Position numbers and translations under genes: made by a program. The notes beneath the pieces are model-generated. The model did not search any database. It worked only from the letters and a program-made list of their open reading frames with translations, and had not been told where the DNA came from. Shown here one piece after another: positions 1-64,000 of a stretch of 64,000 bases of DNA (within the stretch, counting starts at the first letter, position 1; each line of letters opens with the position of its first letter). The DNA is from Acidobacteriota bacterium (GTDB lineage: Bacteria; Acidobacteriota; Terriglobia; Terriglobales; SCQP01). Location of the stretch: assembly GCA_021818955.1 (NCBI GenBank), contig JAKASR010000017.1, positions 1 through 64,000 of the forward strand. The letters are read 5' to 3'.

Positions 1-398
1 CGCGTCGCGCGCACCAGGATCATGCCCGGCATGCGAGAAACGCTGAAGATGCCGCTGGCTTCGGCGGCGGCAATGGTTTCGCTGGCCGCGGTCACAGGCA
101 TACGGCCGCTGACTTGCAGCGAACCCGCATTTAAGTGAAGCGCGCCCGATTTCAGGCTGAAGCGGCTGCCCGCGCCGGCCAGAATCGAACTGCCGGCCAG
201 GACCAGGCGGGCGCCCGCGCCCTCACCGGTTTGAATCCGATCTCCCGGATTGACGGCTTCGCCTTGAAGCGCAGAGTGACCGTTAAGAGTCACTGAGCCT
301 GCAAGCGGAGTCATGATGGCGGCTGGCGCAGCATTTAAAGGCAGGCCGATGATGCCCCAAGCCAGGAATGATGCTAGAGCTATACGTAATCCATGCAT
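1..398 (-). CDS. secreted FecR-domain-like protein, N-terminal part (runs off the left edge)
   Basis: An open frame runs leftward from an ATG at 398-396 to the window edge (about 132 codons, no stop). A GGAGGGG Shine-Dalgarno lies roughly 10 nt upstream of the ATG. The N-terminus is a convincing signal peptide: a short basic start, a hydrophobic stretch, then LNAAPA. After it come segments such as GDRIQTGEGAGARLVLAGS, typical of FecR-like beta domains, where a 'threshold plus marker' sheet is exported to the periplasm. The gene is divergent from the polysaccharide locus. The C-terminus and partner are outside the window, so a role in sigma-factor signalling is not shown. Family assignment is moderate; existence as a gene is well supported. 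Confidence 0.72.
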   Translation of the reverse strand, partial: MHGLRIALASFLAWGIIGLPLNAAPAAIMTPLAGSVTLNGHSALQGEAVNPGDRIQTGEGAGARLVLAGSSILAGAGSRFSLKSGALHLNAGSLQVSGRMPVTAASETIAAAEASGIFSVSRMPGMILVRAT

Positions 399-696
399 TT
401 CAACACACCCCTCCACTCGTATGATGCGGAAGTTTGTTGACCATGTCAAGTATATTCAAAAAAATATAGAGCCACTATTTCAGACACTTTGTAGATTTCA
501 GCGCTTAGGAAGGGGATATTGAGTGGCGGCACATCGGACTGCGCGCCCAGAAAAAGATTGATTTTGTTGATTCAACTGAGTAGAATGACAACCCATAAAG
601 TTCAATTTGTTTGTGGGAGTTGCAGGACGAAGGTGTATGCATAAAGTGCGTCAAGCTTAAATTTGCTTTTTCATGGTTTGTATTTAAAAAGGCCAC
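399..696. promoter_or_regulatory. divergent intergenic region with promoter-like elements
   Basis: This 298-bp AT-rich gap separates the leftward FecR-like gene from the rightward polysaccharide locus and must hold both promoters. On the plus strand TTGATT (558-563) and TAGAAT (581-586) are separated by 17 nt, a plausible sigma70-type promoter for the locus with a leader of about 110 nt. A very AT-rich patch (about 448-472) could serve the minus-strand gene. I see no clear operator or riboswitch. Confidence 0.4.
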
Positions 697-2244
697 ATGC
701 TATACATCCTCCTGATCATGATCGCGGTTTTTGCCGCAAGCTTAATCAGCACGCCTTTGGTTCGCACCGCGGCTCAAAAACTGAAATTGTTGGACTTTCC
801 CGGGGAGCGTAAAGTTCATGCTATTCCTATACCTCGAGTTGGCGGCATCGCTGTCCTCGGCAGCGCATTATTGGGATTGTTTTTAGGTCACTGGCTGATC
901 GGGAACGCCGCTTTTAAATTTCCTCATGAAGGCAGCCTGATTCTGGCGTTGGGCTTGATCTTGCTCGTCGGCCTGATCGATGACATCTTTCGGCTGAATG
1001 CCTGGATCAAGCTGTTGGGGGAAATTGCCGCCGCCCTCTTGCTTTGGTTTTCAGGGCTACGCATCCATGATATTCATTTCATAAGCTTTAATACGGCGCT
1101 GGCCCATTTCTTAAGCTTAGTTGTAACCGTACTCTGGCTGGTCGCTTGCGCCAATGCGATTAACTTAATTGATGGTGTGGACGGCTTGGCGACCGGGGTC
1201 GCACTAGTCGCCACCACGGCCTTGTTCATTCCCGCGTTGCATGCCCACATTTGGGTTTTGGTTGTGGTGCTGGCCTCGCTGGGAGCCTCGCTGTTAGGAT
1301 TTCTAATTTATAATTTCTCGCCAGCTTCCATTTTCCTCGGCGATTGCGGCAGTTTAACCATCGGTTTTTTACTGGGCGTAATCGGGCTGGTCTGGCAGCA
1401 GAAGAGCACTACATTAATTGGCCTCACCGTCCCGCTGCTGGCTCTAGGGCTGCCGCTGCTGGATACCAGCATTGCGATTGTCCGCCGCGCGCTTGTCGGC
1501 GAGTCAATTTTCAAACCTGATCGGCGCCACATTCACCATCGCCTGCTTGCCTTAGGCAATACGCCGCGTCGGGCGGTACTGCTGCTCTATGGGGTTTCGG
1601 CCCTGTTTGCGATTTTATCTTTGCTGGCCGCCGCTCATATGATGGGGCTGGTCGTGGTGCTGTTATGCATCATGATCTGGCTCGGCTTACAAGGTTTAGG
1701 CTATGAGGAATTCAATGAAATTCGGCTGGCGCTCAGCCGAGGTTTGGGGACACGGCGCAGCATCACGCGTATGCTGCAATTGAATCAAGCCGCCGCCGCC
1801 GCCGCCGAAACCTCAAACCTGGAAAGCTTTTATGCTTATTTGAGCGATATTGCCACCCTTTTGGGCGCTTCCAGCGTTTACCTGCATTGGAAGGACGTCC
1901 AGGCGCCGGAATCGTCCGCTGAAGCCGGCTTGGAGGATTTGGGTGGCGTGGGCCCCGAATTGCGACATGAGATCAGTCTCTCGAGTGCCCCCACTTGCTG
2001 GATGTTTTACTTGCCCCTCAGCCTGAACGGGGTGCAAAACGGAGGAGATGGCAATGAAGAGCAATATTTAATTTTCCGTTTTCCGCAGCCGGGCACAGAC
2101 GCCAGTATCGTCTGGTCGCGAGCGGTTCCTATTTTATTCCGGCATTTATGCAACCGGGCTCCCGCCGCGCTGACCAAATGGCAAGTGGCCCATGCACCCC
2201 TCATGGCGGGCATTTCCGCCGAGGCCAAAGCAGGCAAATTGTAA
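697..2244 (+). CDS. WecA/MraY-like undecaprenyl-phosphate sugar-1-phosphate transferase with C-terminal extension
   Basis: Polytopic membrane enzyme expected to start repeat-unit synthesis by moving a GlcNAc- or related sugar-1-phosphate from a UDP-sugar to undecaprenyl phosphate on the inner membrane face. Family motifs are clear: LVGLIDDIFRLN with the Asp pair (about residues 88-99), NAINLIDGVDGLATG (about 152-166), FLGDCGSLTIGFLLG (about 213-227) and the cytosolic DRRHIHHRLL loop (about 275-284). The protein is 515 aa against about 350 for WecA. After the last membrane segment (about residue 345) there is a soluble tail of about 150 aa, starting with an Ala-rich linker, that I cannot assign. 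It is the first gene of the locus; an AAAAAGG sequence precedes the ATG. Confidence 0.88.
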   Translation: MLYILLIMIAVFAASLISTPLVRTAAQKLKLLDFPGERKVHAIPIPRVGGIAVLGSALLGLFLGHWLIGNAAFKFPHEGSLILALGLILLVGLIDDIFRLNAWIKLLGEIAAALLLWFSGLRIHDIHFISFNTALAHFLSLVVTVLWLVACANAINLIDGVDGLATGVALVATTALFIPALHAHIWVLVVVLASLGASLLGFLIYNFSPASIFLGDCGSLTIGFLLGVIGLVWQQKSTTLIGLTVPLLALGLPLLDTSIAIVRRALVGESIFKPDRRHIHHRLLALGNTPRRAVLLLYGVSALFAILSLLAAAHMMGLVVVLLCIMIWLGLQGLGYEEFNEIRLALSRGLGTRRSITRMLQLNQAAAAAAETSNLESFYAYLSDIATLLGASSVYLHWKDVQAPESSAEAGLEDLGGVGPELRHEISLSSAPTCWMFYLPLSLNGVQNGGDGNEEQYLIFRFPQPGTDASIVWSRAVPILFRHLCNRAPAALTKWQVAHAPLMAGISAEAKAGKL

Positions 2245-2292
2245 TCAGTACTTTGTCTCCTGCTATCGACTAATCCCAATTTGAGCATAGAA

Positions 2293-4491
2293 ATGTCCAG
2301 TCCCACCCCTGCTCCCCTCATACCAGTCAAACCGGAACCTGCCGCCCCTGCGCCACTGACGTTCCCCGAACTGCCCGGTGGCGAGCAAGAGCAGCCACTA
2401 CTGCATTACTGGCTGGTAGTGCAGCGGCAGCTATGGAAAATCATAGCCGTCGCGTTCGTAGTCACCCTGGTGACGGCCATTTATGTGCTGCGACTGCCGA
2501 AAGAATATGCGTCGACCGCGGTAGTGCGGTTGGACATGAGTTCGCCCAGCGCGAGTTTGAGCAATCAATCCAATCTCAGTTCAGTGGCCGATGCCGCCCG
2601 CATGCTGGAAACCGACCGCGTTGAGGCCACCAGCTCCTCGGTAGTCATTCCCACGATCTTGCGCATGCAGCTCAATCGCCAACCCGGCGCCGCTGTAGAG
2701 GGCAGCAGCAATCCGGTGCCCGATAAAATCCTGCGCGCGGTCACTTCCCGCATCAGCATCAGCGTTCCCGCGAACACCTATCTGCTGAACATTACTTTCC
2801 GTTCGCATTCGCCGCAACAAGCCGCTGCCGTCGCCAACACCCTGGCCCAGGAATTTATTAATCACGAATTTAAAACACGCTCCGCTGCGCTGCTCAATCT
2901 TTCGCAGTACATGCGCGGCCAGCTCAATGAGCTGCGCGCGCGCATGGAACAGAGTCAACTGGCGCTCAATCAATTCGAGCGCAGCAACAACATCGTCAAT
3001 CCGGAAAATACGACTTCATTGCTCTCGCAAAACATTGCGGAGCTGCAAAAAGAATGGGAGGGTGAGCAGGAACAGCAACGTCAACTGGAAGCCAACCTGC
3101 AATTGGTAAAAAGGGGCGACCTCAATGCCTTGCTGGTGTCGCAACGCGGGCAGGCGCTGCAGCCGCTCATTCGAGCCGAACAACAACAAGAACTGCAGTT
3201 GGATACGCTGGGTTCCTATTACGGCCAGAAAAATTACCATTATCTGGAAGCAAAGCGCAATCTGGCACGCATCCGGAAAACGATCCGTGCCGAAGAGCAA
3301 AATATTACGGCTCAAACTCAGGCCCAAGCCCAATCGCATGCCATGTTGGTGCAGTTGACGGGCCAGCAGTTAGATTTGGCCAAGCTCGAATCCGAGCGAT
3401 TCAATACCAAGGCGGTGCAATACGATTTTTTAAAGCAGGAAGCGAATACGAATAAATCGCTTTATGACGACCTTTTACGACGGCTAAACTATGCCGATAT
3501 CTCGGCCGGCTATCGTTCCAATGCTTTACGGGTGATCAGCCCGGCGCGGCCCAACTCCAACCCGGTGGCGCCCCGCGTGGCTCTCGATATTGGCCTGGCC
3601 GCGGTTTTTTCACTGCTGATCGGGGTGTTTGTCAGCATTACGTTGAGCAATTATGAACGCACGATGATGGATCCGGAGAGCGTACGCATGGCCCTGGGCT
3701 TCCCCGTGCTGGGCTCTCTGCCCAGCACCCGCGACCGCACCGATCTAGTTTCGCTGCAGAAATTGCCCACGCAGAGCCAACATCGGCGATCGTCTTATGC
3801 CGAAGCGGTGCTCAGCATACGCTCGGCCTTGCTGTTGGGCAGCGAAAATCGCTTCCGCCTGCTTGCGATCACCAGCGCCCAGCCGCGCGAAGGCAAAAGC
3901 ACCACCGCCGCCAATCTGTCCTTGGCCTTTGCGCATCAGGGCATGCGGACCGTGCTGGTGGATGCCGATATCCGGCGCCCTACTGCCCACCAGCTCTTTG
4001 GACTCTCCAACCTGCATGGGCTGAGCACGCTCTTGCAATCGGCGGGCAGTATTCAACAGGTCGTGCAGCCCGCCGGGTTGGAAATGTTACACGTGATCAC
4101 GGCCGGTCCTTCCATCCCCAATCCATCCGATTTAATCGCGACGCGGATGGGCGCGATTTTGGAAGAATTGAAAAGCCGGTTCGATATCGTGGTGGTGGAT
4201 ACCCCGCCTTTGCTGGGATTCTCCGATACCCTGACCATCAGCACCATGGCTGACGCGGTCGTGCTGGTGATTCGCGCCGGTGATACCGCGCGTGAAATCG
4301 CCCGCACCGCCATCGATCAATTGCGGCATGTGCGCGCCAATTTTGCCGGCATTATATTAAATGCCGTCAGCCCCAAGATGAGTCATTACTATTCGTACTA
4401 CCAATACCACAAGTATTATTCCGGTGATGACGACAACCAGCACGAAACAACGCACCAGTTGCAGGGGGGAAGCAATGATGAGGCAAAGTAA
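2293..4491 (+). CDS. Wzz-type polysaccharide co-polymerase fused to BY-kinase
   Basis: Inner-membrane chain-length regulator and bacterial tyrosine autokinase in one chain. A Wzz domain with first membrane segment lies near residues 50-70, followed by a long Gln/Glu/Leu-rich coiled coil (about 195-370) and a second membrane segment (about 430-452). The cytosolic kinase has Walker A AQPREGKSTTAAN (about 529), Walker A' VLVDADIRRP and Walker B VVVDTPPLLG. The C-terminus carries a tyrosine cluster, SHYYSYYQYHKYYSG, the expected autophosphorylation tail. I prefer the ATG at 2293; an in-frame TTG at 2281 would add four residues. The export gene that follows overlaps its 3' end. Family knowledge: phosphorylation cycling of the tail controls polymer length and export. 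Confidence 0.92.
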   Translation: MSSPTPAPLIPVKPEPAAPAPLTFPELPGGEQEQPLLHYWLVVQRQLWKIIAVAFVVTLVTAIYVLRLPKEYASTAVVRLDMSSPSASLSNQSNLSSVADAARMLETDRVEATSSSVVIPTILRMQLNRQPGAAVEGSSNPVPDKILRAVTSRISISVPANTYLLNITFRSHSPQQAAAVANTLAQEFINHEFKTRSAALLNLSQYMRGQLNELRARMEQSQLALNQFERSNNIVNPENTTSLLSQNIAELQKEWEGEQEQQRQLEANLQLVKRGDLNALLVSQRGQALQPLIRAEQQQELQLDTLGSYYGQKNYHYLEAKRNLARIRKTIRAEEQNITAQTQAQAQSHAMLVQLTGQQLDLAKLESERFNTKAVQYDFLKQEANTNKSLYDDLLRRLNYADISAGYRSNALRVISPARPNSNPVAPRVALDIGLAAVFSLLIGVFVSITLSNYERTMMDPESVRMALGFPVLGSLPSTRDRTDLVSLQKLPTQSQHRRSSYAEAVLSIRSALLLGSENRFRLLAITSAQPREGKSTTAANLSLAFAHQGMRTVLVDADIRRPTAHQLFGLSNLHGLSTLLQSAGSIQQVVQPAGLEMLHVITAGPSIPNPSDLIATRMGAILEELKSRFDIVVVDTPPLLGFSDTLTISTMADAVVLVIRAGDTAREIARTAIDQLRHVRANFAGIILNAVSPKMSHYYSYYQYHKYYSGDDDNQHETTHQLQGGSNDEAK

Positions 4492-5659
4492 ACGAACAAA
4501 AACCACCGGCCGGCCCCGGGCAGCCATCGCCCTGACCGGGTTGATATTGTGCGCGGGATTAGCGCTGTCCGGGCAATCTCCCGCGGGCGGCGGCGCAACC
4601 AGCGGCTTGTCATCCGGCAGCAGCGGCGTCGCAGCTATCTCGCCCATGTCTCCGCTGACTCCCGATAGCGGCAGCAACATGAATCTTTCCATGACGCTGG
4701 TCCCGCCGAACTACACCTTAGGCCCGGGGGATCTTGTGGCGATCACGGTCTATAACATGCCGGAACTGAACCGCACCGCGGTGGTGGCGTCCAAAAATCT
4801 CCACCTTTCTTATTTAGAACAGTCCTTGCCGGCCGAGGGACTCACCACGGCTCAATTGCGGCAGGAAATCAGCAATGCCCTGCGCCAGCAACAGATACTG
4901 GTTTTCCCCCAGGTGGATGTATCGGTGCTGTCGGTGCAGAGCCGGCCGATTACGGTGATTGGTGCAGTGGTCAAGCCCAGCATCATTCAAGAGTACCGGC
5001 CGATAACCGTGCTCGAAGCGATTATTCAAGCGGGCGGCCCCGCGCCCAACGCGGGCAATACGGTGGTGGTGACTGGGCCGGCTTCCGACCTGGATACAGT
5101 GACACCGGCCAACAACAACGCCGGGAGTTCTCCCGACCCCACTCCGGCGCCAGCCTCATCCACTTCCTTCTCATCACAAGCGGCCGCTTCCCCCTCCGGT
5201 CATAAGATCACCGGACTGGTCAGCTTGGCGCTGCCATTAACCCAAGTGCTGGCCGGCACCGATCCGCGCTATAACATCACCTTGCATGCGGGCGATTATG
5301 TGCGCCTCTTGCCCGGCGGCCAAGTGTATACTGCCGGCGCGGTTAAACATCCCGGCGCGTTTCCCATTCTGGCCGGGCAAACCTTGAGCATTGACAATCT
5401 GGTTTCTCTGACCGGCGGCTGGCTTCCCTATGGCAAACCGGAAAAGGCCTTTATTGTCCGGCACGATGCTGCCGGCGGCACTCATATCATCCACGTCAAT
5501 CTGCCGCGGATCATGAATCGCAAAGACCCGGACGTGGATTTGCGGTCGGACGATATTTTGTACATCCCCACCAGCACCTGGAAAGAGACCAGCTTGTTTG
5601 GGGCCAAGGGTCTGGCAACTTCGGCCTTCTGGGCTTTGGGCTATCTCATTATTAAATAG
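4475..5659 (+). CDS. Wza-like polysaccharide export protein (Poly_export plus SLBB domains)
   Basis: Envelope protein of the export channel. The start is the ATG at 4475, placed by the strong GGGGGA at 4465-4470; it overlaps the kinase gene by 17 nt, which implies translational coupling. The protein has 394 aa: an N-terminal hydrophobic signal (about residues 16-34), a low-complexity Gly/Ser stretch, a Poly_export domain starting at YTLGPGDLVAITVYN, then two SLBB-like beta-grasp modules (TVIGAVVKPSIIQEYRPITV and YTAGAVKHPGAFPILAGQ). A Pro/Ser/Thr-rich insert separates them. I see no convincing lipobox Cys, so outer-membrane lipidation as in E. coli Wza is uncertain. With the preceding gene it forms the standard co-polymerase/export pair. 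Confidence 0.88.
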   Translation: MMRQSKRTKTTGRPRAAIALTGLILCAGLALSGQSPAGGGATSGLSSGSSGVAAISPMSPLTPDSGSNMNLSMTLVPPNYTLGPGDLVAITVYNMPELNRTAVVASKNLHLSYLEQSLPAEGLTTAQLRQEISNALRQQQILVFPQVDVSVLSVQSRPITVIGAVVKPSIIQEYRPITVLEAIIQAGGPAPNAGNTVVVTGPASDLDTVTPANNNAGSSPDPTPAPASSTSFSSQAAASPSGHKITGLVSLALPLTQVLAGTDPRYNITLHAGDYVRLLPGGQVYTAGAVKHPGAFPILAGQTLSIDNLVSLTGGWLPYGKPEKAFIVRHDAAGGTHIIHVNLPRIMNRKDPDVDLRSDDILYIPTSTWKETSLFGAKGLATSAFWALGYLIIK

Positions 5660-5757
5660 CCTGGCCGGCTTGGCCGTGCTGTCGATCGCCACCTGCTTCT
5701 GAGAGTGCGTTCATAAGTCATCTCTGGAACGTCTTCTGAACTTATCAATCTAGCGGC

Positions 5758-7131
5758 ATGCCCTCCTCTCACTCGAAACTGCTCCCGATCCGGGAAGGCC
5801 AGCAATGGAGTTGGCAATTTTGGCTACAAGCGATTTTGGCCGGGCTGGCGAGTTTGGCCGGCCTCTTTCTGGCCTGGATGGCCTGGCAGACGTGGCAAGC
5901 CGACTCCGCATTGCTGCAGGTGCAGAACATGCCGGAGATGAGCTTGGATCAGGTTCGGCATGACCTCAAGGCGGCGATGCGCGCTCGTCCGGATCTCAGC
6001 CGCGCCTGGCGCGCCGATGCTCGACTCGAGGCTATGGAAGATCCCCAACGAGCGCTGCAACTGGCGCAGCAAGCGGTTCGCTTGAATCCTCAAAACTGGA
6101 ATAACTGGAGAATTTTGGGGATCATCGATTTCCAACTCGACCACATTGACACCGCCAAAGCGGCTTTTTACCAGGCCGTGCGCTTCGACCACGGATTTAA
6201 TGCCCATTTTCAACTGGCCAATTTTTCCTGGGTCATTGGCGATCCAAACGCCTATTGGCGGGAAATGCAACAAGCCTTGAGCATGGTGCCGAGAGATGAT
6301 GTGCAGGCGACTGTGGACTCCGTCTTGCACCTGGCTAACGGCCAAACCAGCCGGTTGTTGGCTATTCTGCCGTCGCGCGATGATGTGCTCGCAGCGGCCA
6401 CCGCCTCGCTGGCGGAGGCGGGAAAATTACATGCGGCTAACCAGCTATGGGGCCGGCTTTCCTGCCCCAAGTGGAATATTTATGAGTGCCACCTGGCCAG
6501 TTGGAATCTGATCGAAGCCTTGCTGTCGCGTGCCCGCCAGGATCCAACCAACGCCGATCCGGCCATCCTGAATGCCGTGCAAGTTTGGAATTTGGCTATT
6601 CAGCGAGACTTATTCAAAGCAGCGCCCGCCCACTTCGGCAAAGTTGCCGACGGCGGCTTTAAATTTCCCCGTCTCGGCCTGTTTGCATGGTCGTCTCCAT
6701 CTCCCTTGCTGGTTTCGCGCTTGCGGTCGTCTTCGTCGTATTTCAACCTGCTCGAAATCCAGTTTTCCGGTTGGGAAAATAGCACTGCGCCTATCAGCTT
6801 CGCATGGGTGCCGGTACGGCCGGGCGCCTCTTATCGTGTCAGCTACTTCATTAAAGCGATGAATACCAGTTCGAGACGAGGGGTCCAAATGGTGGTAAAA
6901 CTAGCGGATGGAACACCGATAGTCACCGTACCCGCAAAGCTTGCCGATAGTTGGCACAAGACTATCGGCGCCTTTACCGTTCCTCCCCAAACCGCACTGG
7001 TTGAGATCGGCTTTCAGTATCAACGCCCGATGGGAGAAGTTCCCCTCAAAGGCATCGTACGTATTTCCCGGGTGGCGATGCAGCCGGTGGCGGCTGCGGC
7101 CCAATCCCCGAAATTGCAACGGCCCGCATGA
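5758..7131 (+). CDS. membrane-anchored TPR protein with C-terminal jelly-roll-like domain
   Basis: 457 aa. One membrane segment lies at about residues 20-43, after a short cytoplasmic head. TPR-like helices follow (about 55-250; for example DPQRALQLAQQAVRLNPQNW then WNNWRILGIIDFQLDHIDTA). The last 170 residues are beta-rich with Trp/Tyr and patterns such as PVRPGASYRVSYFIKAM and VEIGFQYQRP, resembling carbohydrate-binding jelly rolls. Its stop overlaps the start of the ligase/polymerase gene (ATGA), so the two are likely co-translated. Such proteins sit beside polymerase genes in many exopolysaccharide loci, where they may scaffold the assembly complex. The specific role is inferred. Confidence 0.72.
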   Translation: MPSSHSKLLPIREGQQWSWQFWLQAILAGLASLAGLFLAWMAWQTWQADSALLQVQNMPEMSLDQVRHDLKAAMRARPDLSRAWRADARLEAMEDPQRALQLAQQAVRLNPQNWNNWRILGIIDFQLDHIDTAKAAFYQAVRFDHGFNAHFQLANFSWVIGDPNAYWREMQQALSMVPRDDVQATVDSVLHLANGQTSRLLAILPSRDDVLAAATASLAEAGKLHAANQLWGRLSCPKWNIYECHLASWNLIEALLSRARQDPTNADPAILNAVQVWNLAIQRDLFKAAPAHFGKVADGGFKFPRLGLFAWSSPSPLLVSRLRSSSSYFNLLEIQFSGWENSTAPISFAWVPVRPGASYRVSYFIKAMNTSSRRGVQMVVKLADGTPIVTVPAKLADSWHKTIGAFTVPPQTALVEIGFQYQRPMGEVPLKGIVRISRVAMQPVAAAAQSPKLQRPA

Positions 7132-8426
7132 ACGCTGCTGCCACCCAACGCCTCTACGTCCCCGAGCTTCGGCCCAACCCCGCGCCTTTGTGGGCTGTTT
7201 ACGCCCTCATGTTGTGCGTGTTCTTCGCCATCGCCGGTTTCGGCGGAGTCTACAGCTACATTTGGGCGCCGACAACCATCGCGCTGATTTTCTTCGTACT
7301 GGTGCTCGCCTGGCAAAAAACTGTCCACCATGCCAACTGGACCTGGCATCCGATTTACCTGCCGATGCTTGCCTATGCCGGATTGATCCTCTGGCAATGG
7401 GCTAGCCGCCATACGGCCTATCCCGGCAACACCCTGACCGGGTTGGTGCAACTGGCCGCCTGCGGCGCGGCTTTTTTTCTGGCATTGAACAGTCTGACCC
7501 AGCCGCGCGCGATGCGGCATCTGTGTCTGGGCTTATGGATTTTCACCGGATTGCTGTCGCTCGAAGCGCTATTACAGCTTTCCACGGCCCGAGGATACAT
7601 TTATTGGTTTCATAATGCCACTTACGCTTCCCCGATGGGACCTTACGTCTATCACAATCACTACGCCGGCTGTCTGGACCTGCTCTTTCCACTGGCGATT
7701 GCGGGCTCGCTGGGCTGGCGCCCGCGCCAGCGCGGCTGGGAAATCTGGACATTGCGCGCCTTGATTCCCCTAATCGCCTTTGCCTCGCTCGTCGCCTGCA
7801 ATTCGCGCGGCGGGGTGCTGATCTTCGCTTTCGAAGCCTTGTTGTTTTTATTGTTGGTGGGACGCGAATTGCGGAAGTACCGCCATTTCGTTTTGAGCAG
7901 TCTGGTTTTATTGGTTTTGATTGGCGGTATCGCGAACTTTTCGCCTCTGTATCATCATTTGGAATTGCTCGGAAATCGTCGCACCAGTTATAGTGATCGG
8001 CTGCGTGTGACTGAGGATTGCCTGCATATTTTTGCCCAGCATTTTTGGTCCGGGACCGGCTTTAACACCTTTGCCGTCGTCTATCCCGCCTATCAATCCA
8101 AGGATAATGGGCAACTTTGGCTATTTGCGCATAATGATTATGCTCAGATGCTGGCGGAAACCGGCTTTGCCGGCTTAGTTTGCGTCGCCGCTTTCTTGCT
8201 TTTCTGGATCCTCGCCGGCTGGCGTATCTTCCGCATGCCGGCCAAATCGCCGCAGCGCCCCTTTCAGTTGGCCGCCTGGATTGCCGGCAGCGGCTTTTTA
8301 GCCTATAGTATCGGCGATTTTCAATTCCACGCCCCGGCCAATGCCCTGCTCTTTTTCTTAATTGCAGGTATGGTTTTCGCTCAGGTCTCCGCTCCGAAAA
8401 ATATGCATCTAGCCGGCCAACCCTGA
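7128..8426 (+). CDS. O-antigen ligase / Wzy_C family membrane protein
   Basis: 432 aa with about ten to twelve hydrophobic segments. The conserved large periplasmic loop is visible: Wzy_C hallmarks include ACNSRGGVLIFAFEALLFL (about residues 222-240) and the later FAHNDYAQMLAETGFAGL motif with the His/Asp pair (about 334-351). Members polymerise undecaprenyl-linked repeat units or ligate polymer to an acceptor; sequence alone does not separate ligase from polymerase. A second, unrelated-looking polymerase candidate lies at 30821-32359, so this one may be the ligase. It overlaps the upstream TPR gene by 4 nt. Confidence 0.82.
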   Translation: MNAAATQRLYVPELRPNPAPLWAVYALMLCVFFAIAGFGGVYSYIWAPTTIALIFFVLVLAWQKTVHHANWTWHPIYLPMLAYAGLILWQWASRHTAYPGNTLTGLVQLAACGAAFFLALNSLTQPRAMRHLCLGLWIFTGLLSLEALLQLSTARGYIYWFHNATYASPMGPYVYHNHYAGCLDLLFPLAIAGSLGWRPRQRGWEIWTLRALIPLIAFASLVACNSRGGVLIFAFEALLFLLLVGRELRKYRHFVLSSLVLLVLIGGIANFSPLYHHLELLGNRRTSYSDRLRVTEDCLHIFAQHFWSGTGFNTFAVVYPAYQSKDNGQLWLFAHNDYAQMLAETGFAGLVCVAAFLLFWILAGWRIFRMPAKSPQRPFQLAAWIAGSGFLAYSIGDFQFHAPANALLFFLIAGMVFAQVSAPKNMHLAGQP

Positions 8427-8524
8427 GCGCCGCCGCAACCTCTTTCGTTTTCCCGCGAGATTAGAGTAACCTTCCCGCGGCTTCTCAAAATTTTTCATTC
8501 CTTGCTTCTGAATTGCAAACCTCC

Positions 8525-9895
8525 ATGGCAACCCCGGCAATAGCTCCTCGCGATCTGATGGCCCGCATCCAGTCCCGCACCGCCGAGATTGGAGTAGTCG
8601 GCTTAGGCTACGTAGGCCTGCCTCTGCTGCTCACCTTCCACCGCGCCGGTTTTCCGGTCAGCGGCTTCGACCTCGATCCGGAGAAAATCGCGCGCTTGAA
8701 TCGCGGCGAAAGCTACATCCGGCATCTCGGCGCGGAAGCGGTCGCCGCGGCGCGGGCCGCCGGGCGCTTCCGCGCCACCGGTGATTTCTCCGCGTTGCGC
8801 CACATGGACGCCATTATCGTCTGCGTCCCGACGCCGCTGAACGAAACCCAGGAGCCGGATCTCAGCTTTATCCAGGCTACCGGCCGCACCATCGCGCAAT
8901 ACCTGCAGCCGGGGCAACTGGTGTGCCTCGAAAGCAGCACCTATCCGGGCACGACCGAAGAAGTACTGTTGCCGTTGCTGGAAGCCAGTGGCCTGCACTG
9001 CTCGCTTGATGCCGTCTCCGCCGGCAGTGCCGCCATTCCGCCGGCCCTCGAGTTTTATCTCGGCTATTCCCCCGAGCGCGAAGACCCCGGCAATAAACGC
9101 TACACCACCCAAAGCATCCCCAAGCTGGTGGCCGGACGCAATGCCGCTTCGGCCGGGCGGGTGGAGGCGCTCTATGCATCGGCCTTCGAAAAGGTTGTCC
9201 GCGTTTCCTCGCTGCAAGTGGCGGAGATGGCCAAGATTCTGGAAAACACCTATCGCGCCGTCAATATTGCCCTGGTGAACGAACTCAAGCAGCTCTGTCT
9301 CCGCATGGGTATTGATATTTGGGAAGTCATTGACGCCGCCGCCACCAAGCCCTTCGGCTACCAGCCCTTTTATCCCGGCCCCGGCTTAGGCGGCCATTGC
9401 ATTCCGATTGATCCGTTTTACCTGGCTTGGAAGGCCAAGCAGCATGACTTCACAGCCCGCTTGATCTATCTGGCCGGCGAGATCAACACGGAAATGCCTT
9501 ATAAGGTGATCGAAGCGGTCTTCAACGGCCTGAATCGCTCGCACAAGGCGGTCAACGGGGCCCGCATCCTGGTGCTCGGTGTGGCCTATAAAAAGGATAT
9601 TGACGATTTGCGGGAATCGCCCGCATTAAAGATCATCGCGCTATTGCGTAAACTCGGAGCTCAGGTGGACTACCACGATCGCTTCTGTCCGGAGGTGCGT
9701 CCGGGCCGGCAAAACGATTTCCACCTGCGCTCGATTGAATTCACTCCCGCTGCCGCCGCGTCCTATGATTGCGTGCTGATCGCTACCGATCATTCCGGCC
9801 TGGATTACGCCGCCATCGCCGCCCACGCCCCGCTGGTGGTGGATACTCGCAACGTCACCCGCGGTCTTCACTCCCCGCATGTCATCCGCTGCTGA
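8525..9895 (+). CDS. nucleotide-sugar dehydrogenase (UDP-GlcNAc/ManNAc 6-dehydrogenase type)
   Basis: Oxidises C6 of a UDP-sugar to the uronic acid with two NAD+. Rossmann motif GVVGLGYVGLPLLLTFHRAG starts near residue 22. A central helical domain holds EMAKILENTYRAVNIALVNE, and the catalytic Cys is in GLGGHCIPIDPFY (about residue 292). The C-terminal domain has LGVAYKKDIDDLRESPALKI. The sequence style matches the WbpA/TviB/WecC group rather than UDP-glucose dehydrogenase. The ATG at 8525 is preferred over a TTG at 8513. The product would be a natural substrate for the amidotransferase-type AsnB proteins in the locus. With wecB at 49444, UDP-ManNAcA is one possible product. Confidence 0.88.
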   Translation: MATPAIAPRDLMARIQSRTAEIGVVGLGYVGLPLLLTFHRAGFPVSGFDLDPEKIARLNRGESYIRHLGAEAVAAARAAGRFRATGDFSALRHMDAIIVCVPTPLNETQEPDLSFIQATGRTIAQYLQPGQLVCLESSTYPGTTEEVLLPLLEASGLHCSLDAVSAGSAAIPPALEFYLGYSPEREDPGNKRYTTQSIPKLVAGRNAASAGRVEALYASAFEKVVRVSSLQVAEMAKILENTYRAVNIALVNELKQLCLRMGIDIWEVIDAAATKPFGYQPFYPGPGLGGHCIPIDPFYLAWKAKQHDFTARLIYLAGEINTEMPYKVIEAVFNGLNRSHKAVNGARILVLGVAYKKDIDDLRESPALKIIALLRKLGAQVDYHDRFCPEVRPGRQNDFHLRSIEFTPAAAASYDCVLIATDHSGLDYAAIAAHAPLVVDTRNVTRGLHSPHVIRC

Positions 9896-9933
9896 ATCCT
9901 GGTCTTCCCCCCGCCGCCTCTCGTCCATACCCC

Positions 9934-11127
9934 ATGCCGGAAATCTGCTACGCGTCCGCTGCCTCCCAGGGCGATGCCGCCGTCGTATCTGCCGCCACCG
10001 GCCCGCGAAATCAGCCGCGCCGCGTGCTGCTGCTGTTGGGCGAATTGGCGACCGGCGGCGGAGGCATCGAAAGCTTCAATGCCAGTGTGCTAGCTGCGCT
10101 GCGCGGGCACGGCGACGGGGGCGCCATTGTGGCGCTCAACGATCCCCGCCGCGGTTCCGCGCCGGAGTTGACTTCGGGCTGGAGTTATTACCCCTGTGGC
10201 GGACGCCACCGGCGCCTCGCCCAGCTGCGCTTTGCGGGCACAGCCTTCGCCTGCGCCTTGCGCCATCGCCCGCTCTTCGTGTTTTGCGGGCATCTGAATT
10301 TTTTGGTCTTGGTGCGCGCGCTGCGCCTGCTGTTGGGCATCCGCTGTGTGGCCATGCTTTACGGCATCGAGGCTTGGTCGCCGCGCGGGCGCGCTATCGC
10401 CTGGGCCATGCGCGGCGAGGCGCATTACCTGGCCATCAGCCGCTATACCCGCGACCGCTGCCTGGCCTGGGCGCCGCTGCGGGCCGGACAAATTGGCCTG
10501 CTGCCTTGCACCTTCGATGCCCGCCGTTTCTCTCCCCAGCCCAAATCGGCGCGCCTCGTGCGGCAATACCGTTTGGAAGGCAAGCGCGTTCTGCTGACCG
10601 TCGCCCGGCTTTCCGCCTTGGAGCGTTATAAAGGCCACGAACAGGTGCTGCGCGCGCTCGCCCGCCTTCGCTCCGCTCATCCGGAGCTCTGTTATCTGAT
10701 CGTCGGCGACGGCGATTACCGGCCGGAACTGCAGCGGCGGGCGCGGGAATTGGGCGTGGCGGAAATCACTATCTTTGCCGGCCGCGTCCCGGCGGACGAG
10801 CTGGCCGCTTATTACAACCTTTCCGACGCCTTTATCATGCCCAGTCGGGGTGAAGGCTTCGGCATCGTCTTTCTCGAAGCCCTGGCCTGCGGCAAGCCGG
10901 TGATCGCCGGCAACGGCGACGGCGCCCGCGATGCGCTCTTGGATGGCGAGCTGGGCTGGCTGGTCGATCCGGAAGATTCCCCGGCCATGGCCCGCGCCAT
11001 TCTGGATGCGCTGGCGCCGGATCAGGCCGAGCCGCGCCGCAATCCCGCCTTTTTGCGGCGGCGAACGCTGGAAGCTTTTGGGCCCGAGGCCTTCAGCCGG
11101 CGCCTGCTGGCGGCTTTGCCATGTTGA
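9934..11127 (+). CDS. glycosyltransferase family 4 (GT-B)
   Basis: 397 aa. The N-terminal acceptor domain opens with RVLLLLGELATGGGGIESFN, the Gly-rich nucleotide-proximal loop of retaining GT-B enzymes. The donor domain has LLTVARLSALERYKGHEQV, then LIVGDGDYRPEL and the E-x7-E signature in EGFGIVFLEALACGKPVI. Start chosen at 9934, just after the dehydrogenase stop at 9895; the longer open frame upstream overlaps the dehydrogenase and is not conserved-looking. Sugar donor unknown. Likely a cytoplasmic, membrane-associated step in repeat-unit assembly. Confidence 0.88.
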   Translation: MPEICYASAASQGDAAVVSAATGPRNQPRRVLLLLGELATGGGGIESFNASVLAALRGHGDGGAIVALNDPRRGSAPELTSGWSYYPCGGRHRRLAQLRFAGTAFACALRHRPLFVFCGHLNFLVLVRALRLLLGIRCVAMLYGIEAWSPRGRAIAWAMRGEAHYLAISRYTRDRCLAWAPLRAGQIGLLPCTFDARRFSPQPKSARLVRQYRLEGKRVLLTVARLSALERYKGHEQVLRALARLRSAHPELCYLIVGDGDYRPELQRRARELGVAEITIFAGRVPADELAAYYNLSDAFIMPSRGEGFGIVFLEALACGKPVIAGNGDGARDALLDGELGWLVDPEDSPAMARAILDALAPDQAEPRRNPAFLRRRTLEAFGPEAFSRRLLAALPC

Positions 11128-11175
11128 TCTTCCGGGCAAGTTCCCGGCCTGTCCACGGCATTTTTTCCGTATTGA

Positions 11176-12180
11176 GTGAAACGTTTGCCCTCGCATCGCA
11201 TGCTTTATTTCCCCCGCGCCGATTTTTGGGTCGCTCCCGAGGCGCTGGGGACCTATTCACGCTGGGCCTTAAAACGCCATTTGCAAGCCGGAGGCGGATG
11301 GCGCGGAATGGCGCAATATTTCCGGCATCCCTCCCGTCCCGCGAATCCGACTGATGCCGTCGCTCACTGCCTGGCGCGGGCCCGCCTGCTGCACGTTGAG
11401 CCGGCCTGGCTGCGCGGTCACACCGATGGCACGCGCGTGCAGGTCTTTGACCGCCGCGGTGACCGCATTGCGCAGTTGGCGCTGGGCGACCGGGCCCGGC
11501 GTTTTATGCGGCGCGAGTTATGGGCGCGCCGGCGCGCTCAGGACCTGGCGCCGCGCATTTTGCATTCGTCCCCGGACGCTAGCGGGTATGTGGAGGAATG
11601 GGTGCCGGCCCGTTTCCAGCGTTCTTCCCCCAGCCGGCAACTGCCGCTCATCCTGGAGCAATTGCAAGCCCGCTTCTATCGGCCGCGGCCGCTGGCGTTG
11701 GCGCCCTTCGTGCGCCGGCTTAGCCGGTTGTGTCCCCTCCAGCCGCTGGAAACGCGGGCGATCGATATCGCCGCGGTGTGCTTGCAAAATCGGCCGCTGC
11801 GGGTGAGCTGGGTGCATGGCGATTTGTGGACCGGCAATATCCTGCTCGATCGCCACGGCAAATATGTCTTCCTTGACTGGGAATACACCCGCCCGAGCCT
11901 GGTTACGGCGGATGCCTGGTTCTATCTTTATCACCGCCTCCGGCTGGAGGCCGGCGACCCCGCCGCCTTTCGGCGTGGCCTGCACGCCGTCTTGCGGCAA
12001 TGCTACGGCATGGAGCACGAGTTGGATGTGCGGGCCTGCCATCTGCTGCATCTGGTCGAGCGCCGCCTGCTGCTGCGCAGCCTGGGCCAGCTCGGCTCGC
12101 GGCAATATGCGCTGCTCGAACTGGATATTCGCTCCGAACTTCAATCCGCCCCGCTGCAGTCCCGCCGGATGGCCGTCTAA
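11176..12180 (+). CDS. APH/choline-kinase-like phosphotransferase
   Basis: 334 aa from a GTG at 11176, or 326 aa from the ATG at 11200; neither has a good ribosome-binding site. The kinase core is clear: WVHGDLWTGNILLD (Brenner-type catalytic loop, with the catalytic Asp in HGD) and, about 15 residues later, FLDWEYTRPSLVTADAW, the metal-binding Asp. This is the fold of aminoglycoside and choline phosphotransferases. In a polysaccharide locus it more likely phosphorylates a sugar or an alcohol decoration than an antibiotic. It stands immediately before a nucleotidyltransferase/nucleotide-kinase fusion. Substrate unknown. Confidence 0.7.
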   Translation: MKRLPSHRMLYFPRADFWVAPEALGTYSRWALKRHLQAGGGWRGMAQYFRHPSRPANPTDAVAHCLARARLLHVEPAWLRGHTDGTRVQVFDRRGDRIAQLALGDRARRFMRRELWARRRAQDLAPRILHSSPDASGYVEEWVPARFQRSSPSRQLPLILEQLQARFYRPRPLALAPFVRRLSRLCPLQPLETRAIDIAAVCLQNRPLRVSWVHGDLWTGNILLDRHGKYVFLDWEYTRPSLVTADAWFYLYHRLRLEAGDPAAFRRGLHAVLRQCYGMEHELDVRACHLLHLVERRLLLRSLGQLGSRQYALLELDIRSELQSAPLQSRRMAV

Positions 12181-12282
12181 ACCCGCCTCCGGTCTTGGAC
12201 ACTCCGCCACCGCGGCGCTTTTAATTCCAGGCCTGGCCTTGAGCCTGGGCCAATCGCTTCAAGACCGTTGCCCCCCAAAATT

Positions 12283-13530
12283 ATGGCCACCAGCACCCAG
12301 CCTGAATTTCGCTTGAGCGAGTTGTTCCAGCAGGATCCGGGAAGCACTTTTCAGCGGCTTTGGGAGCGCATTCAGGCAATCGCCCCCGATGCCTTTCTCA
12401 TGCGCGCTCCCATCCCCTCGGCCGAACCCTTTGAAACCGCCGGCGGCCGCGATCTGGATATATTGCTGAGCGACCAAAGCATCCCGCCGGTGCGCGACTT
12501 CCTTTTGCAGGAAGGTTTCCGCCTGGAATACGCCCGCCCGAGTTATTTGGCAAGGTACCGGCTTCGCTTGCCTCAATTTCCCGGTCCCGTGGGAGTGGAT
12601 CTCTACCGGGCGCGCGCCTGGGGCGACGGCTACCTGGCCTCGCCTTCGGTTCATATGACGCCGATTGCCGGCCTCCTGCTCCGCGCGGTTGTGGATGGCA
12701 AAGGCCCGGGCTATTTCGCGCAACGCAGCCAGGACGCCACTCCCGCCATCCAATTGGGGGAACGGGTGTTGAGCGGCTCTCGCCTGCTGACGCTGCGGGG
12801 CCTGCTCCTCCGTGGGGTGGTCAAGCCGGATCTTCGCTGGCTGGCGCGGACGGGCTTGCGCCGGCTGGGACATCTGTTGCACCGCTTGCGTCACCATTCT
12901 GGATTGGAAATCTGCCTGCTCGGCGTGGATGGCACGGGTAAAACCAGCGTGGCCGCGGGCCTGGCCGCCATGAGCCCGATCGTGCGCACCATTTATCTCG
13001 GCGACAATTTTTGCTCCTGGCCCGTCCGCTTTGTGCGGCGCTTTTCCCTGCCCCGCCCGCTGCCGCAAATGGCGCGTCATTTCGAGCTGTTTACTCGCCG
13101 CCTCAAAGGCCTCATCCTGGCGCGCCGCGGCTACATTGTGGTGTACGATCGCCATCCCATGGAACGGCTGGCGATCGCCCCTCGCACCTTTCGGGAACGA
13201 TTCAATAACCTGATGGCGCGTGCTTACGCCCGCCCGGTGGATTTTATTTATTGGTTTCAAGGCGATCCGCAGCGGTTATGGGAACGCAAAAAAGAGCATC
13301 CTCCGGAAAAATTGCGCGATTTGAATGACCTGCTGGACCGTATGCTGCGCTCGCGTGCCATGCTCTTCGAATCCATCGACGTTGTCGCCAACGGCTTGCC
13401 CGAAGTCTTGCGCCTCGTCAGTCGAGACATGGTTGCCCGCTACAGCCGTCATCTGGATATTGCCCGCGTTCCCGGCCTGTCGGGAAAATTGATGCGAACC
13501 GCCGCAATCATGCCGCCACGGGCGGTTTAA
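12283..13530 (+). CDS. fusion of nucleotidyltransferase-like and thymidylate-kinase-like domains
   Basis: 415 aa. The first half has the nucleotidyltransferase-like pattern GGRDLDILLS (about residues 48-57) and a second acidic strand GVDLYRA (about 104), as in small MNT-type nucleotidyltransferases acting on sugars or phosphates. The second half has a P-loop LLGVDGTGKTSVA (about 211-223) and a kinase-like VVYDRHPMERLAI (DR-type motif, about 285), resembling thymidylate-kinase-fold proteins. The ATG at 12283 is preferred over a TTG at 12268. Together with the APH-like kinase just upstream it could make and activate a phosphorylated building block; this is inference. Confidence 0.6.
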   Translation: MATSTQPEFRLSELFQQDPGSTFQRLWERIQAIAPDAFLMRAPIPSAEPFETAGGRDLDILLSDQSIPPVRDFLLQEGFRLEYARPSYLARYRLRLPQFPGPVGVDLYRARAWGDGYLASPSVHMTPIAGLLLRAVVDGKGPGYFAQRSQDATPAIQLGERVLSGSRLLTLRGLLLRGVVKPDLRWLARTGLRRLGHLLHRLRHHSGLEICLLGVDGTGKTSVAAGLAAMSPIVRTIYLGDNFCSWPVRFVRRFSLPRPLPQMARHFELFTRRLKGLILARRGYIVVYDRHPMERLAIAPRTFRERFNNLMARAYARPVDFIYWFQGDPQRLWERKKEHPPEKLRDLNDLLDRMLRSRAMLFESIDVVANGLPEVLRLVSRDMVARYSRHLDIARVPGLSGKLMRTAAIMPPRAV

Positions 13531-13626
13531 GCCTGCGGCCTCGATTCGCCGCAAAATCCACTGCTGGCGCCGGCGGTGCTCGCGCCGGCTCTTTTTTTCA
13601 AGCTAGCACTCCTGCTCGGATCTCCT

Positions 13627-14637
13627 ATGAACTTTGAAAACCAATCCATTCTGATCACTGGCGGCACCGGCTCCTTCGGCAAAAAATTTGTCGAAATCGT
13701 GCTCGCCGAATACTCGCCCAAGCGGCTGGTCGTCTTCAGCCGCGATGAGCTGAAGCAGCACGAAATGCGGCAGCGTTTCCCCGACAGCGGCAGCTCGCCG
13801 GTGCGCTACTTTGTCGGCGACGTGCGCGACCGCGACCGCCTGATGCGCGCCTTTCACGGCGTTGACGTGGTGGTGCACGCGGCCGCGCTCAAGCAGGTGC
13901 CGGCCTGCGAGTACAACCCCTTCGAAGCGGTGCAAACCAATATCATGGGCGCCAAAAACGTGATTGACGCGGCCATCGATTCCGGCGTTAGCCGCGTGCT
14001 CGCGCTCTCCACCGACAAGGCGGTCAACCCCGTCAATCTCTATGGCGCCACCAAGCTGGTGGCGGAAAAGCTCTTTATCCAGGGCAACGCCTATGCCGGC
14101 GGACGCGGCGCGCGCTTTGCCTGCGTCCGCTATGGCAATGTGATCGGCAGCCGCGGCAGCGTGGTGCCGCTGTTTGTCGAGCAGCGGAAATCCGGCCGCC
14201 TCACCCTCACCCATCCGGAGATGACCCGCTTCTGGATCACGCTCGAGCAGGGCGTGCGCTTCGTCATCCGGGGCATCGAGTTGATGCGCGGCGGCGAGAT
14301 CTTCGTGCCCAAGCTGCCCGCCTCCAGCATCCGGCAGTTGGCCGAAATCATCGGCCCCGACTGCCGCGTCGAGGTCACCGGCATCCGCCCGGGCGAGAAG
14401 CTGCACGAGGTGCTGATCGCCGATGGCGAGGCGCGCAATGCCGTCGAGCTGGATCACGCCTACGTCGTGCTGCCGCAGTTTTCCTGGTGGGATGGCGATG
14501 GCGCGCACCAGGGCCGCAAGCTGCCCGCCGACTTCTTCTATAGCAGCGACCGCGCCCGCCGGCTGACGGAAGAGGAAATCCGGCAATTGATTTCCGGCTT
14601 CCATCCCGCCGTCCGGGCGGCTGCCGTTTCGCAGTAA
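13627..14637 (+). CDS. pseB: UDP-GlcNAc 4,6-dehydratase (inverting), PseB type
   Basis: First enzyme of CMP-pseudaminic acid synthesis: converts UDP-GlcNAc to the 4-keto-6-deoxy-L-arabino sugar. 336 aa. NAD(P) motif ILITGGTGSFGKKFVE is followed by SRDELKQHEMRQRFP, both typical of PseB/FlaA1. The SDR catalytic region is ALSTDKAVNPVNLYGATKL, with the Thr-Asp-Lys and the YxxxK. Start is the ATG at 13627; a 17-residue upstream extension from GTG looks spurious. The downstream order pseC, pseGH, pseI, methylase, pseF confirms the pathway. CapD-type dehydratases are close relatives, but the context decides. Confidence 0.93.
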   Translation: MNFENQSILITGGTGSFGKKFVEIVLAEYSPKRLVVFSRDELKQHEMRQRFPDSGSSPVRYFVGDVRDRDRLMRAFHGVDVVVHAAALKQVPACEYNPFEAVQTNIMGAKNVIDAAIDSGVSRVLALSTDKAVNPVNLYGATKLVAEKLFIQGNAYAGGRGARFACVRYGNVIGSRGSVVPLFVEQRKSGRLTLTHPEMTRFWITLEQGVRFVIRGIELMRGGEIFVPKLPASSIRQLAEIIGPDCRVEVTGIRPGEKLHEVLIADGEARNAVELDHAYVVLPQFSWWDGDGAHQGRKLPADFFYSSDRARRLTEEEIRQLISGFHPAVRAAAVSQ

Positions 14638-14656
14638 AGAAAGCCCTGGCCGCTCC

Positions 14657-15868
14657 ATGAAACCGGCATCCAGCTTCGCGGAAAAACTGGCCTTGGAAGG
14701 CGGCGTCCCGGTGCGCTCCACCCTCCTGCCCTATGGCCATCAGGTGATTGAAGATGCCGATATCGCCGCCGTAACGGAGGCCTTGCGCTCCGATTTCCTC
14801 ACCACCGGTCCGGAGGTGGAGCGTTTTGAGCAGGCGGTCGCGCAAATCTCCGGCGCCCGCTACGCCATCGCGGTCAGCAACGGCACCGCCGCGCTGCATG
14901 CCGCCGTGGCCGCGCTGGATCTGTCGCCGGAAGACGAAGTCATTGTCCCCGCCCTCACCTTTGCCGCCAGCGCCAATTGCGTGCGCTATTGCGGCGCGCG
15001 CGTCGTTTTTGCCGACGTGCGGCCCGATTCGCTGACGCTCGATCCCGCCGCTGTCCGCGCCGCCGTCACCCCCCGCGCCAAAGCCGTCATCGCCGTGGAT
15101 TTCGCCGGCCAGCCGGCCGATTATGCCGAGTTGCGGGAACTCGCCTCGCGCCACCATCTGGCCCTCATCGCTGATGCCGCGCATTCCCTCGGCGCCCGCT
15201 ATCGAGACCGCCCCTCCGGCAGCCTGGCCTTGATGACCACCTTCAGCTTTCATCCCGTCAAGCACATCACCACCGGCGAAGGCGGCATGATCGTCACCTC
15301 CGATGAGCGCCTGGCCGCGCGCCTGCGCCGCTTCCGCAACCACGGCATCGCCACCGATTTCCGCCAGCGCGAGGCCGGCGGCGACTGGTTTTACCGCATG
15401 GAAATGCTCGGCTTCAACTATCGGCTCAGCGATCTGCAATGCGCCCTCGGCCGGGCGCAACTGCAACGCCTGCCGCGGTGGCTCGACCGGCGCCGGGCGC
15501 TCGTGGCCGCTTACGGCGAAGCGCTGGCGGCGCAGCCGGCGCTGGAATTGCCCATCACCCTCCCCGGCCGCGATTCGGCCTGGCATCTCTATGTGGCGCG
15601 GCTCCGGTTGCCAAACCTGCGCTGGGAGCGCAAGCAAATCTTCCAGGCGTTGCGCGCGGAAAACATCGGCGTCAACGTGCATTACATACCCGTGCCCTGG
15701 CATCCTTATTACCAGCAACTCGGCTATCGTCGAGGCGACTGGCCGGTGGCGGAAGCCGAATACGAGCGCTTGCTCTCGCTGCCGCTCTGGGCCGGCATGG
15801 ACCGCGCCGATATCGGCGACGTCGCCCATGCCCTGCGCAAAGTGCTCGCCGCCGCCGGCGCCAATTAG
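14657..15868 (+). CDS. pseC: UDP-4-amino-4,6-dideoxy-N-acetyl-beta-L-altrosamine transaminase
   Basis: Second step of pseudaminic acid synthesis: PLP- and glutamate-dependent amination at C4. 403 aa, DegT/DnrJ/EryC1/StrS family. Visible features are LPYGHQVIEDADIAAV near the start, AVSNGTAALHAAVAAL, VPALTFAASANCVRY and the PLP lysine in TFSFHPVKHITTGEGGM (about residue 200). The HPVK sequence, as opposed to the plain NxxK of other DegT enzymes, is characteristic of PseC. It begins 19 nt after pseB and is followed by pseG-pseH with 2 nt between stop and start. Confidence 0.93.
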   Translation: MKPASSFAEKLALEGGVPVRSTLLPYGHQVIEDADIAAVTEALRSDFLTTGPEVERFEQAVAQISGARYAIAVSNGTAALHAAVAALDLSPEDEVIVPALTFAASANCVRYCGARVVFADVRPDSLTLDPAAVRAAVTPRAKAVIAVDFAGQPADYAELRELASRHHLALIADAAHSLGARYRDRPSGSLALMTTFSFHPVKHITTGEGGMIVTSDERLAARLRRFRNHGIATDFRQREAGGDWFYRMEMLGFNYRLSDLQCALGRAQLQRLPRWLDRRRALVAAYGEALAAQPALELPITLPGRDSAWHLYVARLRLPNLRWERKQIFQALRAENIGVNVHYIPVPWHPYYQQLGYRRGDWPVAEAEYERLLSLPLWAGMDRADIGDVAHALRKVLAAAGAN

Positions 15869-15870
15869 CC

Positions 15871-17421
15871 ATGCCGGCTCCGTCCAAAAGCTCGCCGGCT
15901 TCTCCTCCGGTGCTGCTCGTGCGCGCCGATGCCGGCCCCGCCATCGGCCTCGGCCACGCCATGCGCTGCCTCGCCCTGGCGCAAGCCTGGCGGGATCAGG
16001 GCGGCGGGGTGCATTGGCTGGGGGCCGCCGGGTTTCCCTCCTCGTTGCGCCAGGATTTGCGCCGGCAAGGCATCGTTTTTTCCGGGCTGCGCGTTCGCCC
16101 GGGCAGCGTTCGGGATGCCGCCCGGACCGTTGCCCTCGCCCGCCGCTGCCGCGCCGGCTGGGTGCTGCTGGATGGCTATCGTTTCAAAGCCGATTTTCAG
16201 GCGGCCATCAAAAAAGCCGGCTTGCAACTCTTCTGTCTCGATGATGACGGCTCTGCCAGGCGTTACTGGGCCGATTGCGTTTTGAATCAAAACGCCGTGG
16301 TTGCGCCCGCGCTTTACCGCCGCCGCGCGCCTGGTACTCGGCTGCTGTTGGGCCCGTCCTATGCGCTGCTGCGCCGCGAAATCCTGCTTTGCCCGGCCCC
16401 GCGCCGCATTCGCCCCCGCGCCCGGCGCTTGTTGATCTGTTTGGGCGGGGGCGGCTCGGCCTCCGTTTCTATGCGGCTGCTGCAGGCGCTGGCTGAATGC
16501 GAGCTTCCGCCCTTGCAAATCGTCCACTTCATCGGCGCAAATGAGGCTCGAGGCCATCGCTTGGCTAAACTGGTCTGGCCTTCATCCTGGCGGCTTCGTC
16601 TGGAGCATGATCCGCGCCGCCTGCCGGAATATATGGCCTGGGCGGATGTCATCCTCGCCGGCGCCGGCGTTACCTCCTTGGAAAGCGCCTTTCTAGGCTT
16701 GCCTTCGGGGCTGGTGCTGATGGCGAAAAATCAGCTTGCCAATTTTCAAGGCTTGGCCCGGGCCGGTGCCGCGGTGCGGCTGGCTCGCTATCCGCATTTT
16801 CGTTTCAAGCTGGCTCTTCTGCGGAAATTGCTCCAGGATCCCGGGCGGCGTCGCCGCATGTCCATCGCCGGCCGCAAGCTGGTGGATGGCCAAGGAGTTT
16901 GGCGCTGTCTCCAGGCCATGGGTTTGCCGCCGGTGCGGTTTCGTCCCGCCGAAGCCCGCGATTGCCGCCGGGTTTGGCAATGGGCCAACGAGCCCCATAC
17001 CCGCCGCAATTCCTTTCATTCCGAGCCGATTCCCTGGCCAACCCATCAGGCCTGGTTTAACCGCATACTTCGCCATCGCTCGTCCCGGCTCTGGATCGCG
17101 CATGCGCCCGATGGCAACCCGATTGGACAGCTTCGCTTCGAATCGGCCCGCCGCGGTGAATATGTCCTCAGCGTGGGTTTAGCCCCCGCATGGCGTGGCC
17201 AGGGCTATGGCCGGCGCGTGATCGAAGCGGGGGTGGCGGAATTGTTTCGCTCCGATCATTGCCGTGGCGTTCATGCCTATTGCAAACCTTCCAATCCCGC
17301 CGCCAACCGTAGTTTTGCCGCGGCGGGATTCGTTAATTTGGGGGTGGCAACGGTTTCCGGCCAGCCGGCCATTCATTGGCTCGCCCTGCCTCCAGCCGCC
17401 GCGCGGTCACGGTCTGCATGA
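15871..17421 (+). CDS. PseG-PseH fusion: UDP-sugar hydrolase plus N-acetyltransferase
   Basis: 516 aa. Residues about 10-345 match PseG, the GT-B-fold hydrolase that releases UDP from the 2,4-diacetamido sugar: RADAGPAIGLGHAMRCLALA with the conserved GHxMR, then LICLGGGGSASVSMRLLQAL and VILAGAGVTSLESAFLGLP. Residues about 350-516 are a GNAT domain with VRFRPAEARDCRRVWQWAN and SVGLAPAWRGQGYGRRVIE, matching PseH, which acetylates N4. The order of action is PseH then PseG, so the fused protein carries out steps 3 and 4. Start at 15871, right after the pseC stop; a longer frame beginning inside pseC is rejected. The stop overlaps the pseI start. Confidence 0.88.
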   Translation: MPAPSKSSPASPPVLLVRADAGPAIGLGHAMRCLALAQAWRDQGGGVHWLGAAGFPSSLRQDLRRQGIVFSGLRVRPGSVRDAARTVALARRCRAGWVLLDGYRFKADFQAAIKKAGLQLFCLDDDGSARRYWADCVLNQNAVVAPALYRRRAPGTRLLLGPSYALLRREILLCPAPRRIRPRARRLLICLGGGGSASVSMRLLQALAECELPPLQIVHFIGANEARGHRLAKLVWPSSWRLRLEHDPRRLPEYMAWADVILAGAGVTSLESAFLGLPSGLVLMAKNQLANFQGLARAGAAVRLARYPHFRFKLALLRKLLQDPGRRRRMSIAGRKLVDGQGVWRCLQAMGLPPVRFRPAEARDCRRVWQWANEPHTRRNSFHSEPIPWPTHQAWFNRILRHRSSRLWIAHAPDGNPIGQLRFESARRGEYVLSVGLAPAWRGQGYGRRVIEAGVAELFRSDHCRGVHAYCKPSNPAANRSFAAAGFVNLGVATVSGQPAIHWLALPPAAARSRSA

Positions 17422-18461
17422 TTACCATAGGTCAGCGAAAAATCGGCGCCGGCCAGCCCGCCTATATCATTGCCGAGCTTTCGGCCAATCATGGCCGGCA
17501 GTTCGACCAGGCGGTCAGGCTGGTTCATCTCGCCCATGGCGCCGGCGCGGATGCGATCAAGCTGCAAACTTACACCCCCGACACCCTAACCCTGAAATCC
17601 GACAAGCCTTGCTTTCGGGTTTCCGGCAACACGCTCTGGGACGGCCGCACCCTCCACGATCTCTACGCCGAAGCCTATACCCCCTGGGAATGGCAGCCGG
17701 AATTGCAAGCCATCGCCAACCGGCTCGGCATGGATTTGTTCTCTTCCCCCTTCGATCCCACCGCCGTGGATTTCCTCGAGCAAATGCGGGTCCCGGCCTA
17801 CAAGCTGGCCTCCTTCGAGTTGGTGGATATTCCCCTGATTCAATATATGGCGCGCACCGGCAAGCCCCTGATCGTCTCCACCGGCATGGCGTCGCTCGAT
17901 GAAATTGACGAAGCTGTGACCGCCGCCCGCGCCGCCGGGGCAAGCCAGATCGCGCTGCTGCACTGCAATAGCGCCTATCCCGCCCCCCCGGAAGAAATGA
18001 ACCTGCGCGCCATCCCCATGCTGCGGGCGCGCTATGGCCTGCCCGTTGGCCTTTCCGATCACACTCTCGGCATTGCCGCCGCCATTGCCGCCATCGCCCT
18101 GGGCGGCTGCATCATCGAAAAGCATTTCACCGAATCCCGCGCGGTTCCCGGCCCCGACAGCCCCTTCTCGCTCGAGCCGGCGGAATTTCAGCGGATGGTC
18201 GAGGCGGTGCGCATCGCGGAAAAAGCCCTGGGCCGCCCCGAGTTGGGCGATCGCCAGCGGGAAAGTTCCAGCCGCCGCTTCCGGCGCTCGCTCTTCGTCG
18301 TGAAAGACGTACGCGCCGGCGAGCCTTTCACCGCGGATAATGTGCGCTCCATCCGCCCCAACCTCGGCCTGCATCCCCGCCATTTGCCCGAAGTGCTGGG
18401 CCAGGCGGCCGCCTGCGATCTGGAAGCCGGCACGCCGCTGGAGTGGAAGCATCTCCGTTGA
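17418..18461 (+). CDS. pseI: pseudaminic acid synthase
   Basis: Condenses the 2,4-diacetamido-2,4,6-trideoxy-altrose with phosphoenolpyruvate to give pseudaminic acid. 347 aa. NeuB-family TIM barrel with AYIIAELSANHGRQFDQAV, GADAIKLQTYTPDTLTLKSD (typical PseI wording), VSTGMASLDEI and HTLGIAAAIAAIALGGCIIE. A C-terminal SAF/antifreeze-like domain spans about residues 285-345 (FVVKDVRAGEPFTADNVRSI). Start ATG 17418 overlaps the pseG-pseH stop (ATGA), which implies coupled translation. Confidence 0.94.
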   Translation: MITIGQRKIGAGQPAYIIAELSANHGRQFDQAVRLVHLAHGAGADAIKLQTYTPDTLTLKSDKPCFRVSGNTLWDGRTLHDLYAEAYTPWEWQPELQAIANRLGMDLFSSPFDPTAVDFLEQMRVPAYKLASFELVDIPLIQYMARTGKPLIVSTGMASLDEIDEAVTAARAAGASQIALLHCNSAYPAPPEEMNLRAIPMLRARYGLPVGLSDHTLGIAAAIAAIALGGCIIEKHFTESRAVPGPDSPFSLEPAEFQRMVEAVRIAEKALGRPELGDRQRESSSRRFRRSLFVVKDVRAGEPFTADNVRSIRPNLGLHPRHLPEVLGQAAACDLEAGTPLEWKHLR

Positions 18462-18495
18462 AATCCGTAAACCATTGGTAAGGGGCATTTAACAA

Positions 18496-19110
18496 ATGGC
18501 AACCAACAAACAACTGCAAATGTGGCAAGGTGATTTCGGCAAGGCTTATACCGATCGCAACCTTGCCGATGCGCATCAGCGCAGCACCGGCTTCGCCAAA
18601 ATGCTTTCCGGCTTGCCGCTGCGCGGCGTGCTGGAGGTCGGCTGTAATCGTGGACACAATCTGGCCGCCATTGCGGAAGTTTTGGGAACGGGTGTTGAGC
18701 TGGCCGGGGTCGAGCCGAACCCCTATGCGCTGCAAATTGCCCAGCGGATTCCCGGCATCCGGGCGGTGTCGGGCAATGCTTACGCGCTTCCTTTTCCCGA
18801 TGCCGGCTTTGATCTGGTCTTCACCTGTGGCGTGTTGATTCATATTCCTCCGTCGGATTTGCCCCGGGCAATTGCCGAAATTTATCGGGTTAGCCGGCGC
18901 TATATCTTGGCGGTCGAGTATTTTTCGCCCGAAGATACGGCTATCGATTATCGCGGGCATAAAGACTTGTTATTTAAAGGCGATTTCAAAAAATATTATC
19001 AGCAACAGTTTCCTTCCCTGCGGTTAGCCGCCACTGGCGAATTTGCCGACGATGAGCATGGCTTTGCTCAATCCACTTGGTGGCTGCTCTCCAAGCCGGA
19101 ATCGGTTTGA
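18496..19110 (+). CDS. pseudaminic acid biosynthesis-associated methylase
   Basis: 204-aa class I SAM-dependent methyltransferase. Motif I is VLEVGCNRGHNLAAI (about residues 40-54), followed by an acidic ribose loop VEPNPYALQIAQ and FDLVFTCGVLIHIPP. The opening (NKQLQMWQGDFGKAYTDRN) is the signature of the small methylase family found within Pse loci. It lies between pseI and pseF. An AAGGGG sequence about 10 nt upstream supports the ATG at 18496. The family is defined by context; which Pse derivative is methylated, if any, is unknown. Confidence 0.85.
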   Translation: MATNKQLQMWQGDFGKAYTDRNLADAHQRSTGFAKMLSGLPLRGVLEVGCNRGHNLAAIAEVLGTGVELAGVEPNPYALQIAQRIPGIRAVSGNAYALPFPDAGFDLVFTCGVLIHIPPSDLPRAIAEIYRVSRRYILAVEYFSPEDTAIDYRGHKDLLFKGDFKKYYQQQFPSLRLAATGEFADDEHGFAQSTWWLLSKPESV

Positions 19111-19159
19111 TCAGTCTGTTTTCAATTTCTTGTTGCTTTTACTTCAATCGGTCGGCGGC

Positions 19160-19181
19160 AGCTTATAGCTTTTAGCTTATG
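19160..19181 (+). repeat. degenerate heptanucleotide repeat at the pseF start
   Basis: Three consecutive 7-mers, AGCTTAT-AGCTTTT-AGCTTAT, occupy 19160-19180. The last one runs into the pseF start codon (ATG 19179-19181), leaving no Shine-Dalgarno between repeat and start. Similar 7-nt periodic tracts with other unit sequences occur at 23519, 28059 and 34314. Confidence 0.65.
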
Positions 19182-19895
19182 TCCATCGTCGCCATTATTC
19201 CCGCGCGCGGCGGCAGCAAGCGCATCCCGCGCAAAAACCTGCGCCCGTTTTGCGGCAAACCGATGCTCGCCTGGAGCATCGAAGCGGCGCGCGCGGCGCG
19301 TGTCTTCGATAGCATCCTGGTCTCCACGGACGACGAAGAAATTGCCTCGCTGGCCGGGGCCCATGGCGCGGAAGCTCCCTTCCGCCGTCCGGCGGCGCTC
19401 TCCGATGATCACACCCCCACCCTGCCGGTGATTGCCCATGCGCTGGATTGGGTGCGCCGGAACCGCGGTCCGGTGAGCTTTGCCTGCTGTATCTATGCCA
19501 CCGCCCCGTTCTTGCAACCGCAATTTTTGCGTCAAGGCTTGCGCCTGCTCGAAAGTCATGCCGATGCCGAGTTCGCCTTCAGCGTGACCAGCTACGATTT
19601 CACCATCTTTCGTTCGCTCAAGCTCAATTCGGATGGAAGGGTGGCAATGTACTGGCCGGAAAACGAATTGAAACGCTCGCAGGATTTGCCCGAAGCCTGG
19701 CACGATGCCGGGCAATTCTATTGGGGCCGGCCGCAAGCCTTCGCCGCTCATCAAGGAGTGTTCACGGCGAGTTCCTATCCCGTCATTCTGCCCCGCCATC
19801 TGGTGCAGGATATTGATACGCCGGAAGATTGGCAAAGGGCGGAAGCCATGTTCTCAGCCCTGCGGCAATCTCAACCCGCCGGCCAAAATGCTTGA
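19179..19895 (+). CDS. pseF: CMP-pseudaminic acid cytidylyltransferase
   Basis: Activates pseudaminic acid with CTP, the last step before transfer. 238 aa, NeuA/KdsB-like nucleotidyltransferase fold: IIPARGGSKRIPRKNL at residues 6-21 binds CTP, followed by ILVSTDDEEIASLAGAHGAE. The late motif QDIDTPEDWQRAE is typical of PseF. The start lies within a heptanucleotide repeat with no evident ribosome-binding site, so its translation may depend on coupling or on structure. It completes the six activities PseB, C, H, G, I and F within 6.3 kb. Confidence 0.93.
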   Translation: MSIVAIIPARGGSKRIPRKNLRPFCGKPMLAWSIEAARAARVFDSILVSTDDEEIASLAGAHGAEAPFRRPAALSDDHTPTLPVIAHALDWVRRNRGPVSFACCIYATAPFLQPQFLRQGLRLLESHADAEFAFSVTSYDFTIFRSLKLNSDGRVAMYWPENELKRSQDLPEAWHDAGQFYWGRPQAFAAHQGVFTASSYPVILPRHLVQDIDTPEDWQRAEAMFSALRQSQPAGQNA

Positions 19896-19926
19896 TGGGT
19901 TTATCTCCAAAAGCCGCGTTTCTCCA

Positions 19927-21054
19927 ATGGATGCCCCTATAGATATTCTGCTTTTCGTGGAGGATCCCGGTGCGGCTAATTGCATCATCGGCCTGCCCGG
20001 AGCGCTGGCCGAAATCGGCTATTCGGCCCGGCTCTTTTGCCAGGGCCCGGCGGTGGACTATTTGCGCTCGCGGCAGGTGGCGGCTTGTGAATTAAGCGTG
20101 GAAACCACGGCCGATTCGCTGCTGTCCGTTCTGCGGCCGCGCCTGCTCGCCGTCGGCACCGCATCCAATCCCCATAGCCTGGGACTTGCGCTTATTCAGG
20201 TCGCGCGCCGGCGCAATATCGCAAGCGTGGCTCTACTCGACTCCGCTTTGAATGCCGGCTATCGTTTTCGTGGCGAGACTCAAGATCCGCTCTACTATCT
20301 GCCGCAATGGCTGCTCTGCCCGGATGAAGCCACCCGCCAGGCCTTCCTGGCGCTGGGCGTTCGGCCCGATGCCATCCGCCTGATCGGCCACCCGCAATTG
20401 GACCGTGTCCTGGCGCGTCGCCGGGAACTCTCCGGGCTTGATCGTGGCGCCTTGCGCCGCGAATTTTTCCCCGGCCTCGAGGCGGGTCGGCGAGTGGGCG
20501 TCTTTGTTGCCGAGCCTTCTTATGGTCCGGGAGCCATTCCCTATCGCAAAACCGGAGATTACACCCTGCATGGCCGGGGCGCGGCGGCCGGCCGTAGCGA
20601 AATCGTCATCGAAGAATTTCTTGACGCCGCCCGCTTGCGGGACGATCTCTATCTCGTGCTCCGTCTCCATCCCAAGCAAGATCCGCGCGAGTTGGCGGCG
20701 TATCTGCCGGAATTCGACCAGCTCAGCCGGAAAGAGCCTCCCTTGGATCTGATCTGGGCCGCCGATTTTGCCGCCGGCCTCACCAGTATGCTGCTCTATG
20801 AGGCCGCCGCCCTGGGCGTGCCCACGCTTTCGATCGTGCCCCGGCCGATGGAGCAAAGTTGGCTGCCTTCCGTCGAGCGGGGCTGGACGCCGGTGGTCTG
20901 GGAACGCCTTCAATTGCGCGCGCGCCTGGCGGCGTTAGTCGCCCTGGCCGTGAATGCCTCTGCTCGCCCCTTGCGGCTCGAAGCCGCAGGCGCGATCCAG
21001 TCGATGGCGGCTTTTTTTCATGAGTTGTTGGCGGGGAAACCGGTTTATGCCTGA
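19927..21054 (+). CDS. putative GT-B-fold glycosyltransferase of the Pse cluster
   Basis: 375 aa from the ATG at 19927; an alternative ATG at 19888 overlaps the pseF stop. Neither start has a clear Shine-Dalgarno. Visible features are a first Rossmann half (ILLFVEDPGAANCIIGLPGA), a linker-like IRLIGHPQLDRVL, and a second half with LVLRLHPKQDPRE followed by GLTSMLLYEAAALGVPTLSI, a nucleotide-sugar-binding pattern seen in LpxB/NeuC/KpsC-like GT-B proteins. Position right after pseF makes it a candidate pseudaminic acid transferase, but no motif proves that. Confidence 0.6.
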   Translation: MDAPIDILLFVEDPGAANCIIGLPGALAEIGYSARLFCQGPAVDYLRSRQVAACELSVETTADSLLSVLRPRLLAVGTASNPHSLGLALIQVARRRNIASVALLDSALNAGYRFRGETQDPLYYLPQWLLCPDEATRQAFLALGVRPDAIRLIGHPQLDRVLARRRELSGLDRGALRREFFPGLEAGRRVGVFVAEPSYGPGAIPYRKTGDYTLHGRGAAAGRSEIVIEEFLDAARLRDDLYLVLRLHPKQDPRELAAYLPEFDQLSRKEPPLDLIWAADFAAGLTSMLLYEAAALGVPTLSIVPRPMEQSWLPSVERGWTPVVWERLQLRARLAALVALAVNASARPLRLEAAGAIQSMAAFFHELLAGKPVYA

Positions 21055-22090
21055 ACCTCGCCTGCGTGCCGCCATCATCGGCTGCGGGCGCATCGGCGCC
21101 GGCCAGCTCGGCGTCCGCCGGCGCCATCGGCAGTCGCCCTCTAAGCCGGCGGTGGATTCGCATGCCGCCGTGCTCTGCCGCTCTCCGCGCGTGCAAGTAA
21201 TCGCCCTGGCCGATAATGACCCGCTTCGGCTGCGTGCCGCCCGGAGCCGCTGGCGCGTCCAGCGCGGCTATGCCGATTATCGCCGCCTGCTGGCGGAAGT
21301 CCCGCTCGACCTGCTCAGCATTTGCACTCCCAACCCGACCCATGCCGAGGTTCTGCTGGCCGCCATTCACGCCGGCGTCAAAACCATCTGGATGGAAAAA
21401 CCGCTCGCGTCCAGCAGCCGCGAAGCGCGACGCATCCTTGCCGCCGCCGAGCGGGCGCAAACCCGCATCCTGCTGAACTACTCCCGCCGCTTCAGCCGTA
21501 CTTATGCTGATCTGCGGCAACGCCTCCAGCGCGGCCTCATCGGCCCCATCGTCGCCGTCGAAGGGCATTATATGCGCGGCCTCGCCAACAACGGCAGTCA
21601 TCTGCTCGACCTCTGCCGCTTTCTGTTTGGCGAAATCGCCGCCGTTCGAGGCGTTGATAGCCTCCATGAAACCGAGCCCGATGCTTCGCTCGATGCCTTC
21701 CTGCTTACCTGTTCCGGTATCCCCATTTACCTTCGCGCCTTGCCCCGCCATTACGATTTCTTCGAACTGCGTATCTTTGGCGAGCGCGGGCAGGTTGACT
21801 TGGTTCAACGTGGCGCCGAGCCTCATCTTTATCGCCGCATTCCCAGCCGCGAATGCGTCACCGGCTACGATCTGCGGCCCCGGCCCTGGCGAGGTCCGCG
21901 CGGGCTGGCGGATGCCTGGCCGCGCGCGCTGGCGAATTTACTCGCCGTGCATCGCCGCTCTGCCCCGCCGCTATGCTCCGCCTGGGACGGCTGGCAGGCG
22001 CTGCGCCTGGTCGAAATGATTCGCCGCTCCGCCCAAAATCGCTCTCGATCCCTTCCCTTGACCTCCGCGGAGGCTGCATGCCGCCATTAG
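21047..22090 (+). CDS. Gfo/Idh/MocA-family oxidoreductase
   Basis: 347 aa, NAD(P)-dependent sugar dehydrogenase/reductase fold. Motifs are AAIIGCGRIGAGQLG near the N-terminus, SICTPNPTHAEVLLAAI and the family EKP motif in WMEKPLASSSREA. Start ATG 21047 overlaps the previous stop by 8 nt and is preceded by GGCGGGGA. The neighbouring DegT aminotransferase overlaps its 3' end. Such oxidoreductase/aminotransferase pairs usually build 3-amino or 2,3-diamino sugars, which is the most likely role here (inference). Confidence 0.83.
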   Translation: MPEPRLRAAIIGCGRIGAGQLGVRRRHRQSPSKPAVDSHAAVLCRSPRVQVIALADNDPLRLRAARSRWRVQRGYADYRRLLAEVPLDLLSICTPNPTHAEVLLAAIHAGVKTIWMEKPLASSSREARRILAAAERAQTRILLNYSRRFSRTYADLRQRLQRGLIGPIVAVEGHYMRGLANNGSHLLDLCRFLFGEIAAVRGVDSLHETEPDASLDAFLLTCSGIPIYLRALPRHYDFFELRIFGERGQVDLVQRGAEPHLYRRIPSRECVTGYDLRPRPWRGPRGLADAWPRALANLLAVHRRSAPPLCSAWDGWQALRLVEMIRRSAQNRSRSLPLTSAEAACRH

Positions 22091-23382
22091 CCCTGTTCGG
22101 GGGCGCGCCCCTGCGCTCCCTGCCCTTTCCTCAGTGCAATACCATCGGCGCAGAAGAAAAACGCGCCGTCATGGCCGTGCTCGATTCCGGCGTGCTCTCG
22201 AAATTCCTCGGCGTCTGGCATTCCGATTTCTACGGCGGTCCGCGTGTCCGCGAAGCCGAGCGCCTCTATGCCGAACGCTTCCAGGCCCGTTACGCCGTCA
22301 CGGTCAACTCCGCCACCACCGCCCTGCAGGTGGCCCTGGCCGCAACGGGCATCGAGCCGGGGGATGAAGTCATCGTCTCGCCTTATACCATGTCGGCTTC
22401 GGCTTCCGTCATCCTGATGCAGCAGGCTATCCCGGTCTTTGCCGATGTCGAGCCGGATTATTTCTGCCTCGACCCTGTGAGCATTCGGCGTTGCATCACC
22501 CCCCAGACCCGGGCCATCTTGGTGCCGCATATCTTCGGTCTGCCCGCTGATATGGCGGAAATCCTGACCATCGCTCGCGAGCATCATCTCCGTGTCATTG
22601 AAGATGCGGCTCAGTCGATCGGCGCCACCTGGCGGGGGCGATTCGCCGGCGTGCTGGGCGATGCCGGCGTGCTCAGCCTCAATTACCATAAGATCATTCA
22701 TTCCGGCGAGGGCGGCATTCTGTTGACCCAAAATGAGCCAATCGCCAAACGGGCGCAGTTGGCCCGCAATCACGGCGAAGTTGTCGTGGATGATTGGCCG
22801 GATTGGCCGGAGATTTCCAATACCCTCGGCTCCAATTTCCGCATGACTGAAATCGAAGCGGCGATTGCCGCGGCCCAGCTTGCCAAGCTCGATTTCTTGC
22901 TGGAACATCGCCGCCGCCTCGCCGCTCGCCTGACTCAACGGCTGTCGGGGGTGCCCGCTCTCCAGCCGCCGGCCATCCGGCCCGATTGCACCCATTCCTG
23001 GTATGTTTACGCCCTGCGCTTTTTCCCGGAAATCGCTGGCGTGCCGCGCGAGCTGTTCTGCCAGGCGCTCGCCGCTGAAGGCATCCCTTGCGGCCAGGGC
23101 TATGTCAAGCCGCTCTATTTGCAGCGGTTGTATCAGCAGCGCATCGCCTATGGCAAATCTGGCGCCCCCTGGACCAGCAATCATTACCGCGGCCAGGTCA
23201 GTTATGAGCGCGGCATTTGTCCGGTCACCGAAAATTTGCATTTTTCCGAGTTGATTGCTGGAGACTACTGCGCTTACCCGCTGACCGAGCGTGATGTGGA
23301 CGATATCGCGGATGGCTTCTTGAAGGTCGTCGAAGCCTTGCCCCAATTGCGCGGCCGCGCTCTCCATGCTGTTGGCTCTTAG
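22078..23382 (+). CDS. DegT/DnrJ/EryC1/StrS aminotransferase
   Basis: 434 aa PLP enzyme aminating a keto-sugar nucleotide. Features: LFGGAPLRSLPFP at the N-terminus, TVNSATTALQVALAATGIEPG, VSPYTMSASASVILMQQ and the PLP lysine in SLNYHKIIHSGEGGILLT. Start ATG 22078 lies inside the oxidoreductase gene (13-nt overlap) and has CGGAGG 4-9 nt upstream. It is longer than typical DegT enzymes (about 370-400) because of an extended C-terminal half. The partner Gfo/Idh enzyme just upstream likely supplies its 3-keto substrate. Confidence 0.85.
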   Translation: MPPLALFGGAPLRSLPFPQCNTIGAEEKRAVMAVLDSGVLSKFLGVWHSDFYGGPRVREAERLYAERFQARYAVTVNSATTALQVALAATGIEPGDEVIVSPYTMSASASVILMQQAIPVFADVEPDYFCLDPVSIRRCITPQTRAILVPHIFGLPADMAEILTIAREHHLRVIEDAAQSIGATWRGRFAGVLGDAGVLSLNYHKIIHSGEGGILLTQNEPIAKRAQLARNHGEVVVDDWPDWPEISNTLGSNFRMTEIEAAIAAAQLAKLDFLLEHRRRLAARLTQRLSGVPALQPPAIRPDCTHSWYVYALRFFPEIAGVPRELFCQALAAEGIPCGQGYVKPLYLQRLYQQRIAYGKSGAPWTSNHYRGQVSYERGICPVTENLHFSELIAGDYCAYPLTERDVDDIADGFLKVVEALPQLRGRALHAVGS

Positions 23383-23518
23383 CCGTCGTCTTCTGGTTAC
23401 TCGGGTGCCTACCCCGGCGGGTTCGTCGATCCGCCCATTCTTTGATAAATAAATCGCCCGGTCTGGTGGATTTCCGCGGTCGCGCCCTCCCTGCCGTTTG
23501 AAAAGCTGCTTTTTCCTT

Positions 23519-23562
23519 TAGCTGGTAGCTGAAAGATGATGGCTGTTGGTTGATAGCTTAAA
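23519..23562 (+). repeat. degenerate heptanucleotide repeat upstream of the flippase gene
   Basis: Six 7-nt units are in phase: TAGCTGG, TAGCTGA, AAGATGA, TGGCTGT, TGGTTGA, TAGCTTA (23519-23560). They end about 30 nt before the ATG at 23591 in an otherwise gene-free stretch of 208 bp. Confidence 0.6.
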
Positions 23563-23590
23563 GATCTTTGACGGCAACCGATCACGTCTA

Positions 23591-25072
23591 ATGGCCACCC
23601 AAACCACCGCCGCGCCCGTTGTCGAACGGCGCCTCTTTTGGGGCTTGAAATGGACTGGCAGCCAGATCGGCTGGCAGCTTTTAACCAAGCTCGTCCGCGC
23701 TCTGGTGCTGCCCAAGTTTCTCAGTCCGGCGGCGTACGGTTTATATGCCAGTCTGCGTCTGCCGCTTTCCTATAAAAATTACACCGATATCGGCGTTCGC
23801 TATCAACTCATCAAGCAATTGCCGCAAGTGCGCTCCCAACAGGGCGCGGCGGCGTTTGAGTCCGTTGCCTCCACCGGCGGCGCCTGGATGATGTTGACCG
23901 CGGTCGCCTATAGCCTGGTGCTCTTCGTGCTGGCCTTGCGCCAGCGCGGTCCGCATGCCTGGTTCTATCGCCCCGGTTTCGAAATTCTCGGCTTCGTTCT
24001 CTTATTCTCCAAGCTGGAGGATTTTCTCGGCATCCGCGCCAATTCGCTCGAGGATTTTCGCCAGTCCGGCGTAGCCGGCATGTGGCGCGATACCGCCGGC
24101 TTGGTCGCGTCCATTGTTTTGGTGATCCTGATGGGCCCTATAGGGCCGGTCGTCGGCATCTGCGTCGGCGAAGCGCTCTGCGTTTATTACTATCTGCGCC
24201 GCGGCAGCCTGCGCTGGCTGCGGCTCCAATTGAGCGGCTTGGGCGGAATTTTGCGCGGTAGCATTCCGCTGTTCGCCATCGCCCTGCTCGATACCGCGCT
24301 CCTCACCCTCGACCAGCTTTTCGTTTTGGCCTTCCTCTCCAAGGCCCAGTTCGGCATCTATGCTTTGGGTGGCTTTGTCGCCACCATCCTGCTGGCGATC
24401 TCCGGCGTGTTTCTCATCATCCAACCCCGGCTGATGCGCCTGGAAGCGGAATCCCGGCCGCGGGAATCGCGGGAGGTCATGGAAGCGGCCTTGCTTCTGT
24501 ATCTGCTCCTTGCGGTGCTGGCCATTGTCGCTACCGTCCCCGCCATCAGTCTGGGCGTGCTGCTCTACTTGCCCAAGTACCGGTTGGGCATCCCCGTCTA
24601 TGCCCTCTTCAGCGCGCTGGCCATCTTGCGCGGCAGCGGCATCCTGCTGCGTCCTTTTTTCATCGCCCGCAATCAGGAAGCCCCTTTCCTGCGCATTGAA
24701 GTCTCCGGCGTGGGTGTCGCGCTTTTGCTGAATGGCTTGGCTTGGTGGATGGGCGCCGGCCTGGCCGGTTACTGCCTGGCCTCGCTCGGCACTTATGCCG
24801 TCACCATGGCCCTCATGCTGTTCGCTTTTGAGCGGCAGCGTCTCGCCGCCTGCCGCCGCGGTAAATATCTGTTTACCGTGCTGGGCTTGGGCATCGTCGC
24901 CGCTTTTTATTTCGCGCTTCGCCGCGCTTTCCTTCCCGGCATTCTGCTCGCGGATATCGCTCGCTTGCTGCTGCCGGCCGGCATCGCATTGCTGCTGCTC
25001 TTATCTGCGGCCTGGCTCTATCGCGCGCAAATTCAGTCCGCTTACCGTCTCTTTATGCGGGAGGCTGTATAG
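23591..25072 (+). CDS. Wzx-like polysaccharide flippase (MATE/MOP superfamily)
   Basis: 493 aa with about 12 to 14 hydrophobic helices and basic cytoplasmic loops. The opening GSQIGWQLLTKLVRALVLPKFLSPAAYGLYASL is typical of Wzx/RfbX proteins. It would move lipid-linked repeat units from the cytoplasmic to the periplasmic leaflet. ATG 23591 preferred over an upstream in-frame start at 23546. It is the only flippase candidate seen in the window. Confidence 0.83.
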   Translation: MATQTTAAPVVERRLFWGLKWTGSQIGWQLLTKLVRALVLPKFLSPAAYGLYASLRLPLSYKNYTDIGVRYQLIKQLPQVRSQQGAAAFESVASTGGAWMMLTAVAYSLVLFVLALRQRGPHAWFYRPGFEILGFVLLFSKLEDFLGIRANSLEDFRQSGVAGMWRDTAGLVASIVLVILMGPIGPVVGICVGEALCVYYYLRRGSLRWLRLQLSGLGGILRGSIPLFAIALLDTALLTLDQLFVLAFLSKAQFGIYALGGFVATILLAISGVFLIIQPRLMRLEAESRPRESREVMEAALLLYLLLAVLAIVATVPAISLGVLLYLPKYRLGIPVYALFSALAILRGSGILLRPFFIARNQEAPFLRIEVSGVGVALLLNGLAWWMGAGLAGYCLASLGTYAVTMALMLFAFERQRLAACRRGKYLFTVLGLGIVAAFYFALRRAFLPGILLADIARLLLPAGIALLLLLSAAWLYRAQIQSAYRLFMREAV

Positions 25073-26965
25073 ATGATGCAGGTTTCACCGGCGCCCCATC
25101 CGGCCCACGTGTTTCAAATCACGCTCAACTTGCGCGAGGCGGCGGCCGTTCTGGAGCAGGGCTTCGCCCAGGGGATTTCAGCCGAGGGGTCCCGTCTGGA
25201 AGTGCAGTCTAAGTTCGATCTGGGCCCTATGACTTTCTACGTGGCTGGACGTTTCTATTCCTGGAATCGACCGGGGGAATTCCAAGCCTGGTTACAACGA
25301 TTTTCGTCCGATAAAATTGCGGAATGGGCTCGCGAAGCTGACGGCGATTTCATGCTTATCGCCTGGGAACGCGACCGGCAGCGGGCCGTCCTGATAAGCG
25401 ACCGCAACGGCGCCAATCGCGTTTATTACACCCGCGACCGCGATTCCGTTTCCTTTTCTAATTCCTTATTCGATATCGCCCGGCTCGCCGCCGCTCCGCA
25501 TATCGACCCTTTCACCGCTTTTACCCTTCTGGTCTCCTTTTATGGCCTCGATCCTTATACCCTTATCGAATCGGTCCAATGTACCGCGCCGGGTGAAATC
25601 GTCGCTTTGGGCTTGGAAAATACCGCGGTCGCCTCTTACTATCTCCCGGTAAGCATTGAATCGGAATATTTTTCGACGCTCAAGGAATCGGTCCAGGCGC
25701 TTGGTCATTCTTTTAACTGGGTCTTCCAAAAGCGCGTCAGCGAATCGCGTACGCCCTGCGTCTTGCTCTCCGGCGGCATAGATTCGGTGGCCATGTTGCG
25801 GTATGTATCGGAATTCGCCTCTGGACGCGTTCATTCCCTCACCTTTTCGGTGCGGGGCCAGGCGGTTACCGAGCATCAGCCCGCGCGGCTCGCCGCCGCC
25901 CACTTTAATAGCCGGCATCATGAGTTGATCGTTGAGCCGGCTGATGCGGCGGCGCTCTATTTGCAATGTTTTGAGCAGCGCTCCACTCCGAATGTCGCCA
26001 CCATGCTGGCCTTGGCGCATCATAATTTTCTGTGCGCTACCGGCCTCCCTTACGACGTCTATTCCGGGGAGGATACCCGGCTTCATACTCCCGATTTCGA
26101 CCTGCCCAAGGAACTGGGCATTCGCTTGAATTTGTTGCGGAATCCGTCGCCGGCTTCCCTGCGTCTCCGTTCCCTGCTGGCCCGCATCCTGGAAGCCTGG
26201 CCGGTATATCCTAAAAATTACCTGAAATATTGGGCGCATGCGTTCCAGCCGCCCGTGTCTCGAGATCTTTTTGCGCTGCAATGCCTCTCCAAATTGGGAG
26301 GGCCTTCCGGTTATTCGCTCGCCTCCAGCCCCTGGCTTGATAAGTTCGTGCGCGAGCTTCCGCCGATTGCGCCGGACGATAATCTGCAGACGATATTCAA
26401 AAAGCATATCGCCGCGGGTTATCGCCTTCAGTACACCGACAACATGATCGAAAGCATGTTGGCGATAAATCGTCCGCAAACCGCCCTCCAAATGCCTTTT
26501 TATGATTGGGAAACCGTGGCGGTGGCCAATCGTATTCCCTATCGCATCGGAAAAAAAGGCGTCTTCACCCTGCGCACCTGGTCGAAATTTCCCCTGGTCA
26601 ACAAACGCGTGCTCCGCCAATGCCTCGAAGGCTCGGTGCCGAAATCGATTCTCTATCGCCGAAAAGCCACCGCCGGCGCCCTGGACGTATTCATTACGCC
26701 GCGCCTGTTGCGCCTGCTTGACCTTATCCTGTCGCATTGGCTGCCGGACCTCCTGCTTGGTTTGAATGATGAAGTGGCTGGCCTGGTCCGGGCTTATTTG
26801 AACGATTTTCGCCGTGCGCCTTCGCTGAACGCCGCGGGACAGCGCACCGTTTATGCGGTGCTCAATATTTGTCACATGGCGGTTTTAAATCAGGTCTGTA
26901 TCGATCGCGGCTTTAATCTGGATGAGCAAATGCGTCGCCTCTACGAAATGTCGGCTCATGCCTAG
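25073..26965 (+). CDS. asparagine-synthetase-related protein lacking the glutaminase cysteine
   Basis: 630 aa. The C-terminal ATP-pyrophosphatase domain is intact: PCVLLSGGIDSVAMLRYV (PP-loop, about residues 228-245), and YSGEDTRLHTPDFDL farther on. The N-terminal domain keeps the Ntn-hydrolase layout (ADGDFMLIAWERDRQRAVLISD) but begins MMQVSPAP, without the Met-Cys-Gly start, so glutamine cannot be hydrolysed in the usual way. GGGAGG precedes the ATG pair at 25073/25076. It may adenylate an acid and use ammonia or another amine, like AsnB-like proteins in lasso-peptide or polysaccharide pathways. Two Cys2-bearing paralogues are at 34368 and 42002. Confidence 0.75.
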   Translation: MMQVSPAPHPAHVFQITLNLREAAAVLEQGFAQGISAEGSRLEVQSKFDLGPMTFYVAGRFYSWNRPGEFQAWLQRFSSDKIAEWAREADGDFMLIAWERDRQRAVLISDRNGANRVYYTRDRDSVSFSNSLFDIARLAAAPHIDPFTAFTLLVSFYGLDPYTLIESVQCTAPGEIVALGLENTAVASYYLPVSIESEYFSTLKESVQALGHSFNWVFQKRVSESRTPCVLLSGGIDSVAMLRYVSEFASGRVHSLTFSVRGQAVTEHQPARLAAAHFNSRHHELIVEPADAAALYLQCFEQRSTPNVATMLALAHHNFLCATGLPYDVYSGEDTRLHTPDFDLPKELGIRLNLLRNPSPASLRLRSLLARILEAWPVYPKNYLKYWAHAFQPPVSRDLFALQCLSKLGGPSGYSLASSPWLDKFVRELPPIAPDDNLQTIFKKHIAAGYRLQYTDNMIESMLAINRPQTALQMPFYDWETVAVANRIPYRIGKKGVFTLRTWSKFPLVNKRVLRQCLEGSVPKSILYRRKATAGALDVFITPRLLRLLDLILSHWLPDLLLGLNDEVAGLVRAYLNDFRRAPSLNAAGQRTVYAVLNICHMAVLNQVCIDRGFNLDEQMRRLYEMSAHA

Positions 26966-27009
26966 CCGCTTGCTGTTTTTTATGGGTTCGAATTGGATGT
27001 TGGCTGCTC

Positions 27010-28035
27010 ATGCCTAAATTCGAAGTCCGCGAGCTTACCCCCGCGCAGTTCCCCCTGTGGGATCGCTTCGTGGCCGCTTCGCCGCAAGGCGCGATTTATT
27101 CCGAAACCTTGTGGCTGCGCGCCGGCCTCTCTCCTTTTCGCATCTTCGGCTGCTATAAAGGTGATGAATTGGTCGGCGGCGTTGCGGCTTTGGAGAGCGC
27201 CGATGGCCGGGACTTATTGCCGGTGGCGCCGCTTACCCCCTTTCAGGGCATCCTCTTTCGCGATCTGCGCGATTCCAAGCTGCCCGCCCGCTACTCTCTC
27301 GAAATGCAGATTACTCAAGCTCTCCTGGATGTGTTGGAAAAACGTTATCGTCAAGTTAATTTGGTCCATCACTACGCTTACCACGATCTGCGCCCTTTCT
27401 TCTTCCGTACCTTTGGCGCTCTTGACCGTTACGAAGTCGATGTGCGCTATACCCTGGTAGTCGCCTTGAATGACTTGGCCGCGGCCTGGAGCGCCATGGA
27501 TAGCAACACCCATTGTGAAGTGCATAAAGCCGAAAAAAATCAGGTGCGGATTGAAGCCGGCGGTGATTTTGAATGCTTTTTAGACATGCATCGCCGCACT
27601 TTCGAGCGTCAGGGTCAGGAAGTGGATGCGCCGGAGGAGTTGATTCGCGGTCTTTATTCCGCTCTCAAAAACCAGGAGCGCTGCCGGCTCTATTTGGCCA
27701 GGCTGCCCTCCGGCCAGGTCACCTCCGGCATGCTCGCCATTTGGGATGCCAAGCGCGCCTATTATCAGATGGGCGCTTCCGAGCCGGCATACCGCAACAA
27801 CGGCTCCGCTTCCTTGGTCCTTTGGCATGCCTTTCAGGATCTGCGCACCCGCCTGAATTTATTCGAATTGGATATGGTCGGCTGCAATAGTCCCCGGCGC
27901 GGGGCTTTTAAGACCGGCTTTGGCGGCCAATTGCGGCATTATTTCGCTCTGCGATTGGTGCGTAACGCGTCCCCTGTATCGGCATTGCAAACAGCCGCCT
28001 GTCAAATGGCTGCTGAAACCGTAACTGACGATTAA
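27010..28035 (+). CDS. FemAB/CelD-like GNAT acyltransferase
   Basis: 341 aa. N-terminal FEVRELTPAQFPLWDRFVAA and SPQGAIYSETLWLRA are typical of FemAB-type double-GNAT proteins; the second half has LARLPSGQVTSGMLAIWD, YYQMGASEPAYRNNGSASLVLW and FELDMVGCNSPRRGAFKTGFGG, the ending seen in FemAB-like proteins of exopolysaccharide loci. It probably transfers an acyl or aminoacyl group to an amino sugar, following the AsnB-like gene by 44 nt. Substrate unknown. Confidence 0.75.
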   Translation: MPKFEVRELTPAQFPLWDRFVAASPQGAIYSETLWLRAGLSPFRIFGCYKGDELVGGVAALESADGRDLLPVAPLTPFQGILFRDLRDSKLPARYSLEMQITQALLDVLEKRYRQVNLVHHYAYHDLRPFFFRTFGALDRYEVDVRYTLVVALNDLAAAWSAMDSNTHCEVHKAEKNQVRIEAGGDFECFLDMHRRTFERQGQEVDAPEELIRGLYSALKNQERCRLYLARLPSGQVTSGMLAIWDAKRAYYQMGASEPAYRNNGSASLVLWHAFQDLRTRLNLFELDMVGCNSPRRGAFKTGFGGQLRHYFALRLVRNASPVSALQTAACQMAAETVTDD

Positions 28036-28058
28036 AGTCGTTTTGGCGGCGGATCGCG

Positions 28059-28092
28059 GAAAATTGATAATGGGAAACTGAGAACTGAATTG
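28059..28092 (+). repeat. degenerate heptanucleotide repeat running into a TTG start
   Basis: 7-nt units GAAAATT, GATAATG, GGAAACT, GAGAACT and a partial GAATTG cover 28059-28092; the last unit contains the TTG start codon of the following gene (28090-28092). Two units match GA(A/G)AACT-like consensus well; the first two are more diverged. Confidence 0.55.
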
Positions 28093-29205
28093 TCACTGAT
28101 CACGCATTATCCCTATTTGCCTTTGCGCCAATTGCATCGCTTGTCGCGCGCCGGCAGGCGGCAGCCCGAACGCGTGCGTGGCATCCTGGAAGAACATTTC
28201 CAGCGGCCGGTGGTGGTTTTGAATTCCGGGCGCACGGCGATTTATTTGGCTCTCGCCGCTATGGGATTGCATCGGAATGATGAAGTATTTGTGCCGCCCT
28301 TCCTCAGCCATTGCGTGCTGGGCACCATGACCCGGGTTGCTATGCCCGCCTTGCAGCCTTCGCCGCGCACCCGCGCCATCATGGTCGTGCATCAATTTGG
28401 TTATCCCCAGCAAATGGAGCCGCTGCTGGCGATGGCTCGCCGGCGGGGCTGGTTTGTGCTGGAGGATTGCGCCTATTCCCTGGCTAGCGGCTATCGGGGT
28501 AAGCTGTTGGGCCTGTATGGCGATGCCGCGATTTATAGTTTCCCAAAAACTCTCGGCACCGTGCTGGGCGGTTGTTTGGTTACGGATAATTCGCGCATCC
28601 TCGATTTCGCGCGCGAATATATGCGGGCGCGCGATCGCCTTGGCTGGAAGCTGTTTTCTAACCTCTCGCTGCTGCCGGTAGCTATGGTCTATGCCGGCGT
28701 GGAGGGTAAAGCGGGCGAGCGGGCCACCCAGGCTCTGGAAATGGCCTATAGCCGCTTTGTGGAATTTCCAAACCCTAATCCCCGGGTTTGTAAACTGTTT
28801 CCGCTTACGCGCCTGGAGCTGCAGGCGACTTGGCAAGCCCGTCGGCGGAATTTGCAAATTTTTGCGTCTTATTTCCAGGGCTCTGAGTATCCGGAAGATC
28901 TGGAATCCGAATCGGAAGTGGTTCCTTTTACCGTGCCCTACTTTCATGCGCCGGAAATGTTATCGGCCGTGCTCGATCGTCTCCGCTCGATTCGGGTGAA
29001 AAGCGATATGTATCATTTTGATGTGCGGCGCAATCTGCTGGCTCCCGATTATCGCCTCTGCATTCCCGTCCCCGTCCATCAAAATATCTCGGAATCTTTC
29101 ATGCGGACGATCTGTGAAACCATTCGCGCTGCCGTTGGAAAAACGCTAGCGCAGGCTGCCTCCCCTGGTATGTCCCCTGCTTTGGCTGGTTCAAGCTGGT
29201 CTTAG
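28090..29205 (+). CDS. DegT-family aminotransferase-like protein
   Basis: 371 aa from a TTG; the only upstream in-frame ATG (about 28069) is followed at once by a stop, so TTG or a non-canonical start is required. PLP-fold motifs are VVVLNSGRTAIYLALAAMG, VFVPPFLSHCVLGTM, FVLEDCAYSLASGY and a lysine in IYSFPKTLGTVLGG at the PLP position. The body is divergent from PseC and the other DegT proteins here. Substrate unknown; likely a sugar aminotransferase of the repeat unit, or a regulatory homologue. Confidence 0.7.
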   Translation: MSLITHYPYLPLRQLHRLSRAGRRQPERVRGILEEHFQRPVVVLNSGRTAIYLALAAMGLHRNDEVFVPPFLSHCVLGTMTRVAMPALQPSPRTRAIMVVHQFGYPQQMEPLLAMARRRGWFVLEDCAYSLASGYRGKLLGLYGDAAIYSFPKTLGTVLGGCLVTDNSRILDFAREYMRARDRLGWKLFSNLSLLPVAMVYAGVEGKAGERATQALEMAYSRFVEFPNPNPRVCKLFPLTRLELQATWQARRRNLQIFASYFQGSEYPEDLESESEVVPFTVPYFHAPEMLSAVLDRLRSIRVKSDMYHFDVRRNLLAPDYRLCIPVPVHQNISESFMRTICETIRAAVGKTLAQAASPGMSPALAGSSWS

Positions 29206-29222
29206 CCGGTATTCCTTCATCG

Positions 29223-30824
29223 ATGAATCCTCGTTACATCATCTTCAGTTGTCATGGCATTCAGTTGGATTGGTATGTTGCCATGGCGCCAATTTTGCGC
29301 CGGCGCGTGGGTTGGCGCAGCATGGCCTGGGTCGCGGGCCGGCGCGATTTTTTGCGGGCTCAATCGAGCGGCGCCTTCGATGAGGTGGTGGATGTAATTC
29401 AGGGCTTTGATCGCTTTGCCCCTGAGGTCGAAGCGCGGCATTCAGCCAATTTGGCGGGTTTGCGGGAATACGAGCTTCGCTTCGGCGATCTTCATTTTCA
29501 TGAAGATGCCTCCTTGGATCGTTGTTTGGGCGGCATTGGCGATGTCACCGTGAACTCCCTTCATTTCCGCAATCGCTGGCGTCCGGCGCAGATTGCCGCC
29601 GTCGCCTTGCACATGCTCCGGCGGATGGATGCCTCGCTCGCCGATAAGGAAGTGCTGCTGGCCTTGGGCGAGCACAATTCCTTGCGCTATCGCCTGGCTT
29701 GCTGGCTGCTGCAATCGAATGGGGCGCCGTATATCTGTCCTTATACCGTTTCCCATGCCCAGGGCCGCTTCTTTTTCGATAGCGTTGATAATGCCTGGCC
29801 TGCTTGTGAACAAGCCTATGCTCGTTGCCTCCAAGGTCTGGTTTCGTCCGAATCGCTGCGGCTTGCGGAACAACGCTGGCATCAAATCGTCGTCGAAAAG
29901 GCCAAGCCCAGCTACTTTGCCCAGGGCTCGCGCGGCGCGCCCGCTTTGAAAGAACGCCTCCAATGGCGCCGCTTGCTCGCGCACCTGCGGGAATGGCGCG
30001 AAGCGCGTTCCCCCGAACGGCTCTCCGATCCCGGCGCGCCGGCGCCGGAAATTCATTCGCCCGCGGCCTATCTCGCTCGCTACGGGTCCGGCCGCCGCCG
30101 CCGCCGCTATTATGAGCATCTGGTCTGCCGCCGGCTGCCTTCGCAAAAATACGCCGCTTACTTTCTGCATTCTCAGCCGGAATACACCATTGACGGGCTG
30201 GCGTTTGAATATCGCGATCAGGTGGCTTTTGTCAGAAATGTTGTCGCCAATCTCCCCGCCGATGTGCTGCTGCTGGTCAAGGAGCATCGCGCCGAGGCTG
30301 GCCGTCGCTCCGAATGGTTTTATGGCGAGTTGGTGTCCATCCCGAATGTCATCTTGGTGCATGATTTGATCAATGCCGCTGATATCATCCGTCAGGCGGC
30401 CTTGACCGTCACCCTGACCGGCACCGTCGCCCTGGAGTCGGTTTGCTTCGGTGTGCCCTGTGTCGTCTTTGGCAAGACCAATTACTCCATTTTCCGCGGC
30501 GTGTATAAGGTCCGCGGCTTTGCCCATTTCCGTGAGCTGACGCGCCAGCTCGATCAGCTCCGCCCCGCTACCCGTGAGGAAGCCGTCGCCGCCCTGGCCG
30601 CGCGCCTGGAAGTCTCCTATCCGGGGAATTTTTTACCCACTACCCCGGAGGATATTCGCATGCTGACGGAAGGCTTGATTCAGGAATGCCGGCGCCGGGG
30701 CATGCCGGTCGAGGAGTCTCCTCAGCCGGCGCTGCCGGAAGCGGAATCTCCGATGCAATTTGGGCAAGCCCATGTGACCGTTCGCGATTTGCAAATGCGG
30801 GCCGGCGCGGGGAGTAACCAATGA
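29223..30824 (+). CDS. capsule polysaccharide biosynthesis (KpsC/Kdo-transferase-like) protein
   Basis: 533 aa. No signal peptide. The C-terminal half has the GT-B capsule-synthesis pattern: DQVAFVRNVVANLPADVLLL followed by VKEHRAEAGRRSEWF, then VILVHDLINAADIIRQA and TVTLTGTVALESVCFGVPC with VVFGKTNYS. This resembles the Capsule_synth family, in which KpsC/KpsS act as Kdo transferases. The N-terminal 170 residues are less recognisable. The last bases overlap the start of the polymerase gene (ATGA). Donor not predictable. Confidence 0.7.
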   Translation: MNPRYIIFSCHGIQLDWYVAMAPILRRRVGWRSMAWVAGRRDFLRAQSSGAFDEVVDVIQGFDRFAPEVEARHSANLAGLREYELRFGDLHFHEDASLDRCLGGIGDVTVNSLHFRNRWRPAQIAAVALHMLRRMDASLADKEVLLALGEHNSLRYRLACWLLQSNGAPYICPYTVSHAQGRFFFDSVDNAWPACEQAYARCLQGLVSSESLRLAEQRWHQIVVEKAKPSYFAQGSRGAPALKERLQWRRLLAHLREWREARSPERLSDPGAPAPEIHSPAAYLARYGSGRRRRRYYEHLVCRRLPSQKYAAYFLHSQPEYTIDGLAFEYRDQVAFVRNVVANLPADVLLLVKEHRAEAGRRSEWFYGELVSIPNVILVHDLINAADIIRQAALTVTLTGTVALESVCFGVPCVVFGKTNYSIFRGVYKVRGFAHFRELTRQLDQLRPATREEAVAALAARLEVSYPGNFLPTTPEDIRMLTEGLIQECRRRGMPVEESPQPALPEAESPMQFGQAHVTVRDLQMRAGAGSNQ

Positions 30825-32359
30825 GCGCGGCTTTGCCGGTCGAAGTTTTGGCCGCGCCTCCTTCGCAACCATTGGCGCCGGCGAAATATGTCCCCTGCGC
30901 GCCCATCCTCGCTCCGTCTTCGCCGTTGGTGATCCGGCGCTGGTCCCTGCTCATTGCCTCGCTCTCGGCGGTGTTTTTTCTGCTGTCGTTTTCCATCCAT
31001 ATCCCCGTTTGGGATGTCTTGTCCGTATATGCCTTGTTTGCCTTCTCGATTGTGTTGTTGATGCTCAGTCCCTATACCCGTTCCAATCCTTTGCATCCGC
31101 TTTCCTTGATTATCTTTTTTGGCTTATTGAATTATGGTATTCGGGCTTTGGAAATTATCTATCTTCATTCGCCGGTCCAGAACCTGGTCAATCCCGAGCA
31201 TTATATCGCCAAGGCTTGTTTTTTGACGATCGTTTCCTTTGTCTTGCTTTTCCTGGGCTTTCATTTGAAATACGCTGGCAGCTTGGCCCGTCAGGTGCCT
31301 TTATTTGCTTTCCCCGTTCCCAAATCGCGCTTGAACGGCGTTCTCTTTCGTGCTTTTCTGTTCTTCCTTCTTACCGTCTATGCCAATTATCATGAAATCA
31401 GCCTGGGCGTAAGCCATTTTTATACGAGCCGGGCTGTTTTGCATAGTGGGTTGGATTCTGTTTTCCATGAAATCGCCTCCTACATAAATGTCACATTTTT
31501 GGCGTTCTTGCCGTTGTTTTTTCTGCGCAAATTCCCTCGGTATTTAATTCCCGGCATGATGGCGATCATGATGCTGATTGCCGCTGTTTCGGGCAGCTCG
31601 ACCAACCTGGTCATGCCGCTTGCCCTGCTGGCCATTGTCTTTTGGCTATGCCGCAAACCGCTCGCTTGGCCAAAATTTCTACAGATTTGGCTGTTCCTGA
31701 TCCTGGCCCTGGCGCCGCTGGTCTATGCCTGGCGCTATGTTTATTATGCTCAGGTTCAGGCTGGCGGCAGCTCCGCTTCCGCCGCGTTGTCTTCATTCGA
31801 TTCTGCCGCCGTCGTCGGAGGTTATTCTCAATCCGTCAATAATGTGTTGGCCCGTTTTGGCCGTTTGGATATGTTGTTGCTGGTGCTCAAAATGGTTCCC
31901 AGTCGCTATCCCTTTCAGTTTGGCAATACCTTTATGCCATATCTGGTGCAGATCTTCATGCCCAGGATCTTGTATGCCCATAAAAAAATCGTTGATGTCG
32001 GCACGGAATTCCGCTACCTGTTTCAAGGCTTGCGCGGAACCTCGAATATTTCACTCGGTTTCGTGGGCGAGACTTTTTTTAATTTTGGTTATTTCGGCAT
32101 GGCGCTGGCCTTTCCCGTGGGGATGCTGATTCGCTTTTTCTGGGATCGTCTGCTCGCCTATAGCCGCATCGAGCCGATGTGGGCCTGGCGCTTATACTTT
32201 GTCGTTTTCTTGGCTTGCCTCGGCTACGATTCTACTTTGATTTATTATTTCGCCACCTTGTTGCGTGGCCCGCTGGTGTTGTATTTGATCATGATGTTTG
32301 TCTTTCTGCGCTTGCCTAAGCGCGTCTCCTGGAAGTGGTTTGAAGCGCTGTCAACCTGA
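30821..32359 (+). CDS. Wzy-like polysaccharide polymerase (multi-spanning membrane protein)
   Basis: 512 aa with about twelve hydrophobic segments after a soluble N-terminal stretch of about 40 residues. It has the features of O-antigen/EPS polymerases: a long periplasmic loop and clustered Arg residues, for example VNNVLARFGRLDMLLLVLKMV and LFQGLRGTSNISLGFVGETFFNFG. Sequence conservation in this family is low, so the call rests on topology and position. It overlaps the upstream KpsC-like gene by 4 nt. The protein at 7128 is the alternative polymerase candidate. Confidence 0.7.
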   Translation: MSAALPVEVLAAPPSQPLAPAKYVPCAPILAPSSPLVIRRWSLLIASLSAVFFLLSFSIHIPVWDVLSVYALFAFSIVLLMLSPYTRSNPLHPLSLIIFFGLLNYGIRALEIIYLHSPVQNLVNPEHYIAKACFLTIVSFVLLFLGFHLKYAGSLARQVPLFAFPVPKSRLNGVLFRAFLFFLLTVYANYHEISLGVSHFYTSRAVLHSGLDSVFHEIASYINVTFLAFLPLFFLRKFPRYLIPGMMAIMMLIAAVSGSSTNLVMPLALLAIVFWLCRKPLAWPKFLQIWLFLILALAPLVYAWRYVYYAQVQAGGSSASAALSSFDSAAVVGGYSQSVNNVLARFGRLDMLLLVLKMVPSRYPFQFGNTFMPYLVQIFMPRILYAHKKIVDVGTEFRYLFQGLRGTSNISLGFVGETFFNFGYFGMALAFPVGMLIRFFWDRLLAYSRIEPMWAWRLYFVVFLACLGYDSTLIYYFATLLRGPLVLYLIMMFVFLRLPKRVSWKWFEALST

Positions 32360-34303
32360 ATGGTTAGGCTCTGGATGCGAAAAATTCAAAAGCTGGGATT
32401 TTCGATTTTTTTGTTCGCCGGGTGGATCCCCGCTTTCGGCGGGCAGGGCGTCTCCAACCTGGGCCGCTCGGGCGTTTTGCCGGCTGCCCGCTACGTCGGC
32501 CTCGCTGCCGCCTGCCGGGCTTTCGCCGGCGCTAATGGCGTCGTGCTGGTGTCCGGTTCGCTTGCCCTGAAGGCGGATGTCACTCTGCCCGCCAATTGTG
32601 GTTTGTGGTTTACTCAAGGCGGTTATATCACCGGCGCGCATACGCTCGTCGTGAACGGCTCGATTGGGACCGCCGGTCAGTACCGTATTTTTGCTCCCTC
32701 AACCACGGTCATATTTGGCGGTCAATATCATGGCCGGGCTAAGGCGGCCTGGTGGGGAGTTAAAGCCGATGGCGGCACGGATGATACCGCCGCCCTGAAT
32801 GCCGCCTGCCGCGCGGTTTTTAGCGATCCCGCTTTTCCCGTGCCCTTGCTCTTGCCGACCGGAAAAATGGAAATCAGCGGGCGAGGCGTGCGTTGCGGCG
32901 CGAACGTGCAAACCAATGGTTGGGTTTTGCATGGCTCCGGCGGCCTGAGCAGCCGCTTTGAATATAGCGGCTCGGGGGTTGCCCTGAGCTTCCTCAATAT
33001 CCAATGGTCGCATCTCTACGATTTCAGCGTCATCGCTTCTCGCGGCGGCTCGAAAACAACCGGCATCTTTTTAACCGGAAATCGGCCCCATGAGGGCGGA
33101 GGCTCGCAGAATCACTTCGAGAATATCTATATTTCGGGCTTTGCCGTCGGTTTGCGTATCGGCGACGGATTGCACCAGATGGGCCAAAATAAGTTCGACG
33201 AGATTTCTTTGAATGAACCTTTAGGCGTGGGCGTGTGGCTGGATGGCGCCAATGTGGATGGCGAAGTTTTTGATCAATTGCTGGATTCCTCTCATATCGC
33301 TATCCAATGCACCGGCTGCCAGGGCGTGACCGTAAACGGCAGCGATAGCTCGATGCATGGAAACAACAATATTTATCTGTTTGTGGATGGGGATTATAAC
33401 GTGGATGGGCCATTTTCATTGCGCGACATGCGTATTGAGAAGGCGGCCATTCTGGCCTGGGTGGGCAAGCGGAATGGTCAGCCGGTCGCGGGTAAACAAA
33501 TGAACTTGAAAATCGATAATGTCTATTATGCTTCTACCCCGGCGCAGCCGCGCCTGTCCGCTCCCGGCGCTCTCACCCTGGTTCCCTCCGCTGGAACCGG
33601 CTCGCTCGCGCCGGCCCGCTATTTCATCCAATGCACGGCCTTGAATGGCGTCATGGGAGAAACTCTGCCCAGCCCGCAAGCCTCGGCCGAGCTCTCGGCC
33701 GCCGGTGAAATGACTGTCAATATCCCCGCCGTCCCGGGCGCCGGCTATTACCGCTGTTATCTCAGTAAATATGCCTCTATGTCCCCAAGTTATTGGCTGT
33801 ATAGCTGGTCGAATAAGCTGATTTTTAAACAAGATATCGGACAATATCTGGTGGGAGCGCCGCCCGCCGCCGCTACTACCGGCGCTCGTTCGCTCCTCGT
33901 GCATTATGGCGAAACCGGCACGTTAAATGTGGAAAACTCCGATTTCTCCAATGGCGGTCCCGGAGAATTCTTTCAGTTTCCCGTCGTGAGCAATACCACG
34001 GTCACATTTAACCTGATGGGCGCCAAAGTTACCAATACCGCGCCGGATACTTTATGCGCCCCTCTGGCCTCCTGCGTTTCCGGATTGGTTGAGGTGGATG
34101 CTTTGGCTGGTGCAAGTGGTACGGCCGGGGGTGTGATCTATCAATCCACTGGCAATCAAATCTATCAGGGGAATGTGTTAAAAGCTCCTTATTACGCCCG
34201 TAATCGCCTGGTCAGGTTTACGGTTGAGGATGCCAAGGCCGGAAAACAATCCGTGCTGTGGGATTGTGGAACCAAAGCCGCCACCGGCTGCAATCCGCAT
34301 TGA
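32360..34303 (+). CDS. secreted pectin-lyase-fold (parallel beta-helix) protein
   Basis: 647 aa. A signal peptide is apparent (basic head, FSIFLFAGWIPAFGG); ATG 32360 follows the polymerase stop directly, and a second in-frame ATG at 32375 would give a tidier signal. The beta-helix part begins at AAWWGVKADGGTDDTAALNAAC, the glycan-hydrolase/tailspike 'DDTAAL' entry motif, followed by repeated short strands. The C-terminal 250 residues look like additional beta domains. It could cleave or bind the locus's polymer in the periplasm or outside. There are no phage genes around, so I do not call it a tailspike. Confidence 0.72.
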   Translation: MVRLWMRKIQKLGFSIFLFAGWIPAFGGQGVSNLGRSGVLPAARYVGLAAACRAFAGANGVVLVSGSLALKADVTLPANCGLWFTQGGYITGAHTLVVNGSIGTAGQYRIFAPSTTVIFGGQYHGRAKAAWWGVKADGGTDDTAALNAACRAVFSDPAFPVPLLLPTGKMEISGRGVRCGANVQTNGWVLHGSGGLSSRFEYSGSGVALSFLNIQWSHLYDFSVIASRGGSKTTGIFLTGNRPHEGGGSQNHFENIYISGFAVGLRIGDGLHQMGQNKFDEISLNEPLGVGVWLDGANVDGEVFDQLLDSSHIAIQCTGCQGVTVNGSDSSMHGNNNIYLFVDGDYNVDGPFSLRDMRIEKAAILAWVGKRNGQPVAGKQMNLKIDNVYYASTPAQPRLSAPGALTLVPSAGTGSLAPARYFIQCTALNGVMGETLPSPQASAELSAAGEMTVNIPAVPGAGYYRCYLSKYASMSPSYWLYSWSNKLIFKQDIGQYLVGAPPAAATTGARSLLVHYGETGTLNVENSDFSNGGPGEFFQFPVVSNTTVTFNLMGAKVTNTAPDTLCAPLASCVSGLVEVDALAGASGTAGGVIYQSTGNQIYQGNVLKAPYYARNRLVRFTVEDAKAGKQSVLWDCGTKAATGCNPH

Positions 34304-34313
34304 TGCTCTTCGC

Positions 34314-34361
34314 CCACTCCTGTCTTCTGTCTTCTGTCTTATTTTCCTGTCTCCTGCCTCC
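34314..34361 (+). repeat. pyrimidine-rich heptanucleotide repeat upstream of asnB
   Basis: Units CCACTCC, TGTCTTC, TGTCTTC, TGTCTTA lie in phase (34314-34341). After a 6-nt spacer come TGTCTCC and TGCCTCC (34348-34361), then ATG at 34368. The plus strand is nearly pure pyrimidine, so this junction lacks any Shine-Dalgarno. Confidence 0.7.
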
Positions 34362-34367
34362 TTCTTT

Positions 34368-36239
34368 ATGTGCGGCATCATTGGCATGCTGAATTTTAAT
34401 TCTGCGCCGGACGCGGTGGCCGTCGCCGCCGGCCTGCGTACGTTGCGCCATCGCGGCCCCGATGCTCACGCCCTCTGGAGCTCTCCCGATCGCTTCGTCG
34501 TCTTGGGTCATAGCCGCCTGAAAATCCTCGACCTCAGCCCCGCCGCCGCTCAGCCCATGGTTTCCCCCGCTACCGGCTGCGCGCTGACCTATAACGGCGA
34601 AATCTATAACTTCGCCGATCTGCGTTCGCGATTGCGCCATCAAGGCATCGCGGTGCGCTCTACCGGAGATACGGAAGTGCTGTTGCGCTGGCTGGAATGG
34701 CGCGGCGCCGACGGACTGGCTGAACTCGAAGGCATGTACGCGCTCGGCTTTTGGGATCCCCACGCGCGCCGCCTCTTGCTGGCTCGCGATCCTATGGGCA
34801 TTAAGCCGCTCTATTGGTGTTCTGCTGGCGGCCAACTCTTGTTTGCTTCCGAATTGCGCGCCCTGCTGGCGACCGGCCTGATTCCCGCTCGGATCTTTCC
34901 GCCCGCCTTGCGCGGCTTTCTCGCCTTCGGCGCGGTTCAAGGCCCGGAAACCTTGGTGGAGGGCGTGCGCGAGCTCTCGCCCGGCCAATATCTCGAATTT
35001 ACCCCGGGCCATGAGCCTCGGCGGAAAACTTTTTGGCGCCCGAAATATCCTGGCCGCGAAGCCCAACCGCTGCCGTTGTCCTCGCAGGAATTGCTGCAAC
35101 TTTTGACTCAGGCGGTGGCGGGCCAGTCGGTCAGCGACGTCCCCCTGGGCGCTTTTCTCTCCGGTGGCCTCGATTCCTCGCTCTGCGCTGCCTTGCTGGC
35201 GCGGCAAACTTCGCAGGCGCATACCCTGTCGGTGGTGTTTCCCGATGCCCCGGCGCTCGATGAAGCCCGCTTCTCGCGGCAGGTCGCGGAACGGATTGGC
35301 ACCCGGCATTCGGAAATCCCCATGACCGTCGCCGATGCCTTGCCCACTACCGCCGCCGCCCTCGCCGCCCAGGATCAGCCGAGCGTCGATGGCCTCAATA
35401 CCTTCGTCATCTCCCGCGCCGCCCGTCAGGCCGGCCTTACCGTCGCCCTCTCCGGCCTCGGCGCGGATGAATTATTCGCCGGCTATTCCGTTTTTTCCCG
35501 CTTGCCGGCGCTTACCCGGCGCATGCAGCGCGGTGGAGCTTGTGGCCGTGGCCTGTTACTTACCGCCGCCGCGGCCTCAAACCGGCTTTTGCCTTATTCC
35601 CGGCTGGCGGGGAAATTGGATATTCTGGCTCGCGCCCAACCTTCTCTGCCGGGCCTTTACCGCTGCAGTCGGGGCTTGTTTTCCCCGCGCCTGTTGGATC
35701 GCCTGCTGCCTTATCCCCCTGTGGAATCCCCGCCGTTAATTGAAATGGATGGCTGGGCCCCGGCCGATTCCATCTCCTGGCTGGAAATGCGCGGCTATAT
35801 GGCCAATATGCTGCTGCGCGATACCGATGCCATGAGCATGGCCGTCTCGCTCGAAGTCCGCGTCCCCTACCTGCATCTGCCGCTGGTGAATGTGGCGCAG
35901 GCGGCCGGCCCCGCCCTCCGCCGCCGCCGCCCTTATCCCAAGCAGGCTTTGATCGACGCCGCCGGCGGCCTGCTCCCACCGGAGGTCTGGACTCGCCCCA
36001 AGCAAGGCTTTGGCTTCCCTCTCCAGGCTTGGCTGCTCGGCCCTTTGCGCCCCCAGGCCGAAGCCGCCTTGCTCGATCCGGCCGCGCCGATCGCTCGCTG
36101 CCTTCGCCCTCGGGAAACGGTTCGCCTCTGGCGCGCCTTTCAGGCCGCCCCCGCCCGCGTCGGCTGGTCGCGCGTCTGGGCCTTGATCGTCTTGAATTCC
36201 TGGTTGAGTGTCTGTAATGTCAATCTTTCTTTATGTTGA
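34368..36239 (+). CDS. glutamine-hydrolysing asparagine synthetase-family amidotransferase (first Cys2 copy)
   Basis: 623 aa. Class II glutaminase intact: starts MCGIIGMLNF with Cys2 catalytic, then LRHRGPDAHALW and TYNGEIYNFADLRSRL. The synthetase domain has PLGAFLSGGLDSSLCAALLA (PP-loop) and GLGADELFAGYSVF. The start is fixed by Cys2. The pyrimidine-rich heptad repeat lies just upstream. In polysaccharide loci such proteins amidate uronic acids; the alternative is ordinary asparagine synthesis. Context favours the first. Confidence 0.85.
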   Translation: MCGIIGMLNFNSAPDAVAVAAGLRTLRHRGPDAHALWSSPDRFVVLGHSRLKILDLSPAAAQPMVSPATGCALTYNGEIYNFADLRSRLRHQGIAVRSTGDTEVLLRWLEWRGADGLAELEGMYALGFWDPHARRLLLARDPMGIKPLYWCSAGGQLLFASELRALLATGLIPARIFPPALRGFLAFGAVQGPETLVEGVRELSPGQYLEFTPGHEPRRKTFWRPKYPGREAQPLPLSSQELLQLLTQAVAGQSVSDVPLGAFLSGGLDSSLCAALLARQTSQAHTLSVVFPDAPALDEARFSRQVAERIGTRHSEIPMTVADALPTTAAALAAQDQPSVDGLNTFVISRAARQAGLTVALSGLGADELFAGYSVFSRLPALTRRMQRGGACGRGLLLTAAAASNRLLPYSRLAGKLDILARAQPSLPGLYRCSRGLFSPRLLDRLLPYPPVESPPLIEMDGWAPADSISWLEMRGYMANMLLRDTDAMSMAVSLEVRVPYLHLPLVNVAQAAGPALRRRRPYPKQALIDAAGGLLPPEVWTRPKQGFGFPLQAWLLGPLRPQAEAALLDPAAPIARCLRPRETVRLWRAFQAAPARVGWSRVWALIVLNSWLSVCNVNLSLC

Positions 36240-36292
36240 TTGTTGCCTCACCATAGCTTTTTCATTGATTTATTTTTAAGGATTCTGTGCTG

Positions 36293-37030
36293 ATGCTTTC
36301 TTCCTACATGCAACGCTTTTATCCTGAATCCCGTTTTGGTGGGTTTACCAATTACGATGGTACGGTTGCATTTTACTCGCGGATTCATTCTTTGCTCGAA
36401 CCACAATCAATCGTTTTAGATATCGGTTGCGGGCATGGAAAACGTCAAAATGATCCTTCGAAATTACATTCTCGTTTACGTGATTTGCGACCTCATGTCC
36501 GGCGCGTAATTGGCATTGATGTGGATCTCTCAGCTGCATCCAATCCCACTCTGCATGAATTTCGTGCAATTCATAATTCTGGTTGGCCAGTAGAGAATAA
36601 TTCTGTGGATCTTGCCTTTTCTGATTATGTTTTGGAACATGTCCAACAACCTGGGGAGTTTTTTCTGGAATGCTTTCGGGTGCTTCGCCCCGGAGGCATC
36701 TTGTGTCTGCGTACGGTCAATGTTTGGGGTTATGTTGGCTTGATTGCGCGCCTTATTCCTAATCGTCATCATTTTTCCGTTTTGAAGCGAGTGTCAGCTC
36801 CACGCCAGGAAGCGTACCCTACGTTTTATCGTTGCAATACATTGAGGAGTCTGCGGAGGATATTGGGCCAAACAGGATTTGATGCTGTGGTTTGGAGCAT
36901 TGATTCGGAACCGCATTATGTGGACTTCGGTGTCTGGGCCTATGCACTGGGCGTTTTATATCAACGCTATGCTTTGGCTTCTTTCCGTAATAATTTAATT
37001 GCCTTTGCCCGCAAGCCGGTGGCTGTTTGA
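36293..37030 (+). CDS. class I SAM-dependent methyltransferase
   Basis: 245 aa. Motif I IVLDIGCGHGKRQND near residue 40, then RRVIGIDVDLSAASNP and DLAFSDYVLEHVQQPGEFFL, followed by LRPGGILCLRTVN. AAGGA about ten nt upstream suits the ATG at 36293; a GTG at 36287 is the alternative. The gene and the next two genes have clearly more A/T at third positions than their neighbours, which points to separate acquisition. Likely a sugar or carboxyl methylation in the repeat unit; substrate unknown. Confidence 0.8.
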   Translation: MLSSYMQRFYPESRFGGFTNYDGTVAFYSRIHSLLEPQSIVLDIGCGHGKRQNDPSKLHSRLRDLRPHVRRVIGIDVDLSAASNPTLHEFRAIHNSGWPVENNSVDLAFSDYVLEHVQQPGEFFLECFRVLRPGGILCLRTVNVWGYVGLIARLIPNRHHFSVLKRVSAPRQEAYPTFYRCNTLRSLRRILGQTGFDAVVWSIDSEPHYVDFGVWAYALGVLYQRYALASFRNNLIAFARKPVAV

Positions 37031-37088
37031 AGCGGATCATGAATGGTTCCGTATTCATTTTCTTTCTTCTTTAGCTATTTTTGTTCAT

Positions 37089-39107
37089 ATGAAAGTCTTG
37101 CATATCAAAGATACGTACATGGAACAGGGTGGGGGCCCTGATTTTGCCTTGACGCAGATTACCGATTGGTTATCTTCGCAAGGAATTGATGTTGCCATTG
37201 CTACCGTGGATATAAGCCATGACATTACTTTGCACCAGCAAACTAAAATAAACGGTGGCATCACTTTACACCGTTTTCCCGGGCATATGTTCTTCCGTTG
37301 GACTTATTCAATGGATTTTTTACGATGGTTGCGAAAGCATTGCCGCGAATTTGATCTGGTCCATGTGCACGGTTTGTTTTCTCAGCCATGCAATCTGGCT
37401 TGCCGTATCGCATATTCGCAAAACGTTCCATATATTGTCCGTACTGCGGGCTCGTTAGATCCAACCAGCATGAAATATAATTATTGGAAAAAATTACCCT
37501 ATTACTATCTCATGGAAAATAAATACCTTATGTTGGCGGCCTCGATTCATGCGACATCAAGGGCGGAAGCTAGAGCGTTGCGGGATTGGGGATTGAAAAA
37601 TATAACCATCATCCCACATGGCATTCGTAGTACTTTTGTCGCACCCAAAAAGAAGGAATCACACGATGTGCTTAAGCTTTTATATCTGTCACGATTGGAT
37701 CCGATCAAAGGTCTGGAAATTACATTGCATTCTTTGGCGATATTATTGAAAAATAATATAAATGTGGAATTATGGATTGCTGGCAGTGGCCATGATAATT
37801 ATTTGGGGAAATTAAAGCAGTTGGTGGATAGTTTGCAGCTTTCCGCGCATGTGCGTTGGTTCGGCTGGGCGAATCAGGCTTTGAAATTTAAACTATTTCG
37901 TGACGCTGATATTTTCGTATTAGCTTCTTATCATGAAAATTTCGGCGTCGCCGTTGTGGAAGCAATGGAAGCGGGACTGCCGGTTGTGATTTCTGATCAG
38001 GTTGCTTTGGCGGAAGAGATCCAACAGGCAGACGCCGGACGGATTGTACCGGCGGGTGATGCTTCGGCTCTGGCGGGGGCGATTGAAACCTTGCTGCCTG
38101 TATCAGCGCGTCGCCAGTGCGGCGAAAATGCCGGTGCTTTAGTGCGGCAACGGTTTACCTTGGATGCCTGTGGGCAGGCTCATCTTCGTTTGTATGAGCG
38201 GTTGGTATCGGGCAGGTTGTCTGCTGACTCCGTGCGGCCATTGCGCAAGTCTATGACTGCAAGTCATAACGGCATCAAGGTGATTTTAAGTGCTGATGAT
38301 TTTGGTTATTCCGGAGATACCGTTAAGGCCACCATTGCATTATTGGAACGCCGCGTATTGACGAGTGCTTCGATTATGGCTAATATGCCGGCTACTGCGG
38401 ACGCTATTGCGTATGCTCGCTATCGTTGCCATGCTGGTTTTGGCATTCATTTGACATTTGCGGGCGATGCCTCTGAACGGCCCGTATCGAATCCTTGTAA
38501 TATTCCTTCGCTGGTGAATTCATCCGGCCGGTTTTTGTCAACACGGGTGTTTTATCGGCGTGTTTTGTCGGGTCGTCTGTGTTATCGAGAGATTTTGTTG
38601 GAAATGGAAGCGCAAATAAAATTGTTGCTTGATGCCGGGGTGCGGCTCGTGTATGCCGATTCTCATGGACATATTCATAAATTCTCGATTTTCCGCCGCG
38701 CGCTCCAGGAAGTTCTGCCTAAATATGGAATTCGTGGTGTCCGTATCGCCCAGAATTATTATTTTCGGCCGCAATATCTCCGGCCTACTTGGTGGCTGGG
38801 AAATTATTGGAGCCAAAGGCTCCGTTCGCAATTTATTACCACGGATTATTTCTTTATGCCTACGGATAGTTATCTTCCTGACCGCTGGGCGGAGCTATTG
38901 ATTAGCCGGTTTCCTAAATCAGGAATAATCGAGGTTGGTTTTCATCCCGGTCTTATGGAATCTTGGAGGCGGTCTGAATATGATTATCTATTACAATTGA
39001 GAGACTTATTGGATAAGACGGGCCATCTATGCTTATCTTGGGATGATCTTATGGCTTCGCATGCAGCTCAGGAGCGGGGAAGAGCGCAAACGAATTCGAT
39101 TGTTTAA
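37089..39107 (+). CDS. fusion of GT4 glycosyltransferase and YdjC/ChbG-like deacetylase
   Basis: 672 aa. Residues about 1-380 form a GT4: VLHIKDTYMEQGGGPDFALT, RLDPIKGLEITLHSLAILL, ASYHENFGVAVVEAMEAGLP with the E-x7-E motif. After a short linker, residues about 393-665 match the YdjC/ChbG/HpnK deacetylase family: ILSADDFGYSGD (metal Asp pair), GFGIHLTF and YADSHGHIHKF with the metal-binding histidines. The protein would add a sugar and deacetylate an N-acetyl group of the product. ATG 37089 chosen because conserved sequence begins there. It lies in the AT-rich sub-island. Confidence 0.85.
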   Translation: MKVLHIKDTYMEQGGGPDFALTQITDWLSSQGIDVAIATVDISHDITLHQQTKINGGITLHRFPGHMFFRWTYSMDFLRWLRKHCREFDLVHVHGLFSQPCNLACRIAYSQNVPYIVRTAGSLDPTSMKYNYWKKLPYYYLMENKYLMLAASIHATSRAEARALRDWGLKNITIIPHGIRSTFVAPKKKESHDVLKLLYLSRLDPIKGLEITLHSLAILLKNNINVELWIAGSGHDNYLGKLKQLVDSLQLSAHVRWFGWANQALKFKLFRDADIFVLASYHENFGVAVVEAMEAGLPVVISDQVALAEEIQQADAGRIVPAGDASALAGAIETLLPVSARRQCGENAGALVRQRFTLDACGQAHLRLYERLVSGRLSADSVRPLRKSMTASHNGIKVILSADDFGYSGDTVKATIALLERRVLTSASIMANMPATADAIAYARYRCHAGFGIHLTFAGDASERPVSNPCNIPSLVNSSGRFLSTRVFYRRVLSGRLCYREILLEMEAQIKLLLDAGVRLVYADSHGHIHKFSIFRRALQEVLPKYGIRGVRIAQNYYFRPQYLRPTWWLGNYWSQRLRSQFITTDYFFMPTDSYLPDRWAELLISRFPKSGIIEVGFHPGLMESWRRSEYDYLLQLRDLLDKTGHLCLSWDDLMASHAAQERGRAQTNSIV

Positions 39108-39197
39108 ACGTTGGCTCTTTATTGAAAATAAAGGTTGTATTTTCATGGTTGGATTGGGTTGGTTTGGGTTTATCTTGTTTGCTTCAACATTTTCATT

Positions 39198-40082
39198 ATG
39201 TCGATTTCTAATCTCGCCGTAATCATTTTGACGATGAATGAGGAACGCAACCTGTCCTATGCGCTCGATTCAGTTTGCGGTTGGGCCGGTGAGGTGCATG
39301 TATTGGATTCTGGTAGTACTGATGGGACCTGTGCCCTGGCTCTGGCGCGTGGTTGCGTGGTGACTCATCATGCGTTTGTTAGTTATCCCGCGCAACGCAA
39401 TTTTGCCTTGCGCGAGCTGCCTATCGCCGCCGAATGGGTGCTGTTTCTTGATGCCGATGAGCAGGTCACTCCGGAATTGCGCCAGGAAATTTCGCGGTTA
39501 TTGCAAACTAACCCGCGGGAAAATGGCTTTTTGATTAAATATAAGTTGATCTGGATGGGACGTTGGATTCGCCGGGGTTATTATCCTGTCTGGTTGCATC
39601 GTTTAATACGGCGCAACGAGGCATATTATCCTGATCGTGCGATTAATGAACATGTACGGGTCGAAGGGATAATTGGTAAGCTGCGGTTCGATTTGATCCA
39701 CGAGGATCATAAGGGTATTGCCGTGTGGATCGCCCGCCATAATCGTTACGCCGAGCTCGAAGCCCGTGAGTTTCTTCGTATGCTGGTTGACCCACCACCG
39801 GCTCGTTTCTGGAATGCAACGCAGGCCGAGCGGACTACTTGGATCCGTCTTCATGTCTGGCGCCGCCTCCCTCGCCTGTTCCGGCCTTTTCTTTATTTCT
39901 TTTACCGCTATTTTGCTCGTGGCGGTTTTCTCGATGGGCTGCCCGGTTTTGTCTATCATTTTTTGCATGGTCTCTGGTATCAATTCCTGATCGATTTGCA
40001 TTGCCTGGACATGGAGCCTTCTTCCTGCCTGAAAACCGGGAATCCTGTCGAGGTGGCAAAAAGGAAAGGTGCGGGGCTTTAG
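39198..40082 (+). CDS. glycosyltransferase family 2 (GT-A), LPS-type
   Basis: 294 aa. Opens with NLAVIILTMNEERNLSYAL, then EVHVLDSGSTDGTCALA and the DxD motif in WVLFLDADEQVTPELRQEI. The later RWIRRGYYPVWLHRLIRR segment is typical of the WaaE/LgtF-like branch. ATG 39198 preferred over an upstream start at 39135. Its close paralogue is at 41103, where the DxD is replaced. It belongs to the AT-rich stretch that ends here. Confidence 0.87.
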   Translation: MSISNLAVIILTMNEERNLSYALDSVCGWAGEVHVLDSGSTDGTCALALARGCVVTHHAFVSYPAQRNFALRELPIAAEWVLFLDADEQVTPELRQEISRLLQTNPRENGFLIKYKLIWMGRWIRRGYYPVWLHRLIRRNEAYYPDRAINEHVRVEGIIGKLRFDLIHEDHKGIAVWIARHNRYAELEAREFLRMLVDPPPARFWNATQAERTTWIRLHVWRRLPRLFRPFLYFFYRYFARGGFLDGLPGFVYHFLHGLWYQFLIDLHCLDMEPSSCLKTGNPVEVAKRKGAGL

Positions 40083-40143
40083 CTGTGCTACGGTTCGGCT
40101 TTCGCCAGATTCCTGCCTGTTGCTCTTGCCTTCTGAGTCATTC

Positions 40144-40914
40144 ATGCAAATGGAAAAAAACGCGGTTCAAGCTTATTGGAACAAGCGCCCTTGCGGTTTC
40201 GCCGAAGTCGAGTCGGATGCCGGCCCGGAAACCGGCTTCGCCCGCCATGCCCGGCTGCGCTATGCGCGCGAGCCGGAAATTCTGGAATTTGCCCGCTTCG
40301 AGCGCTGGCGGGATTGCCGCGTCCTCGAAATTGGCGTCGGCATCGGCGCCGACTATACCCGCTTTCTCCGCGCCGGAGCCCGCGCCACGGGCGTGGATCT
40401 GTCCTCCCAATCCATTCGCCTGGCGTTCCAGAACGCGCTCGCCCAGGGGCTCGCCCCGCAATTATCGAATGCCGATGCCGAGTCCCTCCCGTTTGCCGAG
40501 GCTGGCTTCGATCTGGTCTATTCCTGGGGCGTGTTGCATCACTCCCCCGATCTGCAACGTACCATCCGCGAAGTGCATCGTGTGCTGAAGCCGGGCGCGG
40601 AGTGCCGCATCATGCTTTATAACCGCCGCTCGTTGCTGGCTTTGCAATGCTATCTGCGCTATGGCCTCGGCCGGCTGCACCCCTTCGCCCCCCTCTCGCG
40701 GCTTATCAGTGACCATATTGAAAGTCCGGGCACCCAGGCCTTGACCAAAAAGGAAGTTCACGCGCTTTTCCGTATGTTTTCCTCCGTTCAGGTCCATTCC
40801 GTGCCCACCGTTTACGACCTGCGCCTCGGCCGCCGCCGCTTTGCTCCCCATGCCCTGCTTCGCTTCGTGCCCCGCTCGCTCGGCTGGTTCCTTTTAATTC
40901 GCGCCGTAAAATAA
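40144..40914 (+). CDS. class I SAM-dependent methyltransferase
   Basis: 256 aa. Motif I VLEIGVGIGADYTRFLRAGA, then GVDLSSQSIRLA, and FDLVYSWGVLHHSPDLQRTI. N-terminus AVQAYWNKRPCGFAEVES resembles small Methyltransf_11 enzymes that act on sugars. The base composition returns to the high-GC style of the rest of the locus. Substrate unknown. Confidence 0.8.
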   Translation: MQMEKNAVQAYWNKRPCGFAEVESDAGPETGFARHARLRYAREPEILEFARFERWRDCRVLEIGVGIGADYTRFLRAGARATGVDLSSQSIRLAFQNALAQGLAPQLSNADAESLPFAEAGFDLVYSWGVLHHSPDLQRTIREVHRVLKPGAECRIMLYNRRSLLALQCYLRYGLGRLHPFAPLSRLISDHIESPGTQALTKKEVHALFRMFSSVQVHSVPTVYDLRLGRRRFAPHALLRFVPRSLGWFLLIRAVK

Positions 40915-41102
40915 GGTTCGCGCTTTATTTTGATTATGTAGTGTAAGATCATCCACCATTAAATGAGACACGTCGCTTTTTGGCTTCGCGACCGCAAAAT
41001 CATCCTTAACTTACTCATATCAATAGCTTTGATTGTCAAGTTGGATGTGTTTCAAATGCCTGCCGTGTCTCGCTTTTGCAATAGCTTCAGGCGCTTCATC
41101 CC
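40915..41102. other. gene-free spacer between methyltransferase and second GT2
   Basis: 188 bp, moderately AT-rich, including TTGATTGTCAAG-type sequence near 41030. I see no terminator hairpin with a T-tract and no RNA motif. A weak promoter cannot be excluded. Confidence 0.3.
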
Positions 41103-41996
41103 ATGCAAGCCTCGAATCTCGCGGTTATCATCCTGACCCTCAATCAGGAACCCAACCTGCCGCATGCCCTCATGTCGGTGTGCGGCTGGGCGGATGAAGT
41201 GCATGTCGTTGATGCCGGCAGCACCGACCTGACCTGCGAGCTGGCCCTGGCTCGCGGTTGTGTGCTGACGCATCATCCCTTCCAGGGCCATGCCGCCCAG
41301 TGCAACTATGCCCTCCGCGAACTGCCCATCGCCGCCGAATGGGTGCTCTTTCTCGAACCCTATGAGCAGGTTAGCCCGCGGTTGCGCGAGGAAATCTCCC
41401 GCCTGATCGCCTCCCGGCCGGAAGCTAACGGCTTTCTTATCAAGCGCCGCCTGATCTGGATGAACCGTTTCATCCGGCATGGCGATTATGGCCCGGTCTG
41501 GTCGTTGCGCCTGGTGCGCCGCCGCTTTGCTCGTTGCCTCGCGTCCAGGGAGCATGCTTTTTTTCAGGTCTCCGGCGCTATTGGCAAACTTCGCGCCGAC
41601 CTGTTGCAACAAGACCGCAAAGGCCTCGACGCCTGGATCGATCTCCATAACCGCACCGCGCCGCTTCAGGCCAAATCCTTATTGCTCCCGGCGGCTCGCT
41701 CCTTGAACCCGCGCGGCGGTTATGATTCCTGCCCGGAGCGCTCGGCCAGCCTCCACCGCCATATCTGGAATCGCTTGCCTCCGATGTTTCGCCCTTTCCT
41801 TAATTTCAGCTATCACTACTTCCTGCTTGGCGGCTTTCTCGATGGCGTGCCCGGTTTCTGTTATCACTTTTTAGAAGGCTTTTGGTACCCCTTGCTGGTG
41901 AATTATTATTTTCGGGAAATGCGGCGCCTGCCCGCGTTGCAATCCGTCTTCGTTTCGCCCTCCACCCTCGGTAGCAGCGCCGATCCCGATTCCTAA
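41103..41996 (+). CDS. GT2-like glycosyltransferase paralogue with altered DxD motif
   Basis: 297 aa, colinear with the GT2 at 39198: LAVIILTLNQEPNLPHALMS, GSTDLTCELALARGCVLTHH, REISRL-type helix. At the donor-site motif this copy reads WVLFLEPYEQVSPRLREE where the other reads FLDADEQV, so both Asp residues of the DxD are lost. Also the acceptor-side part differs. Either it binds its donor without the canonical metal site, or it is a non-catalytic partner. Base composition is high-GC, unlike the 39198 copy, so the pair did not arise by a very recent tandem duplication. Confidence 0.78.
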   Translation: MQASNLAVIILTLNQEPNLPHALMSVCGWADEVHVVDAGSTDLTCELALARGCVLTHHPFQGHAAQCNYALRELPIAAEWVLFLEPYEQVSPRLREEISRLIASRPEANGFLIKRRLIWMNRFIRHGDYGPVWSLRLVRRRFARCLASREHAFFQVSGAIGKLRADLLQQDRKGLDAWIDLHNRTAPLQAKSLLLPAARSLNPRGGYDSCPERSASLHRHIWNRLPPMFRPFLNFSYHYFLLGGFLDGVPGFCYHFLEGFWYPLLVNYYFREMRRLPALQSVFVSPSTLGSSADPDS

Positions 41997-42001
41997 AACG
42001 T

Positions 42002-43981
42002 ATGTGTGGCATCCAAGGTTGGATTTCGCCTCCCCGGCGCTTCCAGCCTGACCTTAAACTGCTCTCCCATCGCGGCCCGGACGATGCCGGCGTCGTGCGC
42101 CTGCCGGCCGGCAATAGCGCCTGGGAAATCGGCCTGGTGCACAACCGCCTCGCCATCATTGACCTCTCGCCCGCGGGCCACCAGCCCATGCGCAATGCCG
42201 ACGGCTCGCTGTGGGTGACCTTCAACGGCGAAATCTATAACTACCCCGAACTAGCCCGGGAATTGCGCGAACGCGGCTATCACTTTCAGTCGCGCTCCGA
42301 TACCGAGGTGTTGCTGCACGGCTATAGCGAGTGGGGCGAGCGCCTGCCGGAACGCTTGCGTGGCATGTTTGCCTTCGCGCTCTGGGATGTGGCGCGCGAA
42401 CGCCTCTTTCTGGCCCGGGATCGCCTCGGCAAAAAACCGCTGTTTTACGCCCTCGCGCCCGAGCGCTTCGCCTTCGCCTCGGAAATCAAGGCGATTCTGG
42501 CTGCCGGCTTCCCCGCCGCGCCCGATCCGGAAGCGCTCGATCATTATCTGACCTATCTCTATTTCCCGCCGCCCTACACCGCCTTTCGTGGCATTCGCAA
42601 GCTGCCTCCGGCGCATGCCATGATGCTCGAGTTGCGCAACGGAGAGATGGCCCCTCGCTCCTGGCGTTATTGGGATTCCCTGCCCAGCGCCGGCGACCCT
42701 CTCGGCGATGATTATCCGGGCGTTGTCGCGCGGCTGCGCGAGTTGATTGAAGATGCCGTTCGCGTGCGGCTGATGAGCGATGTTCCCCTCGGCGTCCTGC
42801 TCAGTGGCGGGCTCGATTCCAGCGCCATTGCCGCCCAGGCTGCGCGCCATTCCACCACCCGGCTGCGCAGCTTTACCGTCGCCTTCCCCGAGGATAGTCA
42901 CTACGATGAACAGCAGGATGCGGCGCAAGTCTCGGCCGCGCTGCATCTGGAGCATCGGGTGCTGGTGTCGCGCGCCGATAGCGCCGCCCATCTGACCACG
43001 GTAGTGCGGCACTTCGATGAGCCTTTTGGTAATCCGACCGCCATCCTGGAATTTGAACTGACCCGCCTGACCCGCCAGTTCATCACCGTGGCCCTTTCCG
43101 GCGAAGGCGGAGACGAGTTGTTTTTGGGTTACCCCCGCTATGCCGGCGCGCGTCTGGCCGGCGCCTACCGGCATCTGCCGCAATGGCTGACGCGCGGACT
43201 GGTGGCCAATCTTTCCGCGCGGCTGACCGATGCCAGCGACGGCCGGCACGGCTTCCGCCGCCTGCGCGAGTTCGCCGAGTCGGGCTGGCAACCGCTGGAA
43301 GATGCCTATTTGCGCTGGGTCGGCTATTTCTCCCCTGCCGAAAAAGCCGCGCTCTATACGCCCGCCTTCCGCCAGGCGGCGTCTGGCGCCGACCCCGCCG
43401 ACTTCCTGCGCCGCCGTTTTCAGCAGGGCGCCGCGCTCGACCCGCTCTCCCGCCTCAGCTACGTCGATCTGGAATCGTTCCTCTGCTGCAACGTCCTGGA
43501 ATATTCCGACCGCATGTCCATGGCCAACTCGCTCGAGATCCGTTGTCCGCTGACCGACCAGCATCTGGTTGAGTTTGCTTTGCGCCTGCCGGCTTCCTGG
43601 AAAATGCGCCGGCTGCGCGGCAAGAGCATTTTGAAAGAGGCGATCGCTCCCTGGCTGCCCGCGGCCACGTTGCGCAAGCCTAAATTGGGTTTCAATCCGC
43701 CCGCCGGCAAATGGATGCGCCATGACCTGGCTCCGGCGCTCCAGGCGCTGCTCGGCGCTCCCCGGATCGAGCAGCGCGGCTGGTTTCAGCCGGCCGCCGT
43801 CGCTTCCCTGATCGAAGCCCATCGCGCCGGCCGGCGTGATTACTCGCTGCAACTCTGGGCGCTGCTGGCGCTTGAGGTCTGGCAGATGATGCTGCTGGAC
43901 GGCGTGAGCGAAGAAGAAATTCGTGAACGCTACTTCCACCTGCCGGCGGCCGCGACGGCTGCGCTGGGGACGGCCCAATGA
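42002..43981 (+). CDS. asnB: glutamine-hydrolysing asparagine synthetase-family amidotransferase (second Cys2 copy)
   Basis: 659 aa. Cys2-type glutaminase starting MCGIQGWISPPRRFQP, with LLSHRGPDDAGVV, TFNGEIYNYPELARELRERG and RSDTEVLLHGYSEWGE. The synthetase part has PLGVLLSGGLDSSAIAAQ and ALSGEGGDELFLGYPRY, plus YSDRMSMANSLEIRCPLTD. It is the best match of the three paralogues to standard AsnB. Its stop overlaps the next GT4 start (ATGA), so it is translated with polysaccharide genes, which favours uronamide formation over amino-acid supply. Confidence 0.86.
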   Translation: MCGIQGWISPPRRFQPDLKLLSHRGPDDAGVVRLPAGNSAWEIGLVHNRLAIIDLSPAGHQPMRNADGSLWVTFNGEIYNYPELARELRERGYHFQSRSDTEVLLHGYSEWGERLPERLRGMFAFALWDVARERLFLARDRLGKKPLFYALAPERFAFASEIKAILAAGFPAAPDPEALDHYLTYLYFPPPYTAFRGIRKLPPAHAMMLELRNGEMAPRSWRYWDSLPSAGDPLGDDYPGVVARLRELIEDAVRVRLMSDVPLGVLLSGGLDSSAIAAQAARHSTTRLRSFTVAFPEDSHYDEQQDAAQVSAALHLEHRVLVSRADSAAHLTTVVRHFDEPFGNPTAILEFELTRLTRQFITVALSGEGGDELFLGYPRYAGARLAGAYRHLPQWLTRGLVANLSARLTDASDGRHGFRRLREFAESGWQPLEDAYLRWVGYFSPAEKAALYTPAFRQAASGADPADFLRRRFQQGAALDPLSRLSYVDLESFLCCNVLEYSDRMSMANSLEIRCPLTDQHLVEFALRLPASWKMRRLRGKSILKEAIAPWLPAATLRKPKLGFNPPAGKWMRHDLAPALQALLGAPRIEQRGWFQPAAVASLIEAHRAGRRDYSLQLWALLALEVWQMMLLDGVSEEEIRERYFHLPAAATAALGTAQ

Positions 43982-45267
43982 AAATTCTGATCGTCAGCCA
44001 GTATTTTCCGCCGGAGGTGGGCGCGCCCGCGGCCCGCATTGCGGAAATCGCCGCCGCCTGGCGTGAACTGGGCGACGATGTGCGGGTGCTGACCGGCTTT
44101 CCCAACCATCCTCGCGGACGCGTCTTTCCTGGCTATCGTGCCCGCATCTGGCGCGGCTTCTGTCGCGATCTGCATCGCGGCGTTCCCGTTTATCGCACCT
44201 GGTTGTTTCCCGCCGCCAACAGTGGCACCTGGTTGCGCGCGGGTAACTATGCCAGTTTCTGCGCTTCCGCCGCCGCCACCGGCGCCTGCCTCCGTTTCCG
44301 TCCCGATATTGTGATCGGCACCTCCCCTCAGATTCTGTGCGCGCTTGCGGCCCGCGGTATCGCCCGGGTCAAGCGGGCGCGTTTCATCTTTGAAGTGCGC
44401 GACATTTGGCCCGAATCCCTGGCCGCGGTCTCGGCGGCCTCCGAAAGTGCCCTGATTTATCGCGGTATTGCCGCCATCGCCGACCGCCTGTATCGCGCCG
44501 CCGATCGAGTCACCGTGGTCAGCCCCGCCTTCATTCCCGAATTGGAAGCCCGCGGTGTGCCGCGCGAGAAAATTGAGACGGTGCTGGCCGGATATTCTCC
44601 CCGCTTGTTTCACCCCGCCGCCCAACCCGCCGATCGCGCGCTCTTAGGCGCCCGCAATGGCGATTTTCTGGTCGCCTACATCGGCACCATCGGCATGGCC
44701 CATGGAACCGACATTCTGCTGGATGCCGCCGAGCGTCTGCGCGGTGAGGCCGGCATTCGCTTCGCCATTGTCGGCGACGGCGCTGGCCGCCACCGTTTGC
44801 AGCGCGATTTGGAGCGCCGCGGGCTCAACAACGTGGCCCTGCTCGGCGCCAAAACCTGGGCGGAAATCCCCGGCTTGCTCGCTGCTTGCGATGCCGTTTT
44901 GGTCACTTTGCGCGATGCGCCGCTGTTTGCCCGGGTCATCCCCACCAAGATGCTCGAAGCCATGGCGGTCGGCCGGCCCTTGATTTTAGCTGTGCGCGGC
45001 CAGGCACGGCAGATGCTGCATCAGGCCGGCGCCGGTCTGGCGATTTCTCCCGGCTCGGTCGACGAACTGGTGCAGGCTACGCTGGCGCTGCGATCGAATC
45101 CCCCGCTGGCGGTCGCCATGGGCCAGTGCGGCGCCGCTTTTGTTCGCGAGCATCACGGGTTCCCGGCGCTCGCCAGGCATTACTCGCAACTCGCCGCCTC
45201 GCTGGTTCAACCGCATCCCGCGGGCGAGCCGCTCGCCAAAACCACGACCTCGACACCGGGGATTTGA
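43978..45267 (+). CDS. WbuB-like glycosyltransferase family 4
   Basis: 429 aa. Begins MKILIVSQYFPPEVGAPAAR, the opening of the WbuB/L-FucNAc-transferase-like GT4 group, followed by VLTGFPNHPRGRVFPGYRAR. The donor domain has FLVAYIGTIGMAHGTDILLD, RFAIVGDGAGRHRLQ and IPTKMLEAMAVGRPLIL. The 4-nt overlap with the upstream asnB implies coupling. Followed by the bi-domain oxidoreductase, heparinase-like and wecB genes, a set that travels together in exopolysaccharide loci. Confidence 0.87.
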   Translation: MKILIVSQYFPPEVGAPAARIAEIAAAWRELGDDVRVLTGFPNHPRGRVFPGYRARIWRGFCRDLHRGVPVYRTWLFPAANSGTWLRAGNYASFCASAAATGACLRFRPDIVIGTSPQILCALAARGIARVKRARFIFEVRDIWPESLAAVSAASESALIYRGIAAIADRLYRAADRVTVVSPAFIPELEARGVPREKIETVLAGYSPRLFHPAAQPADRALLGARNGDFLVAYIGTIGMAHGTDILLDAAERLRGEAGIRFAIVGDGAGRHRLQRDLERRGLNNVALLGAKTWAEIPGLLAACDAVLVTLRDAPLFARVIPTKMLEAMAVGRPLILAVRGQARQMLHQAGAGLAISPGSVDELVQATLALRSNPPLAVAMGQCGAAFVREHHGFPALARHYSQLAASLVQPHPAGEPLAKTTTSTPGI

Positions 45268-45321
45268 TCGCCCCGATTTTTCGAATCGCGCTCGAATCGC
45301 GCGAAACCTCATTTTTTTCTT

Positions 45322-47589
45322 ATGCTGCAACTCTGTTGGAATCCCTTACATAGCACCGCCGAGCTGCTCGATCTGCCTCTTCCGGAACCGGGCGAAGGTC
45401 AGCTCGCGATAGCCAATGCCTTTTCGGTCATCAGCTCCGGCACGGAGCGCAGCGGCACTCAATTATCGCTCTCCAGCCCGCGCGCCCTCTGGCGCGCTCG
45501 CCCCGATCTCCGCCAACGCCTGCGGCAGATCATCGGCCGCGAAGGTGTGCTGCGCGCCGCGGTGATGGTGCGCGATCGCTTGGGCGCGCTGCAACCGGTG
45601 GGCTATAGCTGCGCCGGCATCGTCCAAGACATCGGCAGCGCGCCCGCACCTTTCGCCATCGGTGACCGCGTCGCCTGCTCCGGCGCCGGTTATGCTGTCC
45701 ATGCCGAACGCGTGTTAGTTCCATTCAACTTATGCGCCCGGGTGCCCGAAGGTTGCGACCTGGAAGCCGCCGCTTTTGCCGGAGTGGGCGCTATCGCGCT
45801 CCACGCATTCCGCTTATCCAAGGCCGATCTCGGCGGGCGTGTTCTGGTGATCGGGTTGGGGCTGCTTGGACAAATTGCGGCACGCCTGGCGCTCGCCGCC
45901 GGCTGTGATGTGGCCGGCATCGATCCACTACCGGAACGTATCGAGCGCCTGCGGCCCTTCGGCCTGCGCCAGGGTTGGAGTCCGGACTGCGCCCCGCCCG
46001 ATGGCGATTTCGATTGCGCCATCCTGGCCGCTGCCGCGCCCACCGCTGCCCCGCTCGAAACCGCGGCCCGCCTGTTGCGCGAGCGTGGACGCATGGTCGC
46101 CTTAGGCCTGTTCCCGCTTGCACTCGCGCGCGACCTGTTCTATCGCAAAGAAATCGAATTTATCGTTTCCCGCTCCACCGGTCCCGGACGCTACGACCCC
46201 CATTACGAGGAACTGGGCCTCGATTATCCTGCTGGTTATGTCCGCTGGACTCAACAGCGCAATCTGGAATCGTTTCTGGCCCTGATCGCCGCCGGCAAAA
46301 TCAGCCTGGCGGATATGATTACCCACCGTTTTCCCATTGCCGACGGCGTCGCCGCCTATCGTCAGCTTCGCCAACCCGCTCCCGACCAACTTGCCCTCGT
46401 GCTGCAATATCCGGCCGCTCAGCCAGATGCGGCTCAAACCGCAATCTCTACTTCCGTTTCTCCGAAACTTTCCGCTGGCAGCCTGCGGACCGCGCCGGCA
46501 AACGTTAAACCAAATTCGGCGCCATCCACTGCGTCTGCGCCGGCGTGTGCCAGCCGCGGATCGGCGCCGCGGATTGCCGTGATCGGCGCCGGCAGTTTTT
46601 GCCGCGGGGTGCTGTTGCCGGCATTGCAAAAACTAGGAGCCAGACCCGCGGCGATCTGTTCCCGCCGTCCCTTACAGGCCCAGGATGCCGCCCGCCGCTT
46701 TCGTATCGGCCAGGTTTCCGCCGAGCCTCGCGCCTTGATCGAATCACCCGATTTCGATGCCATCGTGATCGCTACCCGCCATGACACTCACGCCGAACTG
46801 GCGGCTTTGGCGCTCGATGCGGGCAAACTTGTTTTCCTCGAAAAGCCGCTCGCCCTCACTCGCCGGGAACTCGACCACGTGGCGCAAGCCATGTCCCGTC
46901 ATCCGGGGCGGATGTTGGTGGGCTATAACCGCCGCTTTGCTCCACTGGCAGTCCGGGCGCGCAGTCATTTCCGCGGCCATGAACCCGGCTTAATGATGAC
47001 TTATCGCATCAATGCCGGTTCTATCCCCGCCAATCATTGGACGCAAACGCCGGAAATTGGCGGAGGACGATTGGTGGGCGAAGCCTGCCACTTTATTGAT
47101 TGGCTGGCTTTTCTGTCCGGCAGCCTGCCTTGCGAAGTCTTTGCCGCCGCAAATCGTCATACTCCAACCGCCGATGATGTGGCCATTACCCTACTCATGG
47201 AAAACGGCGCGGTGGGAACGGTGCTCTATACTGCAGCCGGCGGGCCCAGCTTACCCAAGGAACACATCGAAGTTTTTGCCGGCGGGCGCACTTTGGTCAT
47301 TGATGACTGGCGTGTAGGGTATTTCGGCGCGGGTGCGCGCCGGCGCAAATCCAAATTAGCCGGTAAAGGCCACCACGAGGAGATGGAGGCGTTTCTCGCT
47401 GCGCTCCGCGGCAAAACGCCAATGCCGATTGAGGATGCTGCGCTGTTGCGTGGCGCTGAAGCCACCTTCGCCGCTCAGCTTTCCATCACCCGCCAGGCCC
47501 CTGTGAGGCTGCCGTTACCCGCGGCCGAGTCTGGCGTGGAGTCCGCGCAGCCGGCAGATTCGGCGGCAATGGCGCAACACTCGAATTAA
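45322..47589 (+). CDS. bi-domain oxidoreductase (MDR alcohol-dehydrogenase-like plus Gfo/Idh/MocA)
   Basis: 755 aa. Residues about 1-360 are a medium-chain dehydrogenase-like domain: SVISSGTERSGTQLSLSSP, GYSCAGIVQDIGSAPAPFAIG and RVLVIGLGLLGQIAARLALA (NAD site). Residues about 415-735 form a Gfo/Idh domain: RIAVIGAGSFCRGVLLPALQ, IVIATRHDTHAELAALAL and FLEKPLALTRREL. A low-complexity Ala/Ser/Pro linker joins them. This two-domain protein is a recurring but poorly characterised member of exopolysaccharide loci, usually next to a heparinase II/III-like gene, as here. Confidence 0.85.
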   Translation: MLQLCWNPLHSTAELLDLPLPEPGEGQLAIANAFSVISSGTERSGTQLSLSSPRALWRARPDLRQRLRQIIGREGVLRAAVMVRDRLGALQPVGYSCAGIVQDIGSAPAPFAIGDRVACSGAGYAVHAERVLVPFNLCARVPEGCDLEAAAFAGVGAIALHAFRLSKADLGGRVLVIGLGLLGQIAARLALAAGCDVAGIDPLPERIERLRPFGLRQGWSPDCAPPDGDFDCAILAAAAPTAAPLETAARLLRERGRMVALGLFPLALARDLFYRKEIEFIVSRSTGPGRYDPHYEELGLDYPAGYVRWTQQRNLESFLALIAAGKISLADMITHRFPIADGVAAYRQLRQPAPDQLALVLQYPAAQPDAAQTAISTSVSPKLSAGSLRTAPANVKPNSAPSTASAPACASRGSAPRIAVIGAGSFCRGVLLPALQKLGARPAAICSRRPLQAQDAARRFRIGQVSAEPRALIESPDFDAIVIATRHDTHAELAALALDAGKLVFLEKPLALTRRELDHVAQAMSRHPGRMLVGYNRRFAPLAVRARSHFRGHEPGLMMTYRINAGSIPANHWTQTPEIGGGRLVGEACHFIDWLAFLSGSLPCEVFAAANRHTPTADDVAITLLMENGAVGTVLYTAAGGPSLPKEHIEVFAGGRTLVIDDWRVGYFGAGARRRKSKLAGKGHHEEMEAFLAALRGKTPMPIEDAALLRGAEATFAAQLSITRQAPVRLPLPAAESGVESAQPADSAAMAQHSN

Positions 47590-47599
47590 CTCATCCGAA

Positions 47600-49456
47600 A
47601 TGCTGGAACCCGCCGCTTGGGGCGAATTGGAAAGCTTTGCCCCCATGCCCTCCGCTTTACCCAGCCGCACACGGGCAGGGTGGCGTTATTGGCATACCCT
47701 CCGTCGTCTGAGCCTGAGGCAACTGGTTTGGCGCATGCTCCATCTGTTTCGGCGCCACACCGGCCTCCATTGCCGGGCCGCTATGCGCCTGCGGATCGAA
47801 AATACCGGCGCTCGCCCGCTGCCGCCGGAACTGTTTGCGGCAGATTTCAGCTCGCGCGATACCGATGTCTTCGAGCTGAATAATGTGCGGCAAGGCCGTT
47901 TTCGCTTTCTCAATCGTGAGCTGCAACTGCTGTTGTCGGGCGAACCTGTCCGCCTTGACTGGAGATGTGAATCGGTTCGCCCGGCTCCGCAGCCGCCGCC
48001 GGCGCGATTGTGGCTGACCCAACTGCAATACTTCGATTTCGCCGGACCGGTGGCCCGCCAGGGCGATGACGGTTTGCTTTCCCGCGTAATGCTTGATTGG
48101 ATCGCCCATAATCCGCCGGATGCTCCCCGCGCCTGGGGTGAGGCTTGGAACGGCTATGCCCTTTCCACCCGGCTTGCCAATTGGGCCTATGCTGCGGCCA
48201 TCCTGCACCGGCAGGGGACGATACCGCTCCCGTCCGCAGTGCTGGAATCGGCTATACGCCAGGCGGAATACTTGCGGTGCAATCTCGAATTCGATTTGCG
48301 CGGCAATCATCTGCTGCGCGATAGCCTGGGCCTGCTCGCCGCCGGCGCTTGGTTGCAGCATTCCCGCGCTGCCGCCTGGCGCGCCGCCGCTTACCGCATT
48401 CTCGAACGTCATCTCGATCGGCAGATACTACCGGACGGCGGGCATTATGAACGTAGCCCGATGTATCACCTGCTGGTAATGACGGATCTGGCCGAATGTC
48501 TGGCGTTGGGCCGTACTGCCGGAGATCTTCCCTCGGCCTTGGCCCGTTCCCTAGCCGCGGCCCTCGAGCGCATGTCCGCCTTTGCCGCCGCCATCACGCT
48601 TGGAGATGGTGAAATTCCCCTGCTCAATGATTCCGCTCTGGCGATGGCGCTCGCTCCGGCCAAGGCGCTGCGTCATGTCGGTCAAGTGCTGGATCGCCCA
48701 TTGCCGCCGCCGCCAGGCGGCAGCGTGCTGTTTCCCCATACTGGATTGGCCGTACTCTGCTGCGGGTCCTTGAAAATCGTTTTTGATGGTGGTCCCCTCG
48801 GCCCCGATGAACAGCCTGGGCATGCGCACTGCGATCTGGCCAGCTTTGTCCTCAGCTATGGTGACCAGCGCGTTCTGGAAGACACGGGCGTGTACGAATA
48901 CACTCCGGGGCCTTGGCGCCAGTTTGAGCGTTCCACCGCGGCCCATAACACCGTCGCCGTAGATGAGATTGAGCAAGGCGAATGTTGGGACGCCTTTCGC
49001 CTGGGTAAGCGCGCCGAGCCCCGCGAGATGAGCCTGGCTCCCGATGGACGCGATTGCGCTGTAACCTATCGCTGCCCCTTCAGTTCGTTGCTTTTCACAC
49101 GCCGGCTTCGCATGGACGAGACTTCAAGCCGCATCGTTTTGCGCGTTCAGGATACGATTACCGGCGCAAACGAGGCACATCGCATATCCACGCGCTTTCA
49201 TTTCGCCCCCGCCTGCCGCCTCTCGCCTCAAGCGGAAACCTGGAAAATTTCCGCGCCGGGCATCGAAGCAAATTTTCACGGTCATTCCGCCTTGCGCTGG
49301 CGCATGGCCCGGACGCCATTTTTTCCGGAATTTGGCCGCCGCCTGCAGCGTCTATCCCTCTTAGGCCAGGCACAGGTTCAGTTTCCCTATGCCGCCGAAC
49401 ATCGTTTTGAGTTTCCTCTTTCTCCCCCCGGAAAGGACCCCTCATGCGACGCATAA
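47600..49456 (+). CDS. heparinase II/III-like (alginate-lyase-superfamily) protein
   Basis: 618 aa. An alpha/alpha-toroid-like first part has LRLSLRQLVWRMLHL-type helices, then WLTQLQYFDFAG, WGEAWNGYALSTRLANWAYA and LEFDLRGNHLLRDSLGLLAA with the conserved Asn-His. The C-terminal beta-sandwich has GHAHCDLASFVLSYGDQRVLEDTGVYEY and STAAHNTVAVDEIEQGE, with the family His residues. No signal peptide is apparent. In polysaccharide loci it may edit or cleave uronic-acid polymer. Overlaps wecB by 13 nt. Confidence 0.82.
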   Translation: MLEPAAWGELESFAPMPSALPSRTRAGWRYWHTLRRLSLRQLVWRMLHLFRRHTGLHCRAAMRLRIENTGARPLPPELFAADFSSRDTDVFELNNVRQGRFRFLNRELQLLLSGEPVRLDWRCESVRPAPQPPPARLWLTQLQYFDFAGPVARQGDDGLLSRVMLDWIAHNPPDAPRAWGEAWNGYALSTRLANWAYAAAILHRQGTIPLPSAVLESAIRQAEYLRCNLEFDLRGNHLLRDSLGLLAAGAWLQHSRAAAWRAAAYRILERHLDRQILPDGGHYERSPMYHLLVMTDLAECLALGRTAGDLPSALARSLAAALERMSAFAAAITLGDGEIPLLNDSALAMALAPAKALRHVGQVLDRPLPPPPGGSVLFPHTGLAVLCCGSLKIVFDGGPLGPDEQPGHAHCDLASFVLSYGDQRVLEDTGVYEYTPGPWRQFERSTAAHNTVAVDEIEQGECWDAFRLGKRAEPREMSLAPDGRDCAVTYRCPFSSLLFTRRLRMDETSSRIVLRVQDTITGANEAHRISTRFHFAPACRLSPQAETWKISAPGIEANFHGHSALRWRMARTPFFPEFGRRLQRLSLLGQAQVQFPYAAEHRFEFPLSPPGKDPSCDA

Positions 49457-50586
49457 TGCTGGTCGCGGGAGCGCGGCCCAATTTCATGAAAGTGGCGCCG
49501 CTGATGCGGGAATTACGCCCTCATCCCGATTTCGAAGTCCGCTTGATTCATACCGGCCAGCACTTTAGCCCGGAAATGTCGGATTTGTTCTTTCGCGATT
49601 TGGGGCTGCCGGAACCGGATCTCAATCTGGAGGTGGGCGGCGGCTCGCATGCCCGGCAGACGGCGGAGATTATGGTCCGCTTTGAACAGGTGTTGGAGAA
49701 TGATCGCCCCGACCTGGTCTGCGTCGTGGGCGACGTAAATTCCACTGTCGCCTGTGCGCTGGTCGCCAAAAAGCTCGGAATGCTGTTGGCGCACATCGAG
49801 GCCGGTTTGCGCAGTTTCGATCGCGGCATGCCGGAAGAAATCAATCGCCTGGCAACCGATGCCCTAACTGACCTGTTTTTTACCACCGAGGAGTCCGGCA
49901 CGATGAACCTACTGCGCGAAGGCGTGCCGCCGGAAAAAATCTACTTTGTCGGCAACCTCATGATTGATTCGCTTCGCCACCACCTCGATGCCGCCCGCCG
50001 CTCCGGGATTTTGGATGAGTTAGGACTCGGGCTCCAAGACTATATCCTGGTCACGCTGCACCGTCCTTCGAATGTGGATGAGCCGCAGGTTTTACGCCGG
50101 CTTTGGTGGGTTTTGAGCAAAATCGCCGTTGAAATACCGGTAATATTTCCCATCCATCCGCGCACCCGCGCTCGGCTGGAGAACTTGCAACTCACCGCCG
50201 TAGCGGGCATGCGGTTATTGCCGCCCCTGGGGTATCTGGATTTTCTGCAACTGATGAGCTCCGCCAAAGCGGTTCTGACCGATTCCGGTGGCATACAGGA
50301 AGAAACTACCGCCCTGGGCGTTCCCTGCCTGACCTTGCGCGAGAATACCGAACGCCCGGTGACGCTCTCGCTCGGCACCAATCGCCTGGTCGGCGCAAAC
50401 CCGGAAAACATCCTGTCGGCCTGGCGGGAAATTCGCAGCCGTCCAGCCATTTCACCGACGCCCTCCGTGCCGCTCTGGGATGGCCGAGCGGCGGCGCGCG
50501 TGCGTGAAGCGTTGCAGGGCTTCTTTAACCGGGATGACACCGCAGATCGGCATTACGCCGCCGCCGGAGGTCAAGTCGGCAAATAG
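49444..50586 (+). CDS. wecB: UDP-N-acetylglucosamine 2-epimerase (non-hydrolysing)
   Basis: 380 aa. Interconverts UDP-GlcNAc and UDP-ManNAc. MLVAGARPNFMKVAPLMREL, LIHTGQHFSPEMSDLFFRDL, AHIEAGLRSFDRGMPEEINR and LTDSGGIQEETTALGVPCLT are the epimerase hallmarks. The ATG lies inside the end of the heparinase-like gene, with GGAAAGGA upstream. Its product could feed the dehydrogenase at 8525 for UDP-ManNAcA. Confidence 0.93.
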   Translation: MRRIMLVAGARPNFMKVAPLMRELRPHPDFEVRLIHTGQHFSPEMSDLFFRDLGLPEPDLNLEVGGGSHARQTAEIMVRFEQVLENDRPDLVCVVGDVNSTVACALVAKKLGMLLAHIEAGLRSFDRGMPEEINRLATDALTDLFFTTEESGTMNLLREGVPPEKIYFVGNLMIDSLRHHLDAARRSGILDELGLGLQDYILVTLHRPSNVDEPQVLRRLWWVLSKIAVEIPVIFPIHPRTRARLENLQLTAVAGMRLLPPLGYLDFLQLMSSAKAVLTDSGGIQEETTALGVPCLTLRENTERPVTLSLGTNRLVGANPENILSAWREIRSRPAISPTPSVPLWDGRAAARVREALQGFFNRDDTADRHYAAAGGQVGK

Positions 50587-50661
50587 GGCGATTGCTTTTT
50601 CAGCCGCTCATGCGGGTTCGTTCGCGCCTGGTTACCATTCAATCACGCTGCATTTTCATCT

Positions 50662-51688
50662 AGGTAATAATCATCAATGACTCCCAAACCCAAAATCGCG
50701 TTAATTACCGGCATCACTGGCCAGGATGGCTCGTATCTGGCCGAATTGCTACTGTCGAAAGGCTATGAAGTTCACGGGGTAGTGCGCCGGGTGGCGATGG
50801 AAAGCCCGGAAGCGCGACTGCAACGTATTCTGCCCCTGCTCTCCCGCATCAAACTGCATGCGGCCTCGCTCGAAAGCTATCCCAGTTTATTCACCATCGT
50901 GGCCAAGGTTAAGCCCGAGGAATGTTATCACCTCGCGGCGCAGAGCTTTGTCAGCTACTCATTCGAGGACGAATTCTCAACCCTGAACACCAATATCAAC
51001 GGCACACATTATCTGCTCTCGGCCGTGAAGAACGCCGCGCCTGACTGCCGTTTTTATTTTGCCGGCTCCAGCGAAATGTTCGGCAAAGTGCGGCAAACGC
51101 CCCAAGACGAGCAGACGCCGTTCCATCCGCGTTCCGCCTATGGAATTTCCAAAGTGGCCGGCTATGATCTCACGCGCAATTATCGCGAAGCGTACAACCT
51201 GTACACCTGCGCCGGCATTTTATTCAACCACGAATCGCCGCGCCGCGGGCTGGAGTTCGTCACCCGCAAAATCACCGCCGCGGTGGGCCGGATTCGCGCC
51301 GGGCAGCAGAAGGAATTGCGCCTGGGCAATCTCGACGCGCGGCGCGACTGGGGTCATGCCCGCGATTACGTCGAGGCGATGTGGCGCATGCTGCAACAAC
51401 CGGCACCGGATGATTATGTCATCGCCACAGGTGAGACCCACTCGGTGCGCGATTTCGCGGATAAGGCCTTTTCGGCGGCCGGCCTGAACTATCAGGATTA
51501 CGTCGTTAGCGACCCGGAATTTTATCGCCCGGCGGAGGTCGACCTGTTACTGGGCGACGCTTCGAAAGCCCACCAGGTATTGGGCTGGAAACCGGCCAGC
51601 AGCTTCGATAACCTGGTTGAAGAAATGGTCAACGGCGACCTGCACTTGGCTCACGCCGCCCATCAGCCCTGAAGATAGAGTTGTAGAG
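50662..51688 (+). repeat. first copy of a 1-kb direct repeat carrying gmd
   Basis: The sequence from AGGTAA before the first gmd gene to just after its stop recurs nearly unchanged, in the same orientation, at about 59620-60645. The two copies differ by scattered substitutions and small indels (TAATAATC versus TAATC before the ATG; a 6-nt GAAGAT insertion after the second stop). Sequence outside these limits is unrelated. The copies are about 9 kb apart and bracket the cys and sulfite-reductase genes. Confidence 0.85.
50677..51672 (+). CDS. gmd: GDP-mannose 4,6-dehydratase (copy 1)
   Basis: 331 aa. Makes GDP-4-keto-6-deoxy-D-mannose, precursor of GDP-fucose, rhamnose and perosamine. NADP motif ALITGITGQDGSYLAELLL, then ECYHLAAQSFVSYSFEDEFS, FYFAGSSEMFGKVRQ and the catalytic RSAYGISKVAGYD (YxxxK). 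Shorter than E. coli Gmd (373 aa), as in many bacterial variants. No GDP-mannose pyrophosphorylase or reductase lies in the window; the DegT enzyme at 54836 is a candidate next step. Confidence 0.92.
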   Translation: MTPKPKIALITGITGQDGSYLAELLLSKGYEVHGVVRRVAMESPEARLQRILPLLSRIKLHAASLESYPSLFTIVAKVKPEECYHLAAQSFVSYSFEDEFSTLNTNINGTHYLLSAVKNAAPDCRFYFAGSSEMFGKVRQTPQDEQTPFHPRSAYGISKVAGYDLTRNYREAYNLYTCAGILFNHESPRRGLEFVTRKITAAVGRIRAGQQKELRLGNLDARRDWGHARDYVEAMWRMLQQPAPDDYVIATGETHSVRDFADKAFSAAGLNYQDYVVSDPEFYRPAEVDLLLGDASKAHQVLGWKPASSFDNLVEEMVNGDLHLAHAAHQP

Positions 51689-51928
51689 GGAGCCCGCAAC
51701 CTGGTGACGCGAGGCAGATTGGAATTGGCATCGCTTTTCTCACGGCGCAATCCCGCCATATCTATTAGCCGGTATGCGCTGCCTCTACGTCGCGGTTTAT
51801 ACCCTCACGCCGCGTGCTCTTATTTTTAATAACGGCTTCGGTGAATTCGCATTTTCAATCCTGGAAATAGAAATTTAAGCGACTTTGAAAAGTTGAAAAA
51901 TATTAATATTTTATAATTGATCACTTAA
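51673..51928. promoter_or_regulatory. AT-rich promoter region of cysD with 16-bp palindrome
   Basis: 256-bp gap without a credible gene. The last 80 bp are strikingly AT-rich compared with the surroundings. TTGAAA at 51885-51890 and TATTTT at 51907-51912 (16-nt spacing) form a possible promoter, and a TATAAT also occurs at 51912-51917. A perfect palindrome AAAATATTAATATTTT spans 51897-51912, possibly an operator. Use of the TATAAT would make the cysD mRNA nearly leaderless; there is no Shine-Dalgarno before ATG 51929. Confidence 0.4.
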
Positions 51929-52831
51929 ATGCCTCATATTCAGAATCACCTTCAGCAACTCGAGGCCGAAGCGATCTATGTCCTGCGCGAGGTCGCGGGA
52001 CAGTTCGAAAGCCCTGTATTGCTGTTTTCGGGCGGCAAGGATTCCATCACCCTGGCTTGGCTTGCCCGTAAAGCCTTTGCCCCGGCTCGCATCCCTTTCC
52101 CGCTTTTACATATTGACACCGGGCACAACTTCCCCGAGACATTAGAATTTCGCGATTGGTTCGTAGCGGAAATGAACGCCGTGCTGTACGTGCACCGGGT
52201 GCAGGATTCAATTGAGCGTGGACGCGCAGTGGAAGAAACCGGTCCCGCCGCCAGCCGCAACGCTATCCAAACAGTCACTCTGCTCGATGCCATCCGCGAG
52301 CGTCGAATTGATTGCGCTATTGGCGGCGGACGACGCGATGAGGAAAAAGCCCGCGCGAAGGAGCGATTTTTCTCCCATCGCGATGTATTTGGGCAATGGG
52401 ATCCCAAGAATCAGCGGCCCGAGCTTTGGCATCTTTTCAACGGCAATCACGCTCCGGGGGAACACTTCCGCGCCTTCCCGTTATCCAACTGGACCGAAAT
52501 GGATGTCTGGCATTACATCGCTCGTGAAGGCATTCCGCTGCCCAGTCTGTATTTTGCCCATCCCCGGCGCGTATTCTTTCGGGGCGAATTACTTTTGGCC
52601 GACACGCCTTTCGTACGCTTAAGCAATGACGAGCGCGCGGAAGAACGGTTCGTCCGTTTTCGCACGGTTGGCGACGCCACCTGCACGGCCGCCATCGAGT
52701 CTCACGCGGCAACGCTCGAGGAGGTGGTTCAGGAAATCTCCACCTCACGCATTACCGAACGCGGCGTGCGGCTGGACGATAAACGCAGCGAAGCCGCCAT
52801 GGAAGATCGCAAACGTCAAGGCTACTTTTAA
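51929..52831 (+). CDS. cysD: sulfate adenylyltransferase subunit 2
   Basis: 300 aa. Small, catalytic subunit of ATP sulfurylase; makes APS from sulfate and ATP with the CysN GTPase. PP-loop VLLFSGGKDSITLAWLARKAF near residue 30, LLHIDTGHNFPETLEFRD, then GGGRRDEEKARAKERFFSHRD and WTEMDVWHYIAREGIPLPS, all diagnostic. The cysN-cysC start follows its stop with no gap (TAAATG). First gene of the sulfur part of the window. Confidence 0.95.
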   Translation: MPHIQNHLQQLEAEAIYVLREVAGQFESPVLLFSGGKDSITLAWLARKAFAPARIPFPLLHIDTGHNFPETLEFRDWFVAEMNAVLYVHRVQDSIERGRAVEETGPAASRNAIQTVTLLDAIRERRIDCAIGGGRRDEEKARAKERFFSHRDVFGQWDPKNQRPELWHLFNGNHAPGEHFRAFPLSNWTEMDVWHYIAREGIPLPSLYFAHPRRVFFRGELLLADTPFVRLSNDERAEERFVRFRTVGDATCTAAIESHAATLEEVVQEISTSRITERGVRLDDKRSEAAMEDRKRQGYF

Positions 52832-54778
52832 ATGAGCGCCACTGTCCCTCAGCCCCTTCCTGCCTCCGTGCGTCTATTGCAACCGGGGTCTCGCTCGATA
52901 GTGGGTAGCGACGCCGGGTTGCTGCGCTTTTCGACCGCAGGCAGCGTGGATGACGGCAAGAGCACATTAATCGGCCGACTGCTTCACGATTCCAAATCGA
53001 TTTTCCAAGATCAACTCGAGGCGCTGGAGCGCGATAGCCGTAGGCGCGGTGAAGATTCCATTAACCTAGCCCTGCTCACGGATGGCCTGCGGGCCGAGCG
53101 CGAGCAGAACATCACCATTGATGTCGCCTATCGCTACTTTGCCACTCCCCGCCGGAAATTCATTATTGCCGATACTCCGGGTCACGCCCAATACACCCGT
53201 AACATGGTTACCGGAGCCTCCAGCGCGGATCTGGCGCTGATCCTGCTCGACGCCCGTAAAGGCGTGTTGACGCAATCGAAACGCCATACTGTCATCTCTT
53301 CCCTATTGGGCATTCGCCATTTCCTCATCGCGGTCAACAAAATGGATCTGGTTGACTGGGGTGAACAGGTCTTTCGCAAGCTGGTGGAGGATTTCACCGA
53401 ATTCGCCAGCAAACTGGAGATCAAGGATATCGTCTTTATTCCGGTTTCCGCCCTGCATGGCGACAATATCGTCGAGCGCAGCCGTCATATGCCCTGGTAC
53501 GAGGGCAGTACGCTTTTGCACCATTTGGAATCCGTCAATGTGGAAGTGGACCGAAATCTGCTCGACTTCCGCTTCCCGGTGCAAGTGGTGCTGCGCCCAC
53601 ACCAGGATTATCGCGGCTTCGCCGGCCAGGTCGCTTCTGGAATCATTCGCCCGGGAGAGGAAGTCGTCGTTCTGCCCTCAAACCAGTCCAGCCGGATTCG
53701 CACCGTCGAACAGGCGGGCGTCGCCGTCCCCGAAGCCATTGCGGGCGATGCCGTCGTGCTCACGCTGGAGGATGAAATCGACGTCAGCCGCGGCGATATG
53801 ATCGTCCGCCGCCATAACCTGCCGGTCATGAGTCCCCATTTCGACGCTATGCTCTGCTGGATGGCCGAGATGCCGCTCGATATTCGGCAACAATATCTTC
53901 TGCGGCTTACCACCCGCACGACACGCGCTTTTGTCAGCCAGGTTGAGTACTCGATGGACGTGGATACGCTGCATCGCCGCGTGGGCAGTGGCCTTGCATG
54001 GAACGATATCGGGCGGGTGCGGATCGCGGCAGCCCAACCGGTGTTTTTCGACCCGTTTGGTCACAATCCTGAAACCGGCAGCTTCATTCTGATCGATCCA
54101 TTTACCCACATGACGGTGGCGGCAGGCATGATTCGCGGCGAGGCGCGCGATCTGGCGATCGAATCGGCCCGGCCGAAGCGCCCAATCTCCCCCGGCGCCG
54201 TCTGGGAACCCTGGAACATTCCTCGCGAGCAACGTGAGATCCGCAATGGACATCATGCGGCGGTGCTGTGGTTCACCGGTCTCTCTGGCAGCGGTAAATC
54301 CACCCTGGCGCGCAGCCTCGAGCGCCGGCTCTTTGCCGCCGGTTGCCGGACCATGCTGCTCGATGGCGATCAGCTTCGTCATGGCCTATGCGGCGATCTC
54401 GGCTTCAGCCCCGCTGATCGCATGGAAAACATTCGGCGCGCCGGCGAAATCGCCCGTTTGTTTTTCGAGCATGGCAACATCGTGCTTTGCAGCTTTGTCT
54501 CGCCCTTCCGCGACGACCGCCGGCGAGCACGCGAGCTGATTGTGCCCGGCCGTTTTTTTGAAATCTTTGTCGATTGCAGCCTGGAAGAATGCCGCCGGCG
54601 CGATGCCAAAGGTCTATATGCTTCCGATACACAACAACTGACCGGCATTAGTCAGCCCTATGAGCCGCCGCTCGATCCGGAATTTGTGGCGCCAACCGGG
54701 GCGCAGACTGCCGAGCAACTAGCGGATAAACTGTTCGATTTACTGAGGCAACGCCAGATCCTGCGCGCCGGGAGCTGA
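52832..54778 (+). CDS. cysNC: sulfate adenylyltransferase subunit 1 / adenylylsulfate kinase fusion
   Basis: 648 aa. Residues about 25-450: CysN GTPase, with FSTAGSVDDGKSTLIGRLL (P-loop), FIIADTPGHAQYTRNM (G3) and VNKMDL (G4), plus EF-Tu-like beta barrels. Residues about 470-645: APS kinase CysC, with LWFTGLSGSGKSTLARSLE (P-loop), LLDGDQLRHGLCGDLGFSPADR and FVDCSLEECRRRDAKGLY. With CysD it makes PAPS from sulfate. PAPS can feed sulfite formation or sulfation; no CysH-type reductase or sulfotransferase is seen nearby. Confidence 0.95.
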   Translation: MSATVPQPLPASVRLLQPGSRSIVGSDAGLLRFSTAGSVDDGKSTLIGRLLHDSKSIFQDQLEALERDSRRRGEDSINLALLTDGLRAEREQNITIDVAYRYFATPRRKFIIADTPGHAQYTRNMVTGASSADLALILLDARKGVLTQSKRHTVISSLLGIRHFLIAVNKMDLVDWGEQVFRKLVEDFTEFASKLEIKDIVFIPVSALHGDNIVERSRHMPWYEGSTLLHHLESVNVEVDRNLLDFRFPVQVVLRPHQDYRGFAGQVASGIIRPGEEVVVLPSNQSSRIRTVEQAGVAVPEAIAGDAVVLTLEDEIDVSRGDMIVRRHNLPVMSPHFDAMLCWMAEMPLDIRQQYLLRLTTRTTRAFVSQVEYSMDVDTLHRRVGSGLAWNDIGRVRIAAAQPVFFDPFGHNPETGSFILIDPFTHMTVAAGMIRGEARDLAIESARPKRPISPGAVWEPWNIPREQREIRNGHHAAVLWFTGLSGSGKSTLARSLERRLFAAGCRTMLLDGDQLRHGLCGDLGFSPADRMENIRRAGEIARLFFEHGNIVLCSFVSPFRDDRRRARELIVPGRFFEIFVDCSLEECRRRDAKGLYASDTQQLTGISQPYEPPLDPEFVAPTGAQTAEQLADKLFDLLRQRQILRAGS

Positions 54779-54835
54779 ATGGCCCGGAAACTTTGAACAT
54801 TCATTGCTACCGACGCCGCTGTTCATTCATCGGCG

Positions 54836-55975
54836 ATGATAAATAGAATGGCAACCGAAATAAAGACATTCTCGCCCATGCTGGCGATCGCCGACACCTC
54901 GTTGACGGAAGCCGAGATTCAGGCCGCGGTCAATGTGCTGCGCTCCGGCGCGCTGAGGCAAGGTGGGGAGTGTGACGCTTTCGAGGCGGAGTTTGCCGCC
55001 CGGGTGGGCGCGCCTTATGCCGTCTCTAGTGCCAGCGGCACAGCTGCCCTGCATCTGGCATATATGACGTTTCTGCAGCCAGGGGACGAGGTGTTGCTGC
55101 CATCTTTCACCTTCATCGCCACGGGCAGCACGGTGAGCGCCGCGGGAGGACGGCCGGTCTTCTGCGATGTGGATCCGGAAACCTTTCTTCTAGATCTGGC
55201 TGATGCCGAACGTAAGCTGACCCCGCGCACCCGCGCCATCTCGCCCGTGCACCTGTTTGGCAATCCTTGCGATCTAGCGGCAGTTGAGGCGTTTGCAGCC
55301 CAACACCGGCTAAGAATCATCTGGGATGCGGCTCAAGCCCATGGAGCGCGCTGGCAGGGGCGTGAGCTTGGCGGCTGGGACGATTTTGTTGCGTATTCGT
55401 TTTACCCAACCAAAAATCTTTTTGTAGGCGAGGGAGGCATGACTTGCACCCTCAATCCGGAGCTGGCCGAACGAATGCGCTACTTGCGCTCGCATGGCCA
55501 GACGGGCCGGTATCTGCATACCCTGCCGGGCCTGAACTATCGCATGTCCGATGTGGAAGCGGCGATTGGCCGGGCTCAATTGCATCGTTTTGACGCGATG
55601 CTGGCGGCGCGCCGCCGGCATGCGGCGATCCTTCGCGATGGGTTATCCTCCCTGCCGGGACTGCATCTGCAGAAAGTTGTCCCGGGAAACGAGCCGGCGT
55701 GGCATCAGTTTTGTTTTCGCGTTGAGGCCGGCGCCTTTGGCTGCGATCGCAATCAGTTGGCGCAAAAGCTCGCCGATCAAGGCATTGCCACCGCAGTGCA
55801 TTATCCCCGCGGCTTGCACCAACAACCTGTGTTTCGCCAGCTCTATGGCGACTCGTTTTTGCCGGCGACCGAGGCGATAGCGCAAAGTATCCTGGCCGTG
55901 CCGGTGCATCATGGGCTTACTGAACATGACGCCGAACGTATCGTTGAAGCGATTGTGGCTGCACGCACCGGTTGA
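54836..55975 (+). CDS. DegT-family aminotransferase, perosamine-synthase-like
   Basis: 379 aa (375 from the ATG at 54848). PLP enzyme: SASGTAALHLAYMTFLQPGD, VLLPSFTFIATGSTVSAAGG, IIWDAAQAHGARWQG and the PLP lysine in AYSFYPTKNLFVGEGGM. It lies between sulfate-activation genes and the sulfite reductase leader, and a gmd gene occurs on either side. GDP-4-keto-6-deoxymannose amination (GDP-perosamine synthase) fits the gmd neighbours, but other 4-amino sugars are possible. Confidence 0.82.
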   Translation: MINRMATEIKTFSPMLAIADTSLTEAEIQAAVNVLRSGALRQGGECDAFEAEFAARVGAPYAVSSASGTAALHLAYMTFLQPGDEVLLPSFTFIATGSTVSAAGGRPVFCDVDPETFLLDLADAERKLTPRTRAISPVHLFGNPCDLAAVEAFAAQHRLRIIWDAAQAHGARWQGRELGGWDDFVAYSFYPTKNLFVGEGGMTCTLNPELAERMRYLRSHGQTGRYLHTLPGLNYRMSDVEAAIGRAQLHRFDAMLAARRRHAAILRDGLSSLPGLHLQKVVPGNEPAWHQFCFRVEAGAFGCDRNQLAQKLADQGIATAVHYPRGLHQQPVFRQLYGDSFLPATEAIAQSILAVPVHHGLTEHDAERIVEAIVAARTG

Positions 55976-56064
55976 ATTTCATGCAGAATACGGTGCCGTC
56001 CAATCAGACTGCGTGATACTTCCCCTTCGCCGGTCCTTGCCCGTCGGTTGGCAAGAAAATAAGC

Positions 56065-56070
56065 TATAAT
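56065..56070 (+). promoter_or_regulatory. TATAAT -10 element for the sulfite reductase leader
   Basis: Consensus -10 hexamer; a start point near 56077 would place the mRNA end just before the GGAG at 56082-56085 used by the leader ORF. No good -35 hexamer at 16-18 nt (CGTCGG region), so an activator such as a LysR-type sulfur regulator may be needed. Confidence 0.5.
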
Positions 56071-56090
56071 CATAATTTCTCGGAGCCCAA

Positions 56091-56192
56091 GTGAGCCTCG
56101 CTCATCCATTTGGTTTTCGCCGCATGACCCGCCGTTCCGGCTGTTGTCCTTGTCCCAATCCCTATCCGGCGAACTATTTGAGGCGCACCTAA
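56091..56192 (+). CDS. cysteine-rich leader peptide of the sulfite reductase attenuator
   Basis: 33-codon ORF from GTG 56091 to TAA 56190-56192; an in-frame ATG at 56124 would give 22 codons. GGAG at 56082-56085 is 5 nt before the GTG. The peptide contains RRSGCCPCPNPYPANYLRR: three Cys codons (56142, 56145, 56151, all TGT) within four positions, followed by a Pro-rich stretch. No domain is recognisable, and the ORF sits just upstream of a terminator preceding a cysteine-biosynthesis gene, so it is read as an attenuation leader: the ribosome stalls there when Cys-tRNA is scarce. The same principle (Cys-rich uORFs) is known from mycobacteria; this sequence is unrelated as far as I can tell. 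Confidence 0.75.
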   Translation: MSLAHPFGFRRMTRRSGCCPCPNPYPANYLRRT

Positions 56193-56230
56193 CCCGCAGA
56201 AATCATCGGCCCTCATCACCCATCGCCGGA
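56165..56230 (+). promoter_or_regulatory. candidate antiterminator pairing
   Basis: TCCGGCGA at 56165-56172, inside the leader ORF 12 nt after the last Cys codon, is perfectly complementary to TCGCCGGA at 56223-56230, the inner part of the 5' arm of the terminator. Pairing of the two would prevent the terminator hairpin. A ribosome stalled on the Cys codons would leave 56165-56172 free; one finishing at 56190 would mask it. Confidence 0.65.
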
Positions 56231-56252
56231 AAGGTCCGGCGATGGGTTTTTT
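56219..56252 (+). terminator. intrinsic terminator of the attenuator
   Basis: Perfect 12-bp stem: CCCATCGCCGGA (56219-56230), loop AAGG, TCCGGCGATGGG (56235-56246), then six T (56247-56252). It ends 28 nt before the sulfite reductase ATG. Because it lies between the leader ORF and the reductase gene, it is read as regulatory rather than as the terminator of the aminotransferase gene. Confidence 0.85.
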
Positions 56253-56280
56253 GCTTTATGGGCCAAATTCAAAAACACCT

Positions 56281-58530
56281 ATGAAAGTATCCAATCCCGC
56301 ATGGAAAGATCGTCTGTCGGAGCGCTTGCCGGAAAATCTGGCGCGCGAAGTGGACATCTTCGAGGCCGAGATCGGCTTGCGCAAGCAGGGCAAGCTGGAT
56401 GAAAAATTGTTTGCCGAAACCCGCCTGCGCCGCGGCGTCTATGGCCAGCGCTACGACAATGGCCAACGCAGCGACGGCCGCGTCCTGCGCCGCCTGCCCT
56501 ACCCGGAACACCCCAGCAAAGGTCCGAATACGCTCTGGGATGCTCCCGGCATGCAGCGCATCAAAGTGCCGGGGGGCGGTTTAAGTGCGGCGCAACTGGA
56601 AACCATCGCCGAGCTGGCGGAGGAATACTCCGACGGAATCGCCCATATCACCACCCGTCAGGACTTCCAACTCCATTACGTGCACATCGAAAACACGCCC
56701 AGCGTGATGCGCCGTCTCGCCGCCGTGGGCATCACCACCCGCGAGGCTTGCGGCAACGCCGTTCGCAATGTCACCGCCTGTCCTTATGCCGGCGTCTGCC
56801 CGGATGAGGCGTTTGATGTCTCCCCCTATGCCACCCGCCTGGCCTGGCATCTAATGGGCCATCCCGATTGCCAGGATTTTGGCCGCAAGTTCAAACCCGC
56901 CTTTAGCGGCTGCGGCAATCATGCCTGCGGTCTTGCCAAAATCCACGATCTCGGCTTGGTGGCGGTTACCCGCGAGGAAAATGGCGTTCTCCAGCGCGGC
57001 TTTCAAATGTATGTCGGCGGCGGCCTGGGACCGGTCCCGTATCAGGCCCAGTTGTTCAGCGATTTCATTCCGGTGGCCGAACTGCTGCCGATGGCCCAAG
57101 CCATTGGGCGCGTTTACGCCCGCCTGGGAGAAAAGAAAAATCGCAACCGGGCGCGGCTGAAATTCCTGTTGCATGACCTTGGTCTGGAAAAGTTTCGCGA
57201 CTTGGTTTTCGCCGAGCGCCAGCGGCTGGAACCAGACCCGCGCTGGACCGATTACCTCGCCGCGGCGGAACAAAACCAGGAGGCTGCGCTGCGGCCGGCA
57301 GGCGAGTTGTCCCCCTCCGGTTCAGAAAAATTCGAGCGCTGGCTGCGTGCCAATACCCGTGCGCAGAAGCAACCCGGATACGCCGCCGTAACCATCAAGC
57401 TGCCGCTGGGCGACATTACCGCCCGGCAACTACGCCAGTTGGCGGACATGGTCCGCCGCTATACCTGCGAAACCGTGCGCACTACCGTCGAGCAGAATTT
57501 TGTCATCCGCTGGGTCAGCCGCGGCGATCTGCCCGCGCTGTATGCCGAACTCGAAGCCGCCCATCTGGCCGAACCCGGCGCCGGCGGCATCGCGGATATT
57601 GTCAGTTGCCCTGGCACCGACACCTGCAAGCTCGGCATCTCCTCCTCGCGCGGCCTGGCGGCGGAACTGCGCCGGCAGTTCGCCCAGGGCGCGCTAGATG
57701 ACCTCGATGAAGCCACCCGCAAGCTGCGCATAAAAATCAGCGGCTGCTTCAATAGCTGCGGCCAGCATCACATCGCCGATCTGGGATTTTACGGGGTCAG
57801 CCGCAAAGCCGCCGGCCAGGCGGCGCCGCATTTCCAGGTCGTGCTGGGCGGCGAATGGGAAGATAACGCCGGCGCTTATGGATTGCCCATCGCCGCCGTT
57901 CCTGCCAAGCACATCCCCGAAGTCGTGCGCCGCCTCACCCGCCGATTTCAAGCCGATCGCCAGCCCGGGCAAAGCTTTCGCGGCTTTGTCCAAAGCCTCG
58001 GCCGGTCGGAACTGAAAGCCCTGCTGGAAGATCTGACTCGCGTTCCCGCCGGCGACGCCTCTTTCCTCAGCGATTGGGGCGATCCGCGGGTGTATAGCCT
58101 CGAAGACATGGGCGTGGGCGAGTGCGCCGGCGAGGTGATTTCCCCGGTGGAGTTTGATCTGGCCGCCGCCGAACGCCAGGTCTTCGAGGCGCAGCTGGCG
58201 CTCGAGCGCCAGCAACCCCAGGCGGCCGGCCAGATGGCTTATCGCGCCATGCTGCAGGGAGCCAAGGGACTGGTGAAGCTAAACCACAATCCCGGAGACG
58301 ATCCGGCGCGCATCGTTGCCGAGTTCCGCGCCCAGTATTTTGACACGCGGCTGTTTTTCGATCCCTTCGTCGGCGGCCAGTTCGCTCAATACTTGTTCGC
58401 CGCGCATGCCAGCCCGGATCGGGCGCACGATGCGGCTTCGGCCGGAACCCTCATCCGCGAAGCGCAGCTATTTATTGACGCCTGCCACGGCTGCTACAAC
58501 CGCCTATCCGCCGAGCCGGTCGAGGCATAA
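56281..58530 (+). CDS. siroheme-dependent sulfite (or nitrite) reductase with C-terminal extension
   Basis: 749 aa. Reduces sulfite to sulfide (six electrons), assimilatory type. Two ferredoxin-like/siroheme repeats: TTRQDFQLHYVHIENTP and NVTACPYAGVCPDEAFD in the first half; SCPGTDTCKLGISSSRG (about 441) and ISGCFNSCGQHHIADLGFYG (about 486) provide the C-x5-C and C-x3-C ligands for the Fe4S4-siroheme. After about residue 630 there is an extra helical region (AQLALERQQPQAAGQMAYRA) of HEPN-like look. Start ATG 56281; the longer frame starts inside the terminator. The Cys attenuator upstream supports a role in cysteine synthesis rather than nitrite reduction. Confidence 0.88.
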   Translation: MKVSNPAWKDRLSERLPENLAREVDIFEAEIGLRKQGKLDEKLFAETRLRRGVYGQRYDNGQRSDGRVLRRLPYPEHPSKGPNTLWDAPGMQRIKVPGGGLSAAQLETIAELAEEYSDGIAHITTRQDFQLHYVHIENTPSVMRRLAAVGITTREACGNAVRNVTACPYAGVCPDEAFDVSPYATRLAWHLMGHPDCQDFGRKFKPAFSGCGNHACGLAKIHDLGLVAVTREENGVLQRGFQMYVGGGLGPVPYQAQLFSDFIPVAELLPMAQAIGRVYARLGEKKNRNRARLKFLLHDLGLEKFRDLVFAERQRLEPDPRWTDYLAAAEQNQEAALRPAGELSPSGSEKFERWLRANTRAQKQPGYAAVTIKLPLGDITARQLRQLADMVRRYTCETVRTTVEQNFVIRWVSRGDLPALYAELEAAHLAEPGAGGIADIVSCPGTDTCKLGISSSRGLAAELRRQFAQGALDDLDEATRKLRIKISGCFNSCGQHHIADLGFYGVSRKAAGQAAPHFQVVLGGEWEDNAGAYGLPIAAVPAKHIPEVVRRLTRRFQADRQPGQSFRGFVQSLGRSELKALLEDLTRVPAGDASFLSDWGDPRVYSLEDMGVGECAGEVISPVEFDLAAAERQVFEAQLALERQQPQAAGQMAYRAMLQGAKGLVKLNHNPGDDPARIVAEFRAQYFDTRLFFDPFVGGQFAQYLFAAHASPDRAHDAASAGTLIREAQLFIDACHGCYNRLSAEPVEA

Positions 58531-58581
58531 CGGAAATCGAGAGCACCTACGCGCCCGACAGAATGGCCGAAAATTTCAAAT

Positions 58582-59148
58582 ATGGAACTCGAACATCTCG
58601 CCTTCAAGCTTTTCATCGCCCCCCCGCCCGAGGCGACCGTTGCCGCCCTGGTGCCGGTGTTTCATTCCTGGATTACGGCAGGTTCAGCAGAAGAATTGCT
58701 GATCGATGTTGCCGATTATCGCCATGTTCCCGAAGGGCCGGGCGTGGTGCTGATCGGATTCCGGGCCGACTATAGCCTGGATCATAGCGGCGGCCGCTGG
58801 GGAATCCGGTACTACCGCAAAGCGCCGCTTGCGGGCGGCAATCTCGATCGCTTGTTGCATGCCGCGCGCGCCACGCTAAACGCCTGCCGGCGGCTGCAAG
58901 CAGACTCGCGACTGTCAGGTGGCATACGTCTCGATGGCCATGAGTTCGAAATCCAGGTATGTGACCGCCTGCTCGCGCCCAATACCGCCTCCGCGCAGCA
59001 GGAGTTCACTGCCGAGTTGGCTCCCTTCCTCGAGCGATTCCTCCGGGGTGGCCCCTATCGGTTAACTTACGACAACGATCCCCGCAGCCTGCTCGCTACC
59101 CGCGTTACTTCCGAGTATATTTTTGAACTTGATCACTCTCTCTCGTAA
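58582..59148 (+). CDS. conserved small protein downstream of sulfite reductase, unknown function
   Basis: 188 aa, soluble, no signal peptide or membrane segment. Features: MELEHLAFKLFIAPPPEAT, FHSWITAGSAEELLIDVADY, GPGVVLIGFRADYSLDHSGG, RWGIRYYRKAPLAGG. Reads as a mixed alpha/beta protein; I recognise no catalytic motif and only one Cys-containing segment (EIQVCDRLLAPN). It starts 51 nt after the reductase, so it is likely co-transcribed and under the same attenuator. Could be an electron-transfer accessory or a siroheme-related factor, but this is a guess. Confidence 0.7.
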   Translation: MELEHLAFKLFIAPPPEATVAALVPVFHSWITAGSAEELLIDVADYRHVPEGPGVVLIGFRADYSLDHSGGRWGIRYYRKAPLAGGNLDRLLHAARATLNACRRLQADSRLSGGIRLDGHEFEIQVCDRLLAPNTASAQQEFTAELAPFLERFLRGGPYRLTYDNDPRSLLATRVTSEYIFELDHSLS

Positions 59149-59631
59149 ATTACTCTGCCTATGCCATGGGCTCCGCCGGGGACAAGGTTGACTTGAAATC
59201 CAATGCCGGGTCTGCTTCAAGATGCAATAGAGCGTAATCAACAAGGTATGCGCGGCGGCAATGATGGCTCTGTTTTTTGCCTCGGCGAGCCGCAAATCGG
59301 CGGTGCCCGAAAAGTATGTGTTCCGCTTAGGAGAAGCGGCTCAGGCTGCCTGGCACAACGCACGTTAAGCCACGGCGCACCGTAGCAGGACGCCCAGTCG
59401 TCGAATAAAGATGAACGAAACGGCGCAACGATCCCCTCAGGGATTCCTCCGCCCCTGCGGCGAATCGGGCGTAACGGGTGATTAGCTGGACTCCGCTGTT
59501 TAGCGGCAAGTATAAGCATCGGAGCTTGATGGACATTTTGTCCACACATGCTCCAATAGAAATAGACGCGCTCACCGCCTTTGCAGCTACACTGATGCGG
59601 GGTTTTTCAGCAGCCTTGCAGGTAATCATCA
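59149..59631 (-). pseudogene. gene-free stretch with remnant of an IS110-family transposase
   Basis: 483 bp without an intact gene. On the minus strand at about 59160-59330 a short frame reads LRLAEAKNRAIIAAAHTLLI then TLYCILK, which resembles the C-terminus of IS110/IS116 transposases (RRGKKRAIVAVAHSLL type). It is preceded by a stop and by sequence in other frames, so only a decayed tail remains. No inverted repeats or intact ends are visible. Plus-strand frames here look random. Confidence 0.45.
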
Positions 59632-60645
59632 ATGACTTCCAAACCCAAAAACGCGTTAATTACTGGCATCACTGGCCAGGATGGCTCGTATCTGGCCGAA
59701 TTGCTGCTGTCGAAAGGCTATGAAGTTCACGGGGTAGTGCGCCGGGTGGCGATGGAAAGCCCGGAAGCGCGACTGCAACGTATTCTGCCCCTGCTCTCCC
59801 GCATCAAACTGCATGCGGCCTCGCTTGAAAGCTATCCCAGTTTATTCACCATCGTGGCCAAGGTTAAGCCCGAGGAATGTTATCACCTTGCGGCGCAGAG
59901 CTTTGTCAGCTACTCATTCGAAGACGAATTCTCAACCCTGAACACCAATATCAACGGCACGCATTATCTGCTCTCGGCGGTGAAGAACGCCGCGCCTGAC
60001 TGCCGTTTTTATTTTGCCGGTTCCAGCGAAATGTTCGGCAAGGTGCGGCAATCGCCCCAAGACGAGCAAACGCCGTTTCATCCGCGTTCCGCCTATGGAA
60101 TTTCCAAGGTGGCCGGCTACGATCTCACGCGTAATTATCGCGAAGCGTATAACATTTACGCCTGCGCCGGCATTTTATTCAACCACGAATCGCCGCGCCG
60201 CGGGTTGGAGTTCGTCACCCGCAAAATCACCGCCGCGGTGGGCCGGATTCGCGCCGGGCAGCAGAAGGAATTGCGCCTGGGCAATCTCGACGCGCGGCGC
60301 GACTGGGGCCATGCCCGCGATTACGTCGAGGCGATGTGGCGCATGCTGCAACAACCGGCGCCGGATGATTATGTCATCGCCACAGGTGAAACTCACTCGG
60401 TGCGCGATTTCGCGGATAAAGCCTTTTCGGCGGCCGGCCTGAACTATCAGGATTACGTCGTTAGCGACCCGGAATTTTATCGCCCAGCGGAGGTCGACCT
60501 GTTACTGGGCGATGCTTCGAAAGCCCACCAGGTATTGGGCTGGAAACCGGCCAGCAGCTTCGATGACCTGGTTGAAGAAATGGTCAACGGCGACCTGCAC
60601 TTGGCTCGCGCCACCCATTAGTCCTGAAGATGAAGATAGGGTTAT
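59620..60645 (+). repeat. second copy of the 1-kb gmd direct repeat
   Basis: Matches 50662-51688 at nearly every base, same orientation. Homology starts at AGGTAATCATC before the ATG and fades after the CTGAAGAT motif beyond the stop. It joins decayed sequence on both sides, so this copy is probably the inserted one. Confidence 0.85.
59632..60621 (+). CDS. gmd: GDP-mannose 4,6-dehydratase (copy 2)
   Basis: 329 aa, intact, about eight substitutions relative to copy 1 plus a different C-terminal end (ARATH against AHAAHQP). Differences are conservative and include residues 3 and 7 and a Thr/Ser in VRQSPQDEQ. Cofactor and catalytic motifs are unchanged, so it should be active. Having two intact copies suggests recent duplication with retained purifying selection or ongoing gene conversion. 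Confidence 0.9.
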   Translation: MTSKPKNALITGITGQDGSYLAELLLSKGYEVHGVVRRVAMESPEARLQRILPLLSRIKLHAASLESYPSLFTIVAKVKPEECYHLAAQSFVSYSFEDEFSTLNTNINGTHYLLSAVKNAAPDCRFYFAGSSEMFGKVRQSPQDEQTPFHPRSAYGISKVAGYDLTRNYREAYNIYACAGILFNHESPRRGLEFVTRKITAAVGRIRAGQQKELRLGNLDARRDWGHARDYVEAMWRMLQQPAPDDYVIATGETHSVRDFADKAFSAAGLNYQDYVVSDPEFYRPAEVDLLLGDASKAHQVLGWKPASSFDDLVEEMVNGDLHLARATH

Positions 60646-60742
60646 GAAGGGGCATGAAACGTGGTGAATCGTATCCTTTCAGCAAGTCTGCGTCGGGGCG
60701 AGTTAACGCGCGAAAATTTGACTGCTTCGGCGTGCCGGTGAA

Positions 60743-60930
60743 GAGGATGCGATGTGCCTTATTGACGGAAAACGCCACAGGGTCGAAGTAACCACCGAGC
60801 CGTTCGCTCAGTTCTTCATGTTCTGAATGGAGGGCATCGGCGAGGGCGTCCAGCAAGTTGTAGTTTCCGGGAATTCCGCCGCAGTCTTCTGGCGGACAGG
60901 CAAGTTGGCCTGCCATGCAGACGGAGACCG
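60743..60930 (-). pseudogene. remnant of a plasmid pRiA4b ORF-3-like protein
   Basis: On the minus strand a frame reads CMAGQLACPPEDCGGIPGNY, then LLDALADALHSEHEELSERLGGYFDPVAF. This matches the C-terminal signature of the pRiA4b ORF-3 family (ACPPEDCGG, then HPEH, GGDFDPEAF). The N-terminal part (IWR-type motif, MGW...HLH) is missing in this frame and only a scrambled stretch lies upstream. The family often travels with IS elements. Broken gene. Confidence 0.55.
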
Positions 60931-61648
60931 TGCGCGCGGCTGCCGTCGCGCATGACGTTGACGAAGCCCAACCCACTTGTTAGCTTGCTTTGGCCGGCGA
61001 TGAAGGTGCGGAAATCGTCGCCGCAGCTTTCCGCGAGCGCAGGGATCCATTGGGAGCGGATGGTTACCAGCCGCAGTTTCTGGTGCTCATGCTTTTGAAG
61101 ATTAAGATGGTAGATTTTCGGGGACTTGGCCTTTACCGCCTCCGGGCCGAGACGTTCCAAGACGATACCCGCGGCATCAAGCTCCCTGACGGTCTTCCAG
61201 ATGCGCGGGTCGATGCGAATGGCGATTGTGACCGGCGCATTGCCATCCGGGTGGGACGGCATTTGAATGACCTGGGCATCGCCTGGCTGGAAGAGCCGGC
61301 ACACAGGTTTTCGGAGGGTATGCGAGCGTGGGCCAAGCGCCGGCGCGTTGGGCGGCCAACTGGCGCCGCCGGTTAACTGGCAGTATCCTCTTGGCTAGGC
61401 ATCGGAGTGGGGATTGATGCCGTCAGCCATGAAGCAGTCCCTCTTCAAGCAGATCACTGCACTCTCTCCTGGTTGCGGCGAAGCCAGCCACCCCGTTACG
61501 GGCATAAAAAAAGCCATGTAGCGCAACTTTATTGCCGAAGCCAGGTGCTTGATCGGCTTCGGAAATTGCCGTCCAGGTCCCGCCAGTCGCGTCTTGCCGG
61601 TAGTAATTTGCCGTTTCGGCATTTCATATAGCCGGCCGCGCACGCGCC
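60931..61648. other. decayed intergenic region
   Basis: About 700 bp with no intact gene. A minus-strand open frame (61304 to 60816, GTG start) contains VTIAIRIDPRIWKTVRELDA and looks partly coding-like, but I cannot assign it and its 3' half overlaps the pRiA4b-like remnant in another frame. From about 61380 to 61650 nothing recognisable is seen in either strand. Confidence 0.4.
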
Positions 61649-62587
61649 ATGCGCGGCGCCCAGCGTTTCGGCCGGTTTCAAGGCCGCGCCGCCAGCACGC
61701 CGCCGTCAGGTCCGCCGCCGCCATGGGTGTTGAACACCATGGGCTATTACGATTGGCGCGATATTCCCAACTATTGGGAATATGCCCATCGCTTTACCCT
61801 CTGCGACCATTTCTTTTCTTCGCTGATGGGTCCGAGCGAGCCCAACCACCTCTACACCGTGGCGGCGCAGTCCGGCGGATTGGTCAACAATCCACCGCCG
61901 GGGATCGCCCAGCAGCCGGGGGTGTATAGTTTTCCGACGCTGGCGCAGATGCTGCAGCATGCGCGCGTGAGCTGGAAATATTACGACGAACTGCGGCCTC
62001 AGCAGCACACTTTATGGAATCCACTGCCCGGCTTTGTCGCCTTTCAGCATAATCCGCGGCTGATGTCTCACCTGGTCAGCCTGGGTGCGTTTTATTCCGA
62101 CCTGCACCGCCATTCCCTGCCGCAGGTGGCTTGGATTGTGCCCGAACCGTTCAACAGCGAGCATCCGCCAAGCGATACGGTGCAGGGCATGTGGCATATC
62201 ACCCATCTGATTAATGCCGTCATGGCCAGCCCCTATTGGAAAGATACGCTGATCGTGCTGACCTGGGACGATTACGGCGGATTTTACGATCATGTGCCTC
62301 CGCCCGCGGTGGACCGCTACGGCTATGGCCCGCGCGTTCCTACACTGCTCATCTCGCCCTACTCCCGCGCCGGCAAGGTCTGCCATGCCCATTTCGATTT
62401 CACCTCGCCTTTAAAGCTGATCGAGCGGCGTTTTGGCCTGCCTGCGCTCACCCGCCGCGATGCCCGCGCGCTGGATATGCGGAGTTGTTTCAACTTCCGC
62501 CAAACGCCGTTGCCGCCGCTAGAGATTACGCCCGCGACGCGATTTCATTTTCAACGCTGGGTGCAGCCGCCCGTAAGCGCGCCTTAA
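61649..62587 (+). pseudogene. N-terminally truncated phospholipase-C-family phosphoesterase
   Basis: Homology to the bacterial phosphoesterase/acid-phosphatase/phospholipase C family starts at [20 protein letters not shown] (about 61733) and continues to the end: [54 protein letters not shown] and [17 protein letters not shown]. The N-terminal third, with the signal peptide and the ENRSFD metal/nucleophile motif, is missing; the residues before NTMGY are a low-complexity Pro/Ser-rich run from unrelated sequence. The deletion removes essential catalytic residues, so it is most likely inactive. Confidence 0.72.
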
Positions 62588-62803
62588 GTAGCGTAAGCGA
62601 CCGCGAGCCGGGATGGAGCCACCGTAGCGCGCAGGATCAGGATGCTACTCTGCACTCTACCGGTACGAACTTCATCGGTACGAACCTCGGTTCCGGATTG
62701 GAGCGATACCGGTTCGGCTTTCGAAAACGCGAGCACGACCGAAGCCGCCAGTGGTTAACGGCGTACACAGGAGTACGCGTTACTTGGATTCCGTACGGAT
62801 CGG

Positions 62804-63060
62804 AATTCTAGAGTTTCGGGAAAAGCTGGCCAGCTACCTGTTGGCATCGGATGCACCCCGTGGCCATCACTCGGCACGGCGAAACCGTCGGTTATTATCT
62901 GCCGGTACGCCGCAAACGGAGCCAAAGCGAGCGGTTTACATTGCGCCAAGCCGCCGCGCGTTGGGAAGAGCTGTTGGGGGCGGAAGTGATGCCGCCAAAG
63001 CGACTGGTCCTCGAGGTGAATTTGAATAGCGGATCGATTTGGGGCGTTCGCTCCACCTAA
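62804..63060 (+). pseudogene. frameshifted Phd/YefM-type antitoxin
   Basis: A first frame reads ILEFREKLASYLLASD (about 62807-62854), the DNA-binding start of Phd/YefM antitoxins; the continuation HPVAITRHGETVGYYLPVRR and RWEELLGAEV is in the next frame (62854-63060). A single-base indel near 62850-62858 separates them. No toxin gene (RelE, Doc, PIN) follows; next is the helicase gene. Could be a sequencing indel, in which case a 75-80 aa antitoxin would be intact. Confidence 0.6.
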
Positions 63061-63089
63061 GCCTTTGCCCTACCTCCGCATGAGCCTCC

Positions 63090-64000
63090 ATGCTAGAATC
63101 GCCTTGTTTTCAGTGGAGGCAATGGCAGGTGGGGCATGGCACCGTGGGAACGGCGGTAGCGCCGGCCGCGAATCCTGAGCGGAATTGGCCGCAACAGCTG
63201 GGCCAAGCCCTGATTGCTGAATTGATGGACCCCGGCTGTCAAACGGCGGAGGCGGTTCGAAGCCTGGCAGATGCAGCGGTTCGAGCCTGTCCCGATGATG
63301 GCGGGGTGCTGTCGATGGCGGTGGCGCTGCTCTTACGTAAAGGGCAGGCTGGCGCCGCCGAGCGTTATCTTAACCGGCTTGAAAAATACTATTTTCCATT
63401 GCCGGAGTCCCGTCTTTATCGCGCCCTGCTCTGGGCCCAAAAAAACAAACTTAAACCTGCCCGCCGCCTTTTGGAATCTCTCGATTTAAGGCGATGGCAG
63501 CAGGCTGCATGGATTTTTCCCCCGTGTCTGGGCGCCAACGATCTCTGGCTTCGCGAGCAGTTCCGCCTGATCTTTGCTCCCGCGCGGACGGCGTCGTCCA
63601 CGGTTGCGCCGCGGCCCCGGAAGCAAGCGCCCGCGCCGGCAATCCCGGCAATCCAACTCCCAGACCGCTTCTCGTTGCCGTGCTTACCCATCGAGCTTCC
63701 CATCGAGATTGAGGTTGATCTCGGACGGTGTTTTGCCTGCCTTACATCCAATCGCAACTTCTCCGGCGAGGAAGACTGGCACGAGTTGCGTTCAGCTTAC
63801 TTGCATTTAAGTCTGGCGCAGGGTTTTGACGAACTGCTGTGCCTCAAGCACCTTAACCAGACTGAGTTGCTTGAGCACCAAGTGGAGACCGCGCGCAAGG
63901 TGTTGCGCCAGTTCCGTGGGCGTGTGTTGTTGGCGGACGAGGTCGGTTTGGGCAAGACGATAGAAGCCGGCATGGTGCTGAAAGAGTACATCCTGCGCGG
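63090..64000 (+). CDS. SNF2/DEAD-type superfamily II helicase, N-terminal part (runs off the right edge)
   Basis: Open frame from ATG 63090 to the window end (303 codons, no stop). Residues about 45-125 look TPR-like: SLADAAVRACPDDGG, GQAGAAERYLNRLEKYYFPL, ALLWAQKNKLKPARRLLES. A Pro/Ala-rich linker follows (about 165-195). The helicase starts near residue 265 with TELLEHQVETARKVL (Q-motif-like) and RVLLADEVGLGKTIEAGMVL, the SNF2 motif I. Such proteins are HepA/RapA-like or part of defence systems such as DISARM-type modules; the rest of the gene and its neighbours are needed. The start codon has no good Shine-Dalgarno. Confidence 0.75.
   Translation, partial: MLESPCFQWRQWQVGHGTVGTAVAPAANPERNWPQQLGQALIAELMDPGCQTAEAVRSLADAAVRACPDDGGVLSMAVALLLRKGQAGAAERYLNRLEKYYFPLPESRLYRALLWAQKNKLKPARRLLESLDLRRWQQAAWIFPPCLGANDLWLREQFRLIFAPARTASSTVAPRPRKQAPAPAIPAIQLPDRFSLPCLPIELPIEIEVDLGRCFACLTSNRNFSGEEDWHELRSAYLHLSLAQGFDELLCLKHLNQTELLEHQVETARKVLRQFRGRVLLADEVGLGKTIEAGMVLKEYILR

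Follow-up and report, generated by a model that had tools for sequence, protein, structure and literature searches.

A diverged kinase pair in an Acidobacteriota polysaccharide locus and its possible kinship with a recurrent NTase-thymidylate-kinase/APH/GT4 gene set

The window analyzed here, a 64,000-nucleotide stretch of DNA from an Acidobacteriota bacterium, encodes an APH/choline-kinase-fold phosphotransferase followed by a two-domain protein that joins a nucleotidyltransferase-like (NTase-like) half to a thymidylate-kinase-fold (TMK) half. Genes of these kinds, usually with a GT4-type glycosyltransferase, recur in polysaccharide loci, where they lie close together on the same strand and are in some organisms fused. 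We give about an even chance to the reading that the pair in the window represents a divergent version of this recurrent set, in which the kinases would act in relay to make a phosphorylated unit. The features of the region are listed below.

9769..11127, + strand (start codon unsure): GT4-type glycosyltransferase (Pfam Glycos_transf_1, 3.4e-38)
11176..12180, + strand: APH/choline-kinase-fold phosphotransferase, 334 aa (Pfam APH, 45.7 bits; model resembling LicA)
11815..11838, + strand: APH catalytic loop HGDLWTGN (alignment of 65 rows)
12283..13530, + strand: NTase-like/thymidylate-kinase-like two-domain protein (415 aa from ATG 12283; 420 aa from TTG 12268)
12283..12876, + strand: NTase-like half (DxD at 12451-12459, third Asp at 12598-12600)
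12898..13437, + strand: TMK half (P-loop GVDGTGKT at 12922-12945; match to 2plr)
13569..13589, + strand: terminator-like hairpin of 7 G-C pairs with a T run, just 3' of the kinase pair
13576-14637: Polysacc_synt_2 (Pfam)
14657-15868: DegT (Pfam)
15895-17421: GNAT (Pfam)
17376-18461: NeuB and SAF (Pfam)
19179-19895: CTP_transf_3 (Pfam)

Both open reading frames (ORFs) of the pair were confirmed on the + strand where the initial annotation had placed them. That annotation had described a small-molecule kinase, an NTase-like domain, and a P-loop kinase lying together; the first was borne out by Pfam and the last by the fold of its model, whereas the NTase-like half was not recovered by any profile. 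The GT4, APH, and NTase-TMK genes stand in a row and are followed by the terminator-like hairpin, which we take as a hint only because such sites are not in overall excess in the region (8 observed against 6.1 +/- 2.9 in shuffles). The Pfam domains downstream of the pair fit a nonulosonic-acid pathway, a name that is our reading of the domains. The pair was also considered as an obligatory part of this downstream nonulosonate operon, a proposal that we rejected given the terminator-like hairpin in between.

Genes without a Pfam assignment were named by eye. The 508-aa ORF at 15895-17421 ends in a GNAT domain, and its N-terminal part has a weak Glyco_tran_28_C match only; it resembles a PseG-PseH fusion. 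Further along the window, three asparagine-synthase-type ORFs lie in the polysaccharide locus (25073-26965, with a weak GATase part, 34224-36239, and 42002-43981), two adjacent ORFs of 512 and 647 aa (30821-32359 and 32360-34303) had no Pfam match at E <=0.001, and a 702-aa fusion joins a GT4 to a YdjC-type domain (36999-39107). The stretch 45322-50586 holds a 755-aa ORF with Zn-dehydrogenase-like and GFO/IDH parts, followed by heparinase II/III and UDP-GlcNAc 2-epimerase genes; a 763-aa ORF found near an NTase-TMK fusion in another genome (L052:5277-7568) is close to it in size.

The Pfam score of the APH protein exceeds the cut-off for PF01636 (23.2 bits). Its AlphaFold2 model (mean pLDDT 80.9) had choline kinase LicA (4r77) as its best fold match (Z 15.1, rmsd 3.7, 225 residues aligned); eukaryotic choline kinases and fructosamine-3-kinase trailed LicA by no more than 1 Z unit, and glucosamine kinase and maltokinase structures were also among the matches. 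Fold and catalytic loop are thus alike in the window protein and in LicA and other APH-fold kinases, but identity to LicA amounts to 12% over the aligned residues. The catalytic-loop H, D, and N are invariant in the 65 aligned APH rows, in which the family form of the loop is HGDFxPWN, and the window protein keeps H214, D216, N221, D234, E236, and D246. At the position of the N-lobe Lys, which we take to be an ATP-contacting residue, 60 of 64 rows have Lys and the window has Gln100; the Lys of one further upstream column is also absent. In a quick tree, the APH of the window (branch 2.5) grouped toward the APHs of the set with an SH-aLRT of 89, which is below the program's mark of 95, and a generic APH (L187) falls on the same side. 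In the APH tree, an open frame of 686 codons from the window's own genome (L190, contig C45) pairs with a related 689-aa ORF with a C-terminal APH-type domain from a congener, genome G301 (L055:7973-10042).

The full 420-aa protein (12268-13530) passed no Pfam cut-off. In its model (pLDDT 76.2), residues 205-387 match dTMP kinase 2plr (Z 18.0, rmsd 2.8, 182 aligned); the TMK half filled the fold-match list, and the NTase half lies outside that comparison. The window protein and its family share fold, P-loop, and DR motif with thymidylate kinases (2plr and 2ccj), but base-side residues are replaced in the family, and the window protein reached 11.7 bits with the TIGR00041 thymidylate kinase profile, for which the cut-off is 83.25; on these grounds we rejected a dTMP kinase identity. 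PF02223 gave no match in the window protein either, though 51 of 59 family rows match it at E <=0.01. The window TMK half keeps the P-loop Lys, the DR, and the RK-E residues and is altered at the HxRP, D299, D304, R307, and Q352 of the family. The loss of catalytic residues, which the initial annotation had named as a point against its own reading, is accordingly partial: the APH loop is intact, whereas the N-lobe Lys has become Gln and most of the residues that the family conserves on the presumed acceptor side of the TMK half are replaced. With its acceptor sites changed, the window copy probably acts on a different substrate or has partly degenerated.

The NTase-like half keeps D62, D64, and D111 (420-aa numbering), which are conserved at 99, 99, and 97%, respectively, in 74 rows including the window. 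In the model, two of these Asp lie on a predicted strand at 57-62 and one on a strand at 102-109, within a mixed strand/helix core. Scored against the window, a leave-window-out NTase profile covered the DxD stretch only and was not significant (hmmsearch, 1.2 bits, E 0.012 in a one-sequence database); hhalign of this profile with the window half gave a probability of 1.7%, a PDB profile search with the half reached a best E of 0.16, and NTP_transf_5 (PF14907) had no match in the window protein. From the three Asp, the layout, and the model, we describe the N-terminal half as NTase-like, and this is the weakest part of the assignment.

Searches with the single window sequences matched few of the 297 genomes of the phylum: three for the fusion, the window's own included, and one for the APH protein, again the window's own. 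The two other fusion matches are complete NTase-TMK fusions whose loci abound in ORFs that by eye resemble glycosyltransferases. A three-row fusion profile matched 27 of the 297 genomes, most over part of the protein only. The genome collection was then surveyed with a profile built from the window, the two phylum relatives, and three more sequences, and the loci of the best 80 of 191 confirmed relatives were fetched. According to our reading of the record titles, these loci span Bacillota, Bacteroidota, Cyanobacteriota, Nitrospirota, Pseudomonadota, Acidobacteriota, Verrucomicrobiota, Actinomycetota, Chloroflexota, and others. Two archaeal MAGs are also among the best 80 of 191, one with all three genes (L136) and the other with split parts and no GT4 (L096).

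Both domains were found in one ORF in 69 of these 80 loci, while the other 11 had no single ORF covering the profile. An APH-like gene was present in 53 of the 69 full-length fusion loci from the best 80 of 191, as a separate ORF in 52 and within the same ORF in one; 51 of the 52 separate ORFs are on the strand of the fusion and 37 lie within 300 bp. A GT4 with the signature AYACxPxxGSEP (GSEP family) stood out in 43 survey loci, and its profile exceeded 200 bits in 53 of the same 69. Within the fetched stretches, 50 fusion loci had both APH and GT4, 3 had APH alone, 3 had GT4 alone, and 13 had neither (Fisher p 7e-9 for co-occurrence, on rows that are not independent). When at least 5 kb was available on both sides of the fusion, the APH was present in 42 of 50 loci. 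Contiguous trios occurred in 38 of the 69; with N for NTase-TMK, A for APH, and S for the GSEP GT4, their orders were NAS (29), NSA (4), SAN (3), and ANS (2). Near-copies among the survey loci (e.g., L071/L074 and L081/L086) mean that these counts are not independent, and the conservation counts leave out L050, L051, L053, and L054, which duplicate L103, L130, L065, and L064, respectively. One Flavobacterium locus (L125:7829-10756) has two full-length NTase-TMK ORFs before its APH and GT4 genes.

Plasmids also carry such genes. Agrobacterium leguminum p1 has the fusion and a phosphotransferase within one exopolysaccharide locus, and Leisingera sp. M527 has an APH-like ORF one gene from the fusion. 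In the Legionella adelaidensis plasmid NZ_LR134429, a TMK-type gene overlaps one labeled "phosphotransferase", and an acylneuraminate cytidylyltransferase is encoded nearby, an arrangement that recalls the setting of the window. In these three plasmid loci, the fusion or TMK-type gene is annotated as "hypothetical protein" and the APH as "phosphotransferase" in two cases and "hypothetical protein" in one.

Natural domain fusions tie the same genes together. With our own profiles, NTase, TMK, and APH were found in one 870-aa ORF (L085), and TMK and APH in one 572-aa ORF preceded by a separate NTase-like ORF (L127); Pfam gave sub-threshold TMK matches only for these two loci, plus a sub-threshold choline-kinase match for L127. 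A 792-aa ORF joins APH to GT4 (L084), both halves being confirmed by Pfam. Their occurrence in different organisms speaks for a single process to which the domains contribute. Genes of these kinds thus recur side by side more than chance would allow, and APH and GT4 genes return beside the fusion where the initial annotation had allowed that homologues might always keep unrelated company. It had also seen no precedent for the grouping in exopolysaccharide loci; its observation holds, the supposed uniqueness does not, and the interest lies in the set as a whole.

Two controls addressed whether the set is a general part of export loci. The first comprised 40 loci (671 kb) anchored on the exporter family PF02563, one per genome of this phylum. 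None matched the APH or the fusion profile, no APH appeared even at E <=10 with a profile able to find generic APHs, and no GT4 scored above 113.8 bits with the GSEP-GT profile. The 40 genomes were taken from 44 exporter-positive ones, leaving out G053 and the known fusion carriers G000, G004, and G047, so that the selection accounts for part of the fusion's absence. The exporter of G004 is ~6 kb from the set's APH, and its stretch would have counted as APH-positive. These stretches are also shorter than many set stretches, reaching at least 15 kb in 26 of 40. The second control used 20 set-carrying genomes, hand-picked from those behind the 80 survey loci, of which 15 have PF02563, at 42 places, and 40 stretches were fetched. 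Eight of them had a fusion-profile match (seven full-length fusions and a 213-aa TMK-only ORF, L258); all eight contain APH and seven contain GT4. The other 32 had none of fusion, APH, or GT4 and hold the information of this control, since the eight positives, recognized by shared contigs or identical scores, were already in the survey. Export loci do not as a rule carry APH and GT4 genes of the set's kind.

The APH and fusion profiles used in survey and controls had been trained on set members that included the window copy, and leave-window-out scoring was therefore run. The window fusion protein then scored 39.9 bits (E 5e-11), essentially over the linker and the TMK half. The APH of the window reached 50.4 bits, with five generic APHs of relatives scoring higher, up to 59.9. 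Like the loci of the set (e.g., L078, L076, L090, and L111), the window has an APH gene adjoining an NTase-TMK gene on the same strand in a polysaccharide locus, and the NTase triad, the P-loop, and the APH catalytic loop are kept in both. Unlike them, it is without the APH Lys, its TMK half is at best 25% identical to those of fusion members, and its GT4 is of another kind. Indeed, the upstream GT4 (9769-11127) scored 76.8 bits with the GSEP-GT profile, with which control-locus ORFs reach 113.8, and by this measure is not of the recurrent GSEP family. Full membership of the pair in the set was considered and is weakened by the leave-window-out scores and by the GT4 profile.

The closest relative of the window TMK half is found in genome G499 (P0004, L048:9528-10190), with 37% identity over 188 residues and a YDRHP motif common to both. 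In contrast to the window protein, it stands alone, with no fused NTase and no APH match in ~58 kb. At this locus (L048:9528-13454), the TMK-like gene ends 5 bp ahead of a gene for a 2-hydroxyacid dehydrogenase; next come a gene for PEP mutase and a 430-aa ORF, which has no Pfam match and by eye resembles ATP-grasp proteins. The arrangement may represent a phosphonate branch within polysaccharide genes. A profile made from the TMK half of the window protein and its G499 counterpart retrieved only those two at E <=1e-6 in 397 genomes of the order. Searched with the window fusion alone, genome and viral contig collections gave no relative; a plasmid search gave none of either window protein, and a phage search with a typical fusion gave none.

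The pair could also be chance neighbors, an unrelated APH beside an orphan TMK-like gene, or a decaying remnant. Both proteins are divergent, the APH has lost its Lys to Gln and scores only generically, and none of the 13 other genomes of the family, several of them incomplete, had a fusion match at E <=0.01. Against this, neither frame is interrupted, the two-domain protein retains the NTase triad and the P-loop residues of its TMK half, and the three Akkermansia loci of the survey have the window's own order, GT4-APH-NTase/TMK. Moreover, APH genes are rare in export loci (0/40), which makes a chance adjacency unlikely, and on balance we find chance or decay rather unlikely. We prefer to see the pair as a strongly diverged, partial version of the set that probably works likewise, and not as a member of it; the generic APH score, the Lys100-to-Gln change, the altered TMK residues, the other GT4, and the stand-alone G499 relative are our reasons for this wording.

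Enzymes of the APH fold transfer phosphate to hydroxyls and those of the TMK fold to phosphate monoesters, so that one molecule could pass through both kinases in turn. Judging from its fold family, the APH-fold enzyme would phosphorylate a hydroxyl of a sugar or polyol, and the TMK-fold domain may then act on the phosphate so made, placing the kinases in relay. The NTase-fold domain would turn their product into a phosphodiester or nucleotide-type intermediate, the GT4 would work on the same substrate or product, and the polysaccharide repeat would thereby receive a phosphorylated or phosphate-linked unit. A joint route to a phosphorylated component, as proposed in the initial annotation, is reasonable because the gene neighborhoods tie such genes to one another in polysaccharide loci; its chemistry is what we infer.

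In the family alignment, an acidic/Arg-rich stretch of the D...DPxRYR type, placed after the DRY motif of thymidylate kinase, is aligned with AYQG of the Staphylococcus aureus TMK, which we take to be its thymidine side. As far as the alignment goes, the replaced stretch fits a phosphorylated acceptor other than dTMP. It therefore makes a plain dTMP kinase unlikely and speaks against a salvage scheme in which the APH would make a sugar-1-phosphate, the NTase an NDP-sugar, the GT4 would transfer the sugar, and the TMK would rephosphorylate the released nucleotide. That the NTase half matches no sugar-1-P pyrophosphorylase family in Pfam points the same way. The APH superfamily does include anomeric sugar kinases, such as NahK and maltokinase, the glucosamine kinase and maltokinase fold matches are in line with this, and a GT4 is part of the set, but we still hold salvage to be unlikely.

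The scheme could also run as in LicD or lasso-peptide systems, where a kinase makes a phosphate ester and an NTase-fold domain adds a glycosyl or phospho unit. For the lasso peptide pseudomycoidin, a review names PsmK as the phosphorylating enzyme and PsmN as the one that attaches hexoses to the phosphorylated Ser, and it leaves open that PsmN is a true nucleotidyltransferase (PMC9266682). In both this system and the set, a kinase stands beside an NTase-type protein acting on a phosphate, which makes PsmK/PsmN the nearest functional analogy among the systems compared, but the PsmK/PsmN substrate is a peptide. PsmK is an HprK-type kinase, and the system is not known to include a TMK domain. LicA as the best fold match of the APH model agrees with such a scheme, as does a faint similarity of the NTase halves to NTP_transf_5 (3 of 59 match at E <=0.01, best 0.0074). 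Yet the member scanned stayed below the cut-off of this family (16.3 versus 31.2 bits), to which PsmN itself probably belongs (PF14907), and the window neighbors scanned include no CDP-choline-type partner; we consider this scheme improbable as well.

Our search of open-access literature brought up no account of an NTase-TMK/APH/GT4 set. The broader proposal, that NTase-TMK, APH, and GT4 form a general pathway in which a sugar or polyol would be phosphorylated twice in relay and coupled by the NTase step into surface polysaccharides, with a version of changed substrate beside the nonulosonate pathway in the window, is less likely than not and offered tentatively. A set traveling as a unit across phyla would indicate that surface polysaccharides are assembled by way of a common step that has no name yet, and its defined composition, together with the natural fusions, provides a direct route to identify the phosphorylated component that is made.

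Follow-up and report, generated by a model that had tools for sequence, protein, structure and literature searches.

The leader of the reductase gene in the stretch of DNA analysed here (64,000 nucleotides of an Acidobacteriota (Terriglobia) genome, hereafter the window) is, with a probability that we put at about 0.92 from comparative sequence analysis, a transcription attenuator of the classical ribosome-mediated kind, the signal that it reads being charged tRNA-Cys. Leaders of this type have a common anatomy, are conserved in related genomes, contain covarying pairs and are associated with a recurrent set of genes. A trp/his-type attenuator built for cysteine had been proposed in a preliminary description of this DNA, and the comparative evidence, including covariation of the antiterminator, argues for that proposal.

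Anatomy and predicted folding of the window leader

All elements of the leader lie on the forward strand. The TATAAT at 56065-56070 named in the preliminary description is present and could serve as an alternative -10 element, but TTGGCA-17 nt-CATAAT (56048..56076; 10/12 match in a consensus scan) is better spaced, scores higher and is the probable promoter. Since transcription from this promoter would begin about 8 nt 5' of the GTG codon, the use of the promoter and that of the possible Shine-Dalgarno sequence GGAG (56082..56085, 5 nt 5' of the GTG) are uncertain, and the GGAG may sit at the extreme 5' end of the transcript. The leader ORF (56091..56192) starts with GTG, has 33 codons, ends in TAA and encodes the peptide MSLAHPFGFRRMTRRSGCCPCPNPYPANYLRRT. 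Its control codons, TGT TGT CCT TGT (56142..56153, with the Cys codons starting at 56142, 56145 and 56151), specify Cys-Cys-Pro-Cys. The AAGTGA start context, the frame and the Cys run are all kept in a relative from the same genus (L031).

Four segments capable of alternative pairing can be delineated. Segment 1 (56116..56122) can pair with segment 2, as indicated by predicted folding and by pairing across the family. Segment 2 (56165..56172), the antiterminator strand TCCGGCGA, begins 12 nt 3' of the last Cys codon, is an exact copy of the first part of the 3' arm of the terminator hairpin and pairs, with covariation, with segment 3. Segments 3 (56218..56230) and 4 (56235..56247) are the 5' and 3' arms of the hairpin CCCATCGCCGGA-AAGG-TCCGGCGATGGG (56218-56247), which has 12 perfect base pairs, or 13 counting the outer A-U, and a predicted stability of -25.8 kcal/mol. 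With the six T residues that form the U-tract (56247..56252), the hairpin makes an intrinsic terminator (56218-56252) between the leader ORF and the reductase gene, ending 28 nt 5' of the ATG at 56281. Re-reading of the window bore out the GGAG and the GTG-started Cys-Cys-Pro-Cys ORF, the hairpin with its T run and spacing, and the 8-nt segment facing the 5' arm, all as originally described. The whole leader folds more strongly than its shuffles (z = -2.6).

Under the mechanism that we infer, a ribosome would translate the 33-codon ORF at the same time as RNA polymerase transcribes the leader. If Cys-tRNA-Cys is ample, the ribosome would pass the Cys codons and segment 2 and reach the stop codon, segment 3 would be free to pair with segment 4, aided by the pairing of segments 1 and 2, and transcription would stop before the reductase gene. 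A ribosome stalled at the control codons would leave segment 2 exposed; segment 2 would then take segment 3 before segment 4 is made, the terminator would come too late, and the reductase and the conserved ORF behind it would be transcribed. A point against this model is that, when the ribosome is placed at the stop codon, segment 2 falls at, or just beyond, the edge of its footprint.

In predicted folding of the lengthening transcript, the helix between segments 1 and 2 forms first, with a probability of 0.7-0.8 as long as segment 3 has not been made. The helix between segments 2 and 3 dominates after segment 3 has been completed (0.96-0.99 up to a 3' end at about 56240), and the terminator replaces the antiterminator when segment 4 is complete. 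This order suggests that termination is decided by timing, which could be set by the position of the ribosome. In folds with and without a stalled ribosome, a comparison suggested in the preliminary description, the terminator wins at equilibrium as soon as its 3' arm is complete (3' end at 56247), whether or not the ribosome is stalled. The attenuation model therefore requires kinetic trapping, as attenuators usually do.

The window is part of contig 20 in an assembly of 3.8 Mb, the relatives of which are metagenome-assembled genomes of Acidobacteriota/Terriglobia. The controlled gene (56281..58530, forward strand) encodes a 749-aa reductase of the NIR_SIR superfamily, with two stretches each matching Pfam NIR_SIR and NIR_SIR_ferr; the start at 56281 agrees with the orthologues, whereas the mechanical ORF begins at 56242. 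Because the matches to the NCBIfam NirA and sulfite reductase models fall below the cut-offs of these models, assignment to the sulfite reductase type is likely but unproven. The genes 5' of the leader are cysD, cysN/C and that of a DegT-type aminotransferase. Directly 3' of the reductase is a 188-aa ORF (58582..59148, forward strand) without a match in Pfam or NCBIfam, a relative of which occupies the same position in 78 related loci; it is probably the second gene of the reductase transcript and a candidate partner of this reductase type. These 78 loci include representatives of Planctomycetota, Verrucomicrobia and SAR324. The cys cluster is flanked by a 300-nt direct repeat with 98% identity (50668-50967 and 59623-59922). 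The second copy falls in the start of an ORF (59632-60621) that on inspection is GDP-mannose dehydratase-like, so that this gene appears to be duplicated.

Orthologous leaders, covariation and a probable cysteine regulon

Protein searches for reductase orthologues yielded 24 loci, the window included, in which a short ORF contains a run with at least three Cys codons; in all 24, a terminator follows 19-49 nt 3' of the ORF stop. The leader peptides (L031, L036-L062) have diverged to the point that they share little besides the Cys run, as in MCCCCSCRV, MPCCPCIMP and CACCCCACR, and the Cys codons are a mixture of TGT and TGC. A hairpin retained without Cys codons, which the preliminary description had singled out as evidence against attenuation, was not encountered among reductase orthologues with a complete leader region: these carry either both the Cys-run ORF and the terminator or neither. 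At one locus (L054) a terminator is seen without an ORF, but the contig ends before the ORF position. Leader and terminator are both missing from some eight of the closest named orthologues (among them L032, L033, L034, L048, L050 and L052), which indicates that the device is dispensable.

In nearly all loci, the 5' arm of the terminator has a pairing partner in a segment that starts a few nucleotides 3' of the last Cys codon, and the paired sequences differ wholly between groups: TCCGGCGA:TCGCCGGA in the window, CTTCTGG:CCAGAAG in L003/L038/L045, GCCGGCG:CGTCGG in L040/L051, CCGGGGTG:CACCCCG in L062 and GGGCTC:GAGCCC in L049. Because the antiterminator strand was misaligned by MAFFT across leader classes, counting of covarying pairs in the alignment was restricted to the terminator stem, where covariation was seen, and antiterminator covariation was assessed by swapping arms between loci. 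For the 24 loci, the own pairing amounted to -20.5 kcal/mol compared with -17.0 kcal/mol for swapped arms and beat all 20,000 permutations. Across 78 leaders the pairing reached z = -11.6, and controls with reversed or shuffled arms, which gave 0.6, 0.3 and -0.7, rule out an artefact of composition. The helix between segments 1 and 2 has weaker support, with a family-wide z of -4.3 and controls between -0.9 and 0.5.

A covariance model built from the 24 leaders had matches at E <= 0.01 in 194 of the 399 Terriglobia genomes searched and, at E <= 0.001, in 56 of 396 genomes sampled from the phylum; this sample includes some of the same Terriglobia genomes. We read 94 of the matches, and 91 contain Cys runs. 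The genes behind these 91 leaders, for the most part sulfur genes, encode NIR_SIR reductases of three types (39), peroxiredoxin (14), CysD (7), CysH (6), thiosulfate/3-mercaptopyruvate sulfurtransferase (5), cysteine synthase (4), siroheme synthase (3), TauE/SafE permease (3), TonB-receptor-like outer-membrane protein (2), SrpI encapsulin (2) and, in one case each, a sulfate-binding protein, a sulfonate-binding protein, a porin, a FadL-type outer-membrane protein, a sulfide:quinone-reductase-like protein and tRNA-Cys. The remaining three matches (L232, L233 and L235) all precede aspartate kinase genes. The ORFs of these three leaders are Thr-rich or Thr/Met-rich, e.g. MTTLIQKSTRITSTGTGMSTRITCLLEDGIG, and appear to be the Acidobacteriota counterparts of thrL; they provide a natural control in which codon identity follows the pathway.

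The Cys-richness of the matches is partly by construction because Cys codons are part of the covariance model, of which the function of the downstream genes and the protein-based search are independent. We therefore added a model-free test based on protein search: a Cys-run ORF with a terminator precedes 17 of 23 conventional sulfite reductases, compared with 4 of 367 control windows from the same loci and none of 460 shuffles. The median distance is 30 nt from the last Cys codon to the stop and 27 nt from the stop to the terminator. Codon usage also sets the leaders (L167-L265) apart, with 247 TGT to 133 TGC codons compared with 39 to 360 in the downstream genes, i.e. TGT shares of 65% and 10%, as if the codon avoided by ordinary genes had been chosen for the leaders. 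Given the repeated occurrence of the device throughout Terriglobia and in other parts of Acidobacteriota, the window element belongs to a multi-operon cysteine regulon. Within its own genome the window site is the sole match to the covariance model, and among the approximately 60 TGY-run sites with DNA that were tested, out of about 110 pattern matches, it alone combines a short ORF with a convincing U-tract terminator; no Cys leader was found in this genome upstream of cysD (51929) or tRNA-Cys. Two further candidate Cys leaders of this genome (L164 and L165) were rejected for lack of a convincing U-tract.

Several additional cases deserve mention. Cys attenuators precede genes for porin, FadL-type and TonB-receptor-like outer-membrane proteins (L213, L217, L222 and L254), which are candidate importers of sulfur compounds. 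At two loci (L253 and L262) a Cys attenuator lies before a type 2A SrpI-like encapsulin gene, and in L253 also before a rhodanese-like gene. Outside the main groups, 21 genomes were tried and the six best matches read. In two genomes titled Phycisphaerae (L271 and L272), a CysH-like gene is preceded by a Cys-run ORF (CACCCCCCKASC and CACCCCCCCTAS) and a terminator. A 2-isopropylmalate-synthase-like gene (L273) in the genome of L089, which is titled Verrucomicrobiales, has a Leu-rich short ORF and a terminator in front of it, so that here, too, codon identity follows the pathway.

Acidobacteriaceae-like genomes have 13 loci with an attenuated peroxiredoxin gene, and in 12 of them tRNA-Cys(GCA) comes next on the same strand (L225, L227, L229, L251, L255, L256, L259, L261 and L263-L266), and in L223 (2225-2582) no protein-coding gene was found between the Cys attenuator and tRNA-Cys. 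At L260, a Cys-containing leader and a peroxiredoxin-like gene are followed on the same strand by a predicted tRNA-SeC. A broader reading, to which we give slightly less than even odds, is that Cys-tRNA attenuation is the main control of sulfur metabolism in Acidobacteriota, spanning operons for uptake, reduction, siroheme, cysteine synthesis and the type 2A (SrpI-like) encapsulin, and that in Acidobacteriaceae-like genomes it also governs a transcript that carries tRNA-Cys. Uncharged tRNA-Cys would then raise the supply of tRNA-Cys, because the attenuated transcript carries that gene, and attenuation by a leader peptide would have a new kind of target, a tRNA gene.

Alternative explanations

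In other phyla, terminator-type leaders of sulfur genes are frequently SAM riboswitches or T-boxes, and the short ORF could in principle be incidental to such an element. However, no Rfam 15 family reached its gathering score in the window or in the leaders of 18 regulon loci, the best sub-threshold match being to an unrelated snoRNA model, and the leaders lack a conserved aptamer-like core, having little in common beyond the Cys run and the terminator/antiterminator. A riboswitch or T-box is thus largely excluded and, in our estimate, hardly credible. We consider it just as implausible that the hairpin is the ordinary terminator of the aminotransferase gene, with a separate promoter for the reductase and a coincidental Cys ORF. 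The aminotransferase gene does end at 55975 on the same strand, and no strong terminator that could be assigned to it lies within 240 nt, a hairpin scan 3' of it having returned only the hairpin at 56218 and a weak 6-bp one. Nevertheless, a promoter-like site lies between that gene and the 56218 hairpin, and this explanation is contradicted by conservation: across orthologues the Cys ORF and the terminator are present or missing together, and elsewhere the pair recurs before other genes.

Regulation of translation comes closer, although we regard it as very improbable. Stalling on the Cys codons would here alter ribosome access to the next gene, the hairpin being secondary. Cys-run ORFs without obvious terminators precede cys genes in Actinobacteria (PMC1262725), and those of Mycobacterium smegmatis are described as translation attenuation in work cited in PMC13236596. 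Lack of an intrinsic terminator, with translation of the next gene as the regulated step, defines the mycobacterial type, whereas in each of the 24 loci the ORF is followed by a U-tract terminator (which here ends 28 nt 5' of the reductase start codon), for which there is a covarying antiterminator. Moreover, the first downstream gene found in L223 is a tRNA gene, which has no translation start to regulate. Terminator-based attenuation by Cys-tRNA remains our preferred reading.

Comparison with known systems

In trpL, hisL and thrL, a leader peptide rich in the amino acid of the pathway is combined with segments pairing as 1:2, 2:3 and 3:4 and with an intrinsic terminator. The window leader resembles this type in all these respects: the ORF is rich in codons for the amino acid of the regulated pathway, an intrinsic terminator separates it from the structural gene, antiterminator and terminator are mutually exclusive, with the antiterminator strand exposed at a stall on the control codons, and a pre-emptor helix 1:2 is present, on weaker evidence than the antiterminator. 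It differs in that cysteine is sensed, the Cys codons are placed outside segment 1, between it and segment 2, and one architecture is reused at many unlinked operons.

In a 2010 survey, almost no predicted attenuator of Acidobacteria had an assigned function (PMC2965389); the present analysis assigns function and mechanism to one such attenuator, together with numerous targets in a phylum that is abundant in soil. The results suggest that sulfur assimilation in Acidobacteriota is controlled by reading Cys-tRNA and not by transcription factors alone, and the existence of similarly built leaders rich in Thr or Leu suggests that leader-peptide attenuation is a general device in these little-studied phyla. 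The combination of a Cys-run ORF with a terminator is also an easily scored sequence marker by which sulfur genes that have gone unrecognised could be found, those for outer-membrane receptors among them.

We found no description of Cys attenuators in Acidobacteriota in the literature searched, the coverage of which is incomplete, and one published prediction of terminator-type Cys attenuation, uORFC-8-2, found before cysS in Rhodobacterales (PMC8632094). An independent solution in another phylum is a tentative idea that fits the occurrence in Acidobacteriota and two Phycisphaerae genomes, common descent with other Cys leaders being its alternative; given uORFC-8-2, these would not be the first terminator-type Cys attenuators. 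The polycysteine leader ORFs found in mycobacteria and in further Actinobacteria, for which a translational mechanism has been proposed (Canestrari et al. 2020, as cited in PMC13236596), are similar in being short Cys-run ORFs 5' of cys operons, whereas the leaders described here add a terminator and a covarying antiterminator. With uORFC-8-2 they have in common that ribosome-mediated attenuation is predicted, that a short ORF carries tandem Cys codons and that an intrinsic terminator is present. Judged by its description, however, uORFC-8-2 differs in gene and taxon, being limited to cysS and one alphaproteobacterial order, with Cys codons within the first stem and UGC dominant, whereas here the hosts are Acidobacteriota, the targets are sulfur assimilation genes, the Cys codons lie 5' of the antiterminator strand and UGU dominates. 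The mechanism is a classical one; the scale of the regulon, the phyla and the tRNA-Cys target appear to be new.
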